Positions 1 through 64,000 of a stretch of DNA of 64,000 nt are shown here, piece after piece. Within the stretch, counting starts at the first letter, position 1. Every line of letters starts with the position of its first letter. The notes below the pieces were generated by a model. The model saw nothing but the letters and a program-made list of their open reading frames with translations. It had not been told where the DNA came from and did no database searches. The stretch spans positions 1 to 64,000 of the forward strand of contig NSIP01000014.1 of NCBI GenBank assembly GCA_002737725.1, written 5' to 3'. The translations under genes and the position numbers were made by a program. Source of the DNA: Rhodospirillaceae bacterium. Its GTDB lineage: Bacteria; Pseudomonadota; Alphaproteobacteria; Rhodospirillales; Rhodospirillaceae.

Positions 1-318
1 GGCTTTGTTCCAGAATGCTTTATCACTGATGATCTGCGGTCTTATGGCGTGGCTGCTCGCGATCTCGGGATTGAGAAGCGCCATCAGCGCGGTCGATGGC
101 GTAATAACCGAGCAGAAAACTCGAATCAGCCGACACGACGACGAGAACGCAAGATGCAGGGATTCAAAAGCCGGGGATCAGCCCAGCGATTTCTCTCAAC
201 CCACGCCGCCGTCCACAACACCTTCAACGTCCAGCGTCACCTGACATCCGCCCGAACGCACCGCACCTTTCGTGCGGCAGAGATGGAGACTTGGCTATCG
301 GCGGTTGCGGCGGCTTAG
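1..318 (+). CDS. IS6-family transposase, C-terminal part (5' end outside window)
   Basis: The reading frame is already open at base 1 and stops at 318, so only about the last 105 residues are present. They match the end of the DDE domain of IS6/IS26-type transposases: an ITDDLRSYG segment, then GRWRNNRAENSNQPTRRRER, which contains the third catalytic acid (the E of RAEN), then the family tail HAAVHNTFNVQRHLTS. IS6 elements move by replicative cointegrate formation and often flank acquired DNA. The frame is intact as far as visible. I could not identify the right terminal inverted repeat in the roughly 110 bases between its stop and the next gene. Its position at the outer edge of an accessory region fits a transferred segment. 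Confidence 0.85.
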   Translation, partial: GFVPECFITDDLRSYGVAARDLGIEKRHQRGRWRNNRAENSNQPTRRRERKMQGFKSRGSAQRFLSTHAAVHNTFNVQRHLTSARTHRTFRAAEMETWLSAVAAA

Positions 319-431
319 CTAATTGCAGAAACCAGCCTCATTGCGCTTTGCGAGCGTCAACGTGACAATGCCCGCCAGTGGGCCCGCGATTCAAGAATGG
401 GCGACTAAACACTGTCTTCGCACTTTTTCGT

Positions 432-1535
432 TTATCTTCGCCACCACAGAACAAACCCAGTGACGAAAAGGGCCGGGAAGAATAACCCGGCAACAAACAT
501 GATGAGGCGCCCAGGGAGTCCCGCGATGGCACCGCTATGGAGACTAGCGGCAAAATCCGCAGAAAGCAGAGATGTCCACGTCGGTGCAGCCGGGACCGAA
601 ATGCGAATGATACTGCCGTTGAAGCGATTAACGAATACCGTCGTTTGCTTGTCGACAGCGTTCTCACCGGGGGGGAAGACCCTTATGAGGTAAAACGGCT
701 GAGGTCCAAGGGGCCTTAGAATAAACCCCAACCATGTTCCAGGTACGGCAGACAATGCAGAATTAGCGGCTTGTTGCCATGGAATCGTGGGGGCAAGTCC
801 TGCCCGTAGCGTTGCAGCTGGTGGGGCATTGCCTGCGACCAGACCGCTATTAGGACTTTGGGCTGCCGCTGGCGGTGGTCCGCCCGCTGGAGTTGTCATT
901 TTCCAAACAATGGGTGGAACGGTTAAAGCTGAAAGGAAGAGGAATACGAATAAGTAGACCCCACTGGTATTGTGCAGATCCTTAAGAACGCGGCGAGAGC
1001 TCCCATCCCATTTAACAGAAAGCGCCGACTTGAGTGTACCTTTGCGCGGCCACCAGACCACCAACCCAGCGACGAACATGGCCATGAGCAGCAAAGCAAG
1101 AATACCTAACGCGTTCTCACCAATCGAACCAAGCGTCAGATCGCCGTGAAGACGTCGGATCAACGCCATTGAAGATAGGCTGGACCGCGTACCGTTAACT
1201 GACGCCGTATACGGATTAATGAAAATCTGTTTTTCTTCGCCATTGGCATCGCGTAGCGTCACAACAAAAGCTCGCTCGGTAGCGTCATCTACACGAGAAA
1301 CAATGGAGGCTTTCCAGGCTGGATTCGCTTCCTCTGCAGCGGCAACCAGCTGGTCAAGGGGCAAAGGATGGCTTGCCGAGGATATAGTAAAAAGCTTGTC
1401 GTTTAAGGTAACGTCAAGTTCGTCTTCAAAGACGAGAAGAGACCCTGTGATTCCAACAATTACGGTCACAAGGCCAGCAATGATGCCAGTCCACCGGTGA
1501 AAGACGAGCCAGGCATTTTGAGTACCTGCCTTCAA
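432..1535 (-). CDS. PepSY-associated TM helix (PepSY_TM) family membrane protein
   Basis: A 367-residue inner-membrane protein with the usual four-helix layout of PepSY_TM proteins: helices near residues 14-36, 142-162, 192-212 and 343-364, and a large periplasmic loop containing the PepSY-like segment (about 50-120). The family signatures FHRWTG, RRLHGDL and DLHNTSGVY are present; the histidines in them are thought to bind haem in relatives. Members are commonly coupled to TonB receptors and linked to reduction of iron from imported siderophores, and here the gene lies directly downstream of a TonB receptor on the same strand. No ATG fits the frame: the likely start is TTG at 1535, with an in-frame stop shortly upstream. 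The start is therefore uncertain, the family assignment is not. Confidence 0.82.
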   Translation of the reverse strand: MKAGTQNAWLVFHRWTGIIAGLVTVIVGITGSLLVFEDELDVTLNDKLFTISSASHPLPLDQLVAAAEEANPAWKASIVSRVDDATERAFVVTLRDANGEEKQIFINPYTASVNGTRSSLSSMALIRRLHGDLTLGSIGENALGILALLLMAMFVAGLVVWWPRKGTLKSALSVKWDGSSRRVLKDLHNTSGVYLFVFLFLSALTVPPIVWKMTTPAGGPPPAAAQSPNSGLVAGNAPPAATLRAGLAPTIPWQQAANSALSAVPGTWLGFILRPLGPQPFYLIRVFPPGENAVDKQTTVFVNRFNGSIIRISVPAAPTWTSLLSADFAASLHSGAIAGLPGRLIMFVAGLFFPALFVTGFVLWWRR

Positions 1536-1645
1536 ACGCCATTCTCCATATTCGCTGTCCCCTCTTTAATCCGTCGATAACTCCTGACCGATTTTCTGGA
1601 CCAGCCGCAAACAATCAAGCTACTGCACGTTTGACCATCGAGCCC

Positions 1646-4093
1646 CTAAAATCGGTAAGACGCCCGCACCCCGCCACGGACTGGCTCTGGTGATTGAAAA
1701 CTGTTTGACCTGCTGCCAGGTGATGTAAAGAAGGCAAAGAAGTCGCCCTGGGCAAATCCACTCTTGATCGTCTTTTCATCGAACACGTTGTCCACATATC
1801 CAGTAATGGACCACGCCTCCGAATCAAGCGTCAAGCGCAGATCAACGTTGGCAAATCCGCCAAACCATTGACCATTGAATTCGTCAAAGTACCGCTTGCT
1901 CTGATATTGGGCGGCAACCTCGGCGATTAATTCCATTCCATTCTCCAACGGCTGGGTGAATGCAATTGAGCCGCTGAACGCATGCTTCGGCGCACGCTCT
2001 AACTTATTGCCCGCCAAGTTCAGTTTGCATTGTGTGCTTTGGGCGCCAGTCCCGATTTCGACAATCTCGCACTCTCCCGCGTAAGCGATACTTGATGCGG
2101 TACGTGTGAAGACATTGAATTCCGTGTATTTCGCATCCAGATGCGTATATGCGGCGTTCAAACGCAACTGGTCGGTCACCGCAAGCGTTGTGTCGAGCTC
2201 AAGGCCATAGACGCGAGCACCGCCTGCATTGGAGACAACACCCCGAAAGCCCGATGCTGTGGTCGGGTCTACCACAGTACTCGAAACCTGCTTGTCTTTG
2301 TAGTCCATGTAGAACGCAGCGGGATTGAAGATGGCTTTGCCGTCCAGCCAAGACGTCTTGGCGCCAACCTCGTAATTCCAAAGCTTTTCGGGCGAATAAA
2401 TATTATCGACTAAACGATTGAACACCCCAACGGTCGAAATCCCGCCAGGCTTCACGCCCTTTGCCGCGCTTGCATACAAAAGTGCGTCATCGGTCGCTTT
2501 GAATTGAGCAAAAACTTTTGGTGCAAAGTAATCTTGGGAGAGCGGCAAGCCCTTAGGGCCCGGAGCGCCCGGCGCAGTGCGTACAGGCGTTGTGCCAACG
2601 CCGGTGCCAATTTGGCTTGTCGGAAAACCATAAACGAAATCTTCCCAATACTGCCGCGCTTCAACACCAACAGCGAATTGCGACGTGACATCGTACTCAA
2701 GAATTCCATACAGCGACTTATGCTCTGTATTTCGACTTTCGCCAGTCGACGTAATCGCTGGGTTGTTTGCGAGAATATTGTTGAGCCCAGCGGAAGCAGT
2801 TGGTGTTGTAAGCAAAATAGCGTAGCTGCGATTCGCTTGCGTTGCCTTTTCTTGCCAAAATAATCCGCCCGCCATCCAGCGCACGCCGTCGCCGTCGAGA
2901 TGAGAAATCCGAAAATCCTCACTAACCTGCTGGGTCCAACCATCCGTAAAGAATTCGAAGGCTGACGGCAGTGGTTCGCCGATGCCGCCCGGCGCAGGCA
3001 ACGTTACTGCAACGGGTTTTGCGCCATATCCATCGATGTCTTGGAAGACTGTCGACTTCGCATGGAGATAAGCTGTGGTTGACTCAATCGTAGCCACACC
3101 AATGTCGTATTCGGCATGAACGCGACCAAACACTGTATCGAGTGAGGCGCCTGGGTAATCAGTTAGTGTTTTTGGGTTTAAACTCACGCGCACAGTGCGA
3201 TCGGGTTTAAATTCGCCTGGGGCTGGCCCCAGTATCGATGCAGGGATCGTGAAATTCCCAATGCGCCGTCCAGATACGCTTGACGGCAACGGGACCGTCA
3301 CAGAGGACTTGTTTACAGACCCTATCTGCAAGTAAGGCTGCTGTTCCGTGTCATTCTCGCTGTAACTCAGGGATGCAACCAAGCGGAACTCATCATTCGG
3401 GGTCGCCAATGCGGTCAGTGTGCCTTGAGCGCTTTCATAACCACCCAGGTTTTTCCCAGAGACTGTGTTTTCATGATAACCGTCAGCGCGAGAATAGGCC
3501 GCGTAGCCACGCAGTCCGAGTTTCTCGCCAGCGACGGGACCTGAAGCAGATCCTGCAATTTCGTATGTGCCATGGGAGGCAACAGTGCCGCTGACTTTGC
3601 TTTCGAACTCTGGGCCAGATGTTCTCGTGATGTAATTAATTGCCCCGCCAAATGCGACACGGCCGTAAAGGGCGCTTTGCGGTCCCTTCACGACTTCAAT
3701 TCTCTCGACATCGAGAAGACGAAGATTGAGAAGCGTTCCGCCACCGGCTGTCGTGACAGCTTCGGTTGAGACGTCGACGCCATCAATCAACACCCCAATC
3801 GGCGGGCGACCGCGGGTGGCCGGTAAACCGCGAATCGTCGGGCGTGTATCCTGGGCGCTGAAACCTTGTTCGAAGATAAGGCTTGGCGTCAGCTTTGCGA
3901 TGTCGTCGATCCGGGTAATACCGGCTCGCTCAATGTCAGTGGCAGTAAATGCAGTAACCGAGAGAGGAATTTCCTGGAGTGTTTCGGCTCGCTTACGCGC
4001 CGTCACGACGATCTCTTCAATTTGCGCGCTTGCAGACTCAATTCCGAGAGCTGTTGCCGAGAGCAAACCTAGCAAAATTTTTCCGCGCTTCAT
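1646..4093 (-). CDS. TonB-dependent outer-membrane receptor
   Basis: 815 residues with a Sec signal peptide ending at SASA-Q, a TonB-box-like IEEIVVTARKR just after it, a plug domain (about residues 40-165, including IPLSVTAF, RGLPATRGR, RIEVVKGPQSALYGR and GGAINYIT), and a beta-barrel ending in the C-terminal aromatic residue (SYRF) needed for outer-membrane insertion. It imports an unknown ligand using TonB energy. It sits between a DUF1838 gene and a PepSY_TM gene, all leftward, suggesting one transcription unit. It is a paralogue of the receptor at 40.8 kb: both have the unusual QDTR...RGL..TRGR plug signature. The substrate cannot be inferred; siderophores, glycans or aromatic compounds are all possible. 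Confidence 0.93.
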   Translation of the reverse strand: MKRGKILLGLLSATALGIESASAQIEEIVVTARKRAETLQEIPLSVTAFTATDIERAGITRIDDIAKLTPSLIFEQGFSAQDTRPTIRGLPATRGRPPIGVLIDGVDVSTEAVTTAGGGTLLNLRLLDVERIEVVKGPQSALYGRVAFGGAINYITRTSGPEFESKVSGTVASHGTYEIAGSASGPVAGEKLGLRGYAAYSRADGYHENTVSGKNLGGYESAQGTLTALATPNDEFRLVASLSYSENDTEQQPYLQIGSVNKSSVTVPLPSSVSGRRIGNFTIPASILGPAPGEFKPDRTVRVSLNPKTLTDYPGASLDTVFGRVHAEYDIGVATIESTTAYLHAKSTVFQDIDGYGAKPVAVTLPAPGGIGEPLPSAFEFFTDGWTQQVSEDFRISHLDGDGVRWMAGGLFWQEKATQANRSYAILLTTPTASAGLNNILANNPAITSTGESRNTEHKSLYGILEYDVTSQFAVGVEARQYWEDFVYGFPTSQIGTGVGTTPVRTAPGAPGPKGLPLSQDYFAPKVFAQFKATDDALLYASAAKGVKPGGISTVGVFNRLVDNIYSPEKLWNYEVGAKTSWLDGKAIFNPAAFYMDYKDKQVSSTVVDPTTASGFRGVVSNAGGARVYGLELDTTLAVTDQLRLNAAYTHLDAKYTEFNVFTRTASSIAYAGECEIVEIGTGAQSTQCKLNLAGNKLERAPKHAFSGSIAFTQPLENGMELIAEVAAQYQSKRYFDEFNGQWFGGFANVDLRLTLDSEAWSITGYVDNVFDEKTIKSGFAQGDFFAFFTSPGSRSNSFQSPEPVRGGVRASYRF

Positions 4094-4195
4094 TGACGTC
4101 CCCTAAATTCGATCGACAGTGCCGGTAGTGGTATAGGTATGTTACGTTTTGATGCAATCCATTGGAACTGGAGCCTAAAAAATAGTCGCTGAGCG

Positions 4196-4221
4196 ATCAT
4201 GGCGGCGGCTATAGCCATGAT
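4196..4221. repeat. 8-bp perfect inverted repeat between DUF1838 gene and TonB receptor gene
   Basis: ATCATGGC and GCCATGAT flank a 10-base loop in the 160-base gap between two leftward genes. There is no T-tract on the leftward strand, so it does not look like a simple terminator. It could be an mRNA processing or attenuation hairpin that gives the receptor and the upstream enzymes different expression levels, or a protein-binding site. Confidence 0.45.
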
Positions 4222-4254
4222 TTTAGTGTGCATTATGTCGGAGCTAAATTGCGG

Positions 4255-5163
4255 CTACGGCAAGCGACCTGCAGCCTTGAGCCGCTTAGCCATGGCTGAC
4301 GGCCCCTGATCGAACTCGGGCGACCTATCGAAGATATCGGCGTAATCTTTGGTTACCTTAGCCATGTAATCTTTTGGCAGGCTTTCCCAAGATCGAACTT
4401 TATAACCTGTCGCGTGCCACAACATATGCCCAGGCTGATCGGGCATTTCCATCCATGGATACCAGTTCATGAGAACGTGCCCCGCAAAGTGACATGGCGC
4501 CCACGATGTCTTTTGATCCATGACCTCAGAGTAACGGGAGAAGAAAGATTGCATTGAGCCAGAGGGCGGTTGACGTAGCTCCGCTGGCCATTTGATCTCG
4601 CCACGAAAAGACAAATCATCTTCGATCAATGAGATGTCCATATCAAATCTCGAGTCTTTATAGAACTCTGGATAGGCTTGGCGAACAATATTGATAAAGA
4701 CGCCGTCCTCTGAAACCTCAGACCCCTCAGGTACGCGACTGACGTAATGGTTTATTTTGTTGGTCTTTCCCGTCAGAGGATTTTTAAACTCCGTCAGAAT
4801 TTCGTCTGTTTCATAGTCGCACAAAAAATTTATGAGCGAATTGTAACGAAGAAATTTTGTATCTGAGATGGGTTTGGTCCACTGATGTTCACACCCTTTA
4901 AACCGTAGTATTGGCACGGGTGTTCTGCCTGGTACATAGGCTGCAATGACGCCACGAGTGCGCCAAATCACCTTCTCTTCCACCAAGCTTCCCTGAGCCT
5001 TCATGAATGCCCGAACACGATCGGCGCGCGCCATTCTCGAAAGGCGATCTGATTCTTGAGCTGCGCGTGCGGCGCTAGGAGCAAGCAAAGCTCCTACACT
5101 AAATGCCGCACCCATTAACACCTCTCCAAGATCTCGACGTGACATCCCATCCGGCAGCATCAT
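4255..5163 (-). CDS. DUF1838 family protein with Tat signal
   Basis: 302 residues. The N-terminus (SRRDLGEVLMGAAFSVGALL then an APSAARA cleavage region) is a twin-arginine signal, so the protein is probably exported folded to the periplasm. The body has the DUF1838 pattern: a W-R-x-x-G segment, a YETDEILTEFKNPLTGK segment resembling the family's conserved DPxTGExLxxWxNPxTGE line, and a tryptophan/histidine-rich C-terminal half. The family has no established function as far as I know. An AAAGGAT-like ribosome site precedes the ATG at 5163. The nitrilase-fold gene ends 27 bases upstream, so the two are very likely cotranscribed. A second, more diverged exported protein of this general type lies at 54 kb. 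Confidence 0.75.
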   Translation of the reverse strand: MMLPDGMSRRDLGEVLMGAAFSVGALLAPSAARAAQESDRLSRMARADRVRAFMKAQGSLVEEKVIWRTRGVIAAYVPGRTPVPILRFKGCEHQWTKPISDTKFLRYNSLINFLCDYETDEILTEFKNPLTGKTNKINHYVSRVPEGSEVSEDGVFINIVRQAYPEFYKDSRFDMDISLIEDDLSFRGEIKWPAELRQPPSGSMQSFFSRYSEVMDQKTSWAPCHFAGHVLMNWYPWMEMPDQPGHMLWHATGYKVRSWESLPKDYMAKVTKDYADIFDRSPEFDQGPSAMAKRLKAAGRLP

Positions 5164-5190
5164 TTTCCTATCCTTTTCTATAAACTTCGA

Positions 5191-7269
5191 TCAAATCGGG
5201 ATAAATTCTCCGTCCATCTTCTTCAGGTCAGTCAACGACGTTGGAAGCTTTTTGGTCGCGCGTGACTTTTCCTCGTGAACGACAGCGGGCTCGACTGCAA
5301 TTCCTTCGGGCGCAACAAAAATGCCGCGTTGGTAATAGCTTTTCAGAACTTTCTTGAGTTGAGCGAAGCCGAGATAGGGGTTTTCGAGTGGGTTTGGGCC
5401 CCAGAGATTATTCGCAAGCCCAACGCTCTGTGCGTATTGGTCAACATATGTCGCCGGATCGTCCCAAATCACCAGGTTTGTCAGTGGGTTTGCGCGCGCG
5501 CGCCGCAACGATTTGAGATCAATGTTGCCTTGTAATATGCATGGCCCTGATCCGTCAGCAACGCCCTGGATAGAGCCATCAAAGTTCACAATTTTTGTAT
5601 GCCCTCGCATTTGTGTCGAGGGTACGCCCACATCGGCAGGATTGAAGTAGATGCCACCGGGCATCGCCGACAAAATGTATGCTGTATTTTCGAAGGCACG
5701 GGTTTGACGTGCCAAATCCCAACCGAGCCGACCCGATCCATGCCCTTCAGATGATGGATGGATGATGACCTCGGCTCCATACTTCGTAAGCATTCGGGCA
5801 ACTTCTGGATGCGCCTGATCAAAACAGACCATAGTGGCGAGTCGGCCAAGTGGCGTATTGGCAACCGGGAACAAAAAATCATAACCGAATGCATCGAGAT
5901 AGCGATCATAAACGCTGCTGGGCGTGGTATCGGGTAACGACCCCCAGACGTCGGCGCATTGAATTTTTCGGTATCGATGAATGAGATCACCGGAATCATT
6001 CAGAATGAAGGCGGAATTGAACACATGCCCCGGCAATTTGTCATCGATCTCAAAAGAGGAGCCAGCAACATAGGTTTTGTGCTTCAGCGCAAAATCCTGA
6101 AGCAACTCAAGTTCTGGGCCAGGATACCGAACAGCCAACCGCTGCAATGTAATGGGCGAACGATATCCATGACCTCCCTGGCCGGTCATGAAAAATTCGC
6201 CGAACACGACAAGCCTAACAGCAGGATTCGACGCCAGTCGGGCTGGGAGTTTCATCGCCTCGATGATATTATCGCGGCGGATCTCATCGACATTGCTATC
6301 TCGTTGGATAATTTTTTTGATGTTCTGTGTCAGCAAGACATCATAATGATCGACCGCACCCGGTGGCGGCGGTGGGAAATCGCCAGCAGCCGCCAAACGT
6401 TCTTTTGCTTCCCCGACCCACGAATTCGTTGATCTTGGCTGAGGCGAAACCGCAGTTTGTTTTTGCGCAAGCTTCTTATAGCCGTCAGCGAACAAGTTTG
6501 CGCGCAAGTGCAAGGGCTGAACAGAGAAAATAGAATGGCGTCTGCGACGCAGCTTTTCGATGTCGACGTCAGGGAAGATGGCGCCCTCCCCGCCCTGTGC
6601 CTCCGTGCCTTTCGCCATCCAATCAACCACGCCAGACATCGATGGGCGGCGTTGGCCATTTGGGCCATTCGCCGCTGATGCTGTGGCAATATAGACGGTG
6701 TTCTCGAAAGCACGCGCAACCCGCGCATTTCGGCGTGACACGAAAAGATGATCATTCGCTTCGATAGTCGGGTGAAGAATGATCTCGGCCCCGGACCAGA
6801 CCAGACTGCGCGCATAATGGGGAAACAGGAGGTCTTCACTCGTGAGCAGTCCAATTTGTCCCATTGGCGTTCGTGCTACGGGAAAACGTGCCACCGTACC
6901 AAGAGAACATATTTCACCATCGACAAAGCCCTCAATAAGGGACGGTGAAATCTTTGGCATTACGAGCAGAGAATTTCCATCGGCGTCGAAAATAAATCCA
7001 ACTACGTGATGACCGACCCGGCCTTCACCTTGTACTCGCGCAGCACCAGCAACGTAACAGGCTGACTTCTTGGCGATTGCGCCAATCGCAGATTGAAGAT
7101 CAGGTAACTCTGGCGGCAGGGGGATCTGCTCGGCGAGCGGCAACAGAACTAATGGTCCTGCCAATCCCAATGGATTACGGCGGCGCCAGGTGGCCGCCAA
7201 AGAACAAATTTCAGCATTAACCTCATCATAGGAGATCGTCGACCATGATTTTTGTGAAAGAACTAGCAT
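5191..7269 (-). CDS. Tandem nitrilase-superfamily (CN hydrolase) protein, N-terminal domain lacking catalytic Cys
   Basis: 692 residues, about twice the usual nitrilase-fold length, made of two carbon-nitrogen hydrolase domains. The C-terminal domain (about 310-600) keeps the full Glu-Lys-Cys triad: E358 in VVFGEFF, K435 in HRYRKIQ, C482 in MVCFDQAHPE. The N-terminal domain (about 1-240) keeps E47 and K106 but has Ser144 (LLTSEDLLFP) where the nucleophilic Cys should be, so it is probably catalytically dead or altered. Both domains retain the ARAFENT / TRAFENT helix. The enzyme should hydrolyse an amide, carbamoyl or nitrile C-N bond; substrate unknown. No signal peptide is visible, so it is probably cytoplasmic. 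A clear AGGAG site precedes the ATG. It is the first gene of the leftward block, divergent from the IclR regulator. Confidence 0.85.
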   Translation of the reverse strand: MLVLSQKSWSTISYDEVNAEICSLAATWRRRNPLGLAGPLVLLPLAEQIPLPPELPDLQSAIGAIAKKSACYVAGAARVQGEGRVGHHVVGFIFDADGNSLLVMPKISPSLIEGFVDGEICSLGTVARFPVARTPMGQIGLLTSEDLLFPHYARSLVWSGAEIILHPTIEANDHLFVSRRNARVARAFENTVYIATASAANGPNGQRRPSMSGVVDWMAKGTEAQGGEGAIFPDVDIEKLRRRRHSIFSVQPLHLRANLFADGYKKLAQKQTAVSPQPRSTNSWVGEAKERLAAAGDFPPPPPGAVDHYDVLLTQNIKKIIQRDSNVDEIRRDNIIEAMKLPARLASNPAVRLVVFGEFFMTGQGGHGYRSPITLQRLAVRYPGPELELLQDFALKHKTYVAGSSFEIDDKLPGHVFNSAFILNDSGDLIHRYRKIQCADVWGSLPDTTPSSVYDRYLDAFGYDFLFPVANTPLGRLATMVCFDQAHPEVARMLTKYGAEVIIHPSSEGHGSGRLGWDLARQTRAFENTAYILSAMPGGIYFNPADVGVPSTQMRGHTKIVNFDGSIQGVADGSGPCILQGNIDLKSLRRARANPLTNLVIWDDPATYVDQYAQSVGLANNLWGPNPLENPYLGFAQLKKVLKSYYQRGIFVAPEGIAVEPAVVHEEKSRATKKLPTSLTDLKKMDGEFIPI

Positions 7270-7390
7270 TTTTCAATCTCCTATGACGGCGCTCATATGA
7301 TCAAAGATATCCTAGAGGCCTTCTAAGCCATCGTCACAATGGCTGGCGTTTTAAAGACTGCAAACGCGAGCCAACGAAAATCTTGACCAA

Positions 7391-7420
7391 CTAACTTACT
7401 AATAAATCAGTAAATGTTAG
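7391..7420. promoter_or_regulatory. Candidate IclR-type operator in divergent intergenic region
   Basis: The 258-base gap between the divergent nitrilase-fold and IclR genes contains nested inverted repeats: outer arms CTAAC (7391-7395) and GTTAG (7416-7420), inner arms TTACT (7396-7400) and AGTAA (7409-7413), with an 8-base AT-rich centre. An imperfect two-part palindrome of about 30 bases in an AT-rich divergent promoter is the expected setting for an IclR-family operator controlling both directions. This is inference from symmetry and position only. Confidence 0.5.
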
Positions 7421-7528
7421 ACATGGGCTCTTGCATAGTTCTCGTGTTTATTTGATCGGCTGGCGATTATACTTAAGCTACATCTGACTAGTTGCGCCCA
7501 AGATGACACATTGGAGCTCTAAAATCAT

Positions 7529-8311
7529 ATGGCCAGAATAAAGCCTTTAGAGGGCTTAGAACGCGCACTGAGTGTATTGCGAGTTTTAAACCAACATGTT
7601 GGAGCGACGGTCTCAGAGCTCGCACGCCTTACAGGCATGCCGCGCGCTGCCGTAAATAGATACATCGTTACATTCATTAATTTGGGGTACGTGTTTCAAT
7701 CAAAGCCAGGCAGTGGCCTTCGCGTGAGCGTGCGAGCATTAGAACTCTCGCGTGGCGCCCGAACTGACTATTGGGTCACGACAGTAGCGCTGCCCGAATT
7801 GAGCGCGTTGTGCCACGACATTGGCTGGCCCATTGGTCTGGAAAGTATAGTCGCAGCTCGACTGGCGATTCTAGTCAACACAGATGCGATTTCACCTTTC
7901 GTTGCGAAGCCACTTGATCAACAAGTCACCTTTCCCCTGATCGGGCGCGCTTCAGGGCATGTGCTGCTGGCGTTCACAAATGCCGAGACCCGCGAAGACC
8001 TATTAAAATGCGCACTTGCCGATGACTCAGCCCTGTTGACGCGCGCGGGAATGACGGTGAATAAATTAATGGAGAAATTGAGAAATGTCATCGAACTCGG
8101 TTACGATACTCAACGTGTTTCGCGTGCGAATTGGGTGGTCTTGGCCGTCCCTATCCTGACTGTTGGACAAGCGCGGTTTTCTCTCTCGGTGAGATTCAGA
8201 TCGAATGCCATACCCTTGGAACGCGCCATCGCGCGATTCATACCGAAACTCATTAAAACGTCCCAGGCGATCGCCAAGCATGTATCTGGATTTGATCAAA
8301 CAATAACCTAG
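7529..8311 (+). CDS. IclR-family transcriptional regulator
   Basis: 260 residues with an N-terminal winged helix-turn-helix (about 10-70; SALSVLRVLNQH-type first helix, TVSELARLTGMPRAAVNRYI recognition region, then the wing) and a C-terminal IclR effector domain (about 85-250). IclR proteins are dimers that bind palindromic operators and respond to small aromatic or organic acids, often controlling adjacent catabolic genes. It is divergent from the nitrilase/DUF1838/TonB block and 125 bases upstream of the solute-binding protein, so it may regulate both. ATG at 7529 is the first start in frame with the domain. The conserved Cys often seen near the IclR effector C-terminus is not evident. Confidence 0.87.
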   Translation: MARIKPLEGLERALSVLRVLNQHVGATVSELARLTGMPRAAVNRYIVTFINLGYVFQSKPGSGLRVSVRALELSRGARTDYWVTTVALPELSALCHDIGWPIGLESIVAARLAILVNTDAISPFVAKPLDQQVTFPLIGRASGHVLLAFTNAETREDLLKCALADDSALLTRAGMTVNKLMEKLRNVIELGYDTQRVSRANWVVLAVPILTVGQARFSLSVRFRSNAIPLERAIARFIPKLIKTSQAIAKHVSGFDQTIT

Positions 8312-8436
8312 GACCGATCGCAATCTTCGGCCAGCAGCCGACGCGCGAGAAACAATCGCGACGCACATAGACCTGCGCTGCAAAAGCCATTAGACGCGCT
8401 TGGGGATGCAGCGAAAATAAAAAAGGAGCTGCCACT

Positions 8437-9969
8437 GTGAATCTTAGCATATGGACGCGTTGCACTCTGTTCCTGATCGGCACGTGCACTACAATTACGG
8501 CCTGGGATGTTCACCCAACCAAAAGTGAGACATTGACGATTGCTGCGCCTGGTCGCCCACCAGGACTGGGGAACCCATACGCATCAATGGCGACCGGTGG
8601 GATCCATTCATGGGGATACATGTTTGATGCCCTGACGACTCTTGCTGATGACGGTAGTGTAGCGCCCAGTCTTGCAACGCATTGGGAAATCAAATCGGCG
8701 ACGCAGTGGCGATTCCATCTTCGGCAAGGCATACAGTTTTCAAATGGCGAGCCATTCACTGCCGCCACTGTTCAAGCTGTCATCGACACTTTGCAGTCAC
8801 CCGAGCTCGCTTCACTTTATGCGGCAAACGAGGTTCGCACCATTGTTGGCGTGACAATTGTTGACACTTACACTATTGATATCGTCACGCGCACTCCTGA
8901 TGCCATTCTTGATCGGCGCTTGAGCCACATTTACATGGTTCCAGAGAAGGCCTGGAAAGAGCTCGGGCAAGATCGCTTTGCCATGGAGCCCATCGGTTCA
9001 GGCCCCTACCAATTGGTTGATTGGGGAATGAAGCGCGGCCGCTATGAACTGAAACGCAACCCAAGCTCATGGCGCAGAAACACAGACATCGACCTGATCC
9101 GATTTCAGGTGCTTCCTGACCCCACCACTCGAGAGCAGGCCCTCACCTCTGGCCAAGTCGACTTAGCCTACAATCCAGGCCTCGATAACCTGAAAGTGTT
9201 GAGCGATCTTGGCTTTATTGTCGTGGCGCGTGAGCGCAGCCCGGTGGAAGGAATTGCATTACCGAATAGAGATCCCAAGTCGCCGCTGTCAGATGTTCGC
9301 GTTCGCAAGGCAATGAATCATGCGATCAACCGAAGTGAGATTGCGGCGACGCTGATGCAAAACGTGACGAAGACAAATGCTCAGGGCGTGCTTCCGGAAA
9401 TGTTTGGCTACAATCCTAACATCGAATCATACTCATTTGATCGAGACCTGGCACGACGGATGATGGCCGAGGCAGGGTACGAAGAAGGTTTTGACCTCAC
9501 CCTGACAGTTCGCCTTGAGGGTAAAGGTCCTGAATGGCCGTCGATTTACCAAGCCGTCATTCAAGACCTGACGGCCATCGGTGTTCGAGTTACATTGCGC
9601 AGTGTTCCATCGCAAGAATGGTTGAAAATGTGGAACACAGGGGATTGGAATGGGGCCGACATGATTCCATTTAGCTGGACATCGACCTACCGAGACGCGG
9701 GCCGCGCTATCGAAACAGTCTCCTGTGCTAAAGCAGGCGCGTTTTTCTGCTTACCCGAGTTGATGCCCCGCATCAACGCCGCCGCACAAGAGCTTGATCG
9801 CGATAAACGTCGGATGAGTCTCCAGCAGCTATTAGCCGAACTGCGCGATTTGGCGCCCTCCATCAATCTCTTTCCGCAGGTTGAGACGGTTGCCTACCGT
9901 AAACGCATAGAAACCCTTCCATTTGAGGCTGGTTATTACAGAATTGAGAAAATCAAGCTCGGAAAGTAG
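8437..9969 (+). CDS. ABC transporter substrate-binding protein, family 5 (peptide/opine/nickel type)
   Basis: 510 residues with an N-terminal hydrophobic export signal and the SBP_bac_5 fold: FDALTTLADDG near the start, the FHLRQGIQFSNGEPF segment typical of DppA/OppA-like proteins, and SDVRVRKAMNHAINR in the second lobe. These periplasmic proteins bind peptides, opines, glutathione-like or heterocyclic solutes. The start is GTG at 8437, supported by a strong AAAAGGAG eight bases upstream. No ABC permease or ATPase genes lie nearby, so it either works with a transporter encoded elsewhere or acts as a scavenging or sensing protein. It follows the IclR gene and precedes an FGE-like gene. A paralogous orphan is at 47.9 kb. 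Confidence 0.9.
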   Translation: MNLSIWTRCTLFLIGTCTTITAWDVHPTKSETLTIAAPGRPPGLGNPYASMATGGIHSWGYMFDALTTLADDGSVAPSLATHWEIKSATQWRFHLRQGIQFSNGEPFTAATVQAVIDTLQSPELASLYAANEVRTIVGVTIVDTYTIDIVTRTPDAILDRRLSHIYMVPEKAWKELGQDRFAMEPIGSGPYQLVDWGMKRGRYELKRNPSSWRRNTDIDLIRFQVLPDPTTREQALTSGQVDLAYNPGLDNLKVLSDLGFIVVARERSPVEGIALPNRDPKSPLSDVRVRKAMNHAINRSEIAATLMQNVTKTNAQGVLPEMFGYNPNIESYSFDRDLARRMMAEAGYEEGFDLTLTVRLEGKGPEWPSIYQAVIQDLTAIGVRVTLRSVPSQEWLKMWNTGDWNGADMIPFSWTSTYRDAGRAIETVSCAKAGAFFCLPELMPRINAAAQELDRDKRRMSLQQLLAELRDLAPSINLFPQVETVAYRKRIETLPFEAGYYRIEKIKLGK

Positions 9970-10099
9970 TTGGCGCTATACATAGCTTTTGGTGGATCAC
10001 ATAGCTTCTGATAGATCGATGAAAGTCGGCCAAGCCAGCCAATTTATGAAATTGAGCTGAGCGACTTTGCGTTCGCCACACAGCATAATGAGGATAGCG

Positions 10100-11023
10100 A
10101 TGCGTAAATTTTTTGGTTCTGCGATCGTTCTTGGTGTCTGGCTTTGGCATCCTCAAATGCTGCGCGCACAAGCAACCTTTCAAGACTGCTCAACCTGCCC
10201 TGAGATGGTGATGGTGTCTGCGGGCCGTTTCGAGATGGGCGCGACAAAAGAGGAAAATATGCGTGAACAGTCACCAGAGCGCTACATTGCGTGGGAAAGT
10301 CCCTTACGTATTGTAAGCGTGCCTCAGCCTTTCTCGATCAGCGTGGCCGAGGTGACTAAAGAACAGTTCTCGGCTTTCATGACTGATGCACAACCCACCA
10401 TTGAAGGATGCGATATCGCCAAGGGAAATGAGTGGGACCGCCGGGCCGATAAGTCTTGGCGTGATCCTGGCTTTGCACAGGGCCCTCATGAACCAGTTGT
10501 ATGTGTGAACTGGAGTGATGCAAAAGCATATACGCAGTGGCTCGCCAAACGAACCGCTAAGCCGTATCGGCTACTCACAGAAGCCGAGTGGGAGTATGTC
10601 GCGCGGGCAGGTACCCAAACGGCGAGGTTCTGGGGCGATGGCCGAGAAGACGCGTGTCGGTATGCAAATGTGCCTGACGCAGCCCACGTCAAAATGACCC
10701 AGAATGGCCAAGGAACGTTCGCGTGCAATGATGGCTATGCTTACACCTCTCCGGCGAAGTCTTTTCAACCAAACGCGTTTGGCGTTTACGATACGATTGG
10801 TAATGTATGGGAGTGGGTGGAAGATTGCTTTCATGAAAGCTATATAACCGCACCGAGCGATACGGCGGCTTGGCAATCTGATCCGGCGTGCACGTATCAT
10901 GTGGCACGAGGGGGATCTTGGAATCCGCGCCTGGCCACACAACTGAGGAGTGCCGCCCGTGGTCGTGTAACAACCGCGCTACGGAATTCTAATCTTGGTT
11001 TTCGTCTAGCCGTGACACCATAG
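10100..11023 (+). CDS. Exported FGE-like (SUMF1/PvdO-type) protein
   Basis: About 307 residues: Sec signal (MRKFFGSAIVLGVWLW...LRAQ), a DCSTCPEMVMVSAGRFEMGA start typical of the formylglycine-generating-enzyme fold, VCVNWSDAKAYTQWLA, YRLLTEAEWEYVARAG, NAFGVYDTIGNVWEWVEDC and VARGGSWNPR near the end. The region after RGGSW, where true FGEs have the two copper-binding Cys, contains none (NPRLATQLRSAARGR), so sulfatase activation is unlikely; no sulfatase is present. Relatives with this fold include PvdO and EgtB-like iron enzymes. I chose ATG 10100 over two upstream in-frame ATGs because AGGA sits 5-8 bases before it and the signal peptide then starts normally. A paralogue lies at 15.0-16.0 kb. 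Confidence 0.85.
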   Translation: MRKFFGSAIVLGVWLWHPQMLRAQATFQDCSTCPEMVMVSAGRFEMGATKEENMREQSPERYIAWESPLRIVSVPQPFSISVAEVTKEQFSAFMTDAQPTIEGCDIAKGNEWDRRADKSWRDPGFAQGPHEPVVCVNWSDAKAYTQWLAKRTAKPYRLLTEAEWEYVARAGTQTARFWGDGREDACRYANVPDAAHVKMTQNGQGTFACNDGYAYTSPAKSFQPNAFGVYDTIGNVWEWVEDCFHESYITAPSDTAAWQSDPACTYHVARGGSWNPRLATQLRSAARGRVTTALRNSNLGFRLAVTP

Positions 11024-11062
11024 AATCAAAGTTTACGTCTAAGTTCCTAAGGACCGCATGAC

Positions 11063-11707
11063 ATGATACCCGTACCCAGACTACCAGCAGCTGAGAAGTT
11101 TATTTCACAGATGCGGGCCATGTTCGCCGCCACGCCAGAATTACCTCTGCGCTGGGAGAAGGCTCGCCAACTGCTCGCGGACATGCTGCGAGATCCAGAG
11201 GTTCGTCAGCATGCCCAAACATGGCCCGACAGCCCAGCCATCCTCGGCCTTGAGGGCAAGCACGGAAACCTGTTGCTCTATGAAGACCCCGATTGGGGTT
11301 TTTGCGTTAACGCACTCATCAAAAAACCCACGGCAAAGACTACAATCCATGATCATGGTGTCTCATGGACATTGTACGGCGTCATCGAAGGCGGCGAGGA
11401 CGTCGCGCGATTTGAACGCATCGATGATGGCACGCCAGGGGATTTGCCTAAATCCGCAACAGTCCGCGCGACTGAATCCATCCCCGTTGGGCCAGGCTAT
11501 ATTGACTTGATCAAGCCTTGGGAGATTCACGCGGAGTACAACAGGCCAGAACGTACAGCTGCGATTATCATCCGCAGTCAAAAATGCGGCAGCTATATCC
11601 AAAATATTTTTTACCAGAAGGACGGCACGGTCGAGCAGTACTGGGGCCCGCAACAAATTCCATTTCATTTTGGCTGGAATCGTCAGTCAGGCGACCACAC
11701 AGCATGA
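11063..11707 (+). CDS. Cupin-fold protein, cysteine-dioxygenase-like
   Basis: 214 residues, no signal peptide, so cytoplasmic. A cupin motif 1 is visible as TTIHDHGVSWTLYGVIEGGE with H96 and H98, and a candidate third metal ligand H156 in PWEIHAEY. Spacing and the HDH...YGVxEG pattern resemble thiol dioxygenase-like cupins (cysteine or 3-mercaptopropionate dioxygenase), non-haem iron enzymes that oxidise a thiol to a sulfinate. The exact substrate cannot be read from the sequence. A TAAGGA ribosome site precedes ATG 11063. Its stop overlaps the next start (ATGA), so it is translationally coupled to the metallo-hydrolase. Confidence 0.72.
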   Translation: MIPVPRLPAAEKFISQMRAMFAATPELPLRWEKARQLLADMLRDPEVRQHAQTWPDSPAILGLEGKHGNLLLYEDPDWGFCVNALIKKPTAKTTIHDHGVSWTLYGVIEGGEDVARFERIDDGTPGDLPKSATVRATESIPVGPGYIDLIKPWEIHAEYNRPERTAAIIIRSQKCGSYIQNIFYQKDGTVEQYWGPQQIPFHFGWNRQSGDHTA

Positions 11708-12579
11708 GTACGGCAATCGCCGATTTACCAGGCCCCTTTGCCGCACGGCGTGTGATTGAATTCGAAGGCCCTTATCTAGCTCCTGAATTCCTATTGCCCG
11801 ATGCTCAACCAGGCGCTTTCCTGGCGACAAAGGCATCGCAGGATCCACGCTTCTATGAGAAAGCCACCAACAAAGTGGTCATGGCCAACCATTCCATCCT
11901 GATCGTCACGCCGCGCTCGAAAATATTGGTCGACACATGTATCGGAAATAATAAGCACCGCCCGCGCAACCCCCATTGGCATATGCGCACGGGGCCGTTT
12001 CTTGAGGACCTCAAATCCATCGTTGCGCTGGCCGACATTGACTACGTTCTCTGCACGCACTTACACGGCGACCATGTGGGTTGGAACACGCACCTTCAGG
12101 ATGGCAGATGGCGACCGACGTTTCCGCGCGCGAAGTATCTGTTCGGCCGGACGGAAGTAGCATTCTGGCAAAAGGCCATCTCTTCAGATCCTGAAACTAA
12201 TCATGGATCTTGGGTCGACAGCATGCAGCCGATTTTCGATGCTGGCCAAGCAATCGTGGTTGACGACGACTACGAGATCGAACCTGGCGTTCGGCTGGTC
12301 CCCGCCCCTGGCCACACGCCAGGCAACATCATGATTAGGCTGGAGCACGGCGGGGCGATCTCATACGTCATCGGCGACACCATGCATCACCCCGTACAGA
12401 TCGAACGACCAGAGTGGTCGTCAAAATTTTGCTGGGACAAGTCGCTGTCGACTCAGGCACGTCAAAGCCTGCTTGAAGCAATTGCCGATACGGGGGCCTG
12501 GATCATCCCCGCTCATTTTCCAACACCCACTGCATTGCGAATTGAATCTCATGCTCATGGATTCAAGAGTTGTGGCTAG
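11704..12579 (+). CDS. Metallo-beta-lactamase-fold hydrolase
   Basis: 291 residues. The di-zinc motif HxHxDH is explicit (THLHGDHVG, H119-H121-D123-H124); APGHTPGNIM supplies the next His, GDTMHHP the bridging Asp, and IPAHFPT the last His. The arrangement resembles AttM/AhlA-type lactonases and related esterases. No signal peptide, so cytoplasmic. The frame extends further 5', but ATG 11704 overlaps the cupin stop by four bases, the usual coupled arrangement, and the domain begins soon after. It converges with the amine oxidase gene 19 bases downstream. Lactone or ester hydrolysis in the same pathway is inference. Confidence 0.85.
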   Translation: MSTAIADLPGPFAARRVIEFEGPYLAPEFLLPDAQPGAFLATKASQDPRFYEKATNKVVMANHSILIVTPRSKILVDTCIGNNKHRPRNPHWHMRTGPFLEDLKSIVALADIDYVLCTHLHGDHVGWNTHLQDGRWRPTFPRAKYLFGRTEVAFWQKAISSDPETNHGSWVDSMQPIFDAGQAIVVDDDYEIEPGVRLVPAPGHTPGNIMIRLEHGGAISYVIGDTMHHPVQIERPEWSSKFCWDKSLSTQARQSLLEAIADTGAWIIPAHFPTPTALRIESHAHGFKSCG

Positions 12580-12597
12580 AGGGCCGGCACTTAAACC

Positions 12598-14040
12598 TTA
12601 AAGCAACGCCATCACCTCCAAGGCCGCACGCTCACCGGACTCCATGGCGCCTTCCATTCCACGATTGGAGACGGCTGTGTGCTCGCCGCAGAAATGCAAT
12701 CGCCCTGCTGGCTCCTTGAGAGCCGGTAAACTTTCGCTGAGCTGACCCGGCCTCCAAACAACCCAGTCACCGCCAGAGAAGCGGTCGGACTGCCATGACT
12801 TAAACCCGCCAGCAACCAATTGACCTTTCGCTGCGGGGCGCAGCTTTTCATAAATTGAGATGATGTGCGCCATAGCATCTTTCTCACTCATTAAATCAAG
12901 TCGATCTGCAAGGAATCCGCGCGCCCAAGCCATAAGGCAGGTCACCTTGTTGGGATCTTCGCCTTCGCGTAGCGCACGAATTTCACCCGCATCGGTGTCC
13001 GTCCACATCGCTGGGCTAAAGCCGTCTTCTTTCCAGAACGGCTTCTTAGGCACGATGACCACTTTCGTGATCTTCATGACAGGTACGGTACGGATCGCTT
13101 TGGCTTTTAAAGGCGGCAGCAGAGGGTCAAACTTGATCCATCGCATTGTTGGCAAAGGCAGTGAGCAGATCAAGCGCTTCGCCTTGAATAGGCTCCCATC
13201 CTCACATTGAACCTCGACGGCATCTGCACTCTGTCGAATTCCTACAACAGCTTTACCGAGATGAACATCACCAACAGCACGTGCCATAGCTTGAGGAATA
13301 CTTTCGTTCCCATCCACGGCTTTGTAAGCCACGCGCTGAATATCAGACTGGAGTTTGAACCACGCTTGCGTGAAGTACCACATCAAGATCGAACTGTCGT
13401 GAGCAGACGTTCCATACTGAATATTCGTGTTGTAATTGAGATCAATTGCCGCATCAGACCAGCCATGACTCTTGAAGAAGTCATAGGCTGAGCCATCAAA
13501 TTTAGCGCTAGCCGGGTCTATCCAATCCTCAAATGATTTCAGTGGGTTGTGTTTATCGATGAGGCTCTGAAAATAAGCACGACCTGGAAAGCGAACTTTA
13601 GCATCCTCAGGCATAACATTCAGCGGATGCATCGCCCAATCAGCGCGTCGAATCACATTGCCGCCGAGAGCGAGTTCAACGGTCACGGGATCTTTTTGAG
13701 CATCGGGCGACAAATCCCGACGACCTTCGAAGTCGATGAGCTCAACTTTTAATCGGGCGGCTATGTCTTGCATCCGGCCGTAGCCGCCTAAGATACTATC
13801 TGCACCCATTTCAGGGTTGCCCTCGACTGATCGTAGGGTGCTCATCCGACCGCCGACGCGGTTGCGGCCCTCTAAGACCGTCACCTTAAACCCCTGATCT
13901 TTGATTAAGAGCGCGGCATTGAGGCCCGAAAGACCAGAACCAATCACGATGACATCAGTTATGTCTGATGCTGCACGGGCCGAGCGCAAAGTGCTCGTCG
14001 CCACGCCTGCTGCAATGATCTCTCGCCGTGAAATTCTCAT
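12598..14040 (-). CDS. Flavin amine oxidase with Tat signal (copy 1)
   Basis: 480 residues. The N-terminal ISRREIIAAGVATSTLRSARA is a twin-arginine signal, as expected for a flavoprotein exported folded. The FAD-binding Rossmann motif follows (VIVIGSGLSGLNAALLI, then LEGRNRVGGRM), and the C-terminal FAD/substrate segment is GRLHFCGEHTAVSNRGMEG. It is the last gene of the leftward operon 17412-12598, 38 bases after an alpha/beta hydrolase gene. The family oxidises primary or polyamines, amino acids or similar C-N bonds. It is clearly paralogous to the copy at 16.0-17.4 kb (shared EKLRPAAKG, GMExAMExGERAAxEV and SAHDxSILxWYF segments). Confidence 0.9.
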   Translation of the reverse strand: MRISRREIIAAGVATSTLRSARAASDITDVIVIGSGLSGLNAALLIKDQGFKVTVLEGRNRVGGRMSTLRSVEGNPEMGADSILGGYGRMQDIAARLKVELIDFEGRRDLSPDAQKDPVTVELALGGNVIRRADWAMHPLNVMPEDAKVRFPGRAYFQSLIDKHNPLKSFEDWIDPASAKFDGSAYDFFKSHGWSDAAIDLNYNTNIQYGTSAHDSSILMWYFTQAWFKLQSDIQRVAYKAVDGNESIPQAMARAVGDVHLGKAVVGIRQSADAVEVQCEDGSLFKAKRLICSLPLPTMRWIKFDPLLPPLKAKAIRTVPVMKITKVVIVPKKPFWKEDGFSPAMWTDTDAGEIRALREGEDPNKVTCLMAWARGFLADRLDLMSEKDAMAHIISIYEKLRPAAKGQLVAGGFKSWQSDRFSGGDWVVWRPGQLSESLPALKEPAGRLHFCGEHTAVSNRGMEGAMESGERAALEVMALL

Positions 14041-14078
14041 TTTCTCGAATCCTGTGCTGTAAGTTAAAATTCTGGCTT

Positions 14079-15011
14079 CTATTTTTTTGATTTTATAGTA
14101 CGCAGAGTAAAATTGCGAAGGTCACGGTTAAAGGCATCCGCCGCATCAAAAAACAACCAGTGCCCCGCCCCCCTGTAAGTCTTGAGATCGGCTTTAGGGA
14201 ATCTTGCTTTGATGGCGAGTTCAGCCGCTTGTGCGGATGAAAAGGCATCCTTCTCGCCCAACATAAAAAAAAGCGGCAAACTCAGACTTGGGATTTGATC
14301 CTCGTTATTTTTATAAAAAGACCCATCGGGCAAGATTTTTGGGCCATCATTCGCTTTGCGTGCATATGGCGGATACATCAGGTTTGTTGCCGTGACGCTG
14401 GCCTCAATATCCGACGGCAGACGCTCAGCCGTAAGAAATGATGTGAACTCAACCGCTCCTTGTATGTTTTTCGCGACGTCAGCAGACTTAAGTTTCTCAG
14501 AGGCCGCTGGAATGCGTGGGTTAAGTTCGGAATTGGGATAGAGCCCGCTGCGCGAAGCTGCAAAAACAATTCCTGACAAGTTCGCTATTCCACGGCAGCG
14601 GACATAATCCATCCCTATTGTTCCACCATACGACCACACAACCATAACGGGGCTCGTCAAAGCCGTCGCGGCCATTACGGCGGCCACATCATCAGCCCAT
14701 ATGCATGACTGATTGTATGACGTCGCAAGCCAGGGCTTACCAGACCCGCCATGCCCGCGCAGATCGAAGGCAACGAGGTGAAATGACGATACGAGATCGG
14801 AATGGAGTTGGCGATCCCAACTGGCATAGCTTTGGCCTACGCCGTGAATGAGCAGGATCCCAGGTGCGTCCGGTGACCCTGCTTCAACGACGTTCAAAGG
14901 AACACCGTCCGGCGCAACAATCGTTTGGTAACGCAGCAACTCAGATTTTGCCGCCGACACGGCGCCACCACAGACAAGCAGGCCAATCAGGAGTGCGGCT
15001 TTACACGACAT
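14079..15011 (-). CDS. Exported alpha/beta hydrolase
   Basis: 310 residues from ATG 15011, beginning with a Sec signal (MSCKAALLIGLLVCGGAVSA). Fold landmarks: ILLIHGVGQSYASWD for the oxyanion hole, FDLRGHGGSGKP, a nucleophile elbow VVWSYGGTIG (Ser with an atypical Val in place of the first Gly), GEKDAFS for the acid and GAGHWLFFD for the catalytic His. Probably an esterase or C-C hydrolase in the periplasm. The frame extends upstream into the preceding FGE-like gene, but the signal peptide marks 15011 as the true start, giving an 11-base overlap and hence translational coupling. Confidence 0.87.
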   Translation of the reverse strand: MSCKAALLIGLLVCGGAVSAAKSELLRYQTIVAPDGVPLNVVEAGSPDAPGILLIHGVGQSYASWDRQLHSDLVSSFHLVAFDLRGHGGSGKPWLATSYNQSCIWADDVAAVMAATALTSPVMVVWSYGGTIGMDYVRCRGIANLSGIVFAASRSGLYPNSELNPRIPAASEKLKSADVAKNIQGAVEFTSFLTAERLPSDIEASVTATNLMYPPYARKANDGPKILPDGSFYKNNEDQIPSLSLPLFFMLGEKDAFSSAQAAELAIKARFPKADLKTYRGAGHWLFFDAADAFNRDLRNFTLRTIKSKK

Positions 15012-15969
15012 CTCGTGCAATCCGGAATCCAAAGTGATGCCCAGCTTTGGGCTCAGGGTCTCGCCCTCGAAACGTAGGACGGTGGCGATCTTGGCGTGTA
15101 TACCAACTGCCGCCACGAACGGCGCGTAGTTCGCAACGACCGCTCACTTCGACCGCTGTCCCATCGACCGGAGCGGCTGGATAGAGCTCGAGTGAGCAAT
15201 CTTGCACCCACTCCCAGACGTTGCCGAGCATGTCATACAAGCCAAATGCATTGGGCTTGTATGAACCGACCGGAGCAATCATGCCGTGGCCATCACGGCA
15301 ACTAAGCGGTTCCCACGAGAGTTTTGAGCCCGCTGGAAGTGCGCTCTGGCTATCCAGGTCAAATGTATTTTCATAGTCACAGGCTTGTTCGTCCTGAGTG
15401 CCCCACGGCCATTTTGTTTTAGTTCCACCTTTGGCAGCGTACTCCCATTCGGCTTCTGTTAAGAGTCGATAACGCTTGCCCGTCATTGCAGAAAGCCAAG
15501 CTGTGTAGGACGTCGCGTCGTTCCAACTCACACACACGACAGGTTCACGCGGTTGCGGGCTTCGACCAAACAGCGGGCCGCGAAACGTCACTGCGCTGAT
15601 CATCGGCTTGTCCATGCCCACACCGCATTGGTTCGCGGGCTCATGTCCGGTCTCGTTTACAAAGATCGCGAATTCCTCGTTCGTAACTTCATAACGACCG
15701 ACGCCAAATGCGTATGAAATAGAAACTGAGCGCTCAGGCCCTTCCTGTCGAGGGATACCACCGCGCATCTGATTGATCGCGTTAGAGCCCATCAAGAAAC
15801 TACCCGGTGGGATAACAACAACTTCTGGACATGTCGGGCAGTCCTTTAAAATCTGACTGCCACGAAAAGACTCGGCTGCAGCCGACACGCTACTAGTGGC
15901 GAGAGTAAATAGCATATGTGAGATGCATAGCTTCGTTACCAAAGAGATTCGGCAGCTTTTTGTTTTCAT
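15001..15969 (-). CDS. Exported FGE-like (SUMF1/PvdO-type) protein, second copy
   Basis: 322 residues with a Sec signal ending around SSVSAAAE, then LKDCPTCPEVVVIPPGSFLMGS, parallel to DCSTCPEMVMVSAGRFEMGA in the copy at 10.1 kb. Further FGE-fold landmarks are RYEVTNEEFAIFV, VVCVSWNDATSYTAWLS, YRLLTEAEWEYAAKGG, NAFGLYDMLGNVWEWVQDC and RAVRGGSWYTRQDRH. As in the first copy, no Cys follows RGGSW, so formylglycine formation is not expected. It lies between amine oxidase copy 2 (15 bases upstream) and the alpha/beta hydrolase (overlapping), in one leftward operon. Confidence 0.87.
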   Translation of the reverse strand: MKTKSCRISLVTKLCISHMLFTLATSSVSAAAESFRGSQILKDCPTCPEVVVIPPGSFLMGSNAINQMRGGIPRQEGPERSVSISYAFGVGRYEVTNEEFAIFVNETGHEPANQCGVGMDKPMISAVTFRGPLFGRSPQPREPVVCVSWNDATSYTAWLSAMTGKRYRLLTEAEWEYAAKGGTKTKWPWGTQDEQACDYENTFDLDSQSALPAGSKLSWEPLSCRDGHGMIAPVGSYKPNAFGLYDMLGNVWEWVQDCSLELYPAAPVDGTAVEVSGRCELRAVRGGSWYTRQDRHRPTFRGRDPEPKAGHHFGFRIARDVV

Positions 15970-15984
15970 CCACCGGTGTCCTTG

Positions 15985-17412
15985 TCAGATACGCCCCAAG
16001 ACCTCAAAGGCGGCGCGTTCCCCGGCCTCCATCGCCGCTTCCATGCCACGATTTGCAAGCGAGGCGTGTTCACCCGCAAAGTGAATACGACCAGCTGACT
16101 TGACAAGTTCGGGGAGGAATTCATGAATTTGGCCCGCCTCCCATTCCGTCCAAGTTCCGCGTGCATAAGGATCTTTGGCCCACGATTTATAGCCCGCAAC
16201 CTCCAGCAAACCTTTGGCCGCAGGGCGAAGCTTTTCGTATTCTGAGATCACCAGCGCTCCGGCGGCCTTTTCACCCATTGTATCAAGTTGTTGGCTTGGA
16301 AAACCCCGAACGCGCGCGATGAGTCCAGTCACATGATTACTATCTTCAGATTGACGCAACACCCCCACTTCTCCAGCAAAAGTATCGGTCCACATTGCTG
16401 GCGAAAGATCGTCGGCCTCCCAGAATGGCTTCTTGGTATGAAGGAATATTTTCGTGATCATCATACTTGGCAGCAGCGCAACCGCCCTTGCCAACGTTAA
16501 CGGCAATTCAGGACTAAATTTAATTGATCGCAGAGGCGCAAGGGGCGTCGCGCAAATCAAGAATTTGGCTTGATGTGTAGAATTGTCGCTGCATCGAACT
16601 TCCACACCGCTCGCGCTCGTCGCGACGCCGACGACCGGTCGATCCAGCATCACTGAATCACCCAAGCGCTTCGCCATGGCCTCAGGCAGCGTTTGATTAC
16701 CGCCCCTGACCTTCAGCGCAACACTCTCGATATCTGTTTGAATTTTGTCCCAGGCGCGCCGAAAGTACCATGTCAGAATCGAACAATCATGTGCCGACGA
16801 CCCACGCCCTATATTCGTTTCGTAGTTTTGAGAGATCGCCGCATCGCTCCAACCATGGCGTTGAAGAAACGAATAAACGGACTCATCGAGTTTTCGACTT
16901 TCCGGCTCAATCCAATCGCTTGCAGAAAGCAACGGATTGAATTGATCGACAACTTTCTCAAACGACCTCCGCCCCGGGAACTCTTGCTTTCGATCAGCGG
17001 GGAGAAAATTGAGGGGATGATCCTTCCATGTGGATCGTGGGATAATCTGGCCATTAATGGCGATCTCGGGTTTCTCGGCACCACGACGTTTCTCGAAATC
17101 GTTCAGCTTCAAACCGAGTTGCGCACATGTGTCGCGCACTCGGCCATAGCCCCCCAGTATGCTGTCGCCGCCAGCCTCTGGCGCGCCTTCAAGATTACGT
17201 AAACTCAATAATCGACCGCCAACGCGCGGCTGTGCTTCAATTACACGAATTTTTGCGCCTTGCTCTGCCAACAATGAGGCCGCGTGAAGCCCCGAGATTC
17301 CGGCCCCGATTATGATCACATCCACAGGCTTTGCCGCACGGGACCGAGGTGCGCCTACGAAGGTCAGAAATGCCGCTCCGGCACCCATCCGAAAAACTTG
17401 CCGACGTTTCAT
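15985..17412 (-). CDS. Flavin amine oxidase with Tat signal (copy 2)
   Basis: 475 residues from ATG 17412. KRRQVFRMGAGAAFLTFVGA followed by PRSRA is a Tat signal; an upstream GTG at 17466 would add 18 residues before it and is less likely. FAD motifs: VIIIGAGISGLHAASLL, EAQPRVGGRLLSL, and the C-terminal GRIHFAGEHASLANRGMEA. First gene of the operon oxidase 2 - FGE-like 2 - alpha/beta hydrolase - oxidase 1. Paralogous to the 12.6-14.0 kb gene along its whole length; the two may differ in substrate, or form a hetero-oligomer. No obvious Shine-Dalgarno precedes 17412, so the start is moderately certain. Confidence 0.88.
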   Translation of the reverse strand: MKRRQVFRMGAGAAFLTFVGAPRSRAAKPVDVIIIGAGISGLHAASLLAEQGAKIRVIEAQPRVGGRLLSLRNLEGAPEAGGDSILGGYGRVRDTCAQLGLKLNDFEKRRGAEKPEIAINGQIIPRSTWKDHPLNFLPADRKQEFPGRRSFEKVVDQFNPLLSASDWIEPESRKLDESVYSFLQRHGWSDAAISQNYETNIGRGSSAHDCSILTWYFRRAWDKIQTDIESVALKVRGGNQTLPEAMAKRLGDSVMLDRPVVGVATSASGVEVRCSDNSTHQAKFLICATPLAPLRSIKFSPELPLTLARAVALLPSMMITKIFLHTKKPFWEADDLSPAMWTDTFAGEVGVLRQSEDSNHVTGLIARVRGFPSQQLDTMGEKAAGALVISEYEKLRPAAKGLLEVAGYKSWAKDPYARGTWTEWEAGQIHEFLPELVKSAGRIHFAGEHASLANRGMEAAMEAGERAAFEVLGRI

Positions 17413-17781
17413 AAGCGAGGAGGCCTTTAAGTTACGACTCAATCTCTGTTTCAGTTGTATTAACACTCTAGTTGACTATTCGGGATTTTCCGAGGGTAAG
17501 TCGAGCAATCTCGACTAACGTTAAATCTATCTCATCTCGCCAAAGTGAGTAGCCTACTCTCATCTCGGTAGCCGGGAGTCTGCTTTCAGCTGCGATCCAA
17601 ATCACCTTCAAATGGCGGATTCAATGATCTTCACCAGCCTAGCACTCAACCCCTTAATAAAGAGGGTTGACGCATACAATTGATCACTGAACGATCAACT
17701 ATCGCATGCGTAAGTTACAATCTTGGCAATCAAGCTTAATTTGATACGAGAATATCCATTTACTCGAAGAGGAAATTCGCC
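17413..17781. promoter_or_regulatory. Divergent promoter region with inverted repeat
   Basis: About 370 bases without a gene, separating the leftward amine oxidase operon from the rightward small-protein/methyltransferase pair. It is AT-rich and contains TTGATC (17680-17685) and GATCAA (17693-17698), a perfect 6-base inverted repeat with a 7-base spacer. A TTGACG hexamer at 17667-17672 could be a -35 box, but I see no convincing -10 at the right spacing. A shared regulator acting here is possible. Confidence 0.35.
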
Positions 17782-18120
17782 ATGGATGATCGCGAAAAAT
17801 CCACACCATCTCATCGTAAAGATTTTATTCCGGCTCAGAAGGATGATGTGTTCCTCTCGGACGCAGCTCTCGACAATGTCACTTCAGCAGTCATCGCCTT
17901 AGGCAGCGAGTTCTGGGCTCTTCAAAAGCGTATGAATGTTGTTGAAGTATTACTTGAGGATAAAGGCTCGGTTTCAAAGGCCATGATTGAGAACTATCGC
18001 CCTTCAGCGGAACAAAGTGCGGCCTGGGAAGAACAGCGGGATCGATTTATCAAACGTGTTTATGGATTTCTTCAAAACACCCACTCACCTTCAAAAAAGC
18101 CGGGTAGGAGAGCGCCATGA
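17782..18120 (+). CDS. Small protein of unknown function coupled to methyltransferase gene
   Basis: 112 residues, not recognised. Charged and hydrophilic, no signal peptide or membrane segment; the middle (about 30-75) is predicted by eye to be helical (DNVTSAVIALGSEFWALQKR, then VVEVLLEDKG), and the C-terminus is basic (SKKPGRRAP). Its TGA overlaps the methyltransferase ATG (ATGA at 18117-18120), so the two proteins are made together and may interact. A GAGGAAA ribosome site precedes ATG 17782. The helix region somewhat resembles small partner proteins that accompany periplasmic redox enzymes, but this is only a guess. Confidence 0.7.
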   Translation: MDDREKSTPSHRKDFIPAQKDDVFLSDAALDNVTSAVIALGSEFWALQKRMNVVEVLLEDKGSVSKAMIENYRPSAEQSAAWEEQRDRFIKRVYGFLQNTHSPSKKPGRRAP

Positions 18121-19316
18121 TGGATAGACGAACGCTGTTCGGAACGACTGTCGCTTTAGCCGGAACACTTGCTTCCGATATGACCGTCGGAAAAGCTGAG
18201 GCTGCGACGAACAAAACACCGCACCTGAAGGACATTGAACCCCGCGGCACTTATTCTCAAGGTCGGCTTGAGCGCCTACCGAGCTTGGATATGGAAAGCC
18301 GTCTTGAATTTGCGCAAGGATTCCGAAAGTGGTCATTGCGGGAATTCGGACGTGCGAGTTCAGACCGAGTCAATCATCTGGTCAAAGAAGCAGGCTTCGA
18401 TCCTAAAGTATCTCCCCCAATTAAAGATTTGCTTGCTGCGGTTGGCAATGACCTGACAGTCTGGACAAATGTGCGCTGCAAGACAACGGCGCAACAAATT
18501 ATGTGGAAGAACCTCGTTGACGGGTTTCACACAAACGAACGAGCTTACCTTGAAGAACTTGAGACGGCAGACACATCTGGACCTGGTAGCTTGGAATTAA
18601 ACAGCGACATAACTTTGCCTCAGTATGCCAAACATGAGATCCATATTCAGCCAGGCGGCTATGTTGGCGATCCTTTGGGTGGTTGCGTCTATCATTATGG
18701 GGTGAACATATTCACGCTCGATCTAAAATCAGAAGATCAGTTTCATCGTGATTTAGCAGCCATCGTCCCCATCCCAGAAGACGGCAAGGCGCAACGATTT
18801 CTGGACATTGGCACCGGCGTTGCACAATTGCCGATGGCTCTGAAGGAGCGCTTTCCGGAAGCCGATATCTGGGGGATTGATGTTGGAACACCCATGTTGC
18901 GATATGGTCATATGCGAGCTATCGAACAAAATCTTGAGATACACCTTGCACAGCGCCTCGCCGAGGATACGAAATTTGAAGATAATAGTTTTGACGTAAT
19001 AACAGCCTACATCCTGTTCCACGAAGTCCCTACGGAAGACGCAAAGAAGATTCTTACTGAAGTTCGCCGAATACTTCGACCAGGCGGCGTGTTTTTTCCC
19101 GTCGATTTCAAGACGTATTCGCAGGCCACCACATCAGCAAGCGGCCGTTTTAATCAATGGTGGGATCATGTCTATAATAACGAATTATGGGCTGAAGAGT
19201 ACCGCAACTCAAACTTCATACAAATGATGAAGGACGCAGGACTCATAGTTCGCGAGGATGCCCCGACATTAGAAGCCAGATTCTGGAACGGAATTATGGG
19301 CATAAAGACTGCGTAA
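18117..19316 (+). CDS. Class I SAM-dependent methyltransferase with Tat-like signal
   Basis: 399 residues. The N-terminus MMDRRTLFGTTVALAGTLA reads as a twin-arginine signal, followed by an unrecognised helical region (about 40-215), then the Rossmann methyltransferase core: motif I FLDIGTGVAQLP (about 228-239), acidic strand IWGIDVG, motif FDVITAYILFHEVP, and LRPGGVFFPVDFK after it. An exported SAM enzyme is unexpected since SAM is cytoplasmic; either the signal is non-functional, or the domain has another role. It is cotranscribed with the preceding small gene and is the last gene before the tRNA that bounds the accessory region. Confidence 0.8.
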   Translation: MMDRRTLFGTTVALAGTLASDMTVGKAEAATNKTPHLKDIEPRGTYSQGRLERLPSLDMESRLEFAQGFRKWSLREFGRASSDRVNHLVKEAGFDPKVSPPIKDLLAAVGNDLTVWTNVRCKTTAQQIMWKNLVDGFHTNERAYLEELETADTSGPGSLELNSDITLPQYAKHEIHIQPGGYVGDPLGGCVYHYGVNIFTLDLKSEDQFHRDLAAIVPIPEDGKAQRFLDIGTGVAQLPMALKERFPEADIWGIDVGTPMLRYGHMRAIEQNLEIHLAQRLAEDTKFEDNSFDVITAYILFHEVPTEDAKKILTEVRRILRPGGVFFPVDFKTYSQATTSASGRFNQWWDHVYNNELWAEEYRNSNFIQMMKDAGLIVREDAPTLEARFWNGIMGIKTA

Positions 19317-19569
19317 CCATCTTTGTAAGTGGTTGTCATTTTCCGCCGTCAGCGTTTAATAGACACTGTAGTCAGTCAGCACATGTTGGCCTGTTTTAGG
19401 TGTGGGTCCGTTCGGACACGCGAGACATCTTTCATAGTGCCGATTTGTGGCAAGGGAGATGTATCGAATGACCAGCCAAGAACGAGACATACAGCGAATA
19501 CCAATAGCACTTGCAGAGCACTTGCAGACGAAAGCAACAATATGACTTTCCGCTAAGTCATTAAAAAGA

Positions 19570-19646
19570 TGGTGGGCCCGGCAGGACTCGAACCTGCAAC
19601 CAGACCGTTATGAGCGGTCGGCTCTAACCAATTGAGCTACAGGCCC
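19570..19646 (-). tRNA. tRNA with CAU anticodon, probably tRNA-Ile2 (lysidine-modified)
   Basis: On the minus strand a full cloverleaf folds: acceptor GGGCCTG/CGGGCCC, D-stem GCTC/GAGC, anticodon stem GACCG/CGGTC with loop CTCATAA, T-arm GCAGG-TTCGAGT-CCTGC, A73 and an encoded CCA. Anticodon CAU fits elongator Met or Ile2. The acceptor has C4-G69 and C5-G68, the pairs known as TilS identity elements for Ile2 in E. coli, so Ile2 is preferred. Its 3' end faces the accessory region to the left. Confidence 0.9.
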
Positions 19647-19738
19647 CACCGTTGCGCCTCACAGGCCTTCTTTTTGCGCGGTCAACCTACGCGGCGCGCG
19701 GGTTTGGTCAAGTCCTGAGACGCATAAAATCGCGGCTG

Positions 19739-21130
19739 TTAAATGCCAGAATTGGTGGCCGTCAGCGCCGCCTTGAAACGGTGAACCGGCCTGGGGTCAC
19801 GCAGCACCGAGAACGCCGTTGTAAAATGACCACCAGGCCAATGGAACACGTTGGCCTCAGGAATGGCCCATCGCTGAACCAAGCGCTGGCCGCCGCGATA
19901 GGGCGTCACGGTATCGTCAGTTCCCAGCACACAAATGATGCGCTCGGGTGGCATGGCGGCCTCGGCTGGTTCGACCAGCGAGCAGAAACGTTCCATGCGC
20001 TCACGCGTCCAGCCGGCTTGGGATAACGCAGAGGTAAAACCAGTCCCCGTGGCCAATGAGCCGTTGTACGTTACATCGACTAATGAATCGTTGGTTGTCA
20101 GAAGCAATGCTGCATCGGGTTGGGACTCTTTCGGCCAGTGATTGGCCGCACTGACGACCAATTGCGCTGTCAGCGCGCCTAAGCTCACGCCTGCCACAGC
20201 AACCGGTTTGCCATATGTTTTGCGCGCCCAGGCGATGAGGCGGCCCACTTCAACCACATGAGCTGCAAAATAATCAGCCAAGCCGCCGACACCGCGCGCC
20301 AAAACGGACTCACCGCCATAGAAGCCAGGCGTCATGCGCCGTCCATGTCCAGGGCCTTCGGGCGAGATCACCGCCAACGCCCCGCCTTCAGGTTCGAGAA
20401 AGACTTGCGCCTGATCATAAAGGTTCAGCCAATGCTCGCGCTCGATCATGATGCCATGACAGAAGACGACCACACCCTGCACTTGACCATCGCGCGGCTC
20501 CTCGATGCGCGCCCAGCCGTGCGTATCTCCGCTGTGCGCGGCTGCGGGAAACCGCACCCAACTCAAGTGCCGACCATCAACGTTGCACGATACCGACGCA
20601 TGCATGCCTTCAATCTCATCAGCGCCGGGAAACAACTGCGACGGATTTGCCAATCGTATGCCGTGATGCAACTCCACTTGTGCTTCCGACTCAATCTTAA
20701 ATTTGACTTGCGCATATGGATTGAGGAGGTGCGAACCCAAAAACATTGCCCGCGTGCGCATCCAATGGTCAGCCGCACCAATGCGTTGATGTTCAAGAGC
20801 GGCGAGCTCGGCCGCAGGTGCCAGGACCAGCGCAGCTTGTTCCCAAGCCCGCTCGGCTTCCAGATAGGCCTGTCGACGCAGCACGGTTTCAGAAATCGCC
20901 CGGATCAAACCGAGGCCGACCGACCTCGGCTTGCTGAGTGATGTCAGAAACGCTTGGACATCGCCGTTTGAGTCATTGGCGGCAGCCCAAGCGCGTGACG
21001 TCGGCATCAGGACCCGCAAGATGGCCTGTAACGCGACAGGGTCGTACCAGGGCTTGAGAATCAGCGCACCCAGTGGCCCACCCAGCAAGCGATTGATCGC
21101 ATTGTCTGGAGAGGACAGAGGCGCAGGCAT
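19739..21130 (-). CDS. Alpha/beta hydrolase domain protein
   Basis: 463 residues; an N-terminal helical region of about 210 residues without recognised motifs, then an alpha/beta hydrolase core: VVVFCHGIMIEREHW, ISPEGPGHGRR, a nucleophile elbow VAGVSLGALTAQ, VLGTDDTVTP for the acid and PGGHFTTAF for the catalytic His. No signal peptide. It follows rpoD at 17 bases on the same strand and could be read through from it. An esterase or lipase-type reaction is expected; the substrate is unknown. Confidence 0.82.
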   Translation of the reverse strand: MPAPLSSPDNAINRLLGGPLGALILKPWYDPVALQAILRVLMPTSRAWAAANDSNGDVQAFLTSLSKPRSVGLGLIRAISETVLRRQAYLEAERAWEQAALVLAPAAELAALEHQRIGAADHWMRTRAMFLGSHLLNPYAQVKFKIESEAQVELHHGIRLANPSQLFPGADEIEGMHASVSCNVDGRHLSWVRFPAAAHSGDTHGWARIEEPRDGQVQGVVVFCHGIMIEREHWLNLYDQAQVFLEPEGGALAVISPEGPGHGRRMTPGFYGGESVLARGVGGLADYFAAHVVEVGRLIAWARKTYGKPVAVAGVSLGALTAQLVVSAANHWPKESQPDAALLLTTNDSLVDVTYNGSLATGTGFTSALSQAGWTRERMERFCSLVEPAEAAMPPERIICVLGTDDTVTPYRGGQRLVQRWAIPEANVFHWPGGHFTTAFSVLRDPRPVHRFKAALTATNSGI

Positions 21131-21147
21131 AAAAACTAATCCAGAAT

Positions 21148-23529
21148 TTAGTTATCGAGAAAGCTACGCAGTTTCCGCGAGCGGCTAGGGTGCTTGAGTT
21201 TACGCAACGCCTTGGCTTCGATTTGGCGAATACGTTCGCGTGTGACCGAGAACTGCTGGCCAACTTCTTCCAACGTGTGGTCGGTGTTCATACCAATCCC
21301 AAAGCGCATGCGCAGCACACGCTCTTCGCGCGCCGTCAGGCTGGCAAGAACCCTGGTCGTGGTTTCACGCAGATTACCGTGAATGGCGGCGTCCACCGGC
21401 TGAATGGCGCTCTTGTCTTCGATGAAATCGCCCAAGTGGCTATCTTCCTCGTCGCCAATCGGCGTCTCAAGGCTGATGGGCTCTTTGGCAATTTTGAGAA
21501 CCTTGCGCACCTTCTCTAGCGGCATTTGCAACTTCTGGGCCAGTTCTTCGGGCGTCGGCTCGCGGCCGATTTCGTGAAGCATCTGGCGTGAAGTGCGCAC
21601 CAACTTATTGATCGTCTCGATCATGTGCACCGGAATACGAATGGTGCGCGCTTGGTCGGCGATCGAGCGCGTAATCGCCTGTCTGATCCACCACGTCGCA
21701 TAGGTCGAGAACTTATAGCCGCGACGGTATTCAAACTTATCAACCGCCTTCATCAGGCCAATGTTGCCTTCCTGAATCAAATCGAGGAACTGCAAGCCGC
21801 GGTTCGTATATTTTTTGGCAATCGAAATCACCAGGCGCAAGTTGGCCTCGATCATTTCTTTTTTCGCCCGGCCCGCTTCACGCTCGCCTTTTTGCACCGT
21901 ACTGACGATGCGGCGGAAATCGCCGATGGGGACTGACGCATCTTCGGCAATGGCGCCAATTTGCGCGCGGATGTCCTCGATGGCTTGCTCGTGACGACCG
22001 GCGAAATCTTTCCAACCTTTGGCTGGTAATTTCGCAACGCTCTTCAACCAATTTGGGTCAAGCTCAATGCCATAGTATGCCTGCAAAAATTCTTCGCGCT
22101 TGAGTTTGCACTTTATCGCGATGCGCAAAATTTGACCTTCAAGGCCGACCAGTTTGCGGTTCAGGTCGTTCAAGCTTTCGACCAAGCCTTCAATGCGCGC
22201 ATTATTCAAATGCACGCCCTTCATCAGCTCGATGAGTTCCAGCTTGATCTTCTGGTAGCGGCGCTCTAGCGCTTTATCAACTTCCTCGCCCTTCTGCAGG
22301 CTTTCCATGCGCGCATCTTGTTGCTTCTTCATACGCGCATAAGTGTGGGCGACCTTTTCCAAAGCCTCCAAGACCTGCGGCATCAGCGAGGTTTCCATTG
22401 CCGCCAATGAGACGGCCGCTTCGTCTTCTTCATCGGCCTGACCCGGCGCCCCCGGAGCACCGGGCTCTCCTGGCTCGCCAGATTCATCTGGCACATCTGG
22501 GTTGGTGCCAGGGATTGCACTAGGCATAGCGATCGGCGCGGCGCGAATAACCGGCGCCGGAGCAGGTGCCGGCATCACAAATTTTTTCTTTTTGTTCGGG
22601 GCGTCATCGTCGTTCGCATCGACCGGTTCTGACACCACATCGACTTCCAGTTCTTGGTCGGACGCCTTGCTCATGGCTCCGGCGCCGTAGGTGGCATCAA
22701 GGTCGATGATGTCACGCAGCAGCATTTTGCCGTTCTGCAAGGCGTCGTGCCATTGCAACAGGTTGCGAATGGTAATGGGGCTTTCGCAGATGCCGCCAAT
22801 CATCATGTCACGACCGGCTTCGATTCTTTTTGCGATCGCGATTTCACCTTCGCGCGACAGCAATTCAACCGAGCCCATTTCGCGCAAGTACATGCGCACA
22901 GGGTCGTCGGTGCGGCCAACATCGTCTTCGTCGATGTTGCCACCCGTGTAGCCTTCAGGTTTGGCCGTCTCGTCGGCTTCGGCTGTCTCGCTGGCTTCGG
23001 CTTCTTCTTGTTCCTCGGCTTCGACGACATTGATGCCCATTTCCGAGAGCATCGACATCACGTCTTCAATTTGCTCCGAGGACATTTCCTCGGGCGGCAG
23101 CGCTGCGTTCAGTTCGTCGTAAGTGATATAACCACGCTCTTTGGCTTTCTGAATCAGCTTCTTGATGTTTTGATTGGTCGAATCCAACAAAGGCTTGTCG
23201 CCGGGCGTGGCAACTTCAAGCGGTTTACCATCTTTTCCGACGGCCACGGGGGCCGCTTTGCCGGCCAAGAGCTTTGCAACAGCAGCCGCTTTCAAATCAA
23301 GGGCTTTGCCTGCGGGTGTTTTGGCGGCGGGCGATTTTGATGCAACAGGCTTTCCTGCCATCGGCTTTCCGATCACAGGCTTTCCAACAGCGGCCTTCGT
23401 GGGCGCTAACTTTGCCACAGGCTTGGCACCCTTGGCGGGCACTTTTTGTTTGTCCCTATCCTTTGCCGTCGAGGCGCGCGATTGAGCGGCGCTAGAGGAT
23501 TTGGCGGTGGGCTTATTGATTTTATTCAT
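21148..23529 (-). CDS. rpoD: RNA polymerase primary sigma factor RpoD (sigma-70)
   Basis: 793 residues, longer than most alphaproteobacterial RpoD. It has region 1.1 ([20 protein letters not shown]), the non-conserved region with [17 protein letters not shown], region 2 ([40 protein letters not shown]), region 3 and region 4 ([32 protein letters not shown]). The extra length is an N-terminal extension of about 120 residues rich in Lys, Ala, Pro and Gly with repeated GKPxxxKPxA units, and a Pro/Gly-rich insert ([13 protein letters not shown]) before the non-conserved region. It directs core polymerase to housekeeping promoters. It follows dnaG with an 8-base overlap, the conserved macromolecular-synthesis arrangement. 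Confidence 0.98.
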
Positions 23530-25390
23530 GCGTATGCTGATTCAATTGTTCGGCGATCGTGTTGATCTGCGCGATGATTTCTTCGGTGGGGTTCGTGGCC
23601 AAGGTTTCTTTCAACTGGTTTAGTTCAGCTTCAAGGCCGGACCTTTGGTACCAACCGAACGTGTTATCCCACCCCTCGGTTGCCTTGACCGGCTCGGCGG
23701 TCGGCCGCGCAAAAGCTGCATGGACATAAGTATCCTCACCCAGCAGAGACACCAGGTCGTTTCCATACCCTAGGCCTGCTAAATGGGCCTTAAGTGTCTG
23801 AGAATCAAGGTCCGGTTGATGCGCTAGATGCATTAAGGCCGACTGCCTAAGCGAGTCAAGGCGGGAATCGGCCAAAACCATGGCTCCCAGCCGATCTTCC
23901 ACATGCCCGAGGATCGCTGGGTGATTAATTAACGTGGCCAAAAGGATAGTCTCCTGCAGCTTTTCGGCGGGCAACCCCCGCGAGTGCCGAACGCGCACAG
24001 GCATTAAAGAGTTCTGGGCCTGGTCACGGAAAGGGTTGCGCGCCCCTAAGCCCCCGGCCCGGCCTCCTGACCAACCGCCCGGACGGCCCTTTTGGGAACC
24101 CCCTTGGTACCGACCAGGCCTGAACTGCGGCTGGAACATCTCGCGCAGGCGATCACGAAAGACATTGCGATATTGGTCGCGCACGGTTTGGTCGGCAACC
24201 ACACCAATCCGCTCATAAACCGCCCGCTCAAACCCTGCCCGGCGTTCGGGCGTATCGGTTTGATGGTCGGCCAATAATTGTCGCCAAATGATCTCCGACA
24301 ATGGGACTGCGCTGCCCAAAATTTGCGTCAAGGCATCCGCTCCAGAACGGCGAACCACATCATCGGGGTCTTGGCCCGATGGAAGCAGCGCGAATTGCAA
24401 AGACTTGCCTGGCACAAGTCGCGGCAATGCCAGCCCGGCCGAACGTGCAGCGGCGCGCTGACCAGCTTTGTCGCCGTCAAAACACATGATGGGCTCGGGC
24501 ACCAACTTCCACAAAATCTCAAGCTGGGTTTCCGTCAGCGCCGTGCCCAAGGGTGCGACCGCGTTATTAAAACCAGCCTGGGCCAGCGCGATCACGTCCA
24601 TATAGCCTTCGCACACGATGACCTGATTTTTATCGTTGATGATCGAACGCGCGAGCGACAGGCCATAGAGTAACCCGCCCTTATGAAACAATGGCGTTTC
24701 GGGGGAATTTAAATACTTGGGCTCTCCATCGCCCAACACACGCCCACCAAAAGCAACAGGTCGGCCTCGCAAATCGAGGATCGGAAACATCACGCGCTCG
24801 CGGAAGAAGTCGAAGGACTCGCGGCCCTCTTTGCCTTCTGAAATGAGGCGCACCTCCATCAGCACATCTTCGGTAAAACCTTTGCGCCGAAGTTCGGTCT
24901 TCAGCGCATTGCCCGAAGGCGCATATCCCAGGCGATATTTTTGGATGATCTCGTCACCCAGGCCTCGCCCGTGCAAATAGTCCAATGCACGCTTACCATC
25001 GGGCTTTTGCAAGGCGGCTTGAAAAAACATGCACGCCGCTTCAACAGCCTCGCGCAATTTGACAGCGCGCACGACCACCGCCACATCACGCGGGTCGCTG
25101 CGGGGCATTTCCAGCCCCGCCTCTTCGGCCAGCAGCTCGACGGCTTCGGGGAACGAGAGATTTTGAGTCTTGATCAAGAACGTAAAGATGTCGCCATGCT
25201 CGTTGGTGGAAAAGCAATGATAAAAGCCCTTCTCGTCATTGACCGTGAACGAGGGTGATTTTTCGTTGCTGAAGGGGCTAAGGCCGACGAACTCGCGCCC
25301 GCGTTTGATCAGCTTTACGCGACGGCCCACGACCTGTGAAACCGAAATGCGGTTGCGGATCTCGTCGAGGAATTCAGTGCTAAAGTTCAT
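23522..25390 (-). CDS. dnaG: DNA primase
   Basis: 622 residues: N-terminal CHC2-type domain (1-100), TOPRIM catalytic core (including [18 protein letters not shown] and [12 protein letters not shown]), and a C-terminal helicase-binding domain. It makes RNA primers at the replication fork with DnaB. The zinc ligands of the E. coli finger are mostly gone: GLSPFSNEK replaces the CCPFHNEK segment and [11 protein letters not shown] replaces FYHCFGCGAHG, leaving one Cys. The same loss is familiar in alphaproteobacterial DnaG, so the gene is probably functional. A Gly/Arg-rich linker lies around residues 395-425. The start ATG 25390 fits the family N-terminus. Confidence 0.97.
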
Positions 25391-25432
25391 GCAGGCCTAG
25401 ATTTCATTTCCGTCACCACCCTACGTGATCGG

Positions 25433-25503
25433 GTGGTCCATGCCTCAACATCCACCCCTGCGTTTAGGGCCCTGGATCGCCCGGTCCAGACGGGCGATCC
25501 AGG
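25433..25503. repeat. Two-hairpin palindromic repeat element between yqeY and dnaG
   Basis: A GGGTGG...CCACCC hairpin is followed by a perfect 13-base stem, CCTGGATCGCCCG (25471-25483) and CGGGCGATCCAGG (25491-25503), with a 7-base loop. It lies just downstream of yqeY on its strand but has no T-tract, so it looks like a REP-type element, not a terminator. Its CCTGGATCGCCCG arm recalls halves of the other elements in this window. Confidence 0.7.
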
Positions 25504-25514
25504 AATAAATAAAA

Positions 25515-25970
25515 TTAAACCAAATTTTGCTTCAAGGTGGCGCTGGCGTGGGTGAAGTCCATCTGGCCCGCGTATTTCTCTTTCAACACGGCCATGACCC
25601 GGCCCATATCCTTCAAGCCCTTGGCATCAGCAGAGGCAATGGCGCCCTTCACGGCGGCGAGCACTTCAGCCTCGTCCATTTGCTTGGGCATGAAGCGCTG
25701 GATGACCACAATTTCTTCTTGTTCTTTTTGGGCAAGCTCGCAACGCCCACCCTGTTCATACAATGTGATGCTTTCACGGCGCTGTTTGATCATGCTGTTG
25801 AACATCTGCAAAATTTCATCTTCCGGGATGCCGTCGTAATTACCCTTGCTGCGTGCAGCGATATCGCGGTCTTTGAGCGCAGCGAGGATGAGACGAATGG
25901 TTCCCAAACCAGCCGTGTCCTTCGCGCGCATCGCGGTTTTCATGGCCTCATTCAATTCGGTTCGCAACAT
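25515..25970 (-). CDS. GatB/YqeY-domain protein
   Basis: 151 residues covering the whole YqeY fold: LRTELNEAMKTAMRAKD at the start, LGTIRLILAALKDRDIAARS, QRRESITLYEQGGR, and a C-terminal GKGL-type helical tail (DAKGLKDMGRVMAVLKEKY). YqeY resembles the tRNA-binding tail of the GatB amidotransferase subunit; its role is not well established. It is placed directly upstream of dnaG and divergent from carA, an arrangement conserved in many alphaproteobacteria. Confidence 0.92.
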   Translation of the reverse strand: MLRTELNEAMKTAMRAKDTAGLGTIRLILAALKDRDIAARSKGNYDGIPEDEILQMFNSMIKQRRESITLYEQGGRCELAQKEQEEIVVIQRFMPKQMDEAEVLAAVKGAIASADAKGLKDMGRVMAVLKEKYAGQMDFTHASATLKQNLV

Positions 25971-26105
25971 GCCATGCGCCTTTCATCAATGTGTCATGGT
26001 GGTTTTGGAAAGCGCGTAACCTACTCCAAGGCTGCAAAGTTGGCAAAAGCGCAAAAGCCGCGGAAATGCTGGCGTTTCATCAAGTTATCCACATGCGGCT
26101 GTCAC

Positions 26106-26134
26106 TTGACTCATATATCCGCTTTCCTTAAACA
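26106..26134 (+). promoter_or_regulatory. Probable sigma-70 promoter for carAB
   Basis: TTGACT (26106-26111) and TAAACA (26129-26134) are separated by 17 bases, a close match to the housekeeping consensus, in the gap between the divergent yqeY and carA genes. It would give a leader of about 125 bases before carA; the leader contains a small CGTCTG/CAGACG hairpin but no recognisable attenuator. Confidence 0.55.
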
Positions 26135-26268
26135 CCGCGCTTGCCTCCACACTGCAACGCCTTCACAAACCGCCGCACGTCTGCGTTGGTACAGACGGAT
26201 GCGAACCTCAAGAAAGCGGCCCGCCTGATGACCCCAACGCCCGCCTCGACCGCGAAAGGCCTGCCCTG

Positions 26269-27462
26269 ATGGCAGCCACACCCCCATCCTCTGACCGGGC
26301 TCAGCCGCGAGGCGCGACAGCCGTTTTGGTATTAGATGATGGATCGGTGTTTTGGGGACGTGCAATCGGCGCTACCGGCAAAAATGTCGGTGAAGTGGTC
26401 TTCAATACCTCCATCACGGGGTATCAAGAAGTTCTCACGGACCCCTCGTATGCGGGCCAGATTATTACCTTCACCTTCCCCCACATCGGTAATGTCGGCG
26501 CCAACCCGCAAGACCTGGAAAGCACCACACCTGCGGCGCGCGGCTGTATTATCCGCGACGACATCACCGAGCCCTCCAGCTACCGTGCGACACAGCACCT
26601 GGATGCGTGGTTGAAGTCGTTCAATTTAATCGGCCTAGCGGGTCTTGATACCCGTCGGCTGACGCGACGCATCCGCGATAAAGGCGCGCCGAACGGCGTG
26701 GTCTGCCACGAGCCGTCGGGCAAGTTCGATATCGACGCGCTCATTGCCGAAGCCAAAGCGTGGCCCGGCCTCAATGGTATGGATTTGGCCAAAGACGTGA
26801 CCTGCCGCCAGGCCTATACCTGGACCGAGACGCGCTGGACCAAGGACAAGGGCTTCGGCGACCTGATCAAAGACGGACGCAAAGCCGAGTATAAAGTGGT
26901 CGCCATCGATTACGGGGCCAAGCACAACATCTTGCGTTGTCTGGCTGACACCGGGTGCCATGTGACTGTTGTTCCGGCGAGCGCAACAGCTGAAGACATT
27001 TTGCGCCACAACCCCGATGGCATCTTTTTATCCAACGGTCCCGGCGACCCAGCGGCAACGGGCGTGTACGCCGTGCCGGAAATCAAAAAACTTATCGCCA
27101 CAGGGAAGCCGATTTTTGGCATTTGCTTGGGCCATCAAATTCTGTCGCTGGCCTTTGGTGCTAAGACCTACAAACTGAAAATGGGCCATCGCGGCGCCAA
27201 CCAGCCGGTGCAAGACTTAGAAACCGGCAAGGTCGAGATCACCTCGCAAAATCATGGGTTCGCGGTGGATCGTGCGTCACTTCCCGCGAACGTCAAGGAA
27301 ACGCATAAGTCTTTGTTCGACGGCATCGTCGAAGGCATGCGCTCGACCGACAAGCCGGTTTTCTCGGTGCAGTACCACCCCGAGGCCTCACCCGGCCCCC
27401 AAGATAGCCATTATTTGTTCGAGCGCTTCACCGCTGCTATGGCCGCGCAGAAGAAGAAGTAG
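26269..27462 (+). CDS. carA: Carbamoyl-phosphate synthase small (glutaminase) subunit
   Basis: 397 residues. N-terminal CPSase small-subunit domain ([51 protein letters not shown]) and a class I glutamine amidotransferase domain with the nucleophile Cys in [10 protein letters not shown] and the His-Glu pair in YHPEASPGP. It releases ammonia from glutamine for CarB, feeding pyrimidine and arginine synthesis. Followed after six bases by carB. The start ATG 26269 adds a short Pro/Ala tail before the first strand, as in relatives. Confidence 0.97.
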
Positions 27463-27468
27463 AGCGCC

Positions 27469-30400
27469 ATGCCCAAACGCACAGACATTAAAAGCATTCT
27501 TATTATCGGCGCGGGGCCCATCATCATTGGTCAGGCGTGCGAGTTCGATTATTCCGGCGCGCAAGCCTGCAGGACGCTGCGCGAAGAAGGCTACCGTATC
27601 ATCTTGGTGAACTCGAATCCGGCCACGATCATGACCGATCCGGGCTTGGCTGACGCGACCTACATCGAGCCCATCACACCAGCAACCGTCGCCAGAATTA
27701 TTGAGAAAGAACGCCCCGACGCGCTACTGCCCACCATGGGCGGTCAGACCGCGCTGAACACCGCCATGAAGCTCGACGAAATGGGCGTATTGAAAAAATT
27801 CAATGTGGAGATGATTGCCGCCAAGCGCGATGTCATCGAAAAGGCTGAAGACCGCCAGATGTTCAAAGAGGCCATGAGCAAGATCGGCCTTGAGAGCCCG
27901 CGCAGCCAGATGATCCACACCATGGAAGAGGCCCGCGAGGCGCTGAAGCTGGTGGGGTTGCCATCCATCATTCGCCCCTCGTTTACACTGGGCGGTGAAG
28001 GTGGCGGCATTGCTTACAACACCGAAGAGTTCGAGGCCATCGTTGCGTCGGGCTTGGCCGCCTCGCCGGTTAAGTCCGTGCTGGTGGAAGAATCCGTGCT
28101 GGGCTGGAAAGAGTACGAGATGGAGGTCGTGCGCGACCGCAAAGATAATTGCATCATCATCTGCTCCATCGAGAACATCGACCCCATGGGTATTCATACC
28201 GGCGACTCAATTACGGTGGCCCCGGCGCTGACACTGACCGACAAAGAATATCAAATCATGCGCAACGCTTCGATTGCGTGCTTGCGCGAGATCGGCGTGG
28301 ATACCGGCGGTTCAAACGTCCAGTTCGCGATTAACCCCGCAGATGGGCGCATGACCATCATCGAGATGAACCCGCGTGTGTCGCGCTCGTCAGCTTTGGC
28401 GTCGAAAGCCACAGGCTTTCCGATTGCCAAAGTCGCAGCGAAATTGGCCGTGGGCTATACGCTCGATGAGATCACCAACGATATCACCAAAGCCACGCCC
28501 GCATCGTTCGAGCCGACGATTGATTACGTGGTCACCAAAATTCCGCGATTCACCTTCGAGAAATTCCCCGAGACCAAAGCATTGTTGACCACCTCGATGA
28601 AGTCCGTCGGCGAGGCGATGTCGGTCGGGCGCACCTTTTGCGAAAGCTTGCAAAAGGGCCTGCGGTCGATGGAGACCGGCCTAACGGGCCTCAATGAAGT
28701 GTCGATTGAAGATAATGGTATTCCCACCACCGATCACGACGTATTGCGCGCCGCCCTGTCGCAGCCACGCCCTGATCGTTTATTGGTCGCAGGCCAAGCC
28801 TTGCGCGCCGGCCTCTCGGTAGAGGACATCTGTGGAATCTCCAAGTTCGACCCCTGGTTCATCCGCCAGCTTGAAAAAATCGTAGTGGCGGAAAAGACCG
28901 TGCGCGCGAAGGGTGTTCCGACAGATGCGCAAGAGATGTTGGCGCTGAAGAAACTCGGCTTCTCGGATAAGCGCTTGGCGGAACTCACCGGCGGCGATGC
29001 CATGAAAATCATGGCCGCGCGGCATAAAATGGGCGTGCGCCCGGTCTACAAACGCATCGACACCTGCGCGGGTGAATTCCCCTCGCCCACACCTTATATG
29101 TACTCGTGCTACGAGGGCGATGGGCTCAATGCGCCTGAGTGCGAGTCCGCCCCCTCGAACAAGAAGAAAATTATCATCCTCGGCGGCGGGCCCAATCGCA
29201 TTGGTCAAGGCATTGAGTTCGATTACTGCTGCGTGCACGCGGCGCTCTCGCTGCGCGATGCCAAGTTCGAAACCATCATGGTCAACTGTAACCCCGAGAC
29301 AGTTTCCACTGATTATGACACCTCGGACCGCCTGTATTTCGAACCGCTGACGACCGAAGACGTCATAGAATTAATTCGTACCGAACAAAGCAACGGCGAA
29401 GTGCTTGGCGTGATTGTGCAGTTGGGTGGGCAAACACCGCTGAAACTGGCTCATGCCCTGGAGCAGGCGGGCATTCCCATTCTGGGGACCTCGCCCGATG
29501 CCATCGATTTGGCCGAGGACCGCGAGCGCTTCCAAAAGATGCTGATGGAACTGAAACTGCGTCAGCCCGCCAACGGCACGGCGATGACGCTAGACGACGC
29601 ACAGGTTGTTGCGAAAAAAATCGGCTATCCCGTCGTCATTCGCCCTTCGTATGTGCTGGGCGGCCGAGCCATGGCGATTGTCCATGACGAAGGAAGCCTG
29701 ACCAATTTCTTCCGCGATGCCGTAAAAGTGACAGGCAACAACCCTGTGCTGTTGGATTCCTACCTCTCGGGCGCAACAGAGGTCGATGTGGACGCCATCT
29801 GCGACGACACCGATGTCTATATCGCCGGGATTATGGAACACATCGAGGAAGCGGGCGTGCATTCGGGCGACTCAGCCTGCTCGCTGCCGCCGTACTCGCT
29901 GTCGCGCGCATTGATTGACGAAATCAAACGCCAAACCATTGCCATGGCCCGCAAGCTAAATGTCGTTGGTTTGATGAACGTGCAGTACGCGATCAAAGAC
30001 AACGACATCTATATTTTGGAAGTCAATCCACGCGCGAGTAGAACAGTGCCGTTCGTCGCCAAAGCCACCGGCGTGCAAGTTGCCAAAATTGCCGCGCGCG
30101 TCATGGCGGGCGAAAAGCTGGCCAGCTTCAAGCTGAGCACCGACTATGAGCAAGCCCCCTGCAAGGTCATGCACGTGGCCGTGAAAGAAGCTGTGTTCCC
30201 GTTCAACCGCTTTCCTGGCGTGGACATTGTGCTGGGCCCGGAAATGAAATCGACCGGCGAAGTGATGGGTTTGGATGTGGATTTCCCGCGCGCTTTTGCC
30301 AAAGCACAGCTTGCTGCAGGCACCGTTTTGCCGCAAAAGGGCACAGCCTTTATTTCGGTTCGTGAGCGCGACAAAGGCGGCGCTGTGGCCTTAGCCAAGA

Positions 30401-30735
30401 AGCTGCAAAGCATGGATTTTAAGGTGATCGCCACACGCGGCACCCAAAAACACTTGGCCGCCCATGGCATTGCGGTGGACCTGGTCAATAAAGTGGCCGA
30501 GGGCCGTCCCCATTGCGTGGACCTGATGATTTCGGGCCAAGTTCAGATGGTGGTCAACACCAGCGAAGGCGCGCAGTCGCTGAAAGACAGCTTTGACATC
30601 CGCCGCACGGCGCTGACCAAGAATATCTGCCATTTTACCACCATGGCCGCCGCCACCGCCGCCGCAGGGGCCATTGGCGCTTTGCGCGACGGGGCCCTTG
30701 ATGTTGCCCCGCTCCAGTCATATTTTAACCTCTAA
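27469..30735 (+). CDS. carB: Carbamoyl-phosphate synthase large subunit
   Basis: 1088 residues, normal length. Two homologous ATP-grasp halves: the first opens with [20 protein letters not shown], the second with [20 protein letters not shown], each with glycine-rich ATP loops ([32 protein letters not shown]). An oligomerisation domain separates them, and a C-terminal MGS-like allosteric domain (from about residue 940) ends the protein. It makes carbamoyl phosphate from bicarbonate, ammonia from CarA and two ATP. No frame disruption. Confidence 0.98.
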
Positions 30736-30761
30736 CATGCTCCATATTACGTAAGCTCTGT

Positions 30762-30800
30762 CCCCGCCTGATAAGGCGTGGGATATTATTTTCTTTTTTA
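30762..30800 (+). terminator. Rho-independent terminator after carB
   Basis: An imperfect stem CCCCGCCT/AGGCGTGG with a 4-base loop (30762-30781) is followed by a T-rich tract (TATTATTTTCTTTTTTAT). It lies 26 bases after the carB stop and ends the carAB unit before greA. Confidence 0.75.
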
Positions 30801-30835
30801 TACTTTTGTTTGGACGCGAAGGCGCAACCGGCCTC

Positions 30836-31309
30836 ATGGAAAAAGTACCAATGACCTCAGAGGGTTTCCCCCCTCTGAAAGACGAGCTCCGTCAGTTGAA
30901 GTTCACCGACCGGCCTGCCGTGATTAAGCAGATCGCCGAAGCGCGCGAGCATGGCGATTTGTCTGAAAACGCCGAGTACCATGCGGCACGCGAGAAGCAG
31001 AGCTTCATCGAAGGGCGCATTCTCGAGCTGGAAGATATCATCAGCCGCGCCGATGTGATCGACGTCAGCAAGCTCTCGGGCAAGATTGTGCGCTTCGGCG
31101 CCACCGTGACCGTGGCCGACATCGAAAGCGATGAAGAAACCACCTATCAACTGGTCGGTCCCTACGAAGCCGACTTAAAGAAGCGTAAGATCTCGGTTCA
31201 ATCGCCCTTTGGCCGCGCGCTCATTGGCAAGACGATTGGCGACAACGCCGAAGTGACTGCACCCGGCGGCGGCAAGGCGTATGAAGTGATTGCGGTAAAG
31301 TTTAAGTAA
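30836..31309 (+). CDS. greA: Transcription elongation factor GreA
   Basis: 157 residues from ATG 30836, chosen because GreA proteins begin MEKVPMT; the frame extends 10 residues further upstream, into the terminator tail. N-terminal coiled coil with the acidic tip (HGDLSENAEYHAAREKQ), then the FKBP-like domain (VADIESDEETTYQLVGPYEA, SVQSPFGRALIGKTIGD). It rescues backtracked RNA polymerase by stimulating transcript cleavage. Located after carAB as in many alphaproteobacteria. Confidence 0.97.
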   Translation: MEKVPMTSEGFPPLKDELRQLKFTDRPAVIKQIAEAREHGDLSENAEYHAAREKQSFIEGRILELEDIISRADVIDVSKLSGKIVRFGATVTVADIESDEETTYQLVGPYEADLKKRKISVQSPFGRALIGKTIGDNAEVTAPGGGKAYEVIAVKFK

Positions 31310-31333
31310 GGCCCATAATAAATTTGAACTAGG

Positions 31334-31761
31334 ATGGCACTATCGAAGTTGGATGTTATGCCTCTCGAGTACGTAATCCAAGGAACCCGAATCGTTTCCC
31401 TCGAGACCTTCTTCGATGAAATTAGCTGCGTTTTAGTCCCAGATGTAAAGTGGGGCGAAACCTAGGCGCCTTTAGCGATATTCTTAGTGGTGGATTTGGC
31501 ACGCCCGAAGGCGGCTTTGTGCTGAGGTGGAGTCATGCGGCAGAGTCTAAGAGTCACTTGAGCTATTCTGAAACAGTGCAGAAACTAAAGGTTCGCTTAG
31601 AGAAGGGCCACCATGAGAATCGCCAGTACGTCAGACAGCAACTGCATCTTGCAGAGATCAATCAAGGACCTACCGTATTTGACTGGTTAGTCGAAATTAT
31701 TCGCGATCACAGGGCCGATGGAAGCCATAGCCAGGATAGCGTGACCTTGATTCTCGAATAA
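31334..31761 (+). pseudogene. Barstar-family (RNase inhibitor-like) gene with a -1 frameshift
   Basis: Two frames together encode one barstar-like protein of about 142 residues. Frame A (31334-31465) gives EYVIQGTRIVSLETFFDEIS and ends VPDVKWGET-stop; frame B resumes as GRNLGAFSDILSGGFGTPEG and runs to the stop at 31761. Joining them at the G-run 31452-31455 (one G missing) restores KWGRNLGAFSDIL, the expected family sequence. Barstar proteins bind and inhibit secreted or toxic ribonucleases. No partner ribonuclease gene is next to it. It is a real recent pseudogene, a case of programmed frameshifting, or a sequencing error in a homopolymer. Confidence 0.8.
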
Positions 31762-31804
31762 GGCCCTTTTCAGCTTACGTTAAATTCAATCACCACACAC
31801 AACT

Positions 31805-31890
31805 CGTCATGCTCGTGCTTGACACGAGCATGCAGGGATTGCTTGCTCCGACCGTTGCCGCCACCCTGGGTCTTGGGTCTGTGCGTCAGT
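31805..31890. repeat. Palindromic repeat element, family shared with 47.75 kb
   Basis: Begins CGTCATGCTCGTGCTTGACA and contains the perfect hairpin ATGCTCGTG/CACGAGCAT (31809-31831). The first 30 bases are nearly identical to those at 47751; the second half is degraded here. Similar elements are widespread in alphaproteobacterial intergenic DNA. Confidence 0.75.
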
Positions 31891-31952
31891 TCTTCTAAGC
31901 TTCCCTTAGCCGCTAAGAAAAACTAGGCGTCAAGCCCGAAAGCGATAAGAAT

Positions 31953-32789
31953 TCACCACGGCAAGACTTTGCCATCCCACTGATGAAACTTGTCGATGTC
32001 AGAAACCGAGAGCTTGTCGATCAGATCAATCATGTTGCCGATCGCCGAGCGCGGTGCCAAAACCCTCAGCTCGATTTGCCGACGATAGCGCTCGGGCACT
32101 TGGGATATATCCGTCAGCGCCATGTAGTTGTGCACATCCACCGTGCCCGGCGCGATCACTAGCACCGCCACACCGCGCGCCTTCACCTGCTCGCCATAGG
32201 CCCGCATGATCATGTTCAACGCTGCCTTGCTAGCGCGGTACGCAGGCGCAGTCGTGCTTTTGACATTGGTGATGGAACCACCCACCGCGCTCATGGCGAC
32301 GATTTTTTTCTGATCGCTGGCTGCCACATGCTCCAAAAAGGCTTCCGCCAAATGAAGCTGCGCGGTGACGTTGGTGGTCAGAATCTCATTGAGGCGCGCG
32401 GGGTCCAGCGGCCCGAACGCTTCCACGCCGACGCGGAAGCTGTTGATGGCCCCATTCAAATTCAACACATCAATGGGTGTCCCTTTGTGTTTGGCCGCCA
32501 GGGCATCGACTTGTTTGAAGTTCGTGATGTCTAATTTTTCGATGGTCAGCTTCGGGTATTTCTTCGCCAACGCCTGAAGCTCATCGGCTTTCGCAGGTGT
32601 GCGCGCAGTCGCAATCACCCGCCAGCCCCGCGCCGCAAAATCTTCGGCAAACGCGAGCCCGTGCCCTTGGCTGGCGCCAGTTACCAAAACCGTACCCGGT
32701 TTGCCAGCCGCGTGGACTGGAACTTGACCCGCGAACAGCAGCACTGCCGCGCATACAAAAGAAAAGGCTGCTAATAAATGACGCATCAT
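31953..32789 (-). CDS. Short-chain dehydrogenase/reductase with signal peptide
   Basis: 278 residues. The N-terminus is a Sec signal (RHLLAAFSFVCAAVLLFAGQ...VHAAG), followed by a classical SDR: TVLVTGASQGHGLAFAED cofactor motif, LNLNGA near the NAG position, and the YRASKAAL catalytic Tyr-Lys motif with a Ser in VAMSAVGG. SDRs use NAD(P)H, so export is odd; the signal could be a membrane anchor or the protein may be cofactor-free in the periplasm. Three starts are close together (GTG 32792, ATG 32789, ATG 32786); GGAG lies just upstream. Flanked by repeat elements on both sides. Substrate unknown. Confidence 0.87.
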   Translation of the reverse strand: MMRHLLAAFSFVCAAVLLFAGQVPVHAAGKPGTVLVTGASQGHGLAFAEDFAARGWRVIATARTPAKADELQALAKKYPKLTIEKLDITNFKQVDALAAKHKGTPIDVLNLNGAINSFRVGVEAFGPLDPARLNEILTTNVTAQLHLAEAFLEHVAASDQKKIVAMSAVGGSITNVKSTTAPAYRASKAALNMIMRAYGEQVKARGVAVLVIAPGTVDVHNYMALTDISQVPERYRRQIELRVLAPRSAIGNMIDLIDKLSVSDIDKFHQWDGKVLPW

Positions 32790-32877
32790 CACTCTCCCGC
32801 ATCAATACACACAGGCCTTCACTCTCAGACACACGGGAATGACGCCAGTGGTGGTAAAAATTAAATTGTGCCATCTC

Positions 32878-33008
32878 AACCTCTCCCTTTGGAGAGGTTG
32901 CGACAACGTCGCGGGTGAGGGTGCGTTGGGTCTTCTTTTCATGTCACCGCACAGGATTAACGTCTACAAACAACTCGCCCTCACCCAACCCTCTCCCATC
33001 GGGAGATG
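32878..33008. repeat. Inverted pair of REP-like elements
   Basis: AACCTCTCC/GGAGAGGTT hairpin (32878-32899) and GCGAC/GTCGC hairpin, then GGGTGAGGGTGCG; about 60 bases later the complementary CGCCCTCACCC and a TCTCCC/GGGAGA hairpin. The two copies face each other, so the whole block can fold as one large hairpin, like a BIME. It lies between the SDR start and the Lrp-type gene stop. Confidence 0.7.
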
Positions 33009-33015
33009 GCTTTTC

Positions 33016-33519
33016 CTACTTCTTCTCTTCAATTTGTATGGGCACGCCGGGCAAAGATTTAGCGCTGCGGATGGCCAGCGCTGATTTCACGTGCGAGACT
33101 TTGGGGGCGGCGGTCAGCCGCTCGGTGACGAACTTTTGGTAGGCGTCCCAATCTTTGGCGACGATGCGCAGCAAAAAATCGGTTTCGCCGGCCAGCATGT
33201 GGCACTCGCGCACCTCGGACCATTCTTTCACCAGAGTCTCGAAGGCTACCAAATCAACTTCCGCCTGGCTGTTGAGACCCACGTGAGCGAACACCGAAAC
33301 GGTGTAACCCAACTGCGCGTGATCAAGCTTGGCGTGGTAGCCTTTGATGTAGCCCGCTTCTTCCAAGGCCCGCACACGGCGCAGGCAAGGCGGGGCAGAA
33401 ATGCCAGCCCGTTGCGCCAAATCCACGTTGGTCATGCGCCCATCGTCCTGGAGATCGCTGAGAATCTGTCGGTCGATGCGGTCGAGCCGCACGCGCTGGC
33501 CGCCCTCTTTGTCAGTCAT
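33016..33519 (-). CDS. Lrp/AsnC-family transcriptional regulator
   Basis: 167 residues: N-terminal helix-turn-helix (LDRIDRQILSDLQDDGRMTN, LAQRAGISAPPCLRRVRALE) and C-terminal RAM ligand-binding domain (about 85-160, with ECHMLAGETDFLLRIVAKD). Such proteins respond to amino acids and often regulate themselves or a neighbour. Divergent from trxB. A perfect GCGCAAT-CAA-ATTGCGC palindrome 32 bases upstream of its start is a likely autoregulatory site. Confidence 0.92.
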   Translation of the reverse strand: MTDKEGGQRVRLDRIDRQILSDLQDDGRMTNVDLAQRAGISAPPCLRRVRALEEAGYIKGYHAKLDHAQLGYTVSVFAHVGLNSQAEVDLVAFETLVKEWSEVRECHMLAGETDFLLRIVAKDWDAYQKFVTERLTAAPKVSHVKSALAIRSAKSLPGVPIQIEEKK

Positions 33520-33550
33520 TCCTGGTCCTTATTTTGCCTTAAACTGAGCA

Positions 33551-33567
33551 GCGCAATCAAATTGCGC
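33551..33567. promoter_or_regulatory. Candidate Lrp/AsnC operator
   Basis: Perfect inverted repeat GCGCAAT (33551-33557), CAA spacer, ATTGCGC (33561-33567), 32 bases upstream of the Lrp-type start codon and within the lrp/trxB divergent gap. Position and symmetry suggest autoregulation; it is not proven. Confidence 0.5.
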
Positions 33568-33594
33568 AATATTATTTCAACCGTAGCCCAGTCA

Positions 33595-33626
33595 ACAGGG
33601 CGAACACAATGATTGCTTCGCCCTGT
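33595..33626. repeat. 10-bp perfect inverted repeat in lrp-trxB gap
   Basis: ACAGGGCGAA (33595-33604) and TTCGCCCTGT (33617-33626) with a 12-base loop. No T-tract on either side, so not an evident terminator. It may be a second regulatory site for the divergent pair or a leader hairpin. Confidence 0.5.
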
Positions 33627-33749
33627 GGGTAACTTTCAACGCCGGATCAAACTGACGTGTAGAACCAGAATGTCTCTGTTGGTTGTCTTGCGCTGGCTGC
33701 ATGGCGTCCGTATGTTCCGGGCTCATCTCAACCACCTGTTGTTTTTGTC

Positions 33750-34697
33750 ATGGCTGAACATCGCACCAAAGTTTTGATCTTGGGTTCCGGACCTGCGGGC
33801 CTGTCGGCGGCCATCTATGCGGCGCGCGCTAGCCTCGAGCCGATTCTGATCTCGGGCATGCAGCCCGGCGGGCAGATGACCATCACTACCGACGTCGAGA
33901 ACTACCCCGGTTTTGCCAATGTCATCCAAGGCCCGTGGCTGATGGAACAGATGCAAAAGCAAGCCGAGCATGTGGGCACCAAGTTTATCAGCGATACGAT
34001 TGTGAAAGTGGATCTGAGCAAGCGCCCCTTCGTGTGCGTGGGCGATGGCGGCGACACGTATATCGGCGAGACGTTGATCGTCACCACCGGCGCGTCAGCG
34101 CGCTGGTTGGGCTTGGAGTCCGAGAAAAAGTATCAAGGCTTTGGCGTGTCGGCCTGCGCGACGTGCGATGGTTTCTTCTTCCGTGGCAAAGAGGTGGCCG
34201 TCGTTGGCGGCGGCAATACAGCAGTGGAAGAGGCGCTGTACCTGACCAACCACGCGACGAAAGTGACGTTAGTGCATCGGCGCGATTCGTTCAAAGCCGA
34301 GAAAATTGCGCAAAAGCGTTTGTTTGCGAACCCCAAAATCAATGTGGTGTGGGATTCAGCGGTTGATGAAGTGCTCGGCGGCGGCACGCCGCCGGGCGTG
34401 ACGGGTGTGCGTTTGAAGAATGTCAAAACCGGCGCGCTGCAAGACATCAAAGTTGATGGACTGTTCATTGCCATCGGCCATACGCCCAACACTGAATTAT
34501 TTAAGGGCGCGCTGACCATGGACGACAACGGTTACTTGCTCACCAAGCCGGACTCCACCGCCACCAACATCCCCGGCGTGTTCGCCGCTGGCGATGTGCA
34601 AGACCATGTGTTCCGCCAAGCTGTAACAGCCGCAGGCACGGGCTGCATGGCCGCACTTGAGGCTGATCGTTTCATCGCCGAGCACGGGGTGCATTAG
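33750..34697 (+). CDS. trxB: Thioredoxin-disulfide reductase
   Basis: 315 residues. FAD motif VLILGSGPAGLSAAIYAARA, redox-active CATC pair (SACATCDGFFF), NADPH motif VAVVGGGNTAVEEAL with the HRRDSF segment, and the C-terminal FAD segment GVFAAGDVQDHVFRQAVTAA. It reduces thioredoxin with NADPH. The lysR gene follows after eight bases, a pairing conserved in many alphaproteobacteria. Confidence 0.97.
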   Translation: MAEHRTKVLILGSGPAGLSAAIYAARASLEPILISGMQPGGQMTITTDVENYPGFANVIQGPWLMEQMQKQAEHVGTKFISDTIVKVDLSKRPFVCVGDGGDTYIGETLIVTTGASARWLGLESEKKYQGFGVSACATCDGFFFRGKEVAVVGGGNTAVEEALYLTNHATKVTLVHRRDSFKAEKIAQKRLFANPKINVVWDSAVDEVLGGGTPPGVTGVRLKNVKTGALQDIKVDGLFIAIGHTPNTELFKGALTMDDNGYLLTKPDSTATNIPGVFAAGDVQDHVFRQAVTAAGTGCMAALEADRFIAEHGVH

Positions 34698-34705
34698 GAT
34701 TTTGT

Positions 34706-35626
34706 ATGACCATCCGTGCAGGCAAACTCGATTGGGATAAGCTGCGGGTGTTCCATGCCGTGGCGCAAGCCGGCAGCTTTACGCATGCCGCTGATCTGTT
34801 GAACCTCAGTCAATCGGCGGTCAGTCGTCAAATCAGCGCGTTGGAAGACTCACTCGGTGTCAGCTTGTTCCACCGCCATGCGCGCGGGCTGATCATGACC
34901 GAGCAAGGCGACCTGTTGGTCAAAACCGTTCAAGACGTGTTCGCGAAGCTCAACAGCGTCGAGGATATGCTGACGGAAACCAAAGACAACCCGCAAGGCC
35001 GTCTGCGTGTGACCACCACTGTGGCTTTCGGATCGGTGTGGCTGACCAGCCGCTTGAAAGACTTCATTCACGCCTACCCGAAAATCGAAGTGTCGTTGCG
35101 CCTCGATGAACGCGACCTCGACCTGGCGATGCGCGAAGCCGATGTGGCCATCCGTTTTCACGAGCCTAAAGAGCCCGACCTGATTCAGCGGCACTTAGGC
35201 TCACTGAAAGTGATGCTGTTTGCCGCGCCCGAGTATTTAGCCGCGCGCGGCACGCCCAAAACCTTCGAGGACTTAGCCCAGCATGACGTGGTGATTTATG
35301 GCGACGGGGTTCAGCCCTTCGTCTCGGTCAACTGGATTGTCGATGAACTCGAGCGTCGCAACATGACCTCGAACGCGGTTCTGCGCGTCAACAACATCTA
35401 TGGCATCTACCGCGCCGTCAAAAGCGGCATTGGTATCGCGATGCTGCCCGAGTACTTCGCAGCCCCCGACAGCCCCCTGGTGCGTGTGCTGCCCGATGTG
35501 TGGGGCCCGCCGGTGGAAGGGTACTTCGTTTACCCCGAAGAGCTACGCAATTCAGCCCGTGTGGCGGCGTTCCGCGATTATCTGATTAAGGAAATCGCCA
35601 AAGCCCGTGCCGAGGCAACCGCCTAA
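34706..35626 (+). CDS. LysR-family transcriptional regulator
   Basis: 306 residues: N-terminal helix-turn-helix (LDWDKLRVFHAVAQAGSFTH, then LSQSAVSRQISALEDSLGVS) and a periplasmic-binding-protein-like effector domain from about residue 95 (GRLRVTTTVAFGSVWL). It is cotranscribed with trxB, and could regulate it or a redox-linked target. ATG 34706 begins shortly after the trxB stop. Followed by a structured intergenic segment and a terminator. Confidence 0.93.
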   Translation: MTIRAGKLDWDKLRVFHAVAQAGSFTHAADLLNLSQSAVSRQISALEDSLGVSLFHRHARGLIMTEQGDLLVKTVQDVFAKLNSVEDMLTETKDNPQGRLRVTTTVAFGSVWLTSRLKDFIHAYPKIEVSLRLDERDLDLAMREADVAIRFHEPKEPDLIQRHLGSLKVMLFAAPEYLAARGTPKTFEDLAQHDVVIYGDGVQPFVSVNWIVDELERRNMTSNAVLRVNNIYGIYRAVKSGIGIAMLPEYFAAPDSPLVRVLPDVWGPPVEGYFVYPEELRNSARVAAFRDYLIKEIAKARAEATA

Positions 35627-35728
35627 AACTTGAGCGATTCAGACGAGTTAGAGTTATGCAAAAGCTGCATGCCACACTTGTCGCATTTTCAATAGTGCTG
35701 CGCCCGACAGAGGCATAAACAGGATCCA

Positions 35729-35864
35729 AAGCTGCACCGCAGCCGCTGGTTTCCCCTCCCCCTCCCCCCGGGATTCGAGCTGTCAGTCTGCGGTGCAGCT
35801 TCTAATTTAGAAGCCTCCCCTTATGACTTCGCCTCGAGCCTCACGGCCTGGGGCTTTTTCTTTT
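35729..35864 (+). ncRNA. Candidate structured small RNA between lysR and aspartate aminotransferase
   Basis: A perfect 14-base stem, AAGCTGCACCGCAG (35729-35742) and CTGCGGTGCAGCTT (35788-35801), encloses a 45-base loop with a long C/T-rich run (TTTCCCCTCCCCCTCCCCCC). It overlaps a second hairpin GCTTCT/AGAAGC (35798-35814), then CCTCCCC, then an intrinsic terminator. Exposed CCTCCCC-type loops are a hallmark of trans-acting sRNAs in alphaproteobacteria that pair with ribosome-binding sites. The segment encodes no protein. The first two hairpins share bases, so alternative folds are possible. A promoter was not identified. It could instead be an unusual 3' end of the trxB-lysR mRNA. Confidence 0.5.
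35837..35864 (+). terminator. Intrinsic terminator
   Basis: Stem AGCCTCA/TGGGGCT with loop CGGCC (35837-35855) followed by TTTTTCTTTT. It ends either the trxB-lysR transcript or the candidate small RNA, and lies five bases before the convergent aminotransferase stop. Confidence 0.75.
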
Positions 35865-35869
35865 GGCGC

Positions 35870-37412
<1,543 letters not shown>

Positions 37413-37489
37413 TGGTCGGAGCGAGAGGATTTGAACCTCCGACCCCTGCGTCCCGAACGCAGTGCTCTACCAGGCTGAGCCACGCTCCG
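37413..37489 (-). tRNA. tRNA-Pro (CGG)
   Basis: Minus-strand cloverleaf: acceptor CGGAGCG/CGCTCCG, anticodon stem CTGCG/CGCAG with loop TTCGGGA, giving anticodon CGG, T-arm GGAGG-TTCAAAT-CCTCT, A73 and encoded CCA. 77 nucleotides including CCA. Confidence 0.97.
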
Positions 37490-37618
37490 TCAGGGTATCG
37501 CCGCCAGGGTTTCAGGCCCGTCGGATACCGGGAACGTGGTGCTTATAGCGCCTCGCCCCGAGCCCGACAAGACAGACTCAAACCCGTCTACAACCTAAGA
37601 AATCTGGGCTTCTCGCGG

Positions 37619-38353
37619 CTATCGCCCCTCGGGCCGCTTCACGGTGGGGTCAACCGAGGCCCACGTTTTGTTCGCGTATTTGGGGTTATTCATACTGTCG
37701 ACGGTCAACAGCGCCAAGTCGGCGTACTGGATCATGCCCAGAACGCTACGATCTTCGGTGAGCGAGGACTTGCCCGTCGAGGGCACGCCATGCCAATTCA
37801 CGCCGCCGATTCGGATAATGACGTAGGTGAGCCCACTCGCCTTGATGTTTTCCTCGGCGATCAGCCGCTCTGCATGAACCACCTTGGTCCGTTCAAGGGC
37901 CTCGGGCGTATAGGCCATGGCGCTATCGCCCACGCCCACCGAGCTGAGATAAATCAGTTCGGTCGTACCGGTCTTTTTAGCCGCGGCGGTGATGTTGATC
38001 TGGCTGATTGCCCAAAAGCCCCACTGGTCCTTCCCGCGACCCAGAGCATTGATGGCCACGCGGGGTTTAGCTTTCATCATTGCCGCGTCGACATCGGCCG
38101 ACATCATCACATCGCCTTCGACGATCGACACCTTCGCATCCCCCAGGCGTTTGCGGTCCGAGCTGGGCCGCACAAACGCCGTGATGGCCTCACCTTTGGC
38201 GACCAACAGCTTGATAATTTCGGAACCTGCTTGCCCTGATGCCCCAAACACAATCACACCGCCCGGCTTGATAGCGTCAGCCGCCGATGCACTGATGGCC
38301 GCAAAGCAAAGAGAGGCCAACATGGTGAATAGAAATGAAGAGATACGCTTCAT
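37619..38353 (-). CDS. NAD(P)-binding (NmrA/SDR-a5-like) protein with signal peptide
   Basis: 244 residues from ATG 38353, which has GGAG upstream and begins a Sec signal (MKRISSFLFTMLASLCFAA). Rossmann fold follows: GVIVFGASGQAGSEIIKLL cofactor motif, FVRPSSDRKRLGD, EGDVMM, and YLSSVGVG. Atypical SDRs of this kind are NAD(P)-dependent reductases or redox sensors without the YxxxK motif. Export of a nucleotide-dependent protein is unusual, as in the SDR at 32 kb. It follows ispB after 31 bases on the same strand. An upstream in-frame ATG (38422) is rejected because it overlaps ispB and masks the signal. Confidence 0.82.
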   Translation of the reverse strand: MKRISSFLFTMLASLCFAAISASAADAIKPGGVIVFGASGQAGSEIIKLLVAKGEAITAFVRPSSDRKRLGDAKVSIVEGDVMMSADVDAAMMKAKPRVAINALGRGKDQWGFWAISQINITAAAKKTGTTELIYLSSVGVGDSAMAYTPEALERTKVVHAERLIAEENIKASGLTYVIIRIGGVNWHGVPSTGKSSLTEDRSVLGMIQYADLALLTVDSMNNPKYANKTWASVDPTVKRPEGR

Positions 38354-38384
38354 GATTGATTTCTCCTGTGAGACCGACATGAAC

Positions 38385-39404
38385 CTAATATGCGCGCTCA
38401 ATGCAAAAGTCGATGATATCAAGTAAGGCCGACCTCACTGAACTATCTGGGAACACGCCCAACGCGTCGCGTGCAATCGCGCCATAATGGCGAGCGCGAC
38501 TGATGGTGTCGGTCAAGCTATTGTGGGATTTCATCAAGTCCATCGCGCGGGCGAAGTCGCCGTCGTTTTGCTGAAGATCAGCCAGCGTGCGCTTCCAAAA
38601 GGCGCGCTCGTCGTCAGAGCCACGACGATAAGCGAGGATCACAGGCAGCGTAATTTTACCCTCGCGAAAATCATCGCCGACTGTTTTTCCAAGCTCGCTT
38701 TGCCGTGCCGAGTAATCAAGAACATCGTCGATCAACTGAAATGCAATACCAAGATTGAGGCCATAAACACGCAGCGCCTCTTCCTCGACATCGGGCCGAT
38801 CCGCCACGACCGCACCAATGCGCGCGGCGGCGGAAAACAATTCGGCCGTCTTGGATTGGATCACTTCGAGGTATTGCGCCTCGCTGGTTTCGGTATCATT
38901 TGTGGTGATGAGTTGGTGCACTTCGCCCTCGGCGATAATCGCCGAGGCGTGTGAAAGAATTTTCAGAACCTTCAGCGAACCGTCATCGACCATCAATTCG
39001 AAAGCGCGGCTGAACAGAAAGTCGCCCACCAGCACACTCGACTGGTTGCCCCAAATCGCGTTGGCGCTCGATTGGCCACGGCGCAGATCGCTGTCATCGA
39101 CCACATCATCATGCAGCAAGGTCGCGGTATGAATAAATTCGACGGTCGTAGCCAATTTCACATGACGGTCGCCGGTATACCCACACAGCTTGGCTGCCGC
39201 CAACGTCAGCACGGGGCGCAAACGTTTGCCGCCCGCCGCAACAATATGACCCGCCAGTTGTGGGATCAGCGCGACGGGGCTGTGCATATGCGCCACAATC
39301 GTGCGGTTAACGGCTTTGAGGTCGTCCTCGACCAAGGCCGTCAAGGCATCGAGCGCTTGAGACTTGGTTCGCCGCTGTGAATCGAGCGCAACAATCGTCG
39401 CCAC
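38385..39404 (-). CDS. ispB: Polyprenyl (octaprenyl-type) diphosphate synthase
   Basis: 339 residues with both aspartate-rich motifs of all-trans polyprenyl synthases: FARM in TATLLHDDVVDDSDLRRG and SARM in FQLIDDVLDYSA, plus GGKRLRPVLTLAAAKL near the start and GDDFREGKITLP. Makes the ubiquinone side chain from FPP/GGPP and IPP; chain length (octa- to deca-) cannot be decided here. Divergent from the DUF2007/methyltransferase pair, an arrangement conserved in alphaproteobacteria. Confidence 0.95.
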   Translation of the reverse strand: MATIVALDSQRRTKSQALDALTALVEDDLKAVNRTIVAHMHSPVALIPQLAGHIVAAGGKRLRPVLTLAAAKLCGYTGDRHVKLATTVEFIHTATLLHDDVVDDSDLRRGQSSANAIWGNQSSVLVGDFLFSRAFELMVDDGSLKVLKILSHASAIIAEGEVHQLITTNDTETSEAQYLEVIQSKTAELFSAAARIGAVVADRPDVEEEALRVYGLNLGIAFQLIDDVLDYSARQSELGKTVGDDFREGKITLPVILAYRRGSDDERAFWKRTLADLQQNDGDFARAMDLMKSHNSLTDTISRARHYGAIARDALGVFPDSSVRSALLDIIDFCIERAY

Positions 39405-39551
39405 GGTTATTACTTTCCTTAAATCTTACCCTTATTGGGGCACCTTAGGAGGCGATGCGTGAGCAGGCAAGCGCTGTCAGCCATGCAAATTCCTCAATAT
39501 TTCAATACGCGCATGCTTGCGTACCCCTCATCTGCACGGCACTGTTCCCCC

Positions 39552-39773
39552 ATGAGGGAATTAATCCGCACTCCGAATATCGTCGTCATTTCCGCGTTGC
39601 AGGCCACGCTGCGATCCGAGGGCATTGAGGCCTTTGAATTTGACGGACCCATCGCTGACACCTTGTCAGGATTCGTTGACTTTCCACGGCGGCTGTTTGT
39701 GGATGATGACGACTATGATGCCGCGCGCGCCATCATGATCGAATTGTGCCCTGAGGAAGTGGAAACGATATGA
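39552..39773 (+). CDS. DUF2007 (putative signal-transducing) domain protein
   Basis: 73 residues from ATG 39552: MRELIRTPNIVVISALQATL, EGIEAFEFDG, and FPRRLFVDDDDYDAARAIM. This is the whole DUF2007 domain, a small PII-like fold of unknown role. The frame extends 39 residues further upstream but that part does not match the family, so the internal ATG is chosen. Its stop overlaps the next start by four bases (ATGA). Confidence 0.88.
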   Translation: MRELIRTPNIVVISALQATLRSEGIEAFEFDGPIADTLSGFVDFPRRLFVDDDDYDAARAIMIELCPEEVETI

Positions 39774-40519
39774 GCGCGCAAGCGCCATCGGATCAACCTG
39801 ACGTCACTGATGACACCCTGCTGGGCGGGCGCGTCCTTATCCGCCAACCGAAAGAGGGCTATCGCGTCGCGATTGATCCGGTTCTACTGGCGGCGGCAGT
39901 CAAAGCCAAAGCCGCAGAGCGCGTACTTGATGTGGGTTGCGGCACGGGGGCTGCGATGTTTTGCCTGGCTGCGCGTATCGCCAACATCGACATCAGCGGG
40001 CTTGAAATTCAACCCAGCCTGGCCGCACTGGCAACCGAAGGCCTCAAGCTCAATAACTTAGAAACCCGCGCGCGGATTATTGTTGGCGATCTCGCCGCCC
40101 TGCCCGACATCATTTGCGCTTACCCATTCGATGTGGTCATGACAAATCCGCCCTTTGGCGCAGATGGAACTGTGTCACCTAAGGCGTCAGTTGCAACCGC
40201 TCATCACGAAAGCGATGTGGATTTGGCGCAATGGATACATGCCTGCTTGAAACTGCTAAGGCCCAAAGGCCGGTTGGTGATCATTCACCGTGCCGACCGC
40301 CTCGGCGCGATCATGGCGCCTCTCACGCCCAGTTGCGGTGATATCCAGATTTACCCGATTTTCCCGAAGGCTGGGCAACCCGCCAAACGTGTAATTATTG
40401 ATGCCGGTAAGGATCGCAAAACCGGCGAGACACTCCATGCGGGGTTGGTGCTCCAATCTGAAAACGGCGACTACACAGCCCGAGCTGAAGCGATCTTAAG
40501 AAGAGCAGAGGCGATATAG
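39770..40519 (+). CDS. Methyltransferase, TrmN6-like (tRNA1(Val) adenine-N6 type)
   Basis: 249 residues. Motif I VLDVGCGTGAAMFCLAAR, GLEIQPSLAALA, and the MTNPPFG motif typical of N6-adenine methyltransferases, preceded by QPKEGYRVAIDPVLLAAA at the start, which is characteristic of the TrmN6/YfiC group. Likely methylates A37 of a tRNA; the specific tRNA is inferred from family only. Coupled to DUF2007. Confidence 0.87.
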   Translation: MSAQAPSDQPDVTDDTLLGGRVLIRQPKEGYRVAIDPVLLAAAVKAKAAERVLDVGCGTGAAMFCLAARIANIDISGLEIQPSLAALATEGLKLNNLETRARIIVGDLAALPDIICAYPFDVVMTNPPFGADGTVSPKASVATAHHESDVDLAQWIHACLKLLRPKGRLVIIHRADRLGAIMAPLTPSCGDIQIYPIFPKAGQPAKRVIIDAGKDRKTGETLHAGLVLQSENGDYTARAEAILRRAEAI

Positions 40520-40803
40520 CTTTGCATATCATTTTCAGGTTCCAAGCCCAGTCATAGCGCGAGTCAAAGCTGTTGACTGACACACTTCATCTTTTACGTT
40601 GCGTAATTAGAGTATGAATTTCTCTTGGTTTTGAAGCAGTGTTGCACGGATGCATCATTCTATAGAGTATGTTGAATAATAGGGGTTTCTAATAATTAGT
40701 ATTTGGCTATTCCGAGGAGATGATCTTATAGTTCTCATGTTATGTCGGCTCCTTTTGGGGGGGGCCATTTAGTCCGATCTTAGTTCCAAACCACGGGGTC
40801 AAT
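40520..40803. promoter_or_regulatory. AT-rich upstream region of TonB receptor gene
   Basis: 284 bases without a gene, markedly AT-rich (e.g. 40660-40740), holding the promoter of the receptor. No convincing Fur box or operator is identified by eye; no ribosome site of good quality precedes the ATG. Confidence 0.3.
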
Positions 40804-43473
40804 ATGCCACGGTCAAATTTCTTTAAAGCCTTCACAGCAGCGCTCGCGGTCACAACCAGCATGGGCGCGCTCATTCCAGTCGCCTTCGCGCAAATCGAAG
40901 AAATCATTGTCACCACGCGTAAGCGCGATGAAAACCTGCAAGACGTGCCGATTATTGTCACCGCCTTCTCAGCGGCGACGATTGAACGCAAAGGCATCAA
41001 CGACCTGGCCGACATCGCCAAGTACACCTCTGGCCTGAACCTCGACGAAGGTTTCAATAAGCAAGATACGCGCATTGTGTTGCGCGGCCTGTCGCCTACG
41101 CGCGGCCGCCAAAACGTCGCTATTCTGCAAGATGAAGTCGACCTGACGACACTGGCACAGTCAACCGCAGGCGGATCGTTCCTGATCAATCCACGCCTGC
41201 TCGACATTGAGCGCATCGAGGTTATCAAAGGGCCACACGCAGCTTTGTATGGCCGCTCGGCCTTCAATGGCGCGATCAACTACATCACCAAGAAGCCCGG
41301 CAACGAATTCATGGGCAATGCCCAGGTGGAGGTCGGCACGCATGGTAAGGTCGAAGGCCGTGCCAGCTTCAGCGGACCGATCTTAGAAGACAAGTTGGCC
41401 TTGGGTTTCAATGCCGCCGGTTGGAAATTCAAGGGATTTTATAAAAGCCCCGTGACCGGGAAAGGCTTAGGTGGTGGCGAAGGCTACGGTATTGCCGGTG
41501 CTTTCACAGCGACCCCCAACGATATTCTGACCTTCAATGGCCGCCTTGAATACTCCAATGACGACTTCGGACCTGAAGCGGGCTCGATGAAACTGCCGAC
41601 GCTTGTTCCGCTGCCCGCGTCTGCGTTGACGTCAAATGCCACCGGCCCTTGCGTCATCGGCATCGGTTCAGGCGTGCCAACGGCAGCGCAGCAAACCGCC
41701 GTTTGCACGAACCCCGCCAATGCCCTTTACCCGCAAACATTCGGCAGCTTGGGCAATGCAAAGAACTTCCCCGCCCCAACCCCCAGCCGCAACCCACGTA
41801 CGGGGCAAGACTATCCGGGCTCGTCACGCGATATTTTGCGTTCAAGCTTGCGCATTGTCGCGGAATTTGAACCTGTCATCTTCACGTCGATTTCTGCGTA
41901 TGGCGATAACGGCCAATTTCAATTCAACGACGCTTTATCGATGGGCGATTATGCGAGTCCGCTGATCAGCGCCGCGCAGGAAACCTATTTCGATACCAAC
42001 GTGAAGCAATGGAGCCAAGAGTTTCGGTTGCAGTCGAATGGCCAGAATGCTTTGAATTGGACCCTTGGTGCCTTGGCATGGAATGAGCACCTCAATCAGT
42101 ATCAACGCTCGCCGCGCTGCGTCTCGCAAAGCGGTGGCGCTGCAGGCGGGGATTGCTACACCGTTTTGGCGGCCACGGGCGGCGTTCTTCGTGTAGATTC
42201 AAGAAACCCAACTGTTGCTGCCCCTGACATTATCGACCGCAGGACGTTCCACTATTCTGGTTACGGCGGCGCTGACTATTCGATCACTGACGGCCTAAAA
42301 GCATCGGTGGAGTTGCGTTACACCGCAGAACTGGAAAAGACTGCTGCTTATGGTGTGACTGGCCCAACGTTTGTCGGCTGCCAAACCGTAAGTACCGCGG
42401 GACGCAACACGGCGGCAAATGGCACGATCACATGCAGCAATCCCGCACAGCAAATCACGGGCGCAACAACACCATTTAACGTTGCAACGAGCTTCTTCGC
42501 GAACACGCCGGCTCAAACAAAAGTTAATACCTTCTTCTGGACGCCGCGCTTTACGCTTGATTATAAGGCCACTGATGATGCGCTGGTTTTCGGCTCGGTG
42601 GCTTTGGGTAAAAAGCCCGGTGGATTTAGCCCCTTGGCGGGCCTCTCGTCACCCGTCAGCATTCTCAATAATACCTACGAGCCCGAAGTGATGTGGGTTT
42701 ACGAGTTGGGTGCTAAAACGACATGGCTGGACGGCAAACTTCAGTTGAACGGCGCAGCGTATTACCAAGACTACGGCAAGAAACAGGTCTCAGTAACGTT
42801 CGTTGACCCCAACAGCGTGCCGACACCCAATCTGTTGACCACGCGTGTCGTCAACGCGGCCCAGGCCGAAGTCAAAGGCTTCGAGTTGGAAGCCAACATT
42901 GCGCCGACCGAGCAGTTCTCGGCCAACCTCAGCTACACCTACAACGACGCCAAATATAAAAACTTCAAGGATATCAATGCCGGCGTCGCGGCCATCTCAC
43001 GCGCTGTGATTAACAACCCAAGCGCTTGCAAAGTTGTCGTCGTCAATGGTCAGAACCGTTGCGAGATCGACTATACCGGCAATCGACTTGAAGGCGCGCC
43101 CAAGCATAGCTTGACCATGGGCGGTGAACTTCGCGGCGACGTCTCGGCCGACTTGGGTTGGTTCGTCGATACTGATGTTCGCTTTCAATCGAGCCGCTTC
43201 ACCTCCTTTGAAAACAGCCTGAGCATGGACTCGTACTGGTTGGTGGACCTGCGCGCTGGCTTGAAGCACAAAGACTGGAGCATCACGGCGTATATGAACA
43301 ATGCCTTCAACGACGACACCATGAAGGCTAGCGCGGTGTACATTCAGCCTTGGAGCCTTGCTTACCTCAATGCGGATCGCCGCACGCCAATCTCAATTCA
43401 GGCCCCCAGCGGAGCCCGAGCCATTCTGCCCGATAAGCGTTTGGTCGGCATTCGCGCCAGCATGAACTTCTAA
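40804..43473 (+). CDS. TonB-dependent outer-membrane receptor, second copy
   Basis: 889 residues with a Sec signal (ending PVAFAQ), TonB-box-like IEEIIVTTRKRDENLQDVP, plug domain (RGLSPTRGRQN, RIEVIKGPHAALYGRSAF, GAINYITKKPG) and a barrel ending in the required aromatic residue (RASMNF). Paralogous to the receptor at 1.6-4.1 kb. It carries a perfect terminator 24 bases after its stop, so it is monocistronic. It interrupts the otherwise typical ispB/DUF2007/methyltransferase - S49 peptidase - glyQS neighbourhood. Ligand unknown. Confidence 0.93.
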   Translation: MPRSNFFKAFTAALAVTTSMGALIPVAFAQIEEIIVTTRKRDENLQDVPIIVTAFSAATIERKGINDLADIAKYTSGLNLDEGFNKQDTRIVLRGLSPTRGRQNVAILQDEVDLTTLAQSTAGGSFLINPRLLDIERIEVIKGPHAALYGRSAFNGAINYITKKPGNEFMGNAQVEVGTHGKVEGRASFSGPILEDKLALGFNAAGWKFKGFYKSPVTGKGLGGGEGYGIAGAFTATPNDILTFNGRLEYSNDDFGPEAGSMKLPTLVPLPASALTSNATGPCVIGIGSGVPTAAQQTAVCTNPANALYPQTFGSLGNAKNFPAPTPSRNPRTGQDYPGSSRDILRSSLRIVAEFEPVIFTSISAYGDNGQFQFNDALSMGDYASPLISAAQETYFDTNVKQWSQEFRLQSNGQNALNWTLGALAWNEHLNQYQRSPRCVSQSGGAAGGDCYTVLAATGGVLRVDSRNPTVAAPDIIDRRTFHYSGYGGADYSITDGLKASVELRYTAELEKTAAYGVTGPTFVGCQTVSTAGRNTAANGTITCSNPAQQITGATTPFNVATSFFANTPAQTKVNTFFWTPRFTLDYKATDDALVFGSVALGKKPGGFSPLAGLSSPVSILNNTYEPEVMWVYELGAKTTWLDGKLQLNGAAYYQDYGKKQVSVTFVDPNSVPTPNLLTTRVVNAAQAEVKGFELEANIAPTEQFSANLSYTYNDAKYKNFKDINAGVAAISRAVINNPSACKVVVVNGQNRCEIDYTGNRLEGAPKHSLTMGGELRGDVSADLGWFVDTDVRFQSSRFTSFENSLSMDSYWLVDLRAGLKHKDWSITAYMNNAFNDDTMKASAVYIQPWSLAYLNADRRTPISIQAPSGARAILPDKRLVGIRASMNF

Positions 43474-43496
43474 CCTGAGTTAATCGGCTTAAATTC

Positions 43497-43530
43497 AACG
43501 GCGGGGGCCAAAACCCCCGCCGTTTGCTTT
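43497..43530 (+). terminator. Rho-independent terminator after TonB receptor
   Basis: Perfect 11-base stem AACGGCGGGGG (43497-43507) and CCCCCGCCGTT (43514-43524), loop CCAAAA, followed by TGCTTTTT. Confidence 0.9.
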
Positions 43531-43588
43531 TTGGGGGTCTTTTTGGGTCGTATTTTTCCACGCCAAGTGGTTCCCACAACTCGGGAAA

Positions 43589-44482
43589 ATGCTCTATCTT
43601 GCTGCTATGGCCATTATTGATCGCTTCAACGACTTCATCGCCCAGTTCGATTTACCCATCACACGTGGGGACCCGCCGCCAATTGTGGCCGTCGTGCGCC
43701 TCAACGGCGTTATCGGTGCCGCAGGCCTGGGGCGGCGCGGGCTGAATGTGAGCTCGCTTGAAGGCATATTCCGCAAGGCTTTCTCGCGCCGGGTGCGGGC
43801 AGTCGCGCTGGTGATCAACTCGCCCGGCGGATCAGCAGTACAGTCATCCCAAATCGCAAGCCTCATTCGGTTCCATGCGGCCGATAAAAAAATTCCGGTG
43901 CTGGCGTTCACCGAGGATGTGGCCGCCTCGGGCGGCTATTGGTTGGCGCTGGCCGCAGATGAAGTTTACGCCGATCCCATGTCCATCGTAGGGTCCATCG
44001 GGGTGATTGCCTCAACCTTCGGCGCACATGAGTTGCTGGCGAAAATTGGCGTTGAGCGGCGTGTGTATACCCAGGGAGAGCGCAAAAGTATGCTCGACCC
44101 CTTCCGCCCTGAAGACCCCAAGGACGTTGCCCGCATCAACGAGCTACAAAGCGACATCCATCAGCAGTTCATTGCTTACGTCAAAATACGCCGCGCGCTC
44201 AAACTGAATGGCGACGATGAGACGTTGTTTAATGGTGACATCTGGACCGGCGAAAAAGCCAAAGAGCTGGGCTTGGTCGACGGCCTGGGCGATCTGCGCA
44301 CCATTTGCCGGCGCAAATACGGCGATGACGTGCGCTTCATGACCATCGACCGACCGATGAGTTGGTTACAACGAAGATTTGGCCGCTTCATCCCGCCTGA
44401 CGTCAACCAGGACTCTGGATGGGCGGGCGATCTGATCGCCGCTGTCGAAGAGCGCGTCTGGTGGGCGCGATTTGGGCTTTAG
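43589..44482 (+). CDS. S49-family peptidase (SppA/SohB-like)
   Basis: 297 residues. Signature segments: LVINSPGGSAVQSSQIA, EDVAASGGYWLALAADEVYA containing the nucleophile Ser, GSIGVI, and a Lys in TQGERKSMLDPF as the general base. Cleaves signal peptides or membrane protein fragments. No strong transmembrane anchor or signal is visible in the first 30 residues. The start could be ATG 43589 or ATG 43607; neither has a good ribosome site. First of a rightward run leading into glyQS. Confidence 0.88.
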   Translation: MLYLAAMAIIDRFNDFIAQFDLPITRGDPPPIVAVVRLNGVIGAAGLGRRGLNVSSLEGIFRKAFSRRVRAVALVINSPGGSAVQSSQIASLIRFHAADKKIPVLAFTEDVAASGGYWLALAADEVYADPMSIVGSIGVIASTFGAHELLAKIGVERRVYTQGERKSMLDPFRPEDPKDVARINELQSDIHQQFIAYVKIRRALKLNGDDETLFNGDIWTGEKAKELGLVDGLGDLRTICRRKYGDDVRFMTIDRPMSWLQRRFGRFIPPDVNQDSGWAGDLIAAVEERVWWARFGL

Positions 44483-44494
44483 CCCGGTTTCAAG

Positions 44495-44731
44495 ATGAGC
44501 CTGATTTTCAAATTTTTGCTGACCGCCCTCGTCGTTCTCATTGTGTGGTGGGTGGTGAGGTTTCGGGGCCGCATGTCGGGGCTTAAAGCAGCCTTCAAGG
44601 CCGCACAAAAGGCAGCTGCAACTGAGGCAGCACGCACCACCGGCACTAAAGGTATTCCCGTCACGCTGGTGGCCTGCCCCAAGTGCGGCACTTTCATTGC
44701 TGCCGGAACGGCTTGCACGTGTACCAAGTAA
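44495..44731 (+). CDS. Small membrane protein with a Cys-rich C-terminus
   Basis: 78 residues: one N-terminal membrane helix (LIFKFLLTALVVLIVWWVV), an Ala/Lys-rich linker, and a likely zinc knuckle VACPKCGTFIAAGTACTC (C-x2-C and C-x-C). It resembles small proteins found between the S49 peptidase and glyQ genes in alphaproteobacteria. No function is known to me. Confidence 0.75.
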   Translation: MSLIFKFLLTALVVLIVWWVVRFRGRMSGLKAAFKAAQKAAATEAARTTGTKGIPVTLVACPKCGTFIAAGTACTCTK

Positions 44732-44802
44732 ATCTGCGAGCGCTTGATTCTCTGGGGTTTGCTAGTTAGTTTGCGGCGGCCTTCAAGGATGATCCCCGCA
44801 CC

Positions 44803-45669
44803 ATGGCCGCCCCTGTTTTAAGCTTCCAAAAGCTAATTCTGACGCTGCAGAATTTCTGGGCGGATCAAGGCTGCGTGATCCTTCAGCCCTATGACATGGA
44901 AGTGGGCGCGGGCACGTTCCATCCCGCTACAACTTTGCGCGCGCTCGGCCCAAAGCCCTGGAATGCAGCTTATGTGCAACCCTCGCGCCGCCCCACCGAT
45001 GGACGCTATGGCGAGAACCCAAACCGCCTGCAGCACTACTATCAATTTCAAGTCATCATGAAGCCCTCGCCGCCCGACCCACAGGCGCTGTACCTCGACA
45101 GCCTGCGCGCGATTGGTATCGACCCCATGACCCACGACATTCGGTTTGTGGAAGACGACTGGGAAAGCCCTACGCTGGGCGCCTGGGGCCTGGGTTGGGA
45201 AGTGTGGTGCGACGGCATGGAGGTAACGCAGTTCACATATTTTCAGCAGGTCGGTGGCATCGAGTGCGACCCGGTGGCGGTCGAGCTGACGTATGGTTTG
45301 GAACGCTTGGCTATGTACGTGCAGGGCGTGGAGAATGTGTACGACCTCGACTTCAACGGTCGCGGCGTGAAATACGGCGACGTCTTCAAGCGTGCCGAAA
45401 TCGAATACAGCGCGCACAATTTTGAATACGCGGACACTGAGATTTTGTTCCGCCGCTTCCAAGACTGCGAAAAAGAATGCGGCGCGCTGCTCAAGCACAA
45501 ACTGGCCCTGCCAGCCTATGATCAATGTATCAAAGCCTCGCATACATTCAATTTGCTTGATGCGCGCGGCGTCATTAGCGTGACGGAACGCGCTGGATAC
45601 ATTGGCCGCGTGCGCACACTCGCCAAAGCCTGCTGCGAAAGCTGGCTTGAAGATGGGTACAGGCGCTGA
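44803..45669 (+). CDS. glyQ: Glycyl-tRNA synthetase alpha subunit
   Basis: 288 residues of the bacterial alpha2beta2 type: [59 protein letters not shown], and [20 protein letters not shown]. Carries the class II catalytic site that charges tRNA-Gly. Two bases separate its stop from glyS, so they form one operon. Confidence 0.98.
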
Positions 45670-45671
45670 TC

Positions 45672-47735
45672 ATGGCCGAACTCCTGCTCGAAATTTTCTC
45701 GGAAGAAATCCCCGCGCGTATGCAAGCCGGTGCCGCCGATGCCTTGGCACGCCTTGTGGGCGAAGCATTGAAGGCGCAAGGGCTTGCGCCAACATCACTG
45801 AAAGCTTACGCCGGGCCGCGCCGTCTTACGCTGTCGGCTGAAGGATTGCCCACCGCGCAGCCTGATATCTCCGAGGAACGCAAAGGTCCGAAAGTCGATG
45901 CTACTCCGCAAGCATTACAAGGGTTTTTGAAAGCCAGCGGATTGACCGACATTACCCAAGCTGAAGTGCGTGATCTCGAGAAGGGCAAATTCTATTTTGC
46001 CGTCATCCAGAAAAAAGGCCGTCCCGCAGCTGATGTGCTGAAAGAGATCATCGAAACCGCATTGGCCGCCCTGCCTTGGCCCAAGTCCATGCGCTGGGGC
46101 ACCAACCCGACGCGCTGGGTGCGGCCGTTACACAAAATTTTGTGCGTCTTTGATGGCAAGGTTGTGCGCTTGTCGTTCGCGGGTGTAACCGCAAGCAATG
46201 TGACCATGGGCCATCGCTTCATGGCACCCGCCGAGATCACTGCGACAACATATGCTGACTACACGACGCAATTGCGCAAGGCCTATGTGATCGTCGATCC
46301 CGCCGAGCGGATGGAGATTATCCGTAAAGCTGTCGCTGAACTGGCAGCTAAAGAAAATCTCACCGTCCGTGACGATGTGGGCCTGCTGAACGAAGTAACC
46401 GGATTGGTCGAATGGCCCGTGCCGTTGTTGGGCACCATCGACGCGGCCTTCATGGACGTGCCCCCGGAAGTGCTGACTTCGGCCATGCGCAAGCACCAAA
46501 AGTATTTTGCCGTGGAAACCAAAGATGGCGTGTTCTCAAACCGCTTCGCCGTCATCGCCAACATGGTAGCAACCGATGGCGGCAAAGCGATTGTGGCGGG
46601 CAACGAGCGTGTTCTACGTGCGCGCTTATCAGACGCTAAGTTTTTCTGGGACGAAGATCGCGAAGTTAAGCTCGAAAGCCGAGTTGAGAAATTATCCGAG
46701 CGCGTGTTCCAAGATAAACTCGGCACCGTACGTGACAAGGTCGACCGCATGATTTCGCTCGCGCGTGAATTGGCCCCTGCTTGCAAAGCCAATGCAGAAT
46801 TAGCCGCACGCGCCGCTAAACTTGCCAAGGCCGATTTGTCCGCGGAGATGGTCGGCGAGTTCCCCGACCTACAAGGTCTGATGGGTCGCTACTACGCGCT
46901 GCACGACAAAGAAGATGCGAGCGTGGCCGATGCCATTGCCGAACACTATTCGCCGCTTGGCCCCAATGATGCCTGCCCGACAAAGCCCGTAAGTATTGTA
47001 GTCGCGCTCGCCGATAAGATCGACACGTTGGTGGGTTTCTTCGCAATTGACGAAAAGCCGACAGGATCAAAGGATCCATATGCTTTGCGCCGCGCGGCGC
47101 TCGGCGTGATCCGCTTGATACTAGAAAACAAATTGCGGGTACCCTTATCTAAACCACTTAATTTTGCTGTAGAGCAATTTCCCCACCCCATTCCAGCTGA
47201 CGCTAAGAGAGTTACGCCTGAGCTTCTCAACTTCTTCGCCGATCGCTTGAAAGTATTCCTCAAAGACAAGGGCGTGCGGCACGATTTAATTTCGGCGATT
47301 TTCTCGCTGGGCAACGAAGACGATCTCGTGCAGCTCATGGCGCGCGTCGAGGCTTTAAAATCATTCCTTGAGTCAGACAACGGCGCGAACTTGCTGGTGG
47401 CCTATCGGCGCGCGGCCAATATTTTGGCCATCGAAGAAAAGAGGGATAATAAGAAATACAACAGCAAAGTCGGCGACATGGGTGCCAATGAGGCCGATGA
47501 ATTGCTGAAAGCCATTCAATCGGCTGAGGACGCTGTCAAGAATGCCTTAGCATCAGAAAACTTCTCAGCCGCCATGACGGCCATGGCCACGCTTAGACAA
47601 CCCGTCGACACATTCTTCGACAAAGTCAAAGTCAATGCTGATTACGCTGCGCATCGCACCGCACGCTTGAATTTGCTGTCGCGCATCTGCGCAGCCATGA
47701 ATCAGATCGCTGATTTTTCCAAGATCGAGGGGTGA
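45672..47735 (+). CDS. glyS: Glycyl-tRNA synthetase beta subunit
   Basis: 687 residues, normal length. Opens with AELLLEIFSEEIPARMQ, then the tRNA-binding HD-like and B3/4-like parts (VLTSAMRKHQKYFAVE, ERVLRARLSDAKFFWDED, DLQGLMGRYYALHD) and an anticodon-binding C-terminus. Binds tRNA-Gly in complex with GlyQ. No disruption. Confidence 0.98.
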   Translation: MAELLLEIFSEEIPARMQAGAADALARLVGEALKAQGLAPTSLKAYAGPRRLTLSAEGLPTAQPDISEERKGPKVDATPQALQGFLKASGLTDITQAEVRDLEKGKFYFAVIQKKGRPAADVLKEIIETALAALPWPKSMRWGTNPTRWVRPLHKILCVFDGKVVRLSFAGVTASNVTMGHRFMAPAEITATTYADYTTQLRKAYVIVDPAERMEIIRKAVAELAAKENLTVRDDVGLLNEVTGLVEWPVPLLGTIDAAFMDVPPEVLTSAMRKHQKYFAVETKDGVFSNRFAVIANMVATDGGKAIVAGNERVLRARLSDAKFFWDEDREVKLESRVEKLSERVFQDKLGTVRDKVDRMISLARELAPACKANAELAARAAKLAKADLSAEMVGEFPDLQGLMGRYYALHDKEDASVADAIAEHYSPLGPNDACPTKPVSIVVALADKIDTLVGFFAIDEKPTGSKDPYALRRAALGVIRLILENKLRVPLSKPLNFAVEQFPHPIPADAKRVTPELLNFFADRLKVFLKDKGVRHDLISAIFSLGNEDDLVQLMARVEALKSFLESDNGANLLVAYRRAANILAIEEKRDNKKYNSKVGDMGANEADELLKAIQSAEDAVKNALASENFSAAMTAMATLRQPVDTFFDKVKVNADYAAHRTARLNLLSRICAAMNQIADFSKIEG

Positions 47736-47750
47736 TAACCAAATACTCCA

Positions 47751-47843
47751 CGTCATGCTCGTACTTGACACGAGCATCCAGGGCAATGGGCTCTGCTAGG
47801 GATTCCAAACCCTAGACCCTCGGGTCAAAGCCCGGGGGTGACG
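47751..47843. repeat. Palindromic repeat element (complete copy)
   Basis: Runs from CGTCATGCTCGTACTTGACA to GGGGGTGACG, with a first hairpin ATGCTCGTa/CACGAGCAT (one mismatch), a CTAGGG/CCCTAG hairpin, and a closing CCCTCGGGTC/GCCCGGGGG part, so the whole unit begins with CGTCA and ends with TGACG. Same family as the partial copy at 31805. It lies after glyS and marks the left edge of the transport/amidohydrolase block. Confidence 0.8.
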
Positions 47844-47856
47844 AATAAAATACTCA

Positions 47857-49353
47857 TCACTTCTTCTCAACCAAATGCAGCCGCAAATCCTCGAAGATCG
47901 GCGCGTAGCCAGATACCCCGCGCGCAAGGCCATCAAATTCCAAGGCTTGCCACAGCATAATCCCGGGCGGGTTTTCGCGCTCGAGCTTTGCGACCTTGAG
48001 ATAAAGCTCGAGCCGTTTGGCCGCATTGTTTTCAGCCAGCGCCGCCTTCAGCGCAGGCACGACCAGCGAGTCGCAGTGAAATGGGAAGCGCCCTTGCGTG
48101 AGGCCTGCGCAGGTGCGATGCCGATAGTCAGCCATTGCATCGTGACCGCGGGCAAACATTGTAAACATATCGACCGTGAGCTTGCCAAAAAACATATCCT
48201 GCATTTGGGCTTGCTGGGGTCGTGCAATTAACTCAAGAGTGACGCCGACTTTCAAAAGGTCTGCGGCGATTTGTTGGTAATAGAGCGTATCACTGGCCCG
48301 CGCCCCAGACGCAACACCAACCTCAAGTGACAAGCCTTCGCTATAATCTGCAGCCGCCAATAGTTTGCGCGCTTGATCGGGGTCGTACGGATAATGGGCA
48401 ATCGTTGGGTCATACCCAAATGCGCCCGGAAACGTGAGTTGCGCCGCTGGGTCAACCGCACCGTTCAACAGCTGTTCAATAATGGGCTGCCGATTGACCG
48501 CCAAATTCAGTGCAAGGCGAACCCGTGGGTCCTTGAGAGGCGAGCCTGGCTTCATGGTATGGACCGCTAAATACGAAACAGTCGGCGTCAGTCGATTGAC
48601 AATCCGCGCGCCGACGCTGCGTAGCTCAAAATCGTTCTCAGCCGATAACCCAATAACAAGATCAGCCGCACCTGACGTTAAAGCTTGCAGGCGCGACGTC
48701 TCTTCTGGCACTTCGCGCACATCGAGCCCATCGATTTTAGCCTTCCGCCACGCGTCGGGGTTGGCTTTGAGGATGGCTCGTCCCTCCGCCCATTGCGTCA
48801 TCACAAAGGGTCCGGTTCCAATCGGATTTCTTTGAAACCCTTCATTTCCTAAATTCTGGAATGCGACCGGGGCCGGAACGCGCCACGCCGAGGCATGAAG
48901 CGGAAACAGCCCATCGGGTTCGTTGAGGTGGATGCGAACCGTGAGGTCATCAATCCTTTCAACTCGGTCGACTTGATAGAATGTGCTGCCAATCGTTTCC
49001 GCACGGCCCATGGGCGTGGCCATATACGCGGCCGACGCAACCAGCGCGTCGGCATTGAAGGGCTCGCCATTGGAAAACCGCACACCTTGGCGCAGAACAA
49101 AGATCCATGACTGCGGGTTCTCTTGCTTCCACGATACAGCCAGTGCAGGCACAACTTCGCCCTTGTCACCGATTGTCACGAGTGTGTCGTAGATTGCCTG
49201 GTGGGCTATAATCGAGGGCAGCGTGATACCTTGGTAAGGCTGGCCCCCACGGAACGACAGAAATGCTACGGCGGCCCGTAAGACGTTGTCAGCCGCGACT
49301 ACAGGGACTGCCGAAGTGACGGCAAAACAAATAAGAAAAGCACATCGAAACAT
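47857..49353 (-). CDS. ABC transporter substrate-binding protein, family 5
   Basis: 498 residues with a Sec signal (FLICFAVTSAVPVVAAD) and SBP_bac_5 landmarks: IFVLRQGVRFSNGEPFNADA, GTGPFVMTQW, and KDPRVRLALNLAVNRQPI. Binds a peptide-like or other organic solute in the periplasm. As with the paralogue at 8.4 kb, no permease or ATPase genes are adjacent. It follows the amidohydrolase gene after three bases on the same strand, implying cotranscription and that the bound solute or its product is handled by the amidohydrolase. Confidence 0.92.
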   Translation of the reverse strand: MFRCAFLICFAVTSAVPVVAADNVLRAAVAFLSFRGGQPYQGITLPSIIAHQAIYDTLVTIGDKGEVVPALAVSWKQENPQSWIFVLRQGVRFSNGEPFNADALVASAAYMATPMGRAETIGSTFYQVDRVERIDDLTVRIHLNEPDGLFPLHASAWRVPAPVAFQNLGNEGFQRNPIGTGPFVMTQWAEGRAILKANPDAWRKAKIDGLDVREVPEETSRLQALTSGAADLVIGLSAENDFELRSVGARIVNRLTPTVSYLAVHTMKPGSPLKDPRVRLALNLAVNRQPIIEQLLNGAVDPAAQLTFPGAFGYDPTIAHYPYDPDQARKLLAAADYSEGLSLEVGVASGARASDTLYYQQIAADLLKVGVTLELIARPQQAQMQDMFFGKLTVDMFTMFARGHDAMADYRHRTCAGLTQGRFPFHCDSLVVPALKAALAENNAAKRLELYLKVAKLERENPPGIMLWQALEFDGLARGVSGYAPIFEDLRLHLVEKK

Positions 49354-49356
49354 GGG

Positions 49357-50718
49357 TTACTTTTTCCGATTGATAGGAAGATCAAGTTTCGCAAGGTCAA
49401 CGCGAACGCCACTTTTATACACAGCGCTGATCGAGCGGAAATTTTTGACATCCAGTGCAGGGTCAGCGTCCAAGAGCAGAAGATCGGCCCATTTGCCCGG
49501 CTCAATCGAACCAAGATCGCCTTGACGCCCAATGTATATTGCATTGTTCAGTGTGGCGATCCGGATGCAATCGAACGGCGAAATGCCAGCCTTGACCAGC
49601 AATTCAAGCTCTTGATGAACTGCGGGGCCAAAAGCACGATCAGTGCCCAAGGCCAGAACGGCGCCAGCTTTGTGCAAACGGCCAATGTTATCGGTCGCGT
49701 AAGGCACCATTAACTTGAACATCGGAGCCATGCCCGAACTGACGTAACGTTGTCGCTCGGCCCCTTTGCCCAGGTCGCGCTCCTCAGGCTCCATCACTGC
49801 AGCGAAAAGCGGCTCATCGAAAAAACCCGGGTCGTCGGCGACGCGTGCGATGTTATTAAACACGGCTTGTGTCGTGGAAATCGGCGTCTTCTTCTCCGCC
49901 GCCAACTGTATGAAGGCGTCATTGGCAACACTACGTACAACCGGATGGGCCAGGGCATCAACGCCAGCGTTGATCGCCGTTTCGGCGTCCCACTCTGCTG
50001 CGATATGCACCGTCGTTCGCACACCGTTAGCGCGCGCATAATCAACCACGCGCTTGAATTGCTCTTGGGTGAAGGTCGGAACTGCCTTGTTGGCGAACAT
50101 GCCCTGGCGATCAAGGATCAGCTTGAGCATATCCGGCTTGAGGGCAAAGCGCGCGTCAAGCTCGGGCTTGGCTTGCTCGAAAGAGGCAACCTTAATGGCC
50201 GAAGCACCAGCGCCGTACCCGCCTGGAACACTGACCGTACCGCCGCCGGCGAAAATACGGGGGCTTGTGATTTTGCCGCGGCGCTCATCATCGCGCATCG
50301 CAAAAATATAGTCTGTATTATTTCCTGAATCGTAAACGGACGTGACACCGCTATAGAGATAGCCGTGCAACGCGCGCGTGCCGATGGTTTTATCCATCGT
50401 CATTTTACGCTCCGCTGCATTGACCACAGATCCACTTTGCCCGCCTGGGAGGTGGATATGGCTATCGATGAGTCCTGGGGTGAGAAATTTTCCAGTTCCA
50501 TCATCGAGCTGAGCACGACCGACCTTCAGGCGCTCGGCCGAGACCTGCTCTATCTTTCCGTCTTTAATGAGAACGTCGACGTTGACCTGTGCCGCGCGAC
50601 CCGTCCCGTCATAGACGGTTACGTTTCGAATCAGGATATCTTTAGCTGAGGCTGGAAGCCCAATCGTAGAAAGTACAAACAATACGGCAACACCGAAGGG
50701 CAGATCTCTGTGTGACAT
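49357..50718 (-). CDS. Exported amidohydrolase family protein
   Basis: 453 residues with a Sec signal ending at GLPASA. Imidazolonepropionase/prolidase-like amidohydrolase: LTPGLIDSHIHLPG gives the first HxH metal pair, VHIAAEWD and ALAHPV the next two His, and ALGTDRA the catalytic Asp; the C-terminal GSIEPGKWADLLLLDADP closes the composite beta-sandwich. Hydrolyses a cyclic amide, peptide or similar bond in the periplasm. It sits between a TRAP-type and a family-5 solute-binding protein, all leftward. Substrate unknown. Confidence 0.9.
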   Translation of the reverse strand: MSHRDLPFGVAVLFVLSTIGLPASAKDILIRNVTVYDGTGRAAQVNVDVLIKDGKIEQVSAERLKVGRAQLDDGTGKFLTPGLIDSHIHLPGGQSGSVVNAAERKMTMDKTIGTRALHGYLYSGVTSVYDSGNNTDYIFAMRDDERRGKITSPRIFAGGGTVSVPGGYGAGASAIKVASFEQAKPELDARFALKPDMLKLILDRQGMFANKAVPTFTQEQFKRVVDYARANGVRTTVHIAAEWDAETAINAGVDALAHPVVRSVANDAFIQLAAEKKTPISTTQAVFNNIARVADDPGFFDEPLFAAVMEPEERDLGKGAERQRYVSSGMAPMFKLMVPYATDNIGRLHKAGAVLALGTDRAFGPAVHQELELLVKAGISPFDCIRIATLNNAIYIGRQGDLGSIEPGKWADLLLLDADPALDVKNFRSISAVYKSGVRVDLAKLDLPINRKK

Positions 50719-50767
50719 AATTTGATTCCTACCAACTCATGAATAGCTCGATCATTTCAGCCTTTAT

Positions 50768-51805
50768 CTAAGGATGCGCTTTCTTAACGTAGGTCACTTT
50801 GGCGTCTTGGATCGTATCGTAAAGCGCTTGGGCCGATGACCCAAGTCGATCAATCACCTCGGCATGCGTGATCTGGGTGGCGCTCACCCAACGGGCATGC
50901 TGTTCAGGGGTCAGTTCAACAACTTGTGTGCCCATGGCCGGCAGCTTAGCCATCTCATGGGCTAGATACGCGCGATATCGTGGACGGAATTCATTCATAT
51001 CACCCCAGGCGCGGCGAAAGAGAGTTTGGTTCGGCGCACTCAAGCTATCAAACCACGCCCTGTTCGCCAGCAACATGCCCACATCATAGGTGTGGCGCGT
51101 GTAAATGAAATACGCCGCTTCGGCATTGATACCTCCGGTGAAGAAGGGATAGTCGGCCGTGATGCCGCCCTTGATCAACCCCGTTTGCAGTGCCGGGATG
51201 ATGTCAGGGTAAGGGATATAAATGGCATCAGCCCGCAAGGCCTGAGCCATCAGCTGCGCAGAGATCACCGTTGGCGTGCGGAGTTTGTAACCGGCGACCT
51301 TTTGGGGCTCATCAAGCAGGTCCCGCGCGTAAAAGCCAACCCAGCCCGAATCGATAAAATTCAACAGCACGAGGCCATGCGCCTCGAACAATGGCGCTAA
51401 GACTTGGGGTAAAATATTATCGAATATCCAATCCATCTGCGCGGTCGAATCGAACACATAGGGTAACGCGAGGACAGCCAGCTCAGGAACCATTTGCGAA
51501 GTTCCGGTCAGGGATTGTGCGGTGATCTGAGCCCGGCCTCTGCGCACGGCATTGACCATGATCTCTTCCGAACCTAGCTCGCCCCGGATCAGCATTTTCA
51601 GCCTCACGGGCGGATGAGCATCCGCTGAGATGGCCCCTGTAAAAACCTTCCATTGATCATCCGTGATTGTCCCTGGGAACGTCGTTGCCGTGACGATCAC
51701 CTCGGCCGCCCTGGCATGTGGGGACGTCAATGGGTGGGAACACGCCATGGCTCCTATGATGAACGCCATGAGATACAGCCAATATGTATGTGGTGACGTT
51801 CGCAT
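50768..51805 (-). CDS. TRAP transporter solute-binding protein, DctP-like
   Basis: 345 residues with an export signal (lipobox-like MACSHP, then HARAAE). DctP-family pattern: EVIVTATTFPG, the VRRGRAQITAQSLTG segment with a conserved Arg-like ligand region, ALPYVFDSTAQMDW, and GYKLRTPTVISAQLMAQAL. TRAP systems import carboxylates with a sodium gradient. The DctQ and DctM membrane partners are absent nearby. First gene of the leftward trio, divergent from the DMT permease with about 55 bases between starts. Confidence 0.87.
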   Translation of the reverse strand: MRTSPHTYWLYLMAFIIGAMACSHPLTSPHARAAEVIVTATTFPGTITDDQWKVFTGAISADAHPPVRLKMLIRGELGSEEIMVNAVRRGRAQITAQSLTGTSQMVPELAVLALPYVFDSTAQMDWIFDNILPQVLAPLFEAHGLVLLNFIDSGWVGFYARDLLDEPQKVAGYKLRTPTVISAQLMAQALRADAIYIPYPDIIPALQTGLIKGGITADYPFFTGGINAEAAYFIYTRHTYDVGMLLANRAWFDSLSAPNQTLFRRAWGDMNEFRPRYRAYLAHEMAKLPAMGTQVVELTPEQHARWVSATQITHAEVIDRLGSSAQALYDTIQDAKVTYVKKAHP

Positions 51806-51861
51806 ATGGGCAAGCTATGAGACTTGAAGTTAACCTGCAAACCATCTCTGGCCCGACGCCA

Positions 51862-52761
51862 ATGAAAAACACTTTGCTTTATGCCGCCACCGTTCTGGTT
51901 TGGGGCTTTAGTTGGTACGCCATTGAACTGCAGGTCGGGGTTGTGCCGCCTGAAGTCTCGGTGGCTTATCGATTTGGCTTGGCCTCGTTGATTCAATTTG
52001 GTTGGTGCCTCGCATCAGGCACGTCGATCAAGCTGGGCCTGCGTGATCATATCAATTGCGTATTTCTGGGGGCGATGATTTTTGGATTTAACCTGCTGCT
52101 GATCTATTATGCGACAGCAGAGTTACCCAGCGGCCTTGTGTCCGTGGTTTTCTCGCTGATTACAGTCATCAACATCATCAATGGCCGCCTATTTCTAGGC
52201 CGAACCACATCGCGTGGCGTCTGGGTGACGGCGGGAATCGGCGTTGTCGGTATCGTGTTGGTGTTCAGCGAAGATGTGGGCGCGATGAATGCCAGCGCAG
52301 GCGCAGTACTCGGGGTCGGATTAGCATTTGCCGGGGCCTATTTGGCCTCAGCAGGTAATATCTTTGCCATCAAGATCCAAGAGCGCGGGCTTTCAGTTTT
52401 GGTCAGCAATGCTTGGGGTATGGGTTATGGGGCCCTGATCGTCGCCGCTTTTGCAGCGGTGAAAGGCGCGCCCTTTATTTTCCTGTGGACACCCGAATAC
52501 ATGGGCGGGCTCGCCTATTTGGTGGTCTTTGGGTCGATCGCAGGCTTTGGGTTTTACATCACCCTGATTCGACGCATCGGCCCGGAGCGTGCGGGCTATA
52601 CCGCCGTCATGTTCCCAGCCGTGGCACTGGTGGTCTCGGTCTGGCTTGAAGGCCTGGCATTGACGCCCGTCATGGGAATTGGCGCTGCGCTGATTTTGCT
52701 TGGGAACATTATCATCCTTGCCCCTGCCGGGACCTGGCGCCGAATCTTTGCGCGGGTGTGA
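51862..52761 (+). CDS. DMT-superfamily (EamA-type) transporter
   Basis: 299 residues from ATG 51862; about ten membrane helices in two EamA repeats (VLVWGFSWYAIELQV, GAMIFGFNLLLIYYA, GVWVTAGIGVVGIVLVFSED; ending TPVMGIGAALILLGNIII). Likely an exporter or importer of small organic metabolites. The frame extends 26 residues upstream, into the divergent promoter gap, but the first helix begins just after MKNTLLYAATV, so the internal start is preferred. Confidence 0.87.
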   Translation: MKNTLLYAATVLVWGFSWYAIELQVGVVPPEVSVAYRFGLASLIQFGWCLASGTSIKLGLRDHINCVFLGAMIFGFNLLLIYYATAELPSGLVSVVFSLITVINIINGRLFLGRTTSRGVWVTAGIGVVGIVLVFSEDVGAMNASAGAVLGVGLAFAGAYLASAGNIFAIKIQERGLSVLVSNAWGMGYGALIVAAFAAVKGAPFIFLWTPEYMGGLAYLVVFGSIAGFGFYITLIRRIGPERAGYTAVMFPAVALVVSVWLEGLALTPVMGIGAALILLGNIIILAPAGTWRRIFARV

Positions 52762-52833
52762 AGCCCAAGAATGCTTTACAAACTCGCGCACAAACCCCAT
52801 TTCAGAGCGGGAAAGAACACACAGACCTAATCC

Positions 52834-53748
52834 ATGCCGCGCAATCCTTATGACGTATTGGGTGTGAAAAAAGACGCCACGGAAGCAGATATCCAAAAAG
52901 CCTTCCGTAATATGGCCAAGAAACTTCACCCCGACCTGAACCCCGGCGACAAAAAGGCCGAGGAAAAATTCAAAGAAATTAGCGTCGCCAACGATATTTT
53001 AGGCGACGATAAAAAACGCGCGCGGTTCGACCGCGGCGAAATTGATGCCACCGGCCAGGAGATGCGCGGCAATCCGTTTGCGCGCGGCGGCCCACGCCCC
53101 GGTCAAGGCGGGCCGCAGGGCGGCTTCGGCTTCCAGGACATGGGCGACATCTTCGAAAGTATGTTTAGCAATGCGCGGGGGGCGAAAGCTGGGCGCGGCC
53201 CCTTCGGCGGTAGCGGTTCCAATCGTGGTGAAGACGAAAGCTTCCGCTTTGATATCGGATTTTTAGAAGCCGTGAATGGTGCCAAACGCCGCGTCTCGTT
53301 ACCCAGTGGCAAGTCGCTCGATGTCAGTATCCCGGCAGGCATGACCAGCGGCCAAACCATACGCCTCAAGGGCCAAGGCGCACCTGGGTTCAACGGCGGC
53401 CCCGCGGGCGATTTACTGATTGAAGTGAAAGTGGCCGAGCACCCCACCTTTAAACGCCAAGGCCGCGATATTCACGCGGACCTGCCTGTGGCCCTCAGCC
53501 AAGCGGTGTTAGGGGCAAAGGTGGATGTGCCGACGATTAGCGGTTCAGTCACCCTAACAGTCCCCAAAGGCTCGAATACAGGCTCGACCTTACGTTTGCG
53601 TGGTAAGGGCGTGCCCGCCAGCAAAACCGAAGCGGCAGGCGACCAATACGTGACCATCAAAATTATGCTGCCCAGCACGCCCGATGCCGACCTTGAGACC
53701 TGGGCGCGCAATTGGGCGGAAAAACACCCTTCTGAGACCAGCGAGTAG
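52834..53748 (+). CDS. DnaJ-domain chaperone (CbpA-like)
   Basis: 304 residues: J domain (NPYDVLGVKKDATEADIQKA, HPD in KKLHPDLNPGD), a Gly/Phe-rich linker (about 70-130), and two C-terminal beta domains (RRVSLPSGKSLDVSIPAGM; LTVPKGSNTGSTLRLRGKGV). It lacks the zinc-finger domain, so it is of the CbpA/DnaJ-type II class. It stimulates DnaK ATPase and delivers clients. Confidence 0.92.
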   Translation: MPRNPYDVLGVKKDATEADIQKAFRNMAKKLHPDLNPGDKKAEEKFKEISVANDILGDDKKRARFDRGEIDATGQEMRGNPFARGGPRPGQGGPQGGFGFQDMGDIFESMFSNARGAKAGRGPFGGSGSNRGEDESFRFDIGFLEAVNGAKRRVSLPSGKSLDVSIPAGMTSGQTIRLKGQGAPGFNGGPAGDLLIEVKVAEHPTFKRQGRDIHADLPVALSQAVLGAKVDVPTISGSVTLTVPKGSNTGSTLRLRGKGVPASKTEAAGDQYVTIKIMLPSTPDADLETWARNWAEKHPSETSE

Positions 53749-54050
53749 ACCGCCAAGTCGTCCACTAATCAGTGCCATGTGGGCTCAAAGCCCCTGCGAT
53801 ACATCCCTTTACACGCAATAATTGAATACGAACTAAAATCAATATACTTTTAGGTATTTAACGATAGGGGGGGCAATGATGTCAGGATTGTTTCCGGCGT
53901 TTTGACGACGACTGCCTACTGCGCGGCGAGTGGCACCCCATGCTACGCACCCCGGGTCGCGGCGGCGCAGCCGGAAGCACGGTGGGCAAACCCGGCGCTG
54001 TTGTTTTAAAATGTTAGCCTGACCGTTCCCCTATTTTCTAAGGTGCGACC
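53749..54050. other. Intergenic stretch, AT-rich then GC-rich
   Basis: 302 bases without a gene. The left part (53810-53870) is AT-rich and promoter-like; the right part (53920-54000) is GC-rich with several short inverted repeats, possibly a structured leader RNA for the exported DUF1838-like gene. I recognise no known riboswitch. Confidence 0.3.
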
Positions 54051-54887
54051 ATGCCCCTCACCCGGCGCGACGGACTTGTTTTGGCGGCGGCAACCATGGC
54101 CGCAGCATCTGTTCCATCCAAAGCTGCAGAAAAACCCGTAAAGCGCACCGTCACCCCTGCCCTGTTTGATGCCTGGATTGCCATGCGTGGCGGCGAGGAT
54201 GTCCCAGGCTACTGGTACTCCGATGGCCTGGTGCGCTCCATGACGGGCGGCACCGTCGAAAGCCGCATGTTGGGTGTGGAAACCTGGATCACGCCCAAAG
54301 CGCTACGCACACCCACCAGTGCGGTGTCGATTTCACGCAAGGTGTATTTCTTTTTGGAGCGCGACAAAGACGTGATCGTGACCGACAAAGCCACGGGCAA
54401 ACCGCGACGCCCCAGCATTTTTGCTTATCAGGTGCGCACCTTCACACTGATCGACGGCACCATCGACTACAAAGTGGAAAGCCACGATACCCGCGCCAGC
54501 CGCATGGGGGGCCAGGGCAGCGTGTACACCGTCACCACCACCGGCGACCAAGTTCACGTGAACTACGCGGTATTCCCGGCCGCCACACCAGATAGCAAAG
54601 GGGTGAGTGTCGCGCGCGGTGAGATTTATGACTACTTCGACCATGGCCCGCGTATCACCGAAATGCCCCAGCGCTATCAGGGCACATGGGCTTCGGGCAA
54701 CACGGCGGGATCTATGGCCAACTTAATGCACTGGCGTTACCCCACCTTCGGGGCCGTGCCGAATGAATGGCTGAAAGCCCACATTCGCAAAAATGGCCCG
54801 ATGTGGATGGCGCCGCCCAAGGACATGGCCGAGATCGAAACTTTGCGCAAATCCTCAAGAGTGAAAACCGATCTTATTCCAGCGTAA
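54051..54887 (+). CDS. Exported protein, DUF1838-like
   Basis: 278 residues. N-terminal LTRRDGLVLAAATMAAASVP with AEK after it is a Tat signal. The body has YWYSDGLVRSMTGG, VSISRKVYFFLERD and a Trp-rich end (MHWRYPTFGAVPNEW), loosely resembling the DUF1838 protein at 4.3-5.2 kb, but the DPxTGE signature is not clear. Probably a periplasmic enzyme or binding protein of unknown activity. Its last 14 bases overlap a broken gene on the opposite strand. Confidence 0.6.
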   Translation: MPLTRRDGLVLAAATMAAASVPSKAAEKPVKRTVTPALFDAWIAMRGGEDVPGYWYSDGLVRSMTGGTVESRMLGVETWITPKALRTPTSAVSISRKVYFFLERDKDVIVTDKATGKPRRPSIFAYQVRTFTLIDGTIDYKVESHDTRASRMGGQGSVYTVTTTGDQVHVNYAVFPAATPDSKGVSVARGEIYDYFDHGPRITEMPQRYQGTWASGNTAGSMANLMHWRYPTFGAVPNEWLKAHIRKNGPMWMAPPKDMAEIETLRKSSRVKTDLIPA

Positions 54888-55225
54888 CCCACAAACCGTC
54901 CAACTCTGCTTTCATATTCGCGCGCGCAAGCGCTTCGGAGCGCATTTGGTAGGACTTGGTGCGGTACACGTAGGGCCGCTTCAGTTCAGCCTTCAGGAAC
55001 TTCGCGCGTCCACGTCGATATAGAAAGCCAGGATAAATTGAATACTCTTTACGAATGGCGGCACCATAAGCTTGATACGCCTCGGGCAATGCCGTCAAGC
55101 GCTGCTGCGGTCATTAACGCCTCGATATGCGTCCACGTGTTGTAATGCCGATGAGCACTAGCATATTCGTCACTCAAGCTCTGGAGTTCGGATGGCGCAA
55201 TCAGGTCTGAGAGGATCACGTTCAT
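54874..55225 (-). pseudogene. HD-superfamily phosphohydrolase remnant with internal deletion and frameshift
   Basis: The N-terminal part (from ATG 55225: MNVILSDLIAPSELQSLSDE, then AHRHYNTWTHIEALM) matches the start of predicted metal-dependent HD phosphohydrolases (COG4339 type), and after a frame change the sequence resumes with their C-terminal part (AYGAAIRKEYSIYPGF, YRRGRAKFL, RPYVYRT, EALARANMKAELDGL). Roughly 90-100 central residues, including the HD metal motif, are missing. The junction is near 55095-55110. It cannot encode a working enzyme. The reading is my inference from family sequence memory. Confidence 0.7.
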
Positions 55226-55272
55226 AAGCTTAGGCTTTCGAAACGTTTCTACCGATTCAGCGGGCACACTAT

Positions 55273-56706
55273 CTATTCACATCCAAAGGCTTCAGCCATC
55301 ATCGCGATGGATTTCAGCTTCTCTTCGAGCGGCTGCCAATCGTCGTTGGTGGCAATCGCCGACCATATTTGTTCAATCTCGTCGATCAGTAGTGTGCACG
55401 GCGCCTCAGTTGCAAAGTAGGTGTGTTCCAAACGCTTAGGCGATGCGACGTCATAGCTTGCAAGGTGTTGCTTGACGTCGTCAAACTCTGGTGCGGCGTA
55501 GTGTGTTGCCAGGGGGCTTTGGGCGGCACGTGGTTGGCTCAACACCCCACCATACCAATCAAAAAAGACGCGCTCAAAGGGGCAGTTGGTGGCCTGCATG
55601 AATTGATAGATCGCTGAGGTGAGTGCGATGTCGCGCTCGGCAACCTGGGGCATGAGGTTTAGTCGACGACACATCGCCGCACCCAACGCGGGTTCAAATG
55701 TTTGCGGGAAAACATTCAGCGCCTCAACTAACTCATCGCGCTCGGCCACCAGCATTAAACATTCTGCTAGCCGCGCTAAATTCCACATCAACGTTTCAGG
55801 TTGACGCCCATAGGCATAGAGCCCCGAGTGGTCGAAATAGGCCGCCGTGAATTTAGGGTCGTAGTGCGGCAGGAACCGATAGGGCCCGTAATCAAAACTT
55901 TCGCCGGTAATATTGATGTTGTCGGTATTCAGCACGCCATGCACAAAGCCCGCTGCCATCCACGCTGCGCCCGTGTGCGCCACACGACGGCAGGTTTCCG
56001 TCAGCATTGCAATCGCGCGCGCGCTGGGGCTGGCATTGGCGACCGAGTTCCACACGTCGCCGAAATAGTTTTCGAGAACATGGTCGACAAGGCGTTGCAT
56101 TCGCTCAGTATCGCGCTCAAAGGCTTGGCGTTGGAACGTGCCAATCCGAATATGCGAGTGGCTGAGCCGCACCAGCACCGCCGAGCGCGTCGGCGATGGC
56201 TCGTCGTTGCGCAACAAGTCCTCTCCGGTTTCGACCAAACTAAATGTTTTAGAGGTGTTAACGCCCAAGGCCTCGAGAAGGGATGTGGCCAGTAATTCGC
56301 GCACACCACCCTTTAGCGTGAGTCGACCGTCGCCTGCGCGTGAATAGGGCGTTTGGCCGCTGCCCTTGGTGCCAAGGTCCAAAACCCGCCCATCACTGCT
56401 CTCCTTGAGTTGGGCAAACAAAAATCCGCGCCCATCGCCCAGATCTGGGTTGTAGGAGCGGAATTGATGGCCGTGATAGCGCAGCGCCAAGGGTTGGGGG
56501 AAGTTGGCAGGCAAGGCCGCAAACCGGCCAAAGTGGTTCACCCATTCATCATCCGTGAGGGCCCTTAGACCAAGCCGTTCGGCCCAAACATCGTTGCGGT
56601 AACGCAAGGTATGCTGCGGAAAGTGCGCGGGCAGAACAAGGTCGAAAAATCCCTCACCCAAGCGGTCGTGAACGGGCGCGGCTAAATAATGGCTACTGAT
56701 TGGCAT
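55273..56706 (-). CDS. SelO / YdiU-family protein AMPylase (UPF0061)
   Basis: 477 residues from ATG 56706, the normal length for bacterial SelO; longer frame (to 56826) overlaps the next gene and lacks family match. Pseudokinase motifs: LGTKGSGQTPYSRAGDGRLT, HGVLNTDNINITGESFDYGP (the catalytic-loop-like segment with its DYGP), and DPKFTAAYFDHSGLYAYGRQ. SelO transfers AMP from ATP to protein hydroxyls in a flipped kinase orientation and is linked to redox stress. The protein ends GCE, with a penultimate Cys resembling the redox Cys near the C-terminus of E. coli SelO. Start overlaps the preceding lipoprotein gene by 14 bases. Confidence 0.92.
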   Translation of the reverse strand: MPISSHYLAAPVHDRLGEGFFDLVLPAHFPQHTLRYRNDVWAERLGLRALTDDEWVNHFGRFAALPANFPQPLALRYHGHQFRSYNPDLGDGRGFLFAQLKESSDGRVLDLGTKGSGQTPYSRAGDGRLTLKGGVRELLATSLLEALGVNTSKTFSLVETGEDLLRNDEPSPTRSAVLVRLSHSHIRIGTFQRQAFERDTERMQRLVDHVLENYFGDVWNSVANASPSARAIAMLTETCRRVAHTGAAWMAAGFVHGVLNTDNINITGESFDYGPYRFLPHYDPKFTAAYFDHSGLYAYGRQPETLMWNLARLAECLMLVAERDELVEALNVFPQTFEPALGAAMCRRLNLMPQVAERDIALTSAIYQFMQATNCPFERVFFDWYGGVLSQPRAAQSPLATHYAAPEFDDVKQHLASYDVASPKRLEHTYFATEAPCTLLIDEIEQIWSAIATNDDWQPLEEKLKSIAMMAEAFGCE

Positions 56707-57619
56707 CTGTGACCGCAGACGAGGCTTTAAACAACCCATCGATAAACGCCGCGCTCTCATCCAATGTTGGCGCGCGGCTGCGCAACGGAGCCGCCATGGC
56801 CAGGATGATACCGATATGGGCAACATCTTTGTAGACTGTGTGCGTGATCCTATGCCCGGCTTGTTTCAGCACCGCCGTCATATCGACTGCATTATGCGGG
56901 CCAACTGTCGTGTCGTCTTCGCCGTGAAGCAATAACATCGGCGGTGCCGGATTGCGGGCATAGACGATAGGTCGGACGATCTGGGGATCTTTCAGGTGAC
57001 CAAAAACAGCGCGTGTCACCCTGAATTCAAGCGGATCAAACGAATAGGGCCCCGCCAGCCCAACCAATCCTTTAATTGAGGTTGGGGGAAGATTAACGGC
57101 TTTCAGAAATTGCGGATCAAGCGCCGTCAATGCAGCGATATGCGCGCCGGCTGAATGACCCATCAGAACAATGCGGTCTTTGTTCCCACCATAGCGGGCG
57201 GCATTGTCGACGGCCCAGCGCACCGCCTGCGCAGCATCTTCGAGGAATGTTGGGTACACCGCTTCAGGAAAAACCCGGTAGTCTGGGATAACAGCCACAT
57301 AGCCCTTAGATGTCAGCGCCTCACCAACGAATTGGTACGTCGTGCGCTGACCGCCGCGCCACGACCCGCCATAGAAAAAAATCACGATGGTGCGCTCTTC
57401 CATTGGAACTGCGGTGACTGGCTCGTACACATCGAGTTTTTGACGCGGCCCCGCGCCATAGGCCAAGCCCGCATGCTGCGTATAGCCACCACTGGGAATG
57501 ATCATATTTAAGGCATCTGACGCCGAGCAGCCCGCCAGCGCGACACTTAAGCCCAGCAGCGCCCAGAATGGCCGGCAGAAACCCATCCACAAGCTTTTCT
57601 CGCCTCGTCTGAACAGCAT
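56693..57619 (-). CDS. Lipoprotein alpha/beta hydrolase (esterase-like)
   Basis: 308 residues; the N-terminus has a lipobox (LLGLSVALAGCSAS), so it is a membrane-anchored lipoprotein. Hydrolase landmarks: IFFYGGSWRGG, VLMGHSAGAHIAA nucleophile elbow, LLLHGEDDTTVGP for the acid, and DVAHIGI for the His. Resembles BD-FAE/carboxylesterase-type enzymes. Start ATG 57619 or ATG 57586. Cotranscribed with selO (14-base overlap). Confidence 0.87.
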   Translation of the reverse strand: MLFRRGEKSLWMGFCRPFWALLGLSVALAGCSASDALNMIIPSGGYTQHAGLAYGAGPRQKLDVYEPVTAVPMEERTIVIFFYGGSWRGGQRTTYQFVGEALTSKGYVAVIPDYRVFPEAVYPTFLEDAAQAVRWAVDNAARYGGNKDRIVLMGHSAGAHIAALTALDPQFLKAVNLPPTSIKGLVGLAGPYSFDPLEFRVTRAVFGHLKDPQIVRPIVYARNPAPPMLLLHGEDDTTVGPHNAVDMTAVLKQAGHRITHTVYKDVAHIGIILAMAAPLRSRAPTLDESAAFIDGLFKASSAVTDANQ

Positions 57620-57737
57620 GGCACGCTTACCTCTTCGAGATCATCAGGACTTGCGTTAAATGCAAGGCGACCTAAGTTCAAGCATCATATTATCGTGTCC
57701 AGGCCCAACCGCTCTTGGCGGCTCGCGGAGTTACCCC

Positions 57738-58157
57738 ATGAAATATCTCCACACCATGGTTCGGGTCAGCGACCTCGAGCAATCGTTAGACTTTTATTGC
57801 AACAAGCTTGGGCTCAAGGAACTCCGCCGTACCGAGAGCGAAAAAGGTCGATTCACGCTAGTGTTTCTCGGTGCTAACGATAACCCCGAGTCGCAAGTGG
57901 AGTTGACGTATAATTGGGACCCCGAGGTCTATACGGGCGGGCGCAATTTCGGCCATTTGGCCTATGAGGTGGACGACATCTATGCCACCTGCGACAGGCT
58001 GATGAAATCGGGTGTGGTGATCAGTCGCCCACCCCGTGACGGGCGCATGGCCTTTATCCGCTCGCCAGACCAAATCTCGGTCGAGCTCCTTCAAAAAGGA
58101 CAAGCCTTACCCGCACGCGAACCATGGGCTTCGATGCCGAATACAGGATCTTGGTAG
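57738..58157 (+). CDS. gloA: Lactoylglutathione lyase (glyoxalase I)
   Basis: 139 residues from ATG 57738, with GGAG eight bases before. VOC-fold metal site: [20 protein letters not shown] (His), [29 protein letters not shown] (Glu, His) and VELLQKG (Glu). Converts the methylglyoxal-glutathione hemithioacetal to S-lactoylglutathione. The longer frame upstream is non-family sequence. Convergent with the DUF2336 gene. Confidence 0.92.
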
Positions 58158-58165
58158 TTTGAAGT

Positions 58166-58693
58166 TTAATGAACGGCGACAGCGGCGGGGGGCAGCTTGC
58201 TGACACGAGCGAGTAAATACTCAAGATCATCGTTGTCAAAGCCCACGCCGAAGGAGTCATGCTGCGTGAGAGTACGCTCGACGATCCGGCGCGAATAGCG
58301 CTCGGCGTCGAGATCGCGGCCATCAAACTCGGTCTGCGCGACAACATCCAAAGCAACGCGAAGGGCGGGGTGCATGCCTTGTGGCATAACTGTTTTCGCC
58401 CAGGCAGCCCGAAGGCCATTGCCGCCCGCATCGTGAATCAGAAGCCGCGCATTTGCGACGGGCAAACCCGACAACGATGCAATAGCGTACTCAAAAAACC
58501 TTACATTTCCCATCCACAAGGCCCGCAATCCACTCAATTGATCATTTTGTTTCAACTGACACACCAAAGCATCGCTCTCGTCGGTCACGCCCATAGCTAA
58601 TCCCGCAGTCGCGTGTTCCCGAGTCTGAAGGACGAGGTCTAATGCCATTTCAGCCGACACATTGTGCTTGACCAGCCACAGCCCTGCCCTCAC
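58166..58693 (-). CDS. DUF2336-family protein, probably N-terminally shortened
   Basis: 175 residues. The middle has the DUF2336 pattern: LVCQLKQNDQLSGLRALWMG, FFEYAIASLSGLPVANARLL, HDAGGNGLRAAW. Members in alphaproteobacteria are usually 350-400 residues, with an N-terminal helical repeat half that is missing here. The frame starts with GTG just after an in-frame TGA, so the upstream part may have been lost or is in another frame; ATG 58648 is an alternative start. Function is unknown; some relatives act in stress or cyclic-di-GMP-related signalling. Confidence 0.6.
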   Translation of the reverse strand: MRAGLWLVKHNVSAEMALDLVLQTREHATAGLAMGVTDESDALVCQLKQNDQLSGLRALWMGNVRFFEYAIASLSGLPVANARLLIHDAGGNGLRAAWAKTVMPQGMHPALRVALDVVAQTEFDGRDLDAERYSRRIVERTLTQHDSFGVGFDNDDLEYLLARVSKLPPAAVAVH

Positions 58694-58857
58694 TCAAATA
58701 AGATCCCGCCAAGATAAAGTCGTAAAAATAACTCATCACATCAGCCGATGAGCGCATTCCCAGACAACTTCTAGTAGTTTACACTTCCCCAACTTAGATT
58801 CAGCCTCTTGATCTGGCAGAAATTCGTCAGATTTTCTGGGCTTTTTAGGCAGCACGC

Positions 58858-59376
58858 ATGGATCTTAAGGAACATATCCGTCAAATCCCCGACTTTCCAA
58901 AACCGGGTATTAATTTCTTCGATATCTCGACGTTGATGAAGAACGCTCAGACGTGGCGCGATGTGATTAATCAGCTGGTAGAGGTTGTCGGCCCGTGGCA
59001 ACCCCAGGTCGTGGCGGGGATCGATGCCCGCGGCTTTTTGGTTGCATCGCCCTTAGCCATACAGCTTGGATGCGGTCTCGTTATGGTTCGCAAAAAGGGC
59101 AAGCTGCCTGGCCGCGTCAATCGGGCAAACTATGGGTTAGAATACGGCACTGATGAAATTGAGATCCAAACTGACGCTGTCGAACCCGGGCAAAAAATTC
59201 TGATCGTAGATGATCTGCTCGCCACTGGTGGAACGATCATGGCGGCTGCGACGTTACTGCGCCAGGGCGGCGGGCATGTGGTTGGGGCCGTGAGTGTGAT
59301 TGAGCTTGATTTTCTGAAAGGTCGCGCAAAATTGGATATGCCGTTCCAAAGCCTCGTGCAGTACGACACCGAGTAG
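58858..59376 (+). CDS. apt: Adenine phosphoribosyltransferase
   Basis: 172 residues. Start MDLKEHIRQIPDFPKPGINF, ARGFLVASPLAIQLGCG, the loop motif VRKKGKLPG, and the PRPP-binding ILIVDDLLATGGTIMAAATL. Salvages adenine to AMP. Convergent with the symporter gene, 5 bases between stops. Confidence 0.96.
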   Translation: MDLKEHIRQIPDFPKPGINFFDISTLMKNAQTWRDVINQLVEVVGPWQPQVVAGIDARGFLVASPLAIQLGCGLVMVRKKGKLPGRVNRANYGLEYGTDEIEIQTDAVEPGQKILIVDDLLATGGTIMAAATLLRQGGGHVVGAVSVIELDFLKGRAKLDMPFQSLVQYDTE

Positions 59377-59381
59377 AATCA

Positions 59382-60596
59382 TTATTTCTCATTCCATTTC
59401 GCGACCACGGTAGTAGCCACGGCGTTACCAACCACATTCGTCGCACTGCGCCCCATATCTAGAAATTGATCTACAGCCAAAATCAGTAGCAAGCCCTGTT
59501 CCGGGATTCCAAAGAAATTCAGAGTTGCAGCAATCACCACCAACGAGGCGCGCGGCACACCTGCCATGCCTTTGCTGGTCAGCATCAGCAACAACAGCAT
59601 CGTGGCTTGCTGTGCGAACGTCAGCTCAATGCCGTAGGCTTGCGCAATGAACAGCGTCGCAAACGTGCAATACATCATCGAGCCATCCAGGTTGAACGAA
59701 TACCCCAGTGGCAGGACAAAGCTTGCGATACGCTTTGGAACACCAAACTTCTCAAGTTGTTCCAGCGTTTTAGGATATGCGGCCTCAGAACTTGCCGTCG
59801 AGAACGCCAACAACAAAGGTTCGCGAATCCCCCTCGTCAGCGCAATGACTCGCCGACCGATGACCGCCGAGCCCGCGGCGAGGAGCACTATCCATAAAAT
59901 CACCAGCGAGAGGTAAAACCCACCGACGAACTTCAGATAGACGGCAAGGATACCCACGCCCTGTGTCGTGACAGTTGCTGCAATCGCGGCAAAAACAGCA
60001 ATCGGCGCAAATTTCATGACGTAGCCCGTGATCAGCAGCATCACCATCACGACCTGATCGAGAATTTCGGTTAGCTTCTTCCCAGCTTCGCCGATGGACG
60101 ACAACGCTACACCCGTAAACAGCGAGAACACAACAATCTGAAGAATCTCATTGTTCGACATCGCCTCGAAAAATGACTTCGGGAAAACGTGCGTGATGAA
60201 CTCTTTGAGCGTCAGAGCCCCAGCCTTGATGCTCACCTCGGAGCCCACGTCAGGGAGGGGCAAGCCCAGGCCCACGCCCGGCTCGAGCCATTGCACCATG
60301 ACCAATCCAAGAAAAAGTGACACGATGGAGGCACACAAGAACCAACCCACTGTCAAAAAGCCGATCCGGCTTAAGGACGCTGTATCACCGACATGGACGA
60401 TGCCGACGACCAATGTCGAGAACACCAATGGCCCGATGATCATCTTAATTAATCGGAGGAAAATATCGGTCAGGATCGAGAAATAGCCCGCGATTTGCTT
60501 CGCTTTCGCGGGATCAACGTTTTCATTGCAAACGTATCCAACCAAAATTCCCAGAATCATCCCGACCAAGATATAAAGCGTAAACCGACCCGACAT
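59382..60596 (-). CDS. Dicarboxylate/amino-acid:cation symporter (DAACS family)
   Basis: 404 residues from ATG 60596, which has GGGGAG eight bases upstream. Eight-helix fold with the hairpin motifs of GltP/DctA: FSTASSEAAYPKTLEQLEKF (Ser-rich), GYSFNLDGSMMYCTFATLFI, LTSKGMAGVPRASLVVIA and DQFLDMGRSATNVVGNAVAT. Imports C4-dicarboxylates or glutamate/aspartate with protons or sodium; substrate not decided. Confidence 0.93.
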   Translation of the reverse strand: MSGRFTLYILVGMILGILVGYVCNENVDPAKAKQIAGYFSILTDIFLRLIKMIIGPLVFSTLVVGIVHVGDTASLSRIGFLTVGWFLCASIVSLFLGLVMVQWLEPGVGLGLPLPDVGSEVSIKAGALTLKEFITHVFPKSFFEAMSNNEILQIVVFSLFTGVALSSIGEAGKKLTEILDQVVMVMLLITGYVMKFAPIAVFAAIAATVTTQGVGILAVYLKFVGGFYLSLVILWIVLLAAGSAVIGRRVIALTRGIREPLLLAFSTASSEAAYPKTLEQLEKFGVPKRIASFVLPLGYSFNLDGSMMYCTFATLFIAQAYGIELTFAQQATMLLLLMLTSKGMAGVPRASLVVIAATLNFFGIPEQGLLLILAVDQFLDMGRSATNVVGNAVATTVVAKWNEK

Positions 60597-60714
60597 GAGC
60601 CCAACTCCCCCTGCCCGCAACCAGATTCGGGCCCAGAGGAATTAAAGCATGAAAGGGTGGGGTCAGGCGAGCCGGACTTCAAACACCAGGAAAGAGGCCA
60701 GAACGCGAGGCCAC

Positions 60715-61431
60715 TTACTCAGCTGCATCCTGCTGATCGGACTGTGTTGTGGCATCAATGGAATACCCTGAAGCACGCACGGTACGAATCACATCTATAC
60801 CACCCGTCTCATTGAGGGCTTTGCGCAACCGTCGAATATGCACGTCTACCGTGCGTGGTTCGACGTAAATATCTTGACCCCAGACACCATTTAACAGTTC
60901 TTCGCGCGAGAAGACCGTCCCGGGTCGTTCCATAAAAAACTGAAGCAAGCGAAACTCGGTTGGCCCAAGGTGAATTTGCTTGGTTGCGCGGCTCACCCGA
61001 TGCGTAGCCAAATCCATCACGATATCAGCAAAGCTGAGCGCGCCCTTAGCTTCACGTGGCTTGGCCCGGCGCAGCAGCGCACTCAGGCGCGCCATGAGTT
61101 CGGGCATCGAAAATGGTTTTGTGATGTAATCATCCGCACCGATATTCAAGCCACGAATTTTATCAGCCTCTTCGGTGCGCGCCGTCAGCATGATGATCGG
61201 CACGTTGCGTGTTTCGGATTTGCGGCGAAGTTGGCGACAAACCTCGATTCCCGAAATCCGCGGCAACATCCAGTCCAGCAAAACGGCATCTGGCCGGATT
61301 TCGTCAGCAATCATGAGCGCTTCTTCACCATCGCCCGCCTCGGTTACAACATAACCTTCTTTCTCGAGGTTGTAGCGCAACATCGTGACCAAAGAGGCTT
61401 CATCCTCAACAATCATCACTGTCGACTTCAT
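60715..61431 (-). CDS. phoB: Phosphate regulon response regulator PhoB
   Basis: 238 residues. Receiver domain with the phosphoacceptor Asp in DAVLLDWMLPRISG, Thr/Lys switch residues in MLTARTEE and YITKPFS, then the OmpR-type winged helix (LGPTEFRLLQFFMERPGTVF, VDVHIRRLRKALNE). Activated by PhoR under phosphate limitation. The third gene of the leftward pst-pho cluster; the usual phoU is not present between pstB and phoB. Confidence 0.95.
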   Translation of the reverse strand: MKSTVMIVEDEASLVTMLRYNLEKEGYVVTEAGDGEEALMIADEIRPDAVLLDWMLPRISGIEVCRQLRRKSETRNVPIIMLTARTEEADKIRGLNIGADDYITKPFSMPELMARLSALLRRAKPREAKGALSFADIVMDLATHRVSRATKQIHLGPTEFRLLQFFMERPGTVFSREELLNGVWGQDIYVEPRTVDVHIRRLRKALNETGGIDVIRTVRASGYSIDATTQSDQQDAAE

Positions 61432-61501
61432 TTCATTCTCCTTACATAGCTATAATGAAACAGCCTATTGCTGATCCACTTTTTTATTTATTGCAGATTT
61501 A

Positions 61502-62320
61502 TCAACCGAAACGGCCCGTGACATAATCTTGTGTCCGCAGTGATTTCGGCATCTGAAAGATGGTCTCGGTATCGCCATACTCAATCAAGCGTCCGAGGTA
61601 CATGAAAGCCGTATTGTTAGACACACGAGCGGCTTGCTGCATGTTGTGGGTGACAATCACAATTGTGTACTGCCCGGCCAATTCATTGATCAGGTCTTCA
61701 ATTTTCGCGGTTGCGATGGGGTCAAGCGCCGAGCACGGCTCATCCATCAGCAAGACCTCAGGGTCACCTGCAATTGCACGCGCGATACAAAGCCTTTGTT
61801 GCTGGCCACCGGACATTCCAAGGGCACTCTCTTGCAAACGATCCTTTACTTCATTCCACAAGGCCGAGCCCTTTAGGGCACGCTCGACGGTTTCTTCAAG
61901 AACAGTTTTGTCGGTGACGCCATCCACACGCAGCGGATAAATCACGTTTTCGAAGATCGACATCGGGAACGGGTTGGGTTTTTGGAAAACCATCCCCATC
62001 CGCTTGCGCAACGCAATCACATCTGCGCCTCGTGTGTAAATGTCTTCGCCGTTCAGCCGCACCTCGCCCTTGATTCTAAGTCCATCGATCAGATCATTCA
62101 TACGATTAATGCACCGCAGCAGTGTCGATTTGCCGCACCCCGAGGGACCGATCATCGCGGTCACCATGCCCTTCTCAATCTGCATCGTCACGTTGTAGAG
62201 AGCCTGCGCAGCCTCATACCAGAGATCAAGATTATTGATCTCAAGAACAGCGCCCTGGCCGCCTCTTTTGACGTGATAGATCGTGTCAGTGAACGTTAGT
62301 GATTGAACATCTGTATTCAT
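61502..62320 (-). CDS. pstB: Phosphate ABC transporter ATP-binding protein
   Basis: 272 residues. Walker [16 protein letters not shown]-loop FQKPNPFP, signature [19 protein letters not shown], Walker [14 protein letters not shown], and H-loop VTHNMQQA. Energises phosphate import with PstA/PstC/PstS. Ten bases after the pstA stop. Confidence 0.97.
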
Positions 62321-62330
62321 CTGAGCCTCG

Positions 62331-64000
62331 TTAAAACTGACTACCTTTAAACTTCTGCTTCAGGCGGTTCCGCACAACAATTGCGGTAATGTTCAGGGCA
62401 AAAATCAACCCGATGAGAAGCATGGTCGTCACGAACACCATTGGCTTACCCGCCTCAGCGTTGCGAGATTGAAAGCCAACGTCGTAGATATGGAACCCAA
62501 GATGCATGAAGCTGCGTTCAAGGTGCACAAAAGGAAAGAAGCCATCGATTGGCAATTCCGGCGCAAGCTTCACAACGCCAACAAGCATTAGCGGCGCAAC
62601 TTCCCCCGCACCACGGGCCATGGCGAGGATAATTCCAGTCATAATGCCCGGCAGTGCCCGAGGTAGAACAATGTATTTGATGGTCTGCCATTTTGAGGCG
62701 CCGCACGCCAGCGAACCCTCGCGCATCGAGCGCGGCACCGCTGAAAGCGCTTCTTCCGTTGCCACGATGACAACCGGCACAGTCAACAATGCCAACGTCA
62801 GCGAAGCCCACAGCAAACCACCGGTCCCGAATGTCGGGTTGGGCAAACGCTCAGGGTAAAAGAGCTGGTCGATTGATCCGCCCAGCACATAGGCAAAAAA
62901 ACCGAGCCCGAACACACCATAAACAATCGATGGAACGCCTGCCAAATTGTTCACCGAGATGCGCACAAAGGATACAAGCCGGCCTTGCTTCGCATACTCG
63001 CGTAGATAAAGAGCAGTAATAATGCCGAATGGCGCAACGGCCACGACCATCATCAGTGTCATTGCCGCTGTGCCGAAAATCGCCGGCAGAATACCGCCCT
63101 CTGTATTGGCTTCGCGCGGCTCGTCCGACACGAACTCCCACCACCGCGACAAATAGACGCCTATTGCGCCGAAAACGTCAAGATCGTTGGCGGGATAGAT
63201 GCGGACAAGCGCATCCATCTGAACGATTTTCTCTTGCCTGCCAATTTCAACAAATGTCGCTGTATTGCGTTTGTTAAGGTCGCGTAACTGGAGAACTTCA
63301 TCGGCTAATTTTTTGTATTTTTCCTGTAAGCCGCCGACTTGAGCTTCCAGTGTCATTTGCGCCTTGGCAAAGGCTTCACTGTTCAGACCTTCAGCCAATT
63401 CAACCCGCCGAACATTCAGGCGAAGCTGCTCGATCTGGTGGTTGATACCACCGATCTCATCTTTCTCAATCTCGCTCATTCGCTCACGCCGCTCGCGTGA
63501 CACGTCATGAATATTAGCAAAGCGCTTATCATTAACTGAATTGAGTAAAATGATTTCGCCATCCACCGTGATCGATTTTAAAGTACCGATAAGCGGGCCC
63601 CACTCAACGCGTTCGGCCAATAGAATATCTTTTGGCGCCTCGATCTTGGTCACTTCAAAATCAGAGATCCAACGATAATCTTCATTGTAGATATCGAAGT
63701 TGCCCACCCGATATAGGGTGCGCGAAGCAAACCCATCATTTTCAGTAATGATATTCTGCTGCGTCGGGGTAAGCTTCTGAAAATCCAGAACTTGTGGCCG
63801 ATACAACTCTGTGCGCGTAGCCTCGCCGGCCGTCATCGCGCCGTTCGACATCGTCACGACCTGGATTTCTTTTGGCACAAAGGTCGTCGCGCCATTCCAA
63901 AACACCATGGCCAGAAAGCTGACGATCATAATGCAGCCCAAGGCAAGCGCGCCGCCCAGGATCCAGGCAAAAGGTTCGCCGCTTGAACGCAGATCAGTGA
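62331..64000 (-). CDS. pstA: Phosphate ABC transporter permease PstA (5' end outside window)
   Basis: The frame is open to the window edge, so the N-terminus is missing; at least 555 residues are present. It has the large DUF3333-type extension before the permease: a membrane helix ([16 protein letters not shown]), then a long extracytoplasmic region with a coiled coil around [20 protein letters not shown], then the BPD transmembrane domain ([39 protein letters not shown]) with the EAA loop [20 protein letters not shown] that contacts PstB. This long form is typical for alphaproteobacteria and some others. Confidence 0.93.

Follow-up and report, generated by a model that had tools for sequence, protein, structure and literature searches.

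A conserved family of tandem nitrilase-fold proteins in which a putatively dead N-terminal domain is fused to a domain with an intact catalytic triad

The window analyzed here, i.e., the whole stretch of 64,000 nucleotides of the Rhodospirillaceae contig, carries on its minus strand an open reading frame of 692 amino acids (5191–7269, stop codon included), which is a real gene encoding two nitrilase (CN_hydrolase) domains. The first-pass annotation proposed that a pseudoenzyme domain is fused in it to a domain with an intact triad; judging from the aligned relatives, this fusion is supported as a conserved trait of a whole tandem family, and not as a one-off event. Among the readings considered, the best supported one, which we hold to be somewhat probable, is that of a fused nitrilase pair in which the C-terminal domain is the working one and the N-terminal domain is its built-in dimer partner.

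Results

Tandem Gene, Domain Layout and Predicted Fold

The proposal of two nitrilase domains within one 692-residue chain was borne out by the Pfam scan, in which CN_hydrolase was found in two stretches (E = 6.1e-41). The whole protein reaches 140.9 bits with the PF00795 model (curated cut-off 23.2), the best stretch being 334–592, and 72 bits with the NCBIfam formamidase model PRK13287 (cut-off 406). The N-terminal domain (residues 1–300; 6370–7269), putatively retired from catalysis, was delimited by its profile match to the C-terminal domain together with a model and a structure search; the C-terminal one (residues 304–640; 5350–6360), bearing Glu-Lys-Cys, by Pfam, model and structure/profile search. 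A tail (residues 641–692; 5194–5349) closes the chain, with a pLDDT below 50 for residues 660–692 of the AlphaFold model. All these features lie on the minus strand.

AlphaFold placed both domains confidently in the full chain (35-row alignment; mean pLDDT 86.4, pTM 0.88), and the N-domain alone was modeled with a mean pLDDT of 86.0 and a pTM of 0.83. The rows listed by VIA-align for the full chain fell on the C-domain, and the N-domain was therefore folded and searched separately. The C-domain superimposes on Bacillus cereus formamidase with Z 31.5 and rmsd 2.4 over 269 residues, and the N-domain on the same enzyme (5g3o) with Z 28.6 and rmsd 3.4 over 252 residues, aliphatic amidase tying with formamidase in this search. 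As far as the models go, both halves are nitrilase folds, as the first-pass annotation had anticipated for the first domain. The block comprising residues 241–300 is better predicted in the full chain (pLDDT 76–94) than in the N-domain alone (50–82), and therefore these residues probably pack on the C-domain.

Formamidase AmiF (PDB 5g3o, 2dyu) and aliphatic amidase (2uxy, 2plq) are the nearest solved folds to both tandem domains (VIA-align Z about 28–31), with sequence identities of about 20–24% for the C-domain and 11–16% for the N-domain. They have Glu-Lys-Cys in common with the C-domain, but these entries consist of a single nitrilase domain, whereas the tandem protein comprises two fused ones, the first without Glu and Cys. 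On the other hand, the best PDB sequence-profile matches to both domains are Nit2/Nit3-type omega-amidases (2w1v, 1f89), which are also one-domain proteins. NitFhit (1ems) likewise combines a nitrilase domain with a further domain in a single polypeptide; its partner is a Fhit domain, whereas that of the tandem protein is a second, dead nitrilase domain. Among the papers listed from one open-access library, represented mostly by abstracts (and, for several searches, by the best 10–20 of up to 295), no description of a tandem or dead nitrilase was found.

Catalytic Positions of the Two Domains

The tandem alignment contains 73 rows corresponding to 70 distinct genes, the three remaining rows being truncated repeats of others; 69 rows reach column 144, the other four being truncated there. 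A set of 25 ORFs shorter than 460 amino acids (single-domain ones plus one C-domain fragment) was excluded, and the genomes that hold seven named loci contributed eight further tandem rows. The residues named in the first-pass annotation do stand at positions 47, 106, 144, 358, 435 and 482, and its assignment of the C-domain triad agrees with the alignment, as Glu358 (6196–6198), Lys435 (5965–5967) and Cys482 (5824–5826), the catalytic Glu, Lys and nucleophile, respectively, are identical in 73/73 rows.

A second Glu after the catalytic Lys is a trait of the nitrilase superfamily. In the tandem rows, no conserved Glu was found between Lys435 and Cys482, in a loop of uncertain alignment; with the same uncertainty, the profile alignment sets Tyr457 against the Glu that follows the Lys in Nit2. 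This column holds Tyr in 73/73 rows (and Tyr in six, Leu in one and a gap in one of the eight further rows), and Asp440 is also the same in 73/73 rows. That second Glu is named in a paper on the superfamily (PMC4700190). The chemistry of the C-domain may differ from that of textbook amidases.

The picture is different for the N-domain, whose profile aligns with that of the C-domain with a probability of 99.6 (E = 6.9e-25), pairing Lys106 (6952–6954) with Lys435 and Ser144 (6838–6840) with Cys482; in the model, residue 144 opens the helix following the elbow strand, as 482 does in the C-domain. The position proposed for the nucleophile was thus correct, but not the "Cys to Ser" replacement, since the relatives have Gly, never Cys. 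Column 144 holds Gly in 65, Ser in three and Lys in one of the 69 rows, a negative answer to the question, raised in the first-pass annotation, of whether Ser is conserved there, and the eight further rows add seven Gly and one Asn. Over the 77 tandem rows, the count is 72 Gly, three Ser, one Lys, one Asn and not a single Cys, which would have pointed to a one-off mutation; a one-off loss from Cys is accordingly discarded. A conserved Ser nucleophile is discarded too: of the 23 rows that share 50% identity or more with the window protein, counting the latter, Gly144 is present in 22 and Ser in the window protein alone, a tandem protein 84% identical to it from a genome of the same genus having Gly. 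The other two Ser144 rows belong to a single paralogue, present at both L071 and L072.

Regarding the remaining two residues ascribed to the N-domain triad, Lys106 is indeed retained (64/69 rows, with four gaps and one Leu; six Lys, one Arg and one gap in the eight further rows), but Glu47 (7129–7131) lies off the aligned position. The structural counterpart of Glu358 is Leu45 (7135–7137), in a column holding His (42 rows), Gln (9), Leu (6), Ala (4), Glu (3) and others among the 69 rows, and column 47 is not conserved (Asp 27, Pro 13, Ser 8, Glu 7, Val 5, Ala 3 and others); the two columns are so close together that single rows may be misaligned. Glu47 as the catalytic Glu is rejected on both grounds. 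Instead of Glu-Lys-Cys, the window protein reads Leu45-Lys106-Ser144, and in the aligned family the N-domain usually has Gly in place of the nucleophile, lacks the Glu and keeps the Lys.

Selection, History and Conservation of the N-Domain

In seven orthologue pairs, dN/dS ranged from 0.025 to 0.27 for the N-domain vs 0.004–0.039 for the C-domain, the ratios being rough for those pairs in which dS is near saturation; the N-domain is under purifying selection, 3- to 12-fold weaker than that on the C-domain. In a quick tree of 120 rows, 18 chosen N-domains form one clade (SH-aLRT 96) and 18 C-domains another (99); many forks are open, there are long branches that join, and where the N-clade falls relative to the single-domain proteins is uncertain. 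N-domain branches are longer than those of the C-domain (0.77 vs 0.17 for the window protein). The tandem family predates its paralogues, and, on the simplest reading of these sequences, the N-domain had already lost its activity when the tandem paralogues diversified and is still maintained.

Conservation of the N-domain relative to the C-domain is uneven along the fold. The N/C ratio is 0.91 for the elbow strand and helix, 0.93 and 0.89 for the post-elbow helices, 1.03 and 1.08 for the adjacent strands and 1.00 for the tail (residues 251–270). Intermediate values correspond to the Arg helix (0.83), the Lys loop (0.80) and the loop 169–175 behind the second strand (0.76), and the lowest ones (0.67–0.69) to the lost-Glu loop, the first helix, the first strands and residues 216–236. 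Furthermore, Glu162, Arg241, Arg244 and Arg256 are invariant (69/69 rows).

Distribution and the Wider Set of Nitrilase-Fold Proteins

A scan of named genomes retrieved 22 related loci with 54–84% identity, 21 of the records being titled MAG and one "uncultured." By title, they belong to Rhodospirillaceae (7), Rhodospirillales (1), Alphaproteobacteria (4), Rhodobacteraceae (1), Gammaproteobacteria (6), Steroidobacteraceae (1), Lysobacterales (1) and a proteobacterium (1). The genome of the window carries three tandem genes. Among the matches listed for 98 relatives, those spanning both domains occur in at least 17 genomes (the window's included), all from the window's own family, and seven of these genomes have three tandem genes within about 10 kb. 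In an even sample of the phylum (E ≤ 1e-30), two of the 398 genomes gave a match, namely the window's own and one with a C-domain-only hit; with at most two candidates scored per genome and few close relatives drawn, this speaks of rarity, not of absence.

The window genome contains 23 PF00795 matches, corresponding, at loci L100–L122, to the three tandem genes (six matches) and 17 single-domain genes. The five genomes of the window's genus have 17–25 matches each, vs 1–10 (median 4) in 99 others of the order, a draw including none of the other tandem carriers. Ten of the 16 single-domain proteins scored in the window genome have no Cys at the nucleophile column, four of them (L114, L117, L118 and L120) being poorly aligned there and the 17th (L116) falling outside the scoring. 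In relatives, 50 single-domain rows from 40 loci, a biased choice as they were hand-picked from the best single-domain matches, read Glu-Arg-Cys (33), Glu-Arg-Ser (15) or Glu-Lys-Cys (2). The tandem family is part of a broader nitrilase-fold expansion in which catalytic residues are altered.

Several other arrangements were observed in this set. The single-domain genes of the window genome include a Glu-Arg-Ser group (L108, L110, L111 and L112). Adjacent pairs of single-domain nitrilase-like genes occur at L124–L131, both members being Glu-Arg-Cys, and at L133, L096 and L097, where one Glu-Lys-Cys lies beside one Glu-Arg-Cys; such pairs may correspond, as two separate genes, to the tandem design. 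Another group, apparently dead as well, is found at L028 and L029, in two relatives, with Ala at the nucleophile column, Met or Asn beside it, and no Cys there.

Gene Neighborhood

The gene next downstream of the tandem gene encodes a DUF1838 protein (4255–5163, minus strand), and an IclR-type regulator identified by family scan is divergent from it (7529–8311, plus strand), followed by a family-5 solute-binding protein (8437–9969, plus strand) and, further away, an FAD amine oxidase (12598–14040, minus strand). A tblastn search (E ≤ 1e-10) over up to 8 kb on each side of the 22 named loci, some on short contigs and with some weak matches (24–31% identity), found relatives of DUF1838 at 17 loci, amine oxidase at 11, alpha/beta hydrolase at 11, family-5 solute-binding protein at 10, metallo-beta-lactamase-fold and cupin-like proteins at eight each, TonB receptor at seven and IclR at five. 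At alphaproteobacterial loci of the L063 type, representative genes matched the Rieske oxygenase and molybdenum-hydroxylase families. Little of the gene set surrounding the 22 loci is present at the paralogue loci L080, L081 and L091.

Within the window, the region 432–17466 contains PepSY, TonB receptor, DUF1838, IclR regulator, solute-binding protein, two FGE/PvdO-like, cupin-like, metallo-beta-lactamase-fold, two amine oxidase and alpha/beta hydrolase genes, the second amine oxidase, the second FGE-like and the metallo-beta-lactamase genes having been named by similarity or reading and not by family scan. This region is likely a catabolic cluster, and the neighboring families at tandem loci suggest that a compound containing nitrogen, and perhaps a ring, is broken down.

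Discussion

In the main reading, the C-domain, whose nearest folds are formamidase and aliphatic amidase, would be the working amide (C-N) hydrolase. The N-domain would act as the second half of a nitrilase dimer, making of one chain an obligate pseudo-heterodimer, and the protein would function in the catabolism of nitrogen compounds together with the DUF1838, amine oxidase, alpha/beta hydrolase, metallo-beta-lactamase-fold and cupin-like proteins encoded around it. The post-elbow helices form the nitrilase A-surface. An underlying dimer across this surface is reported for known functional members of the superfamily (PMC4700190). Relative to the C-domain, the N-domain is best kept at the elbow, the post-elbow helices and the tail, whereas the loop of the lost Glu is kept least, a pattern in line with a built-in partner for dimerization. 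Dimer mimicry, as proposed from the first reading of the sequence, is plausible, with indirect support from the modeled placement of the two domains, the N-domain tail and the best-kept segments. Nonetheless, conservation of the elbow and helices is not interface-specific, because the same segments also make up the core of the fold, and the less-kept loop 169–175 counts against a built-in partner.

Lys106 and the Lys loop are well kept, needlessly so for a pure scaffold, and they bring in the main rival, an allosteric pseudoenzyme in which the old pocket, with Lys106 and conserved acids, would bind a substrate, product or effector and tune the C-domain. Asp146 (68/69 rows), Glu170 (68), Asp173 (66) and Arg179 (68) accompany Lys106 in this sense. 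These conserved charges may be structural, however, and little conservation is left where the Glu used to be and in the loop around it (ratio 0.69), odd for a specific pocket; we regard such a ligand sensor as rather doubtful. Quite unlikely is that the N-domain catalyzes a different reaction, dispensing with a Cys nucleophile, via Lys106, Asp146 and Glu145 (62/69 rows), despite the latter two adjoining the nucleophile position: the constraint on this domain is weaker than that on the C-domain, Gly occupies the nucleophile position, and the Glu is lost.

Cys at column 143 in 33/69 rows could also be taken for a shifted nucleophile, keeping the N-domain alive in those paralogues. We consider it very improbable, as all 33 rows are among the 46 less than 50% identical to the window protein, which has Thr there (the 23 close rows reading Pro in 19, Leu in two, Thr in one and Ala in one), and both spacing and model place 144, not 143, at the nucleophile position. 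Least credible of all is a decaying relic devoid of function; longer branches and lost catalytic residues would agree with it, but dN/dS is well below 1 in all seven pairs, and the four invariant residues contradict it as well.

Beyond the built-in dimer partner, a broader picture can be drawn, to which we give little credence for now: the nitrilase fold would have become in this bacterial group a repertoire of non-canonical proteins, including the Gly-Glu-Asp pseudo-domains of the tandem proteins and single-domain Glu-Arg-Ser or Glu-Arg-Cys forms. Within one network for the catabolism of nitrogen compounds, they would serve in allostery, as scaffolds or in new kinds of catalysis, and in the tandem protein, an obligate pseudo-heterodimer, the live half would be gated by the dead one.

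A single natural chain with a dead and a live half would separate the role of dimer contact from that of a second active site, and such a tandem nitrilase is testable with ordinary mutants. Besides, uncultured bacteria appear to hold many nitrilase-fold proteins whose catalytic residues are altered, and which family models would call hydrolases.
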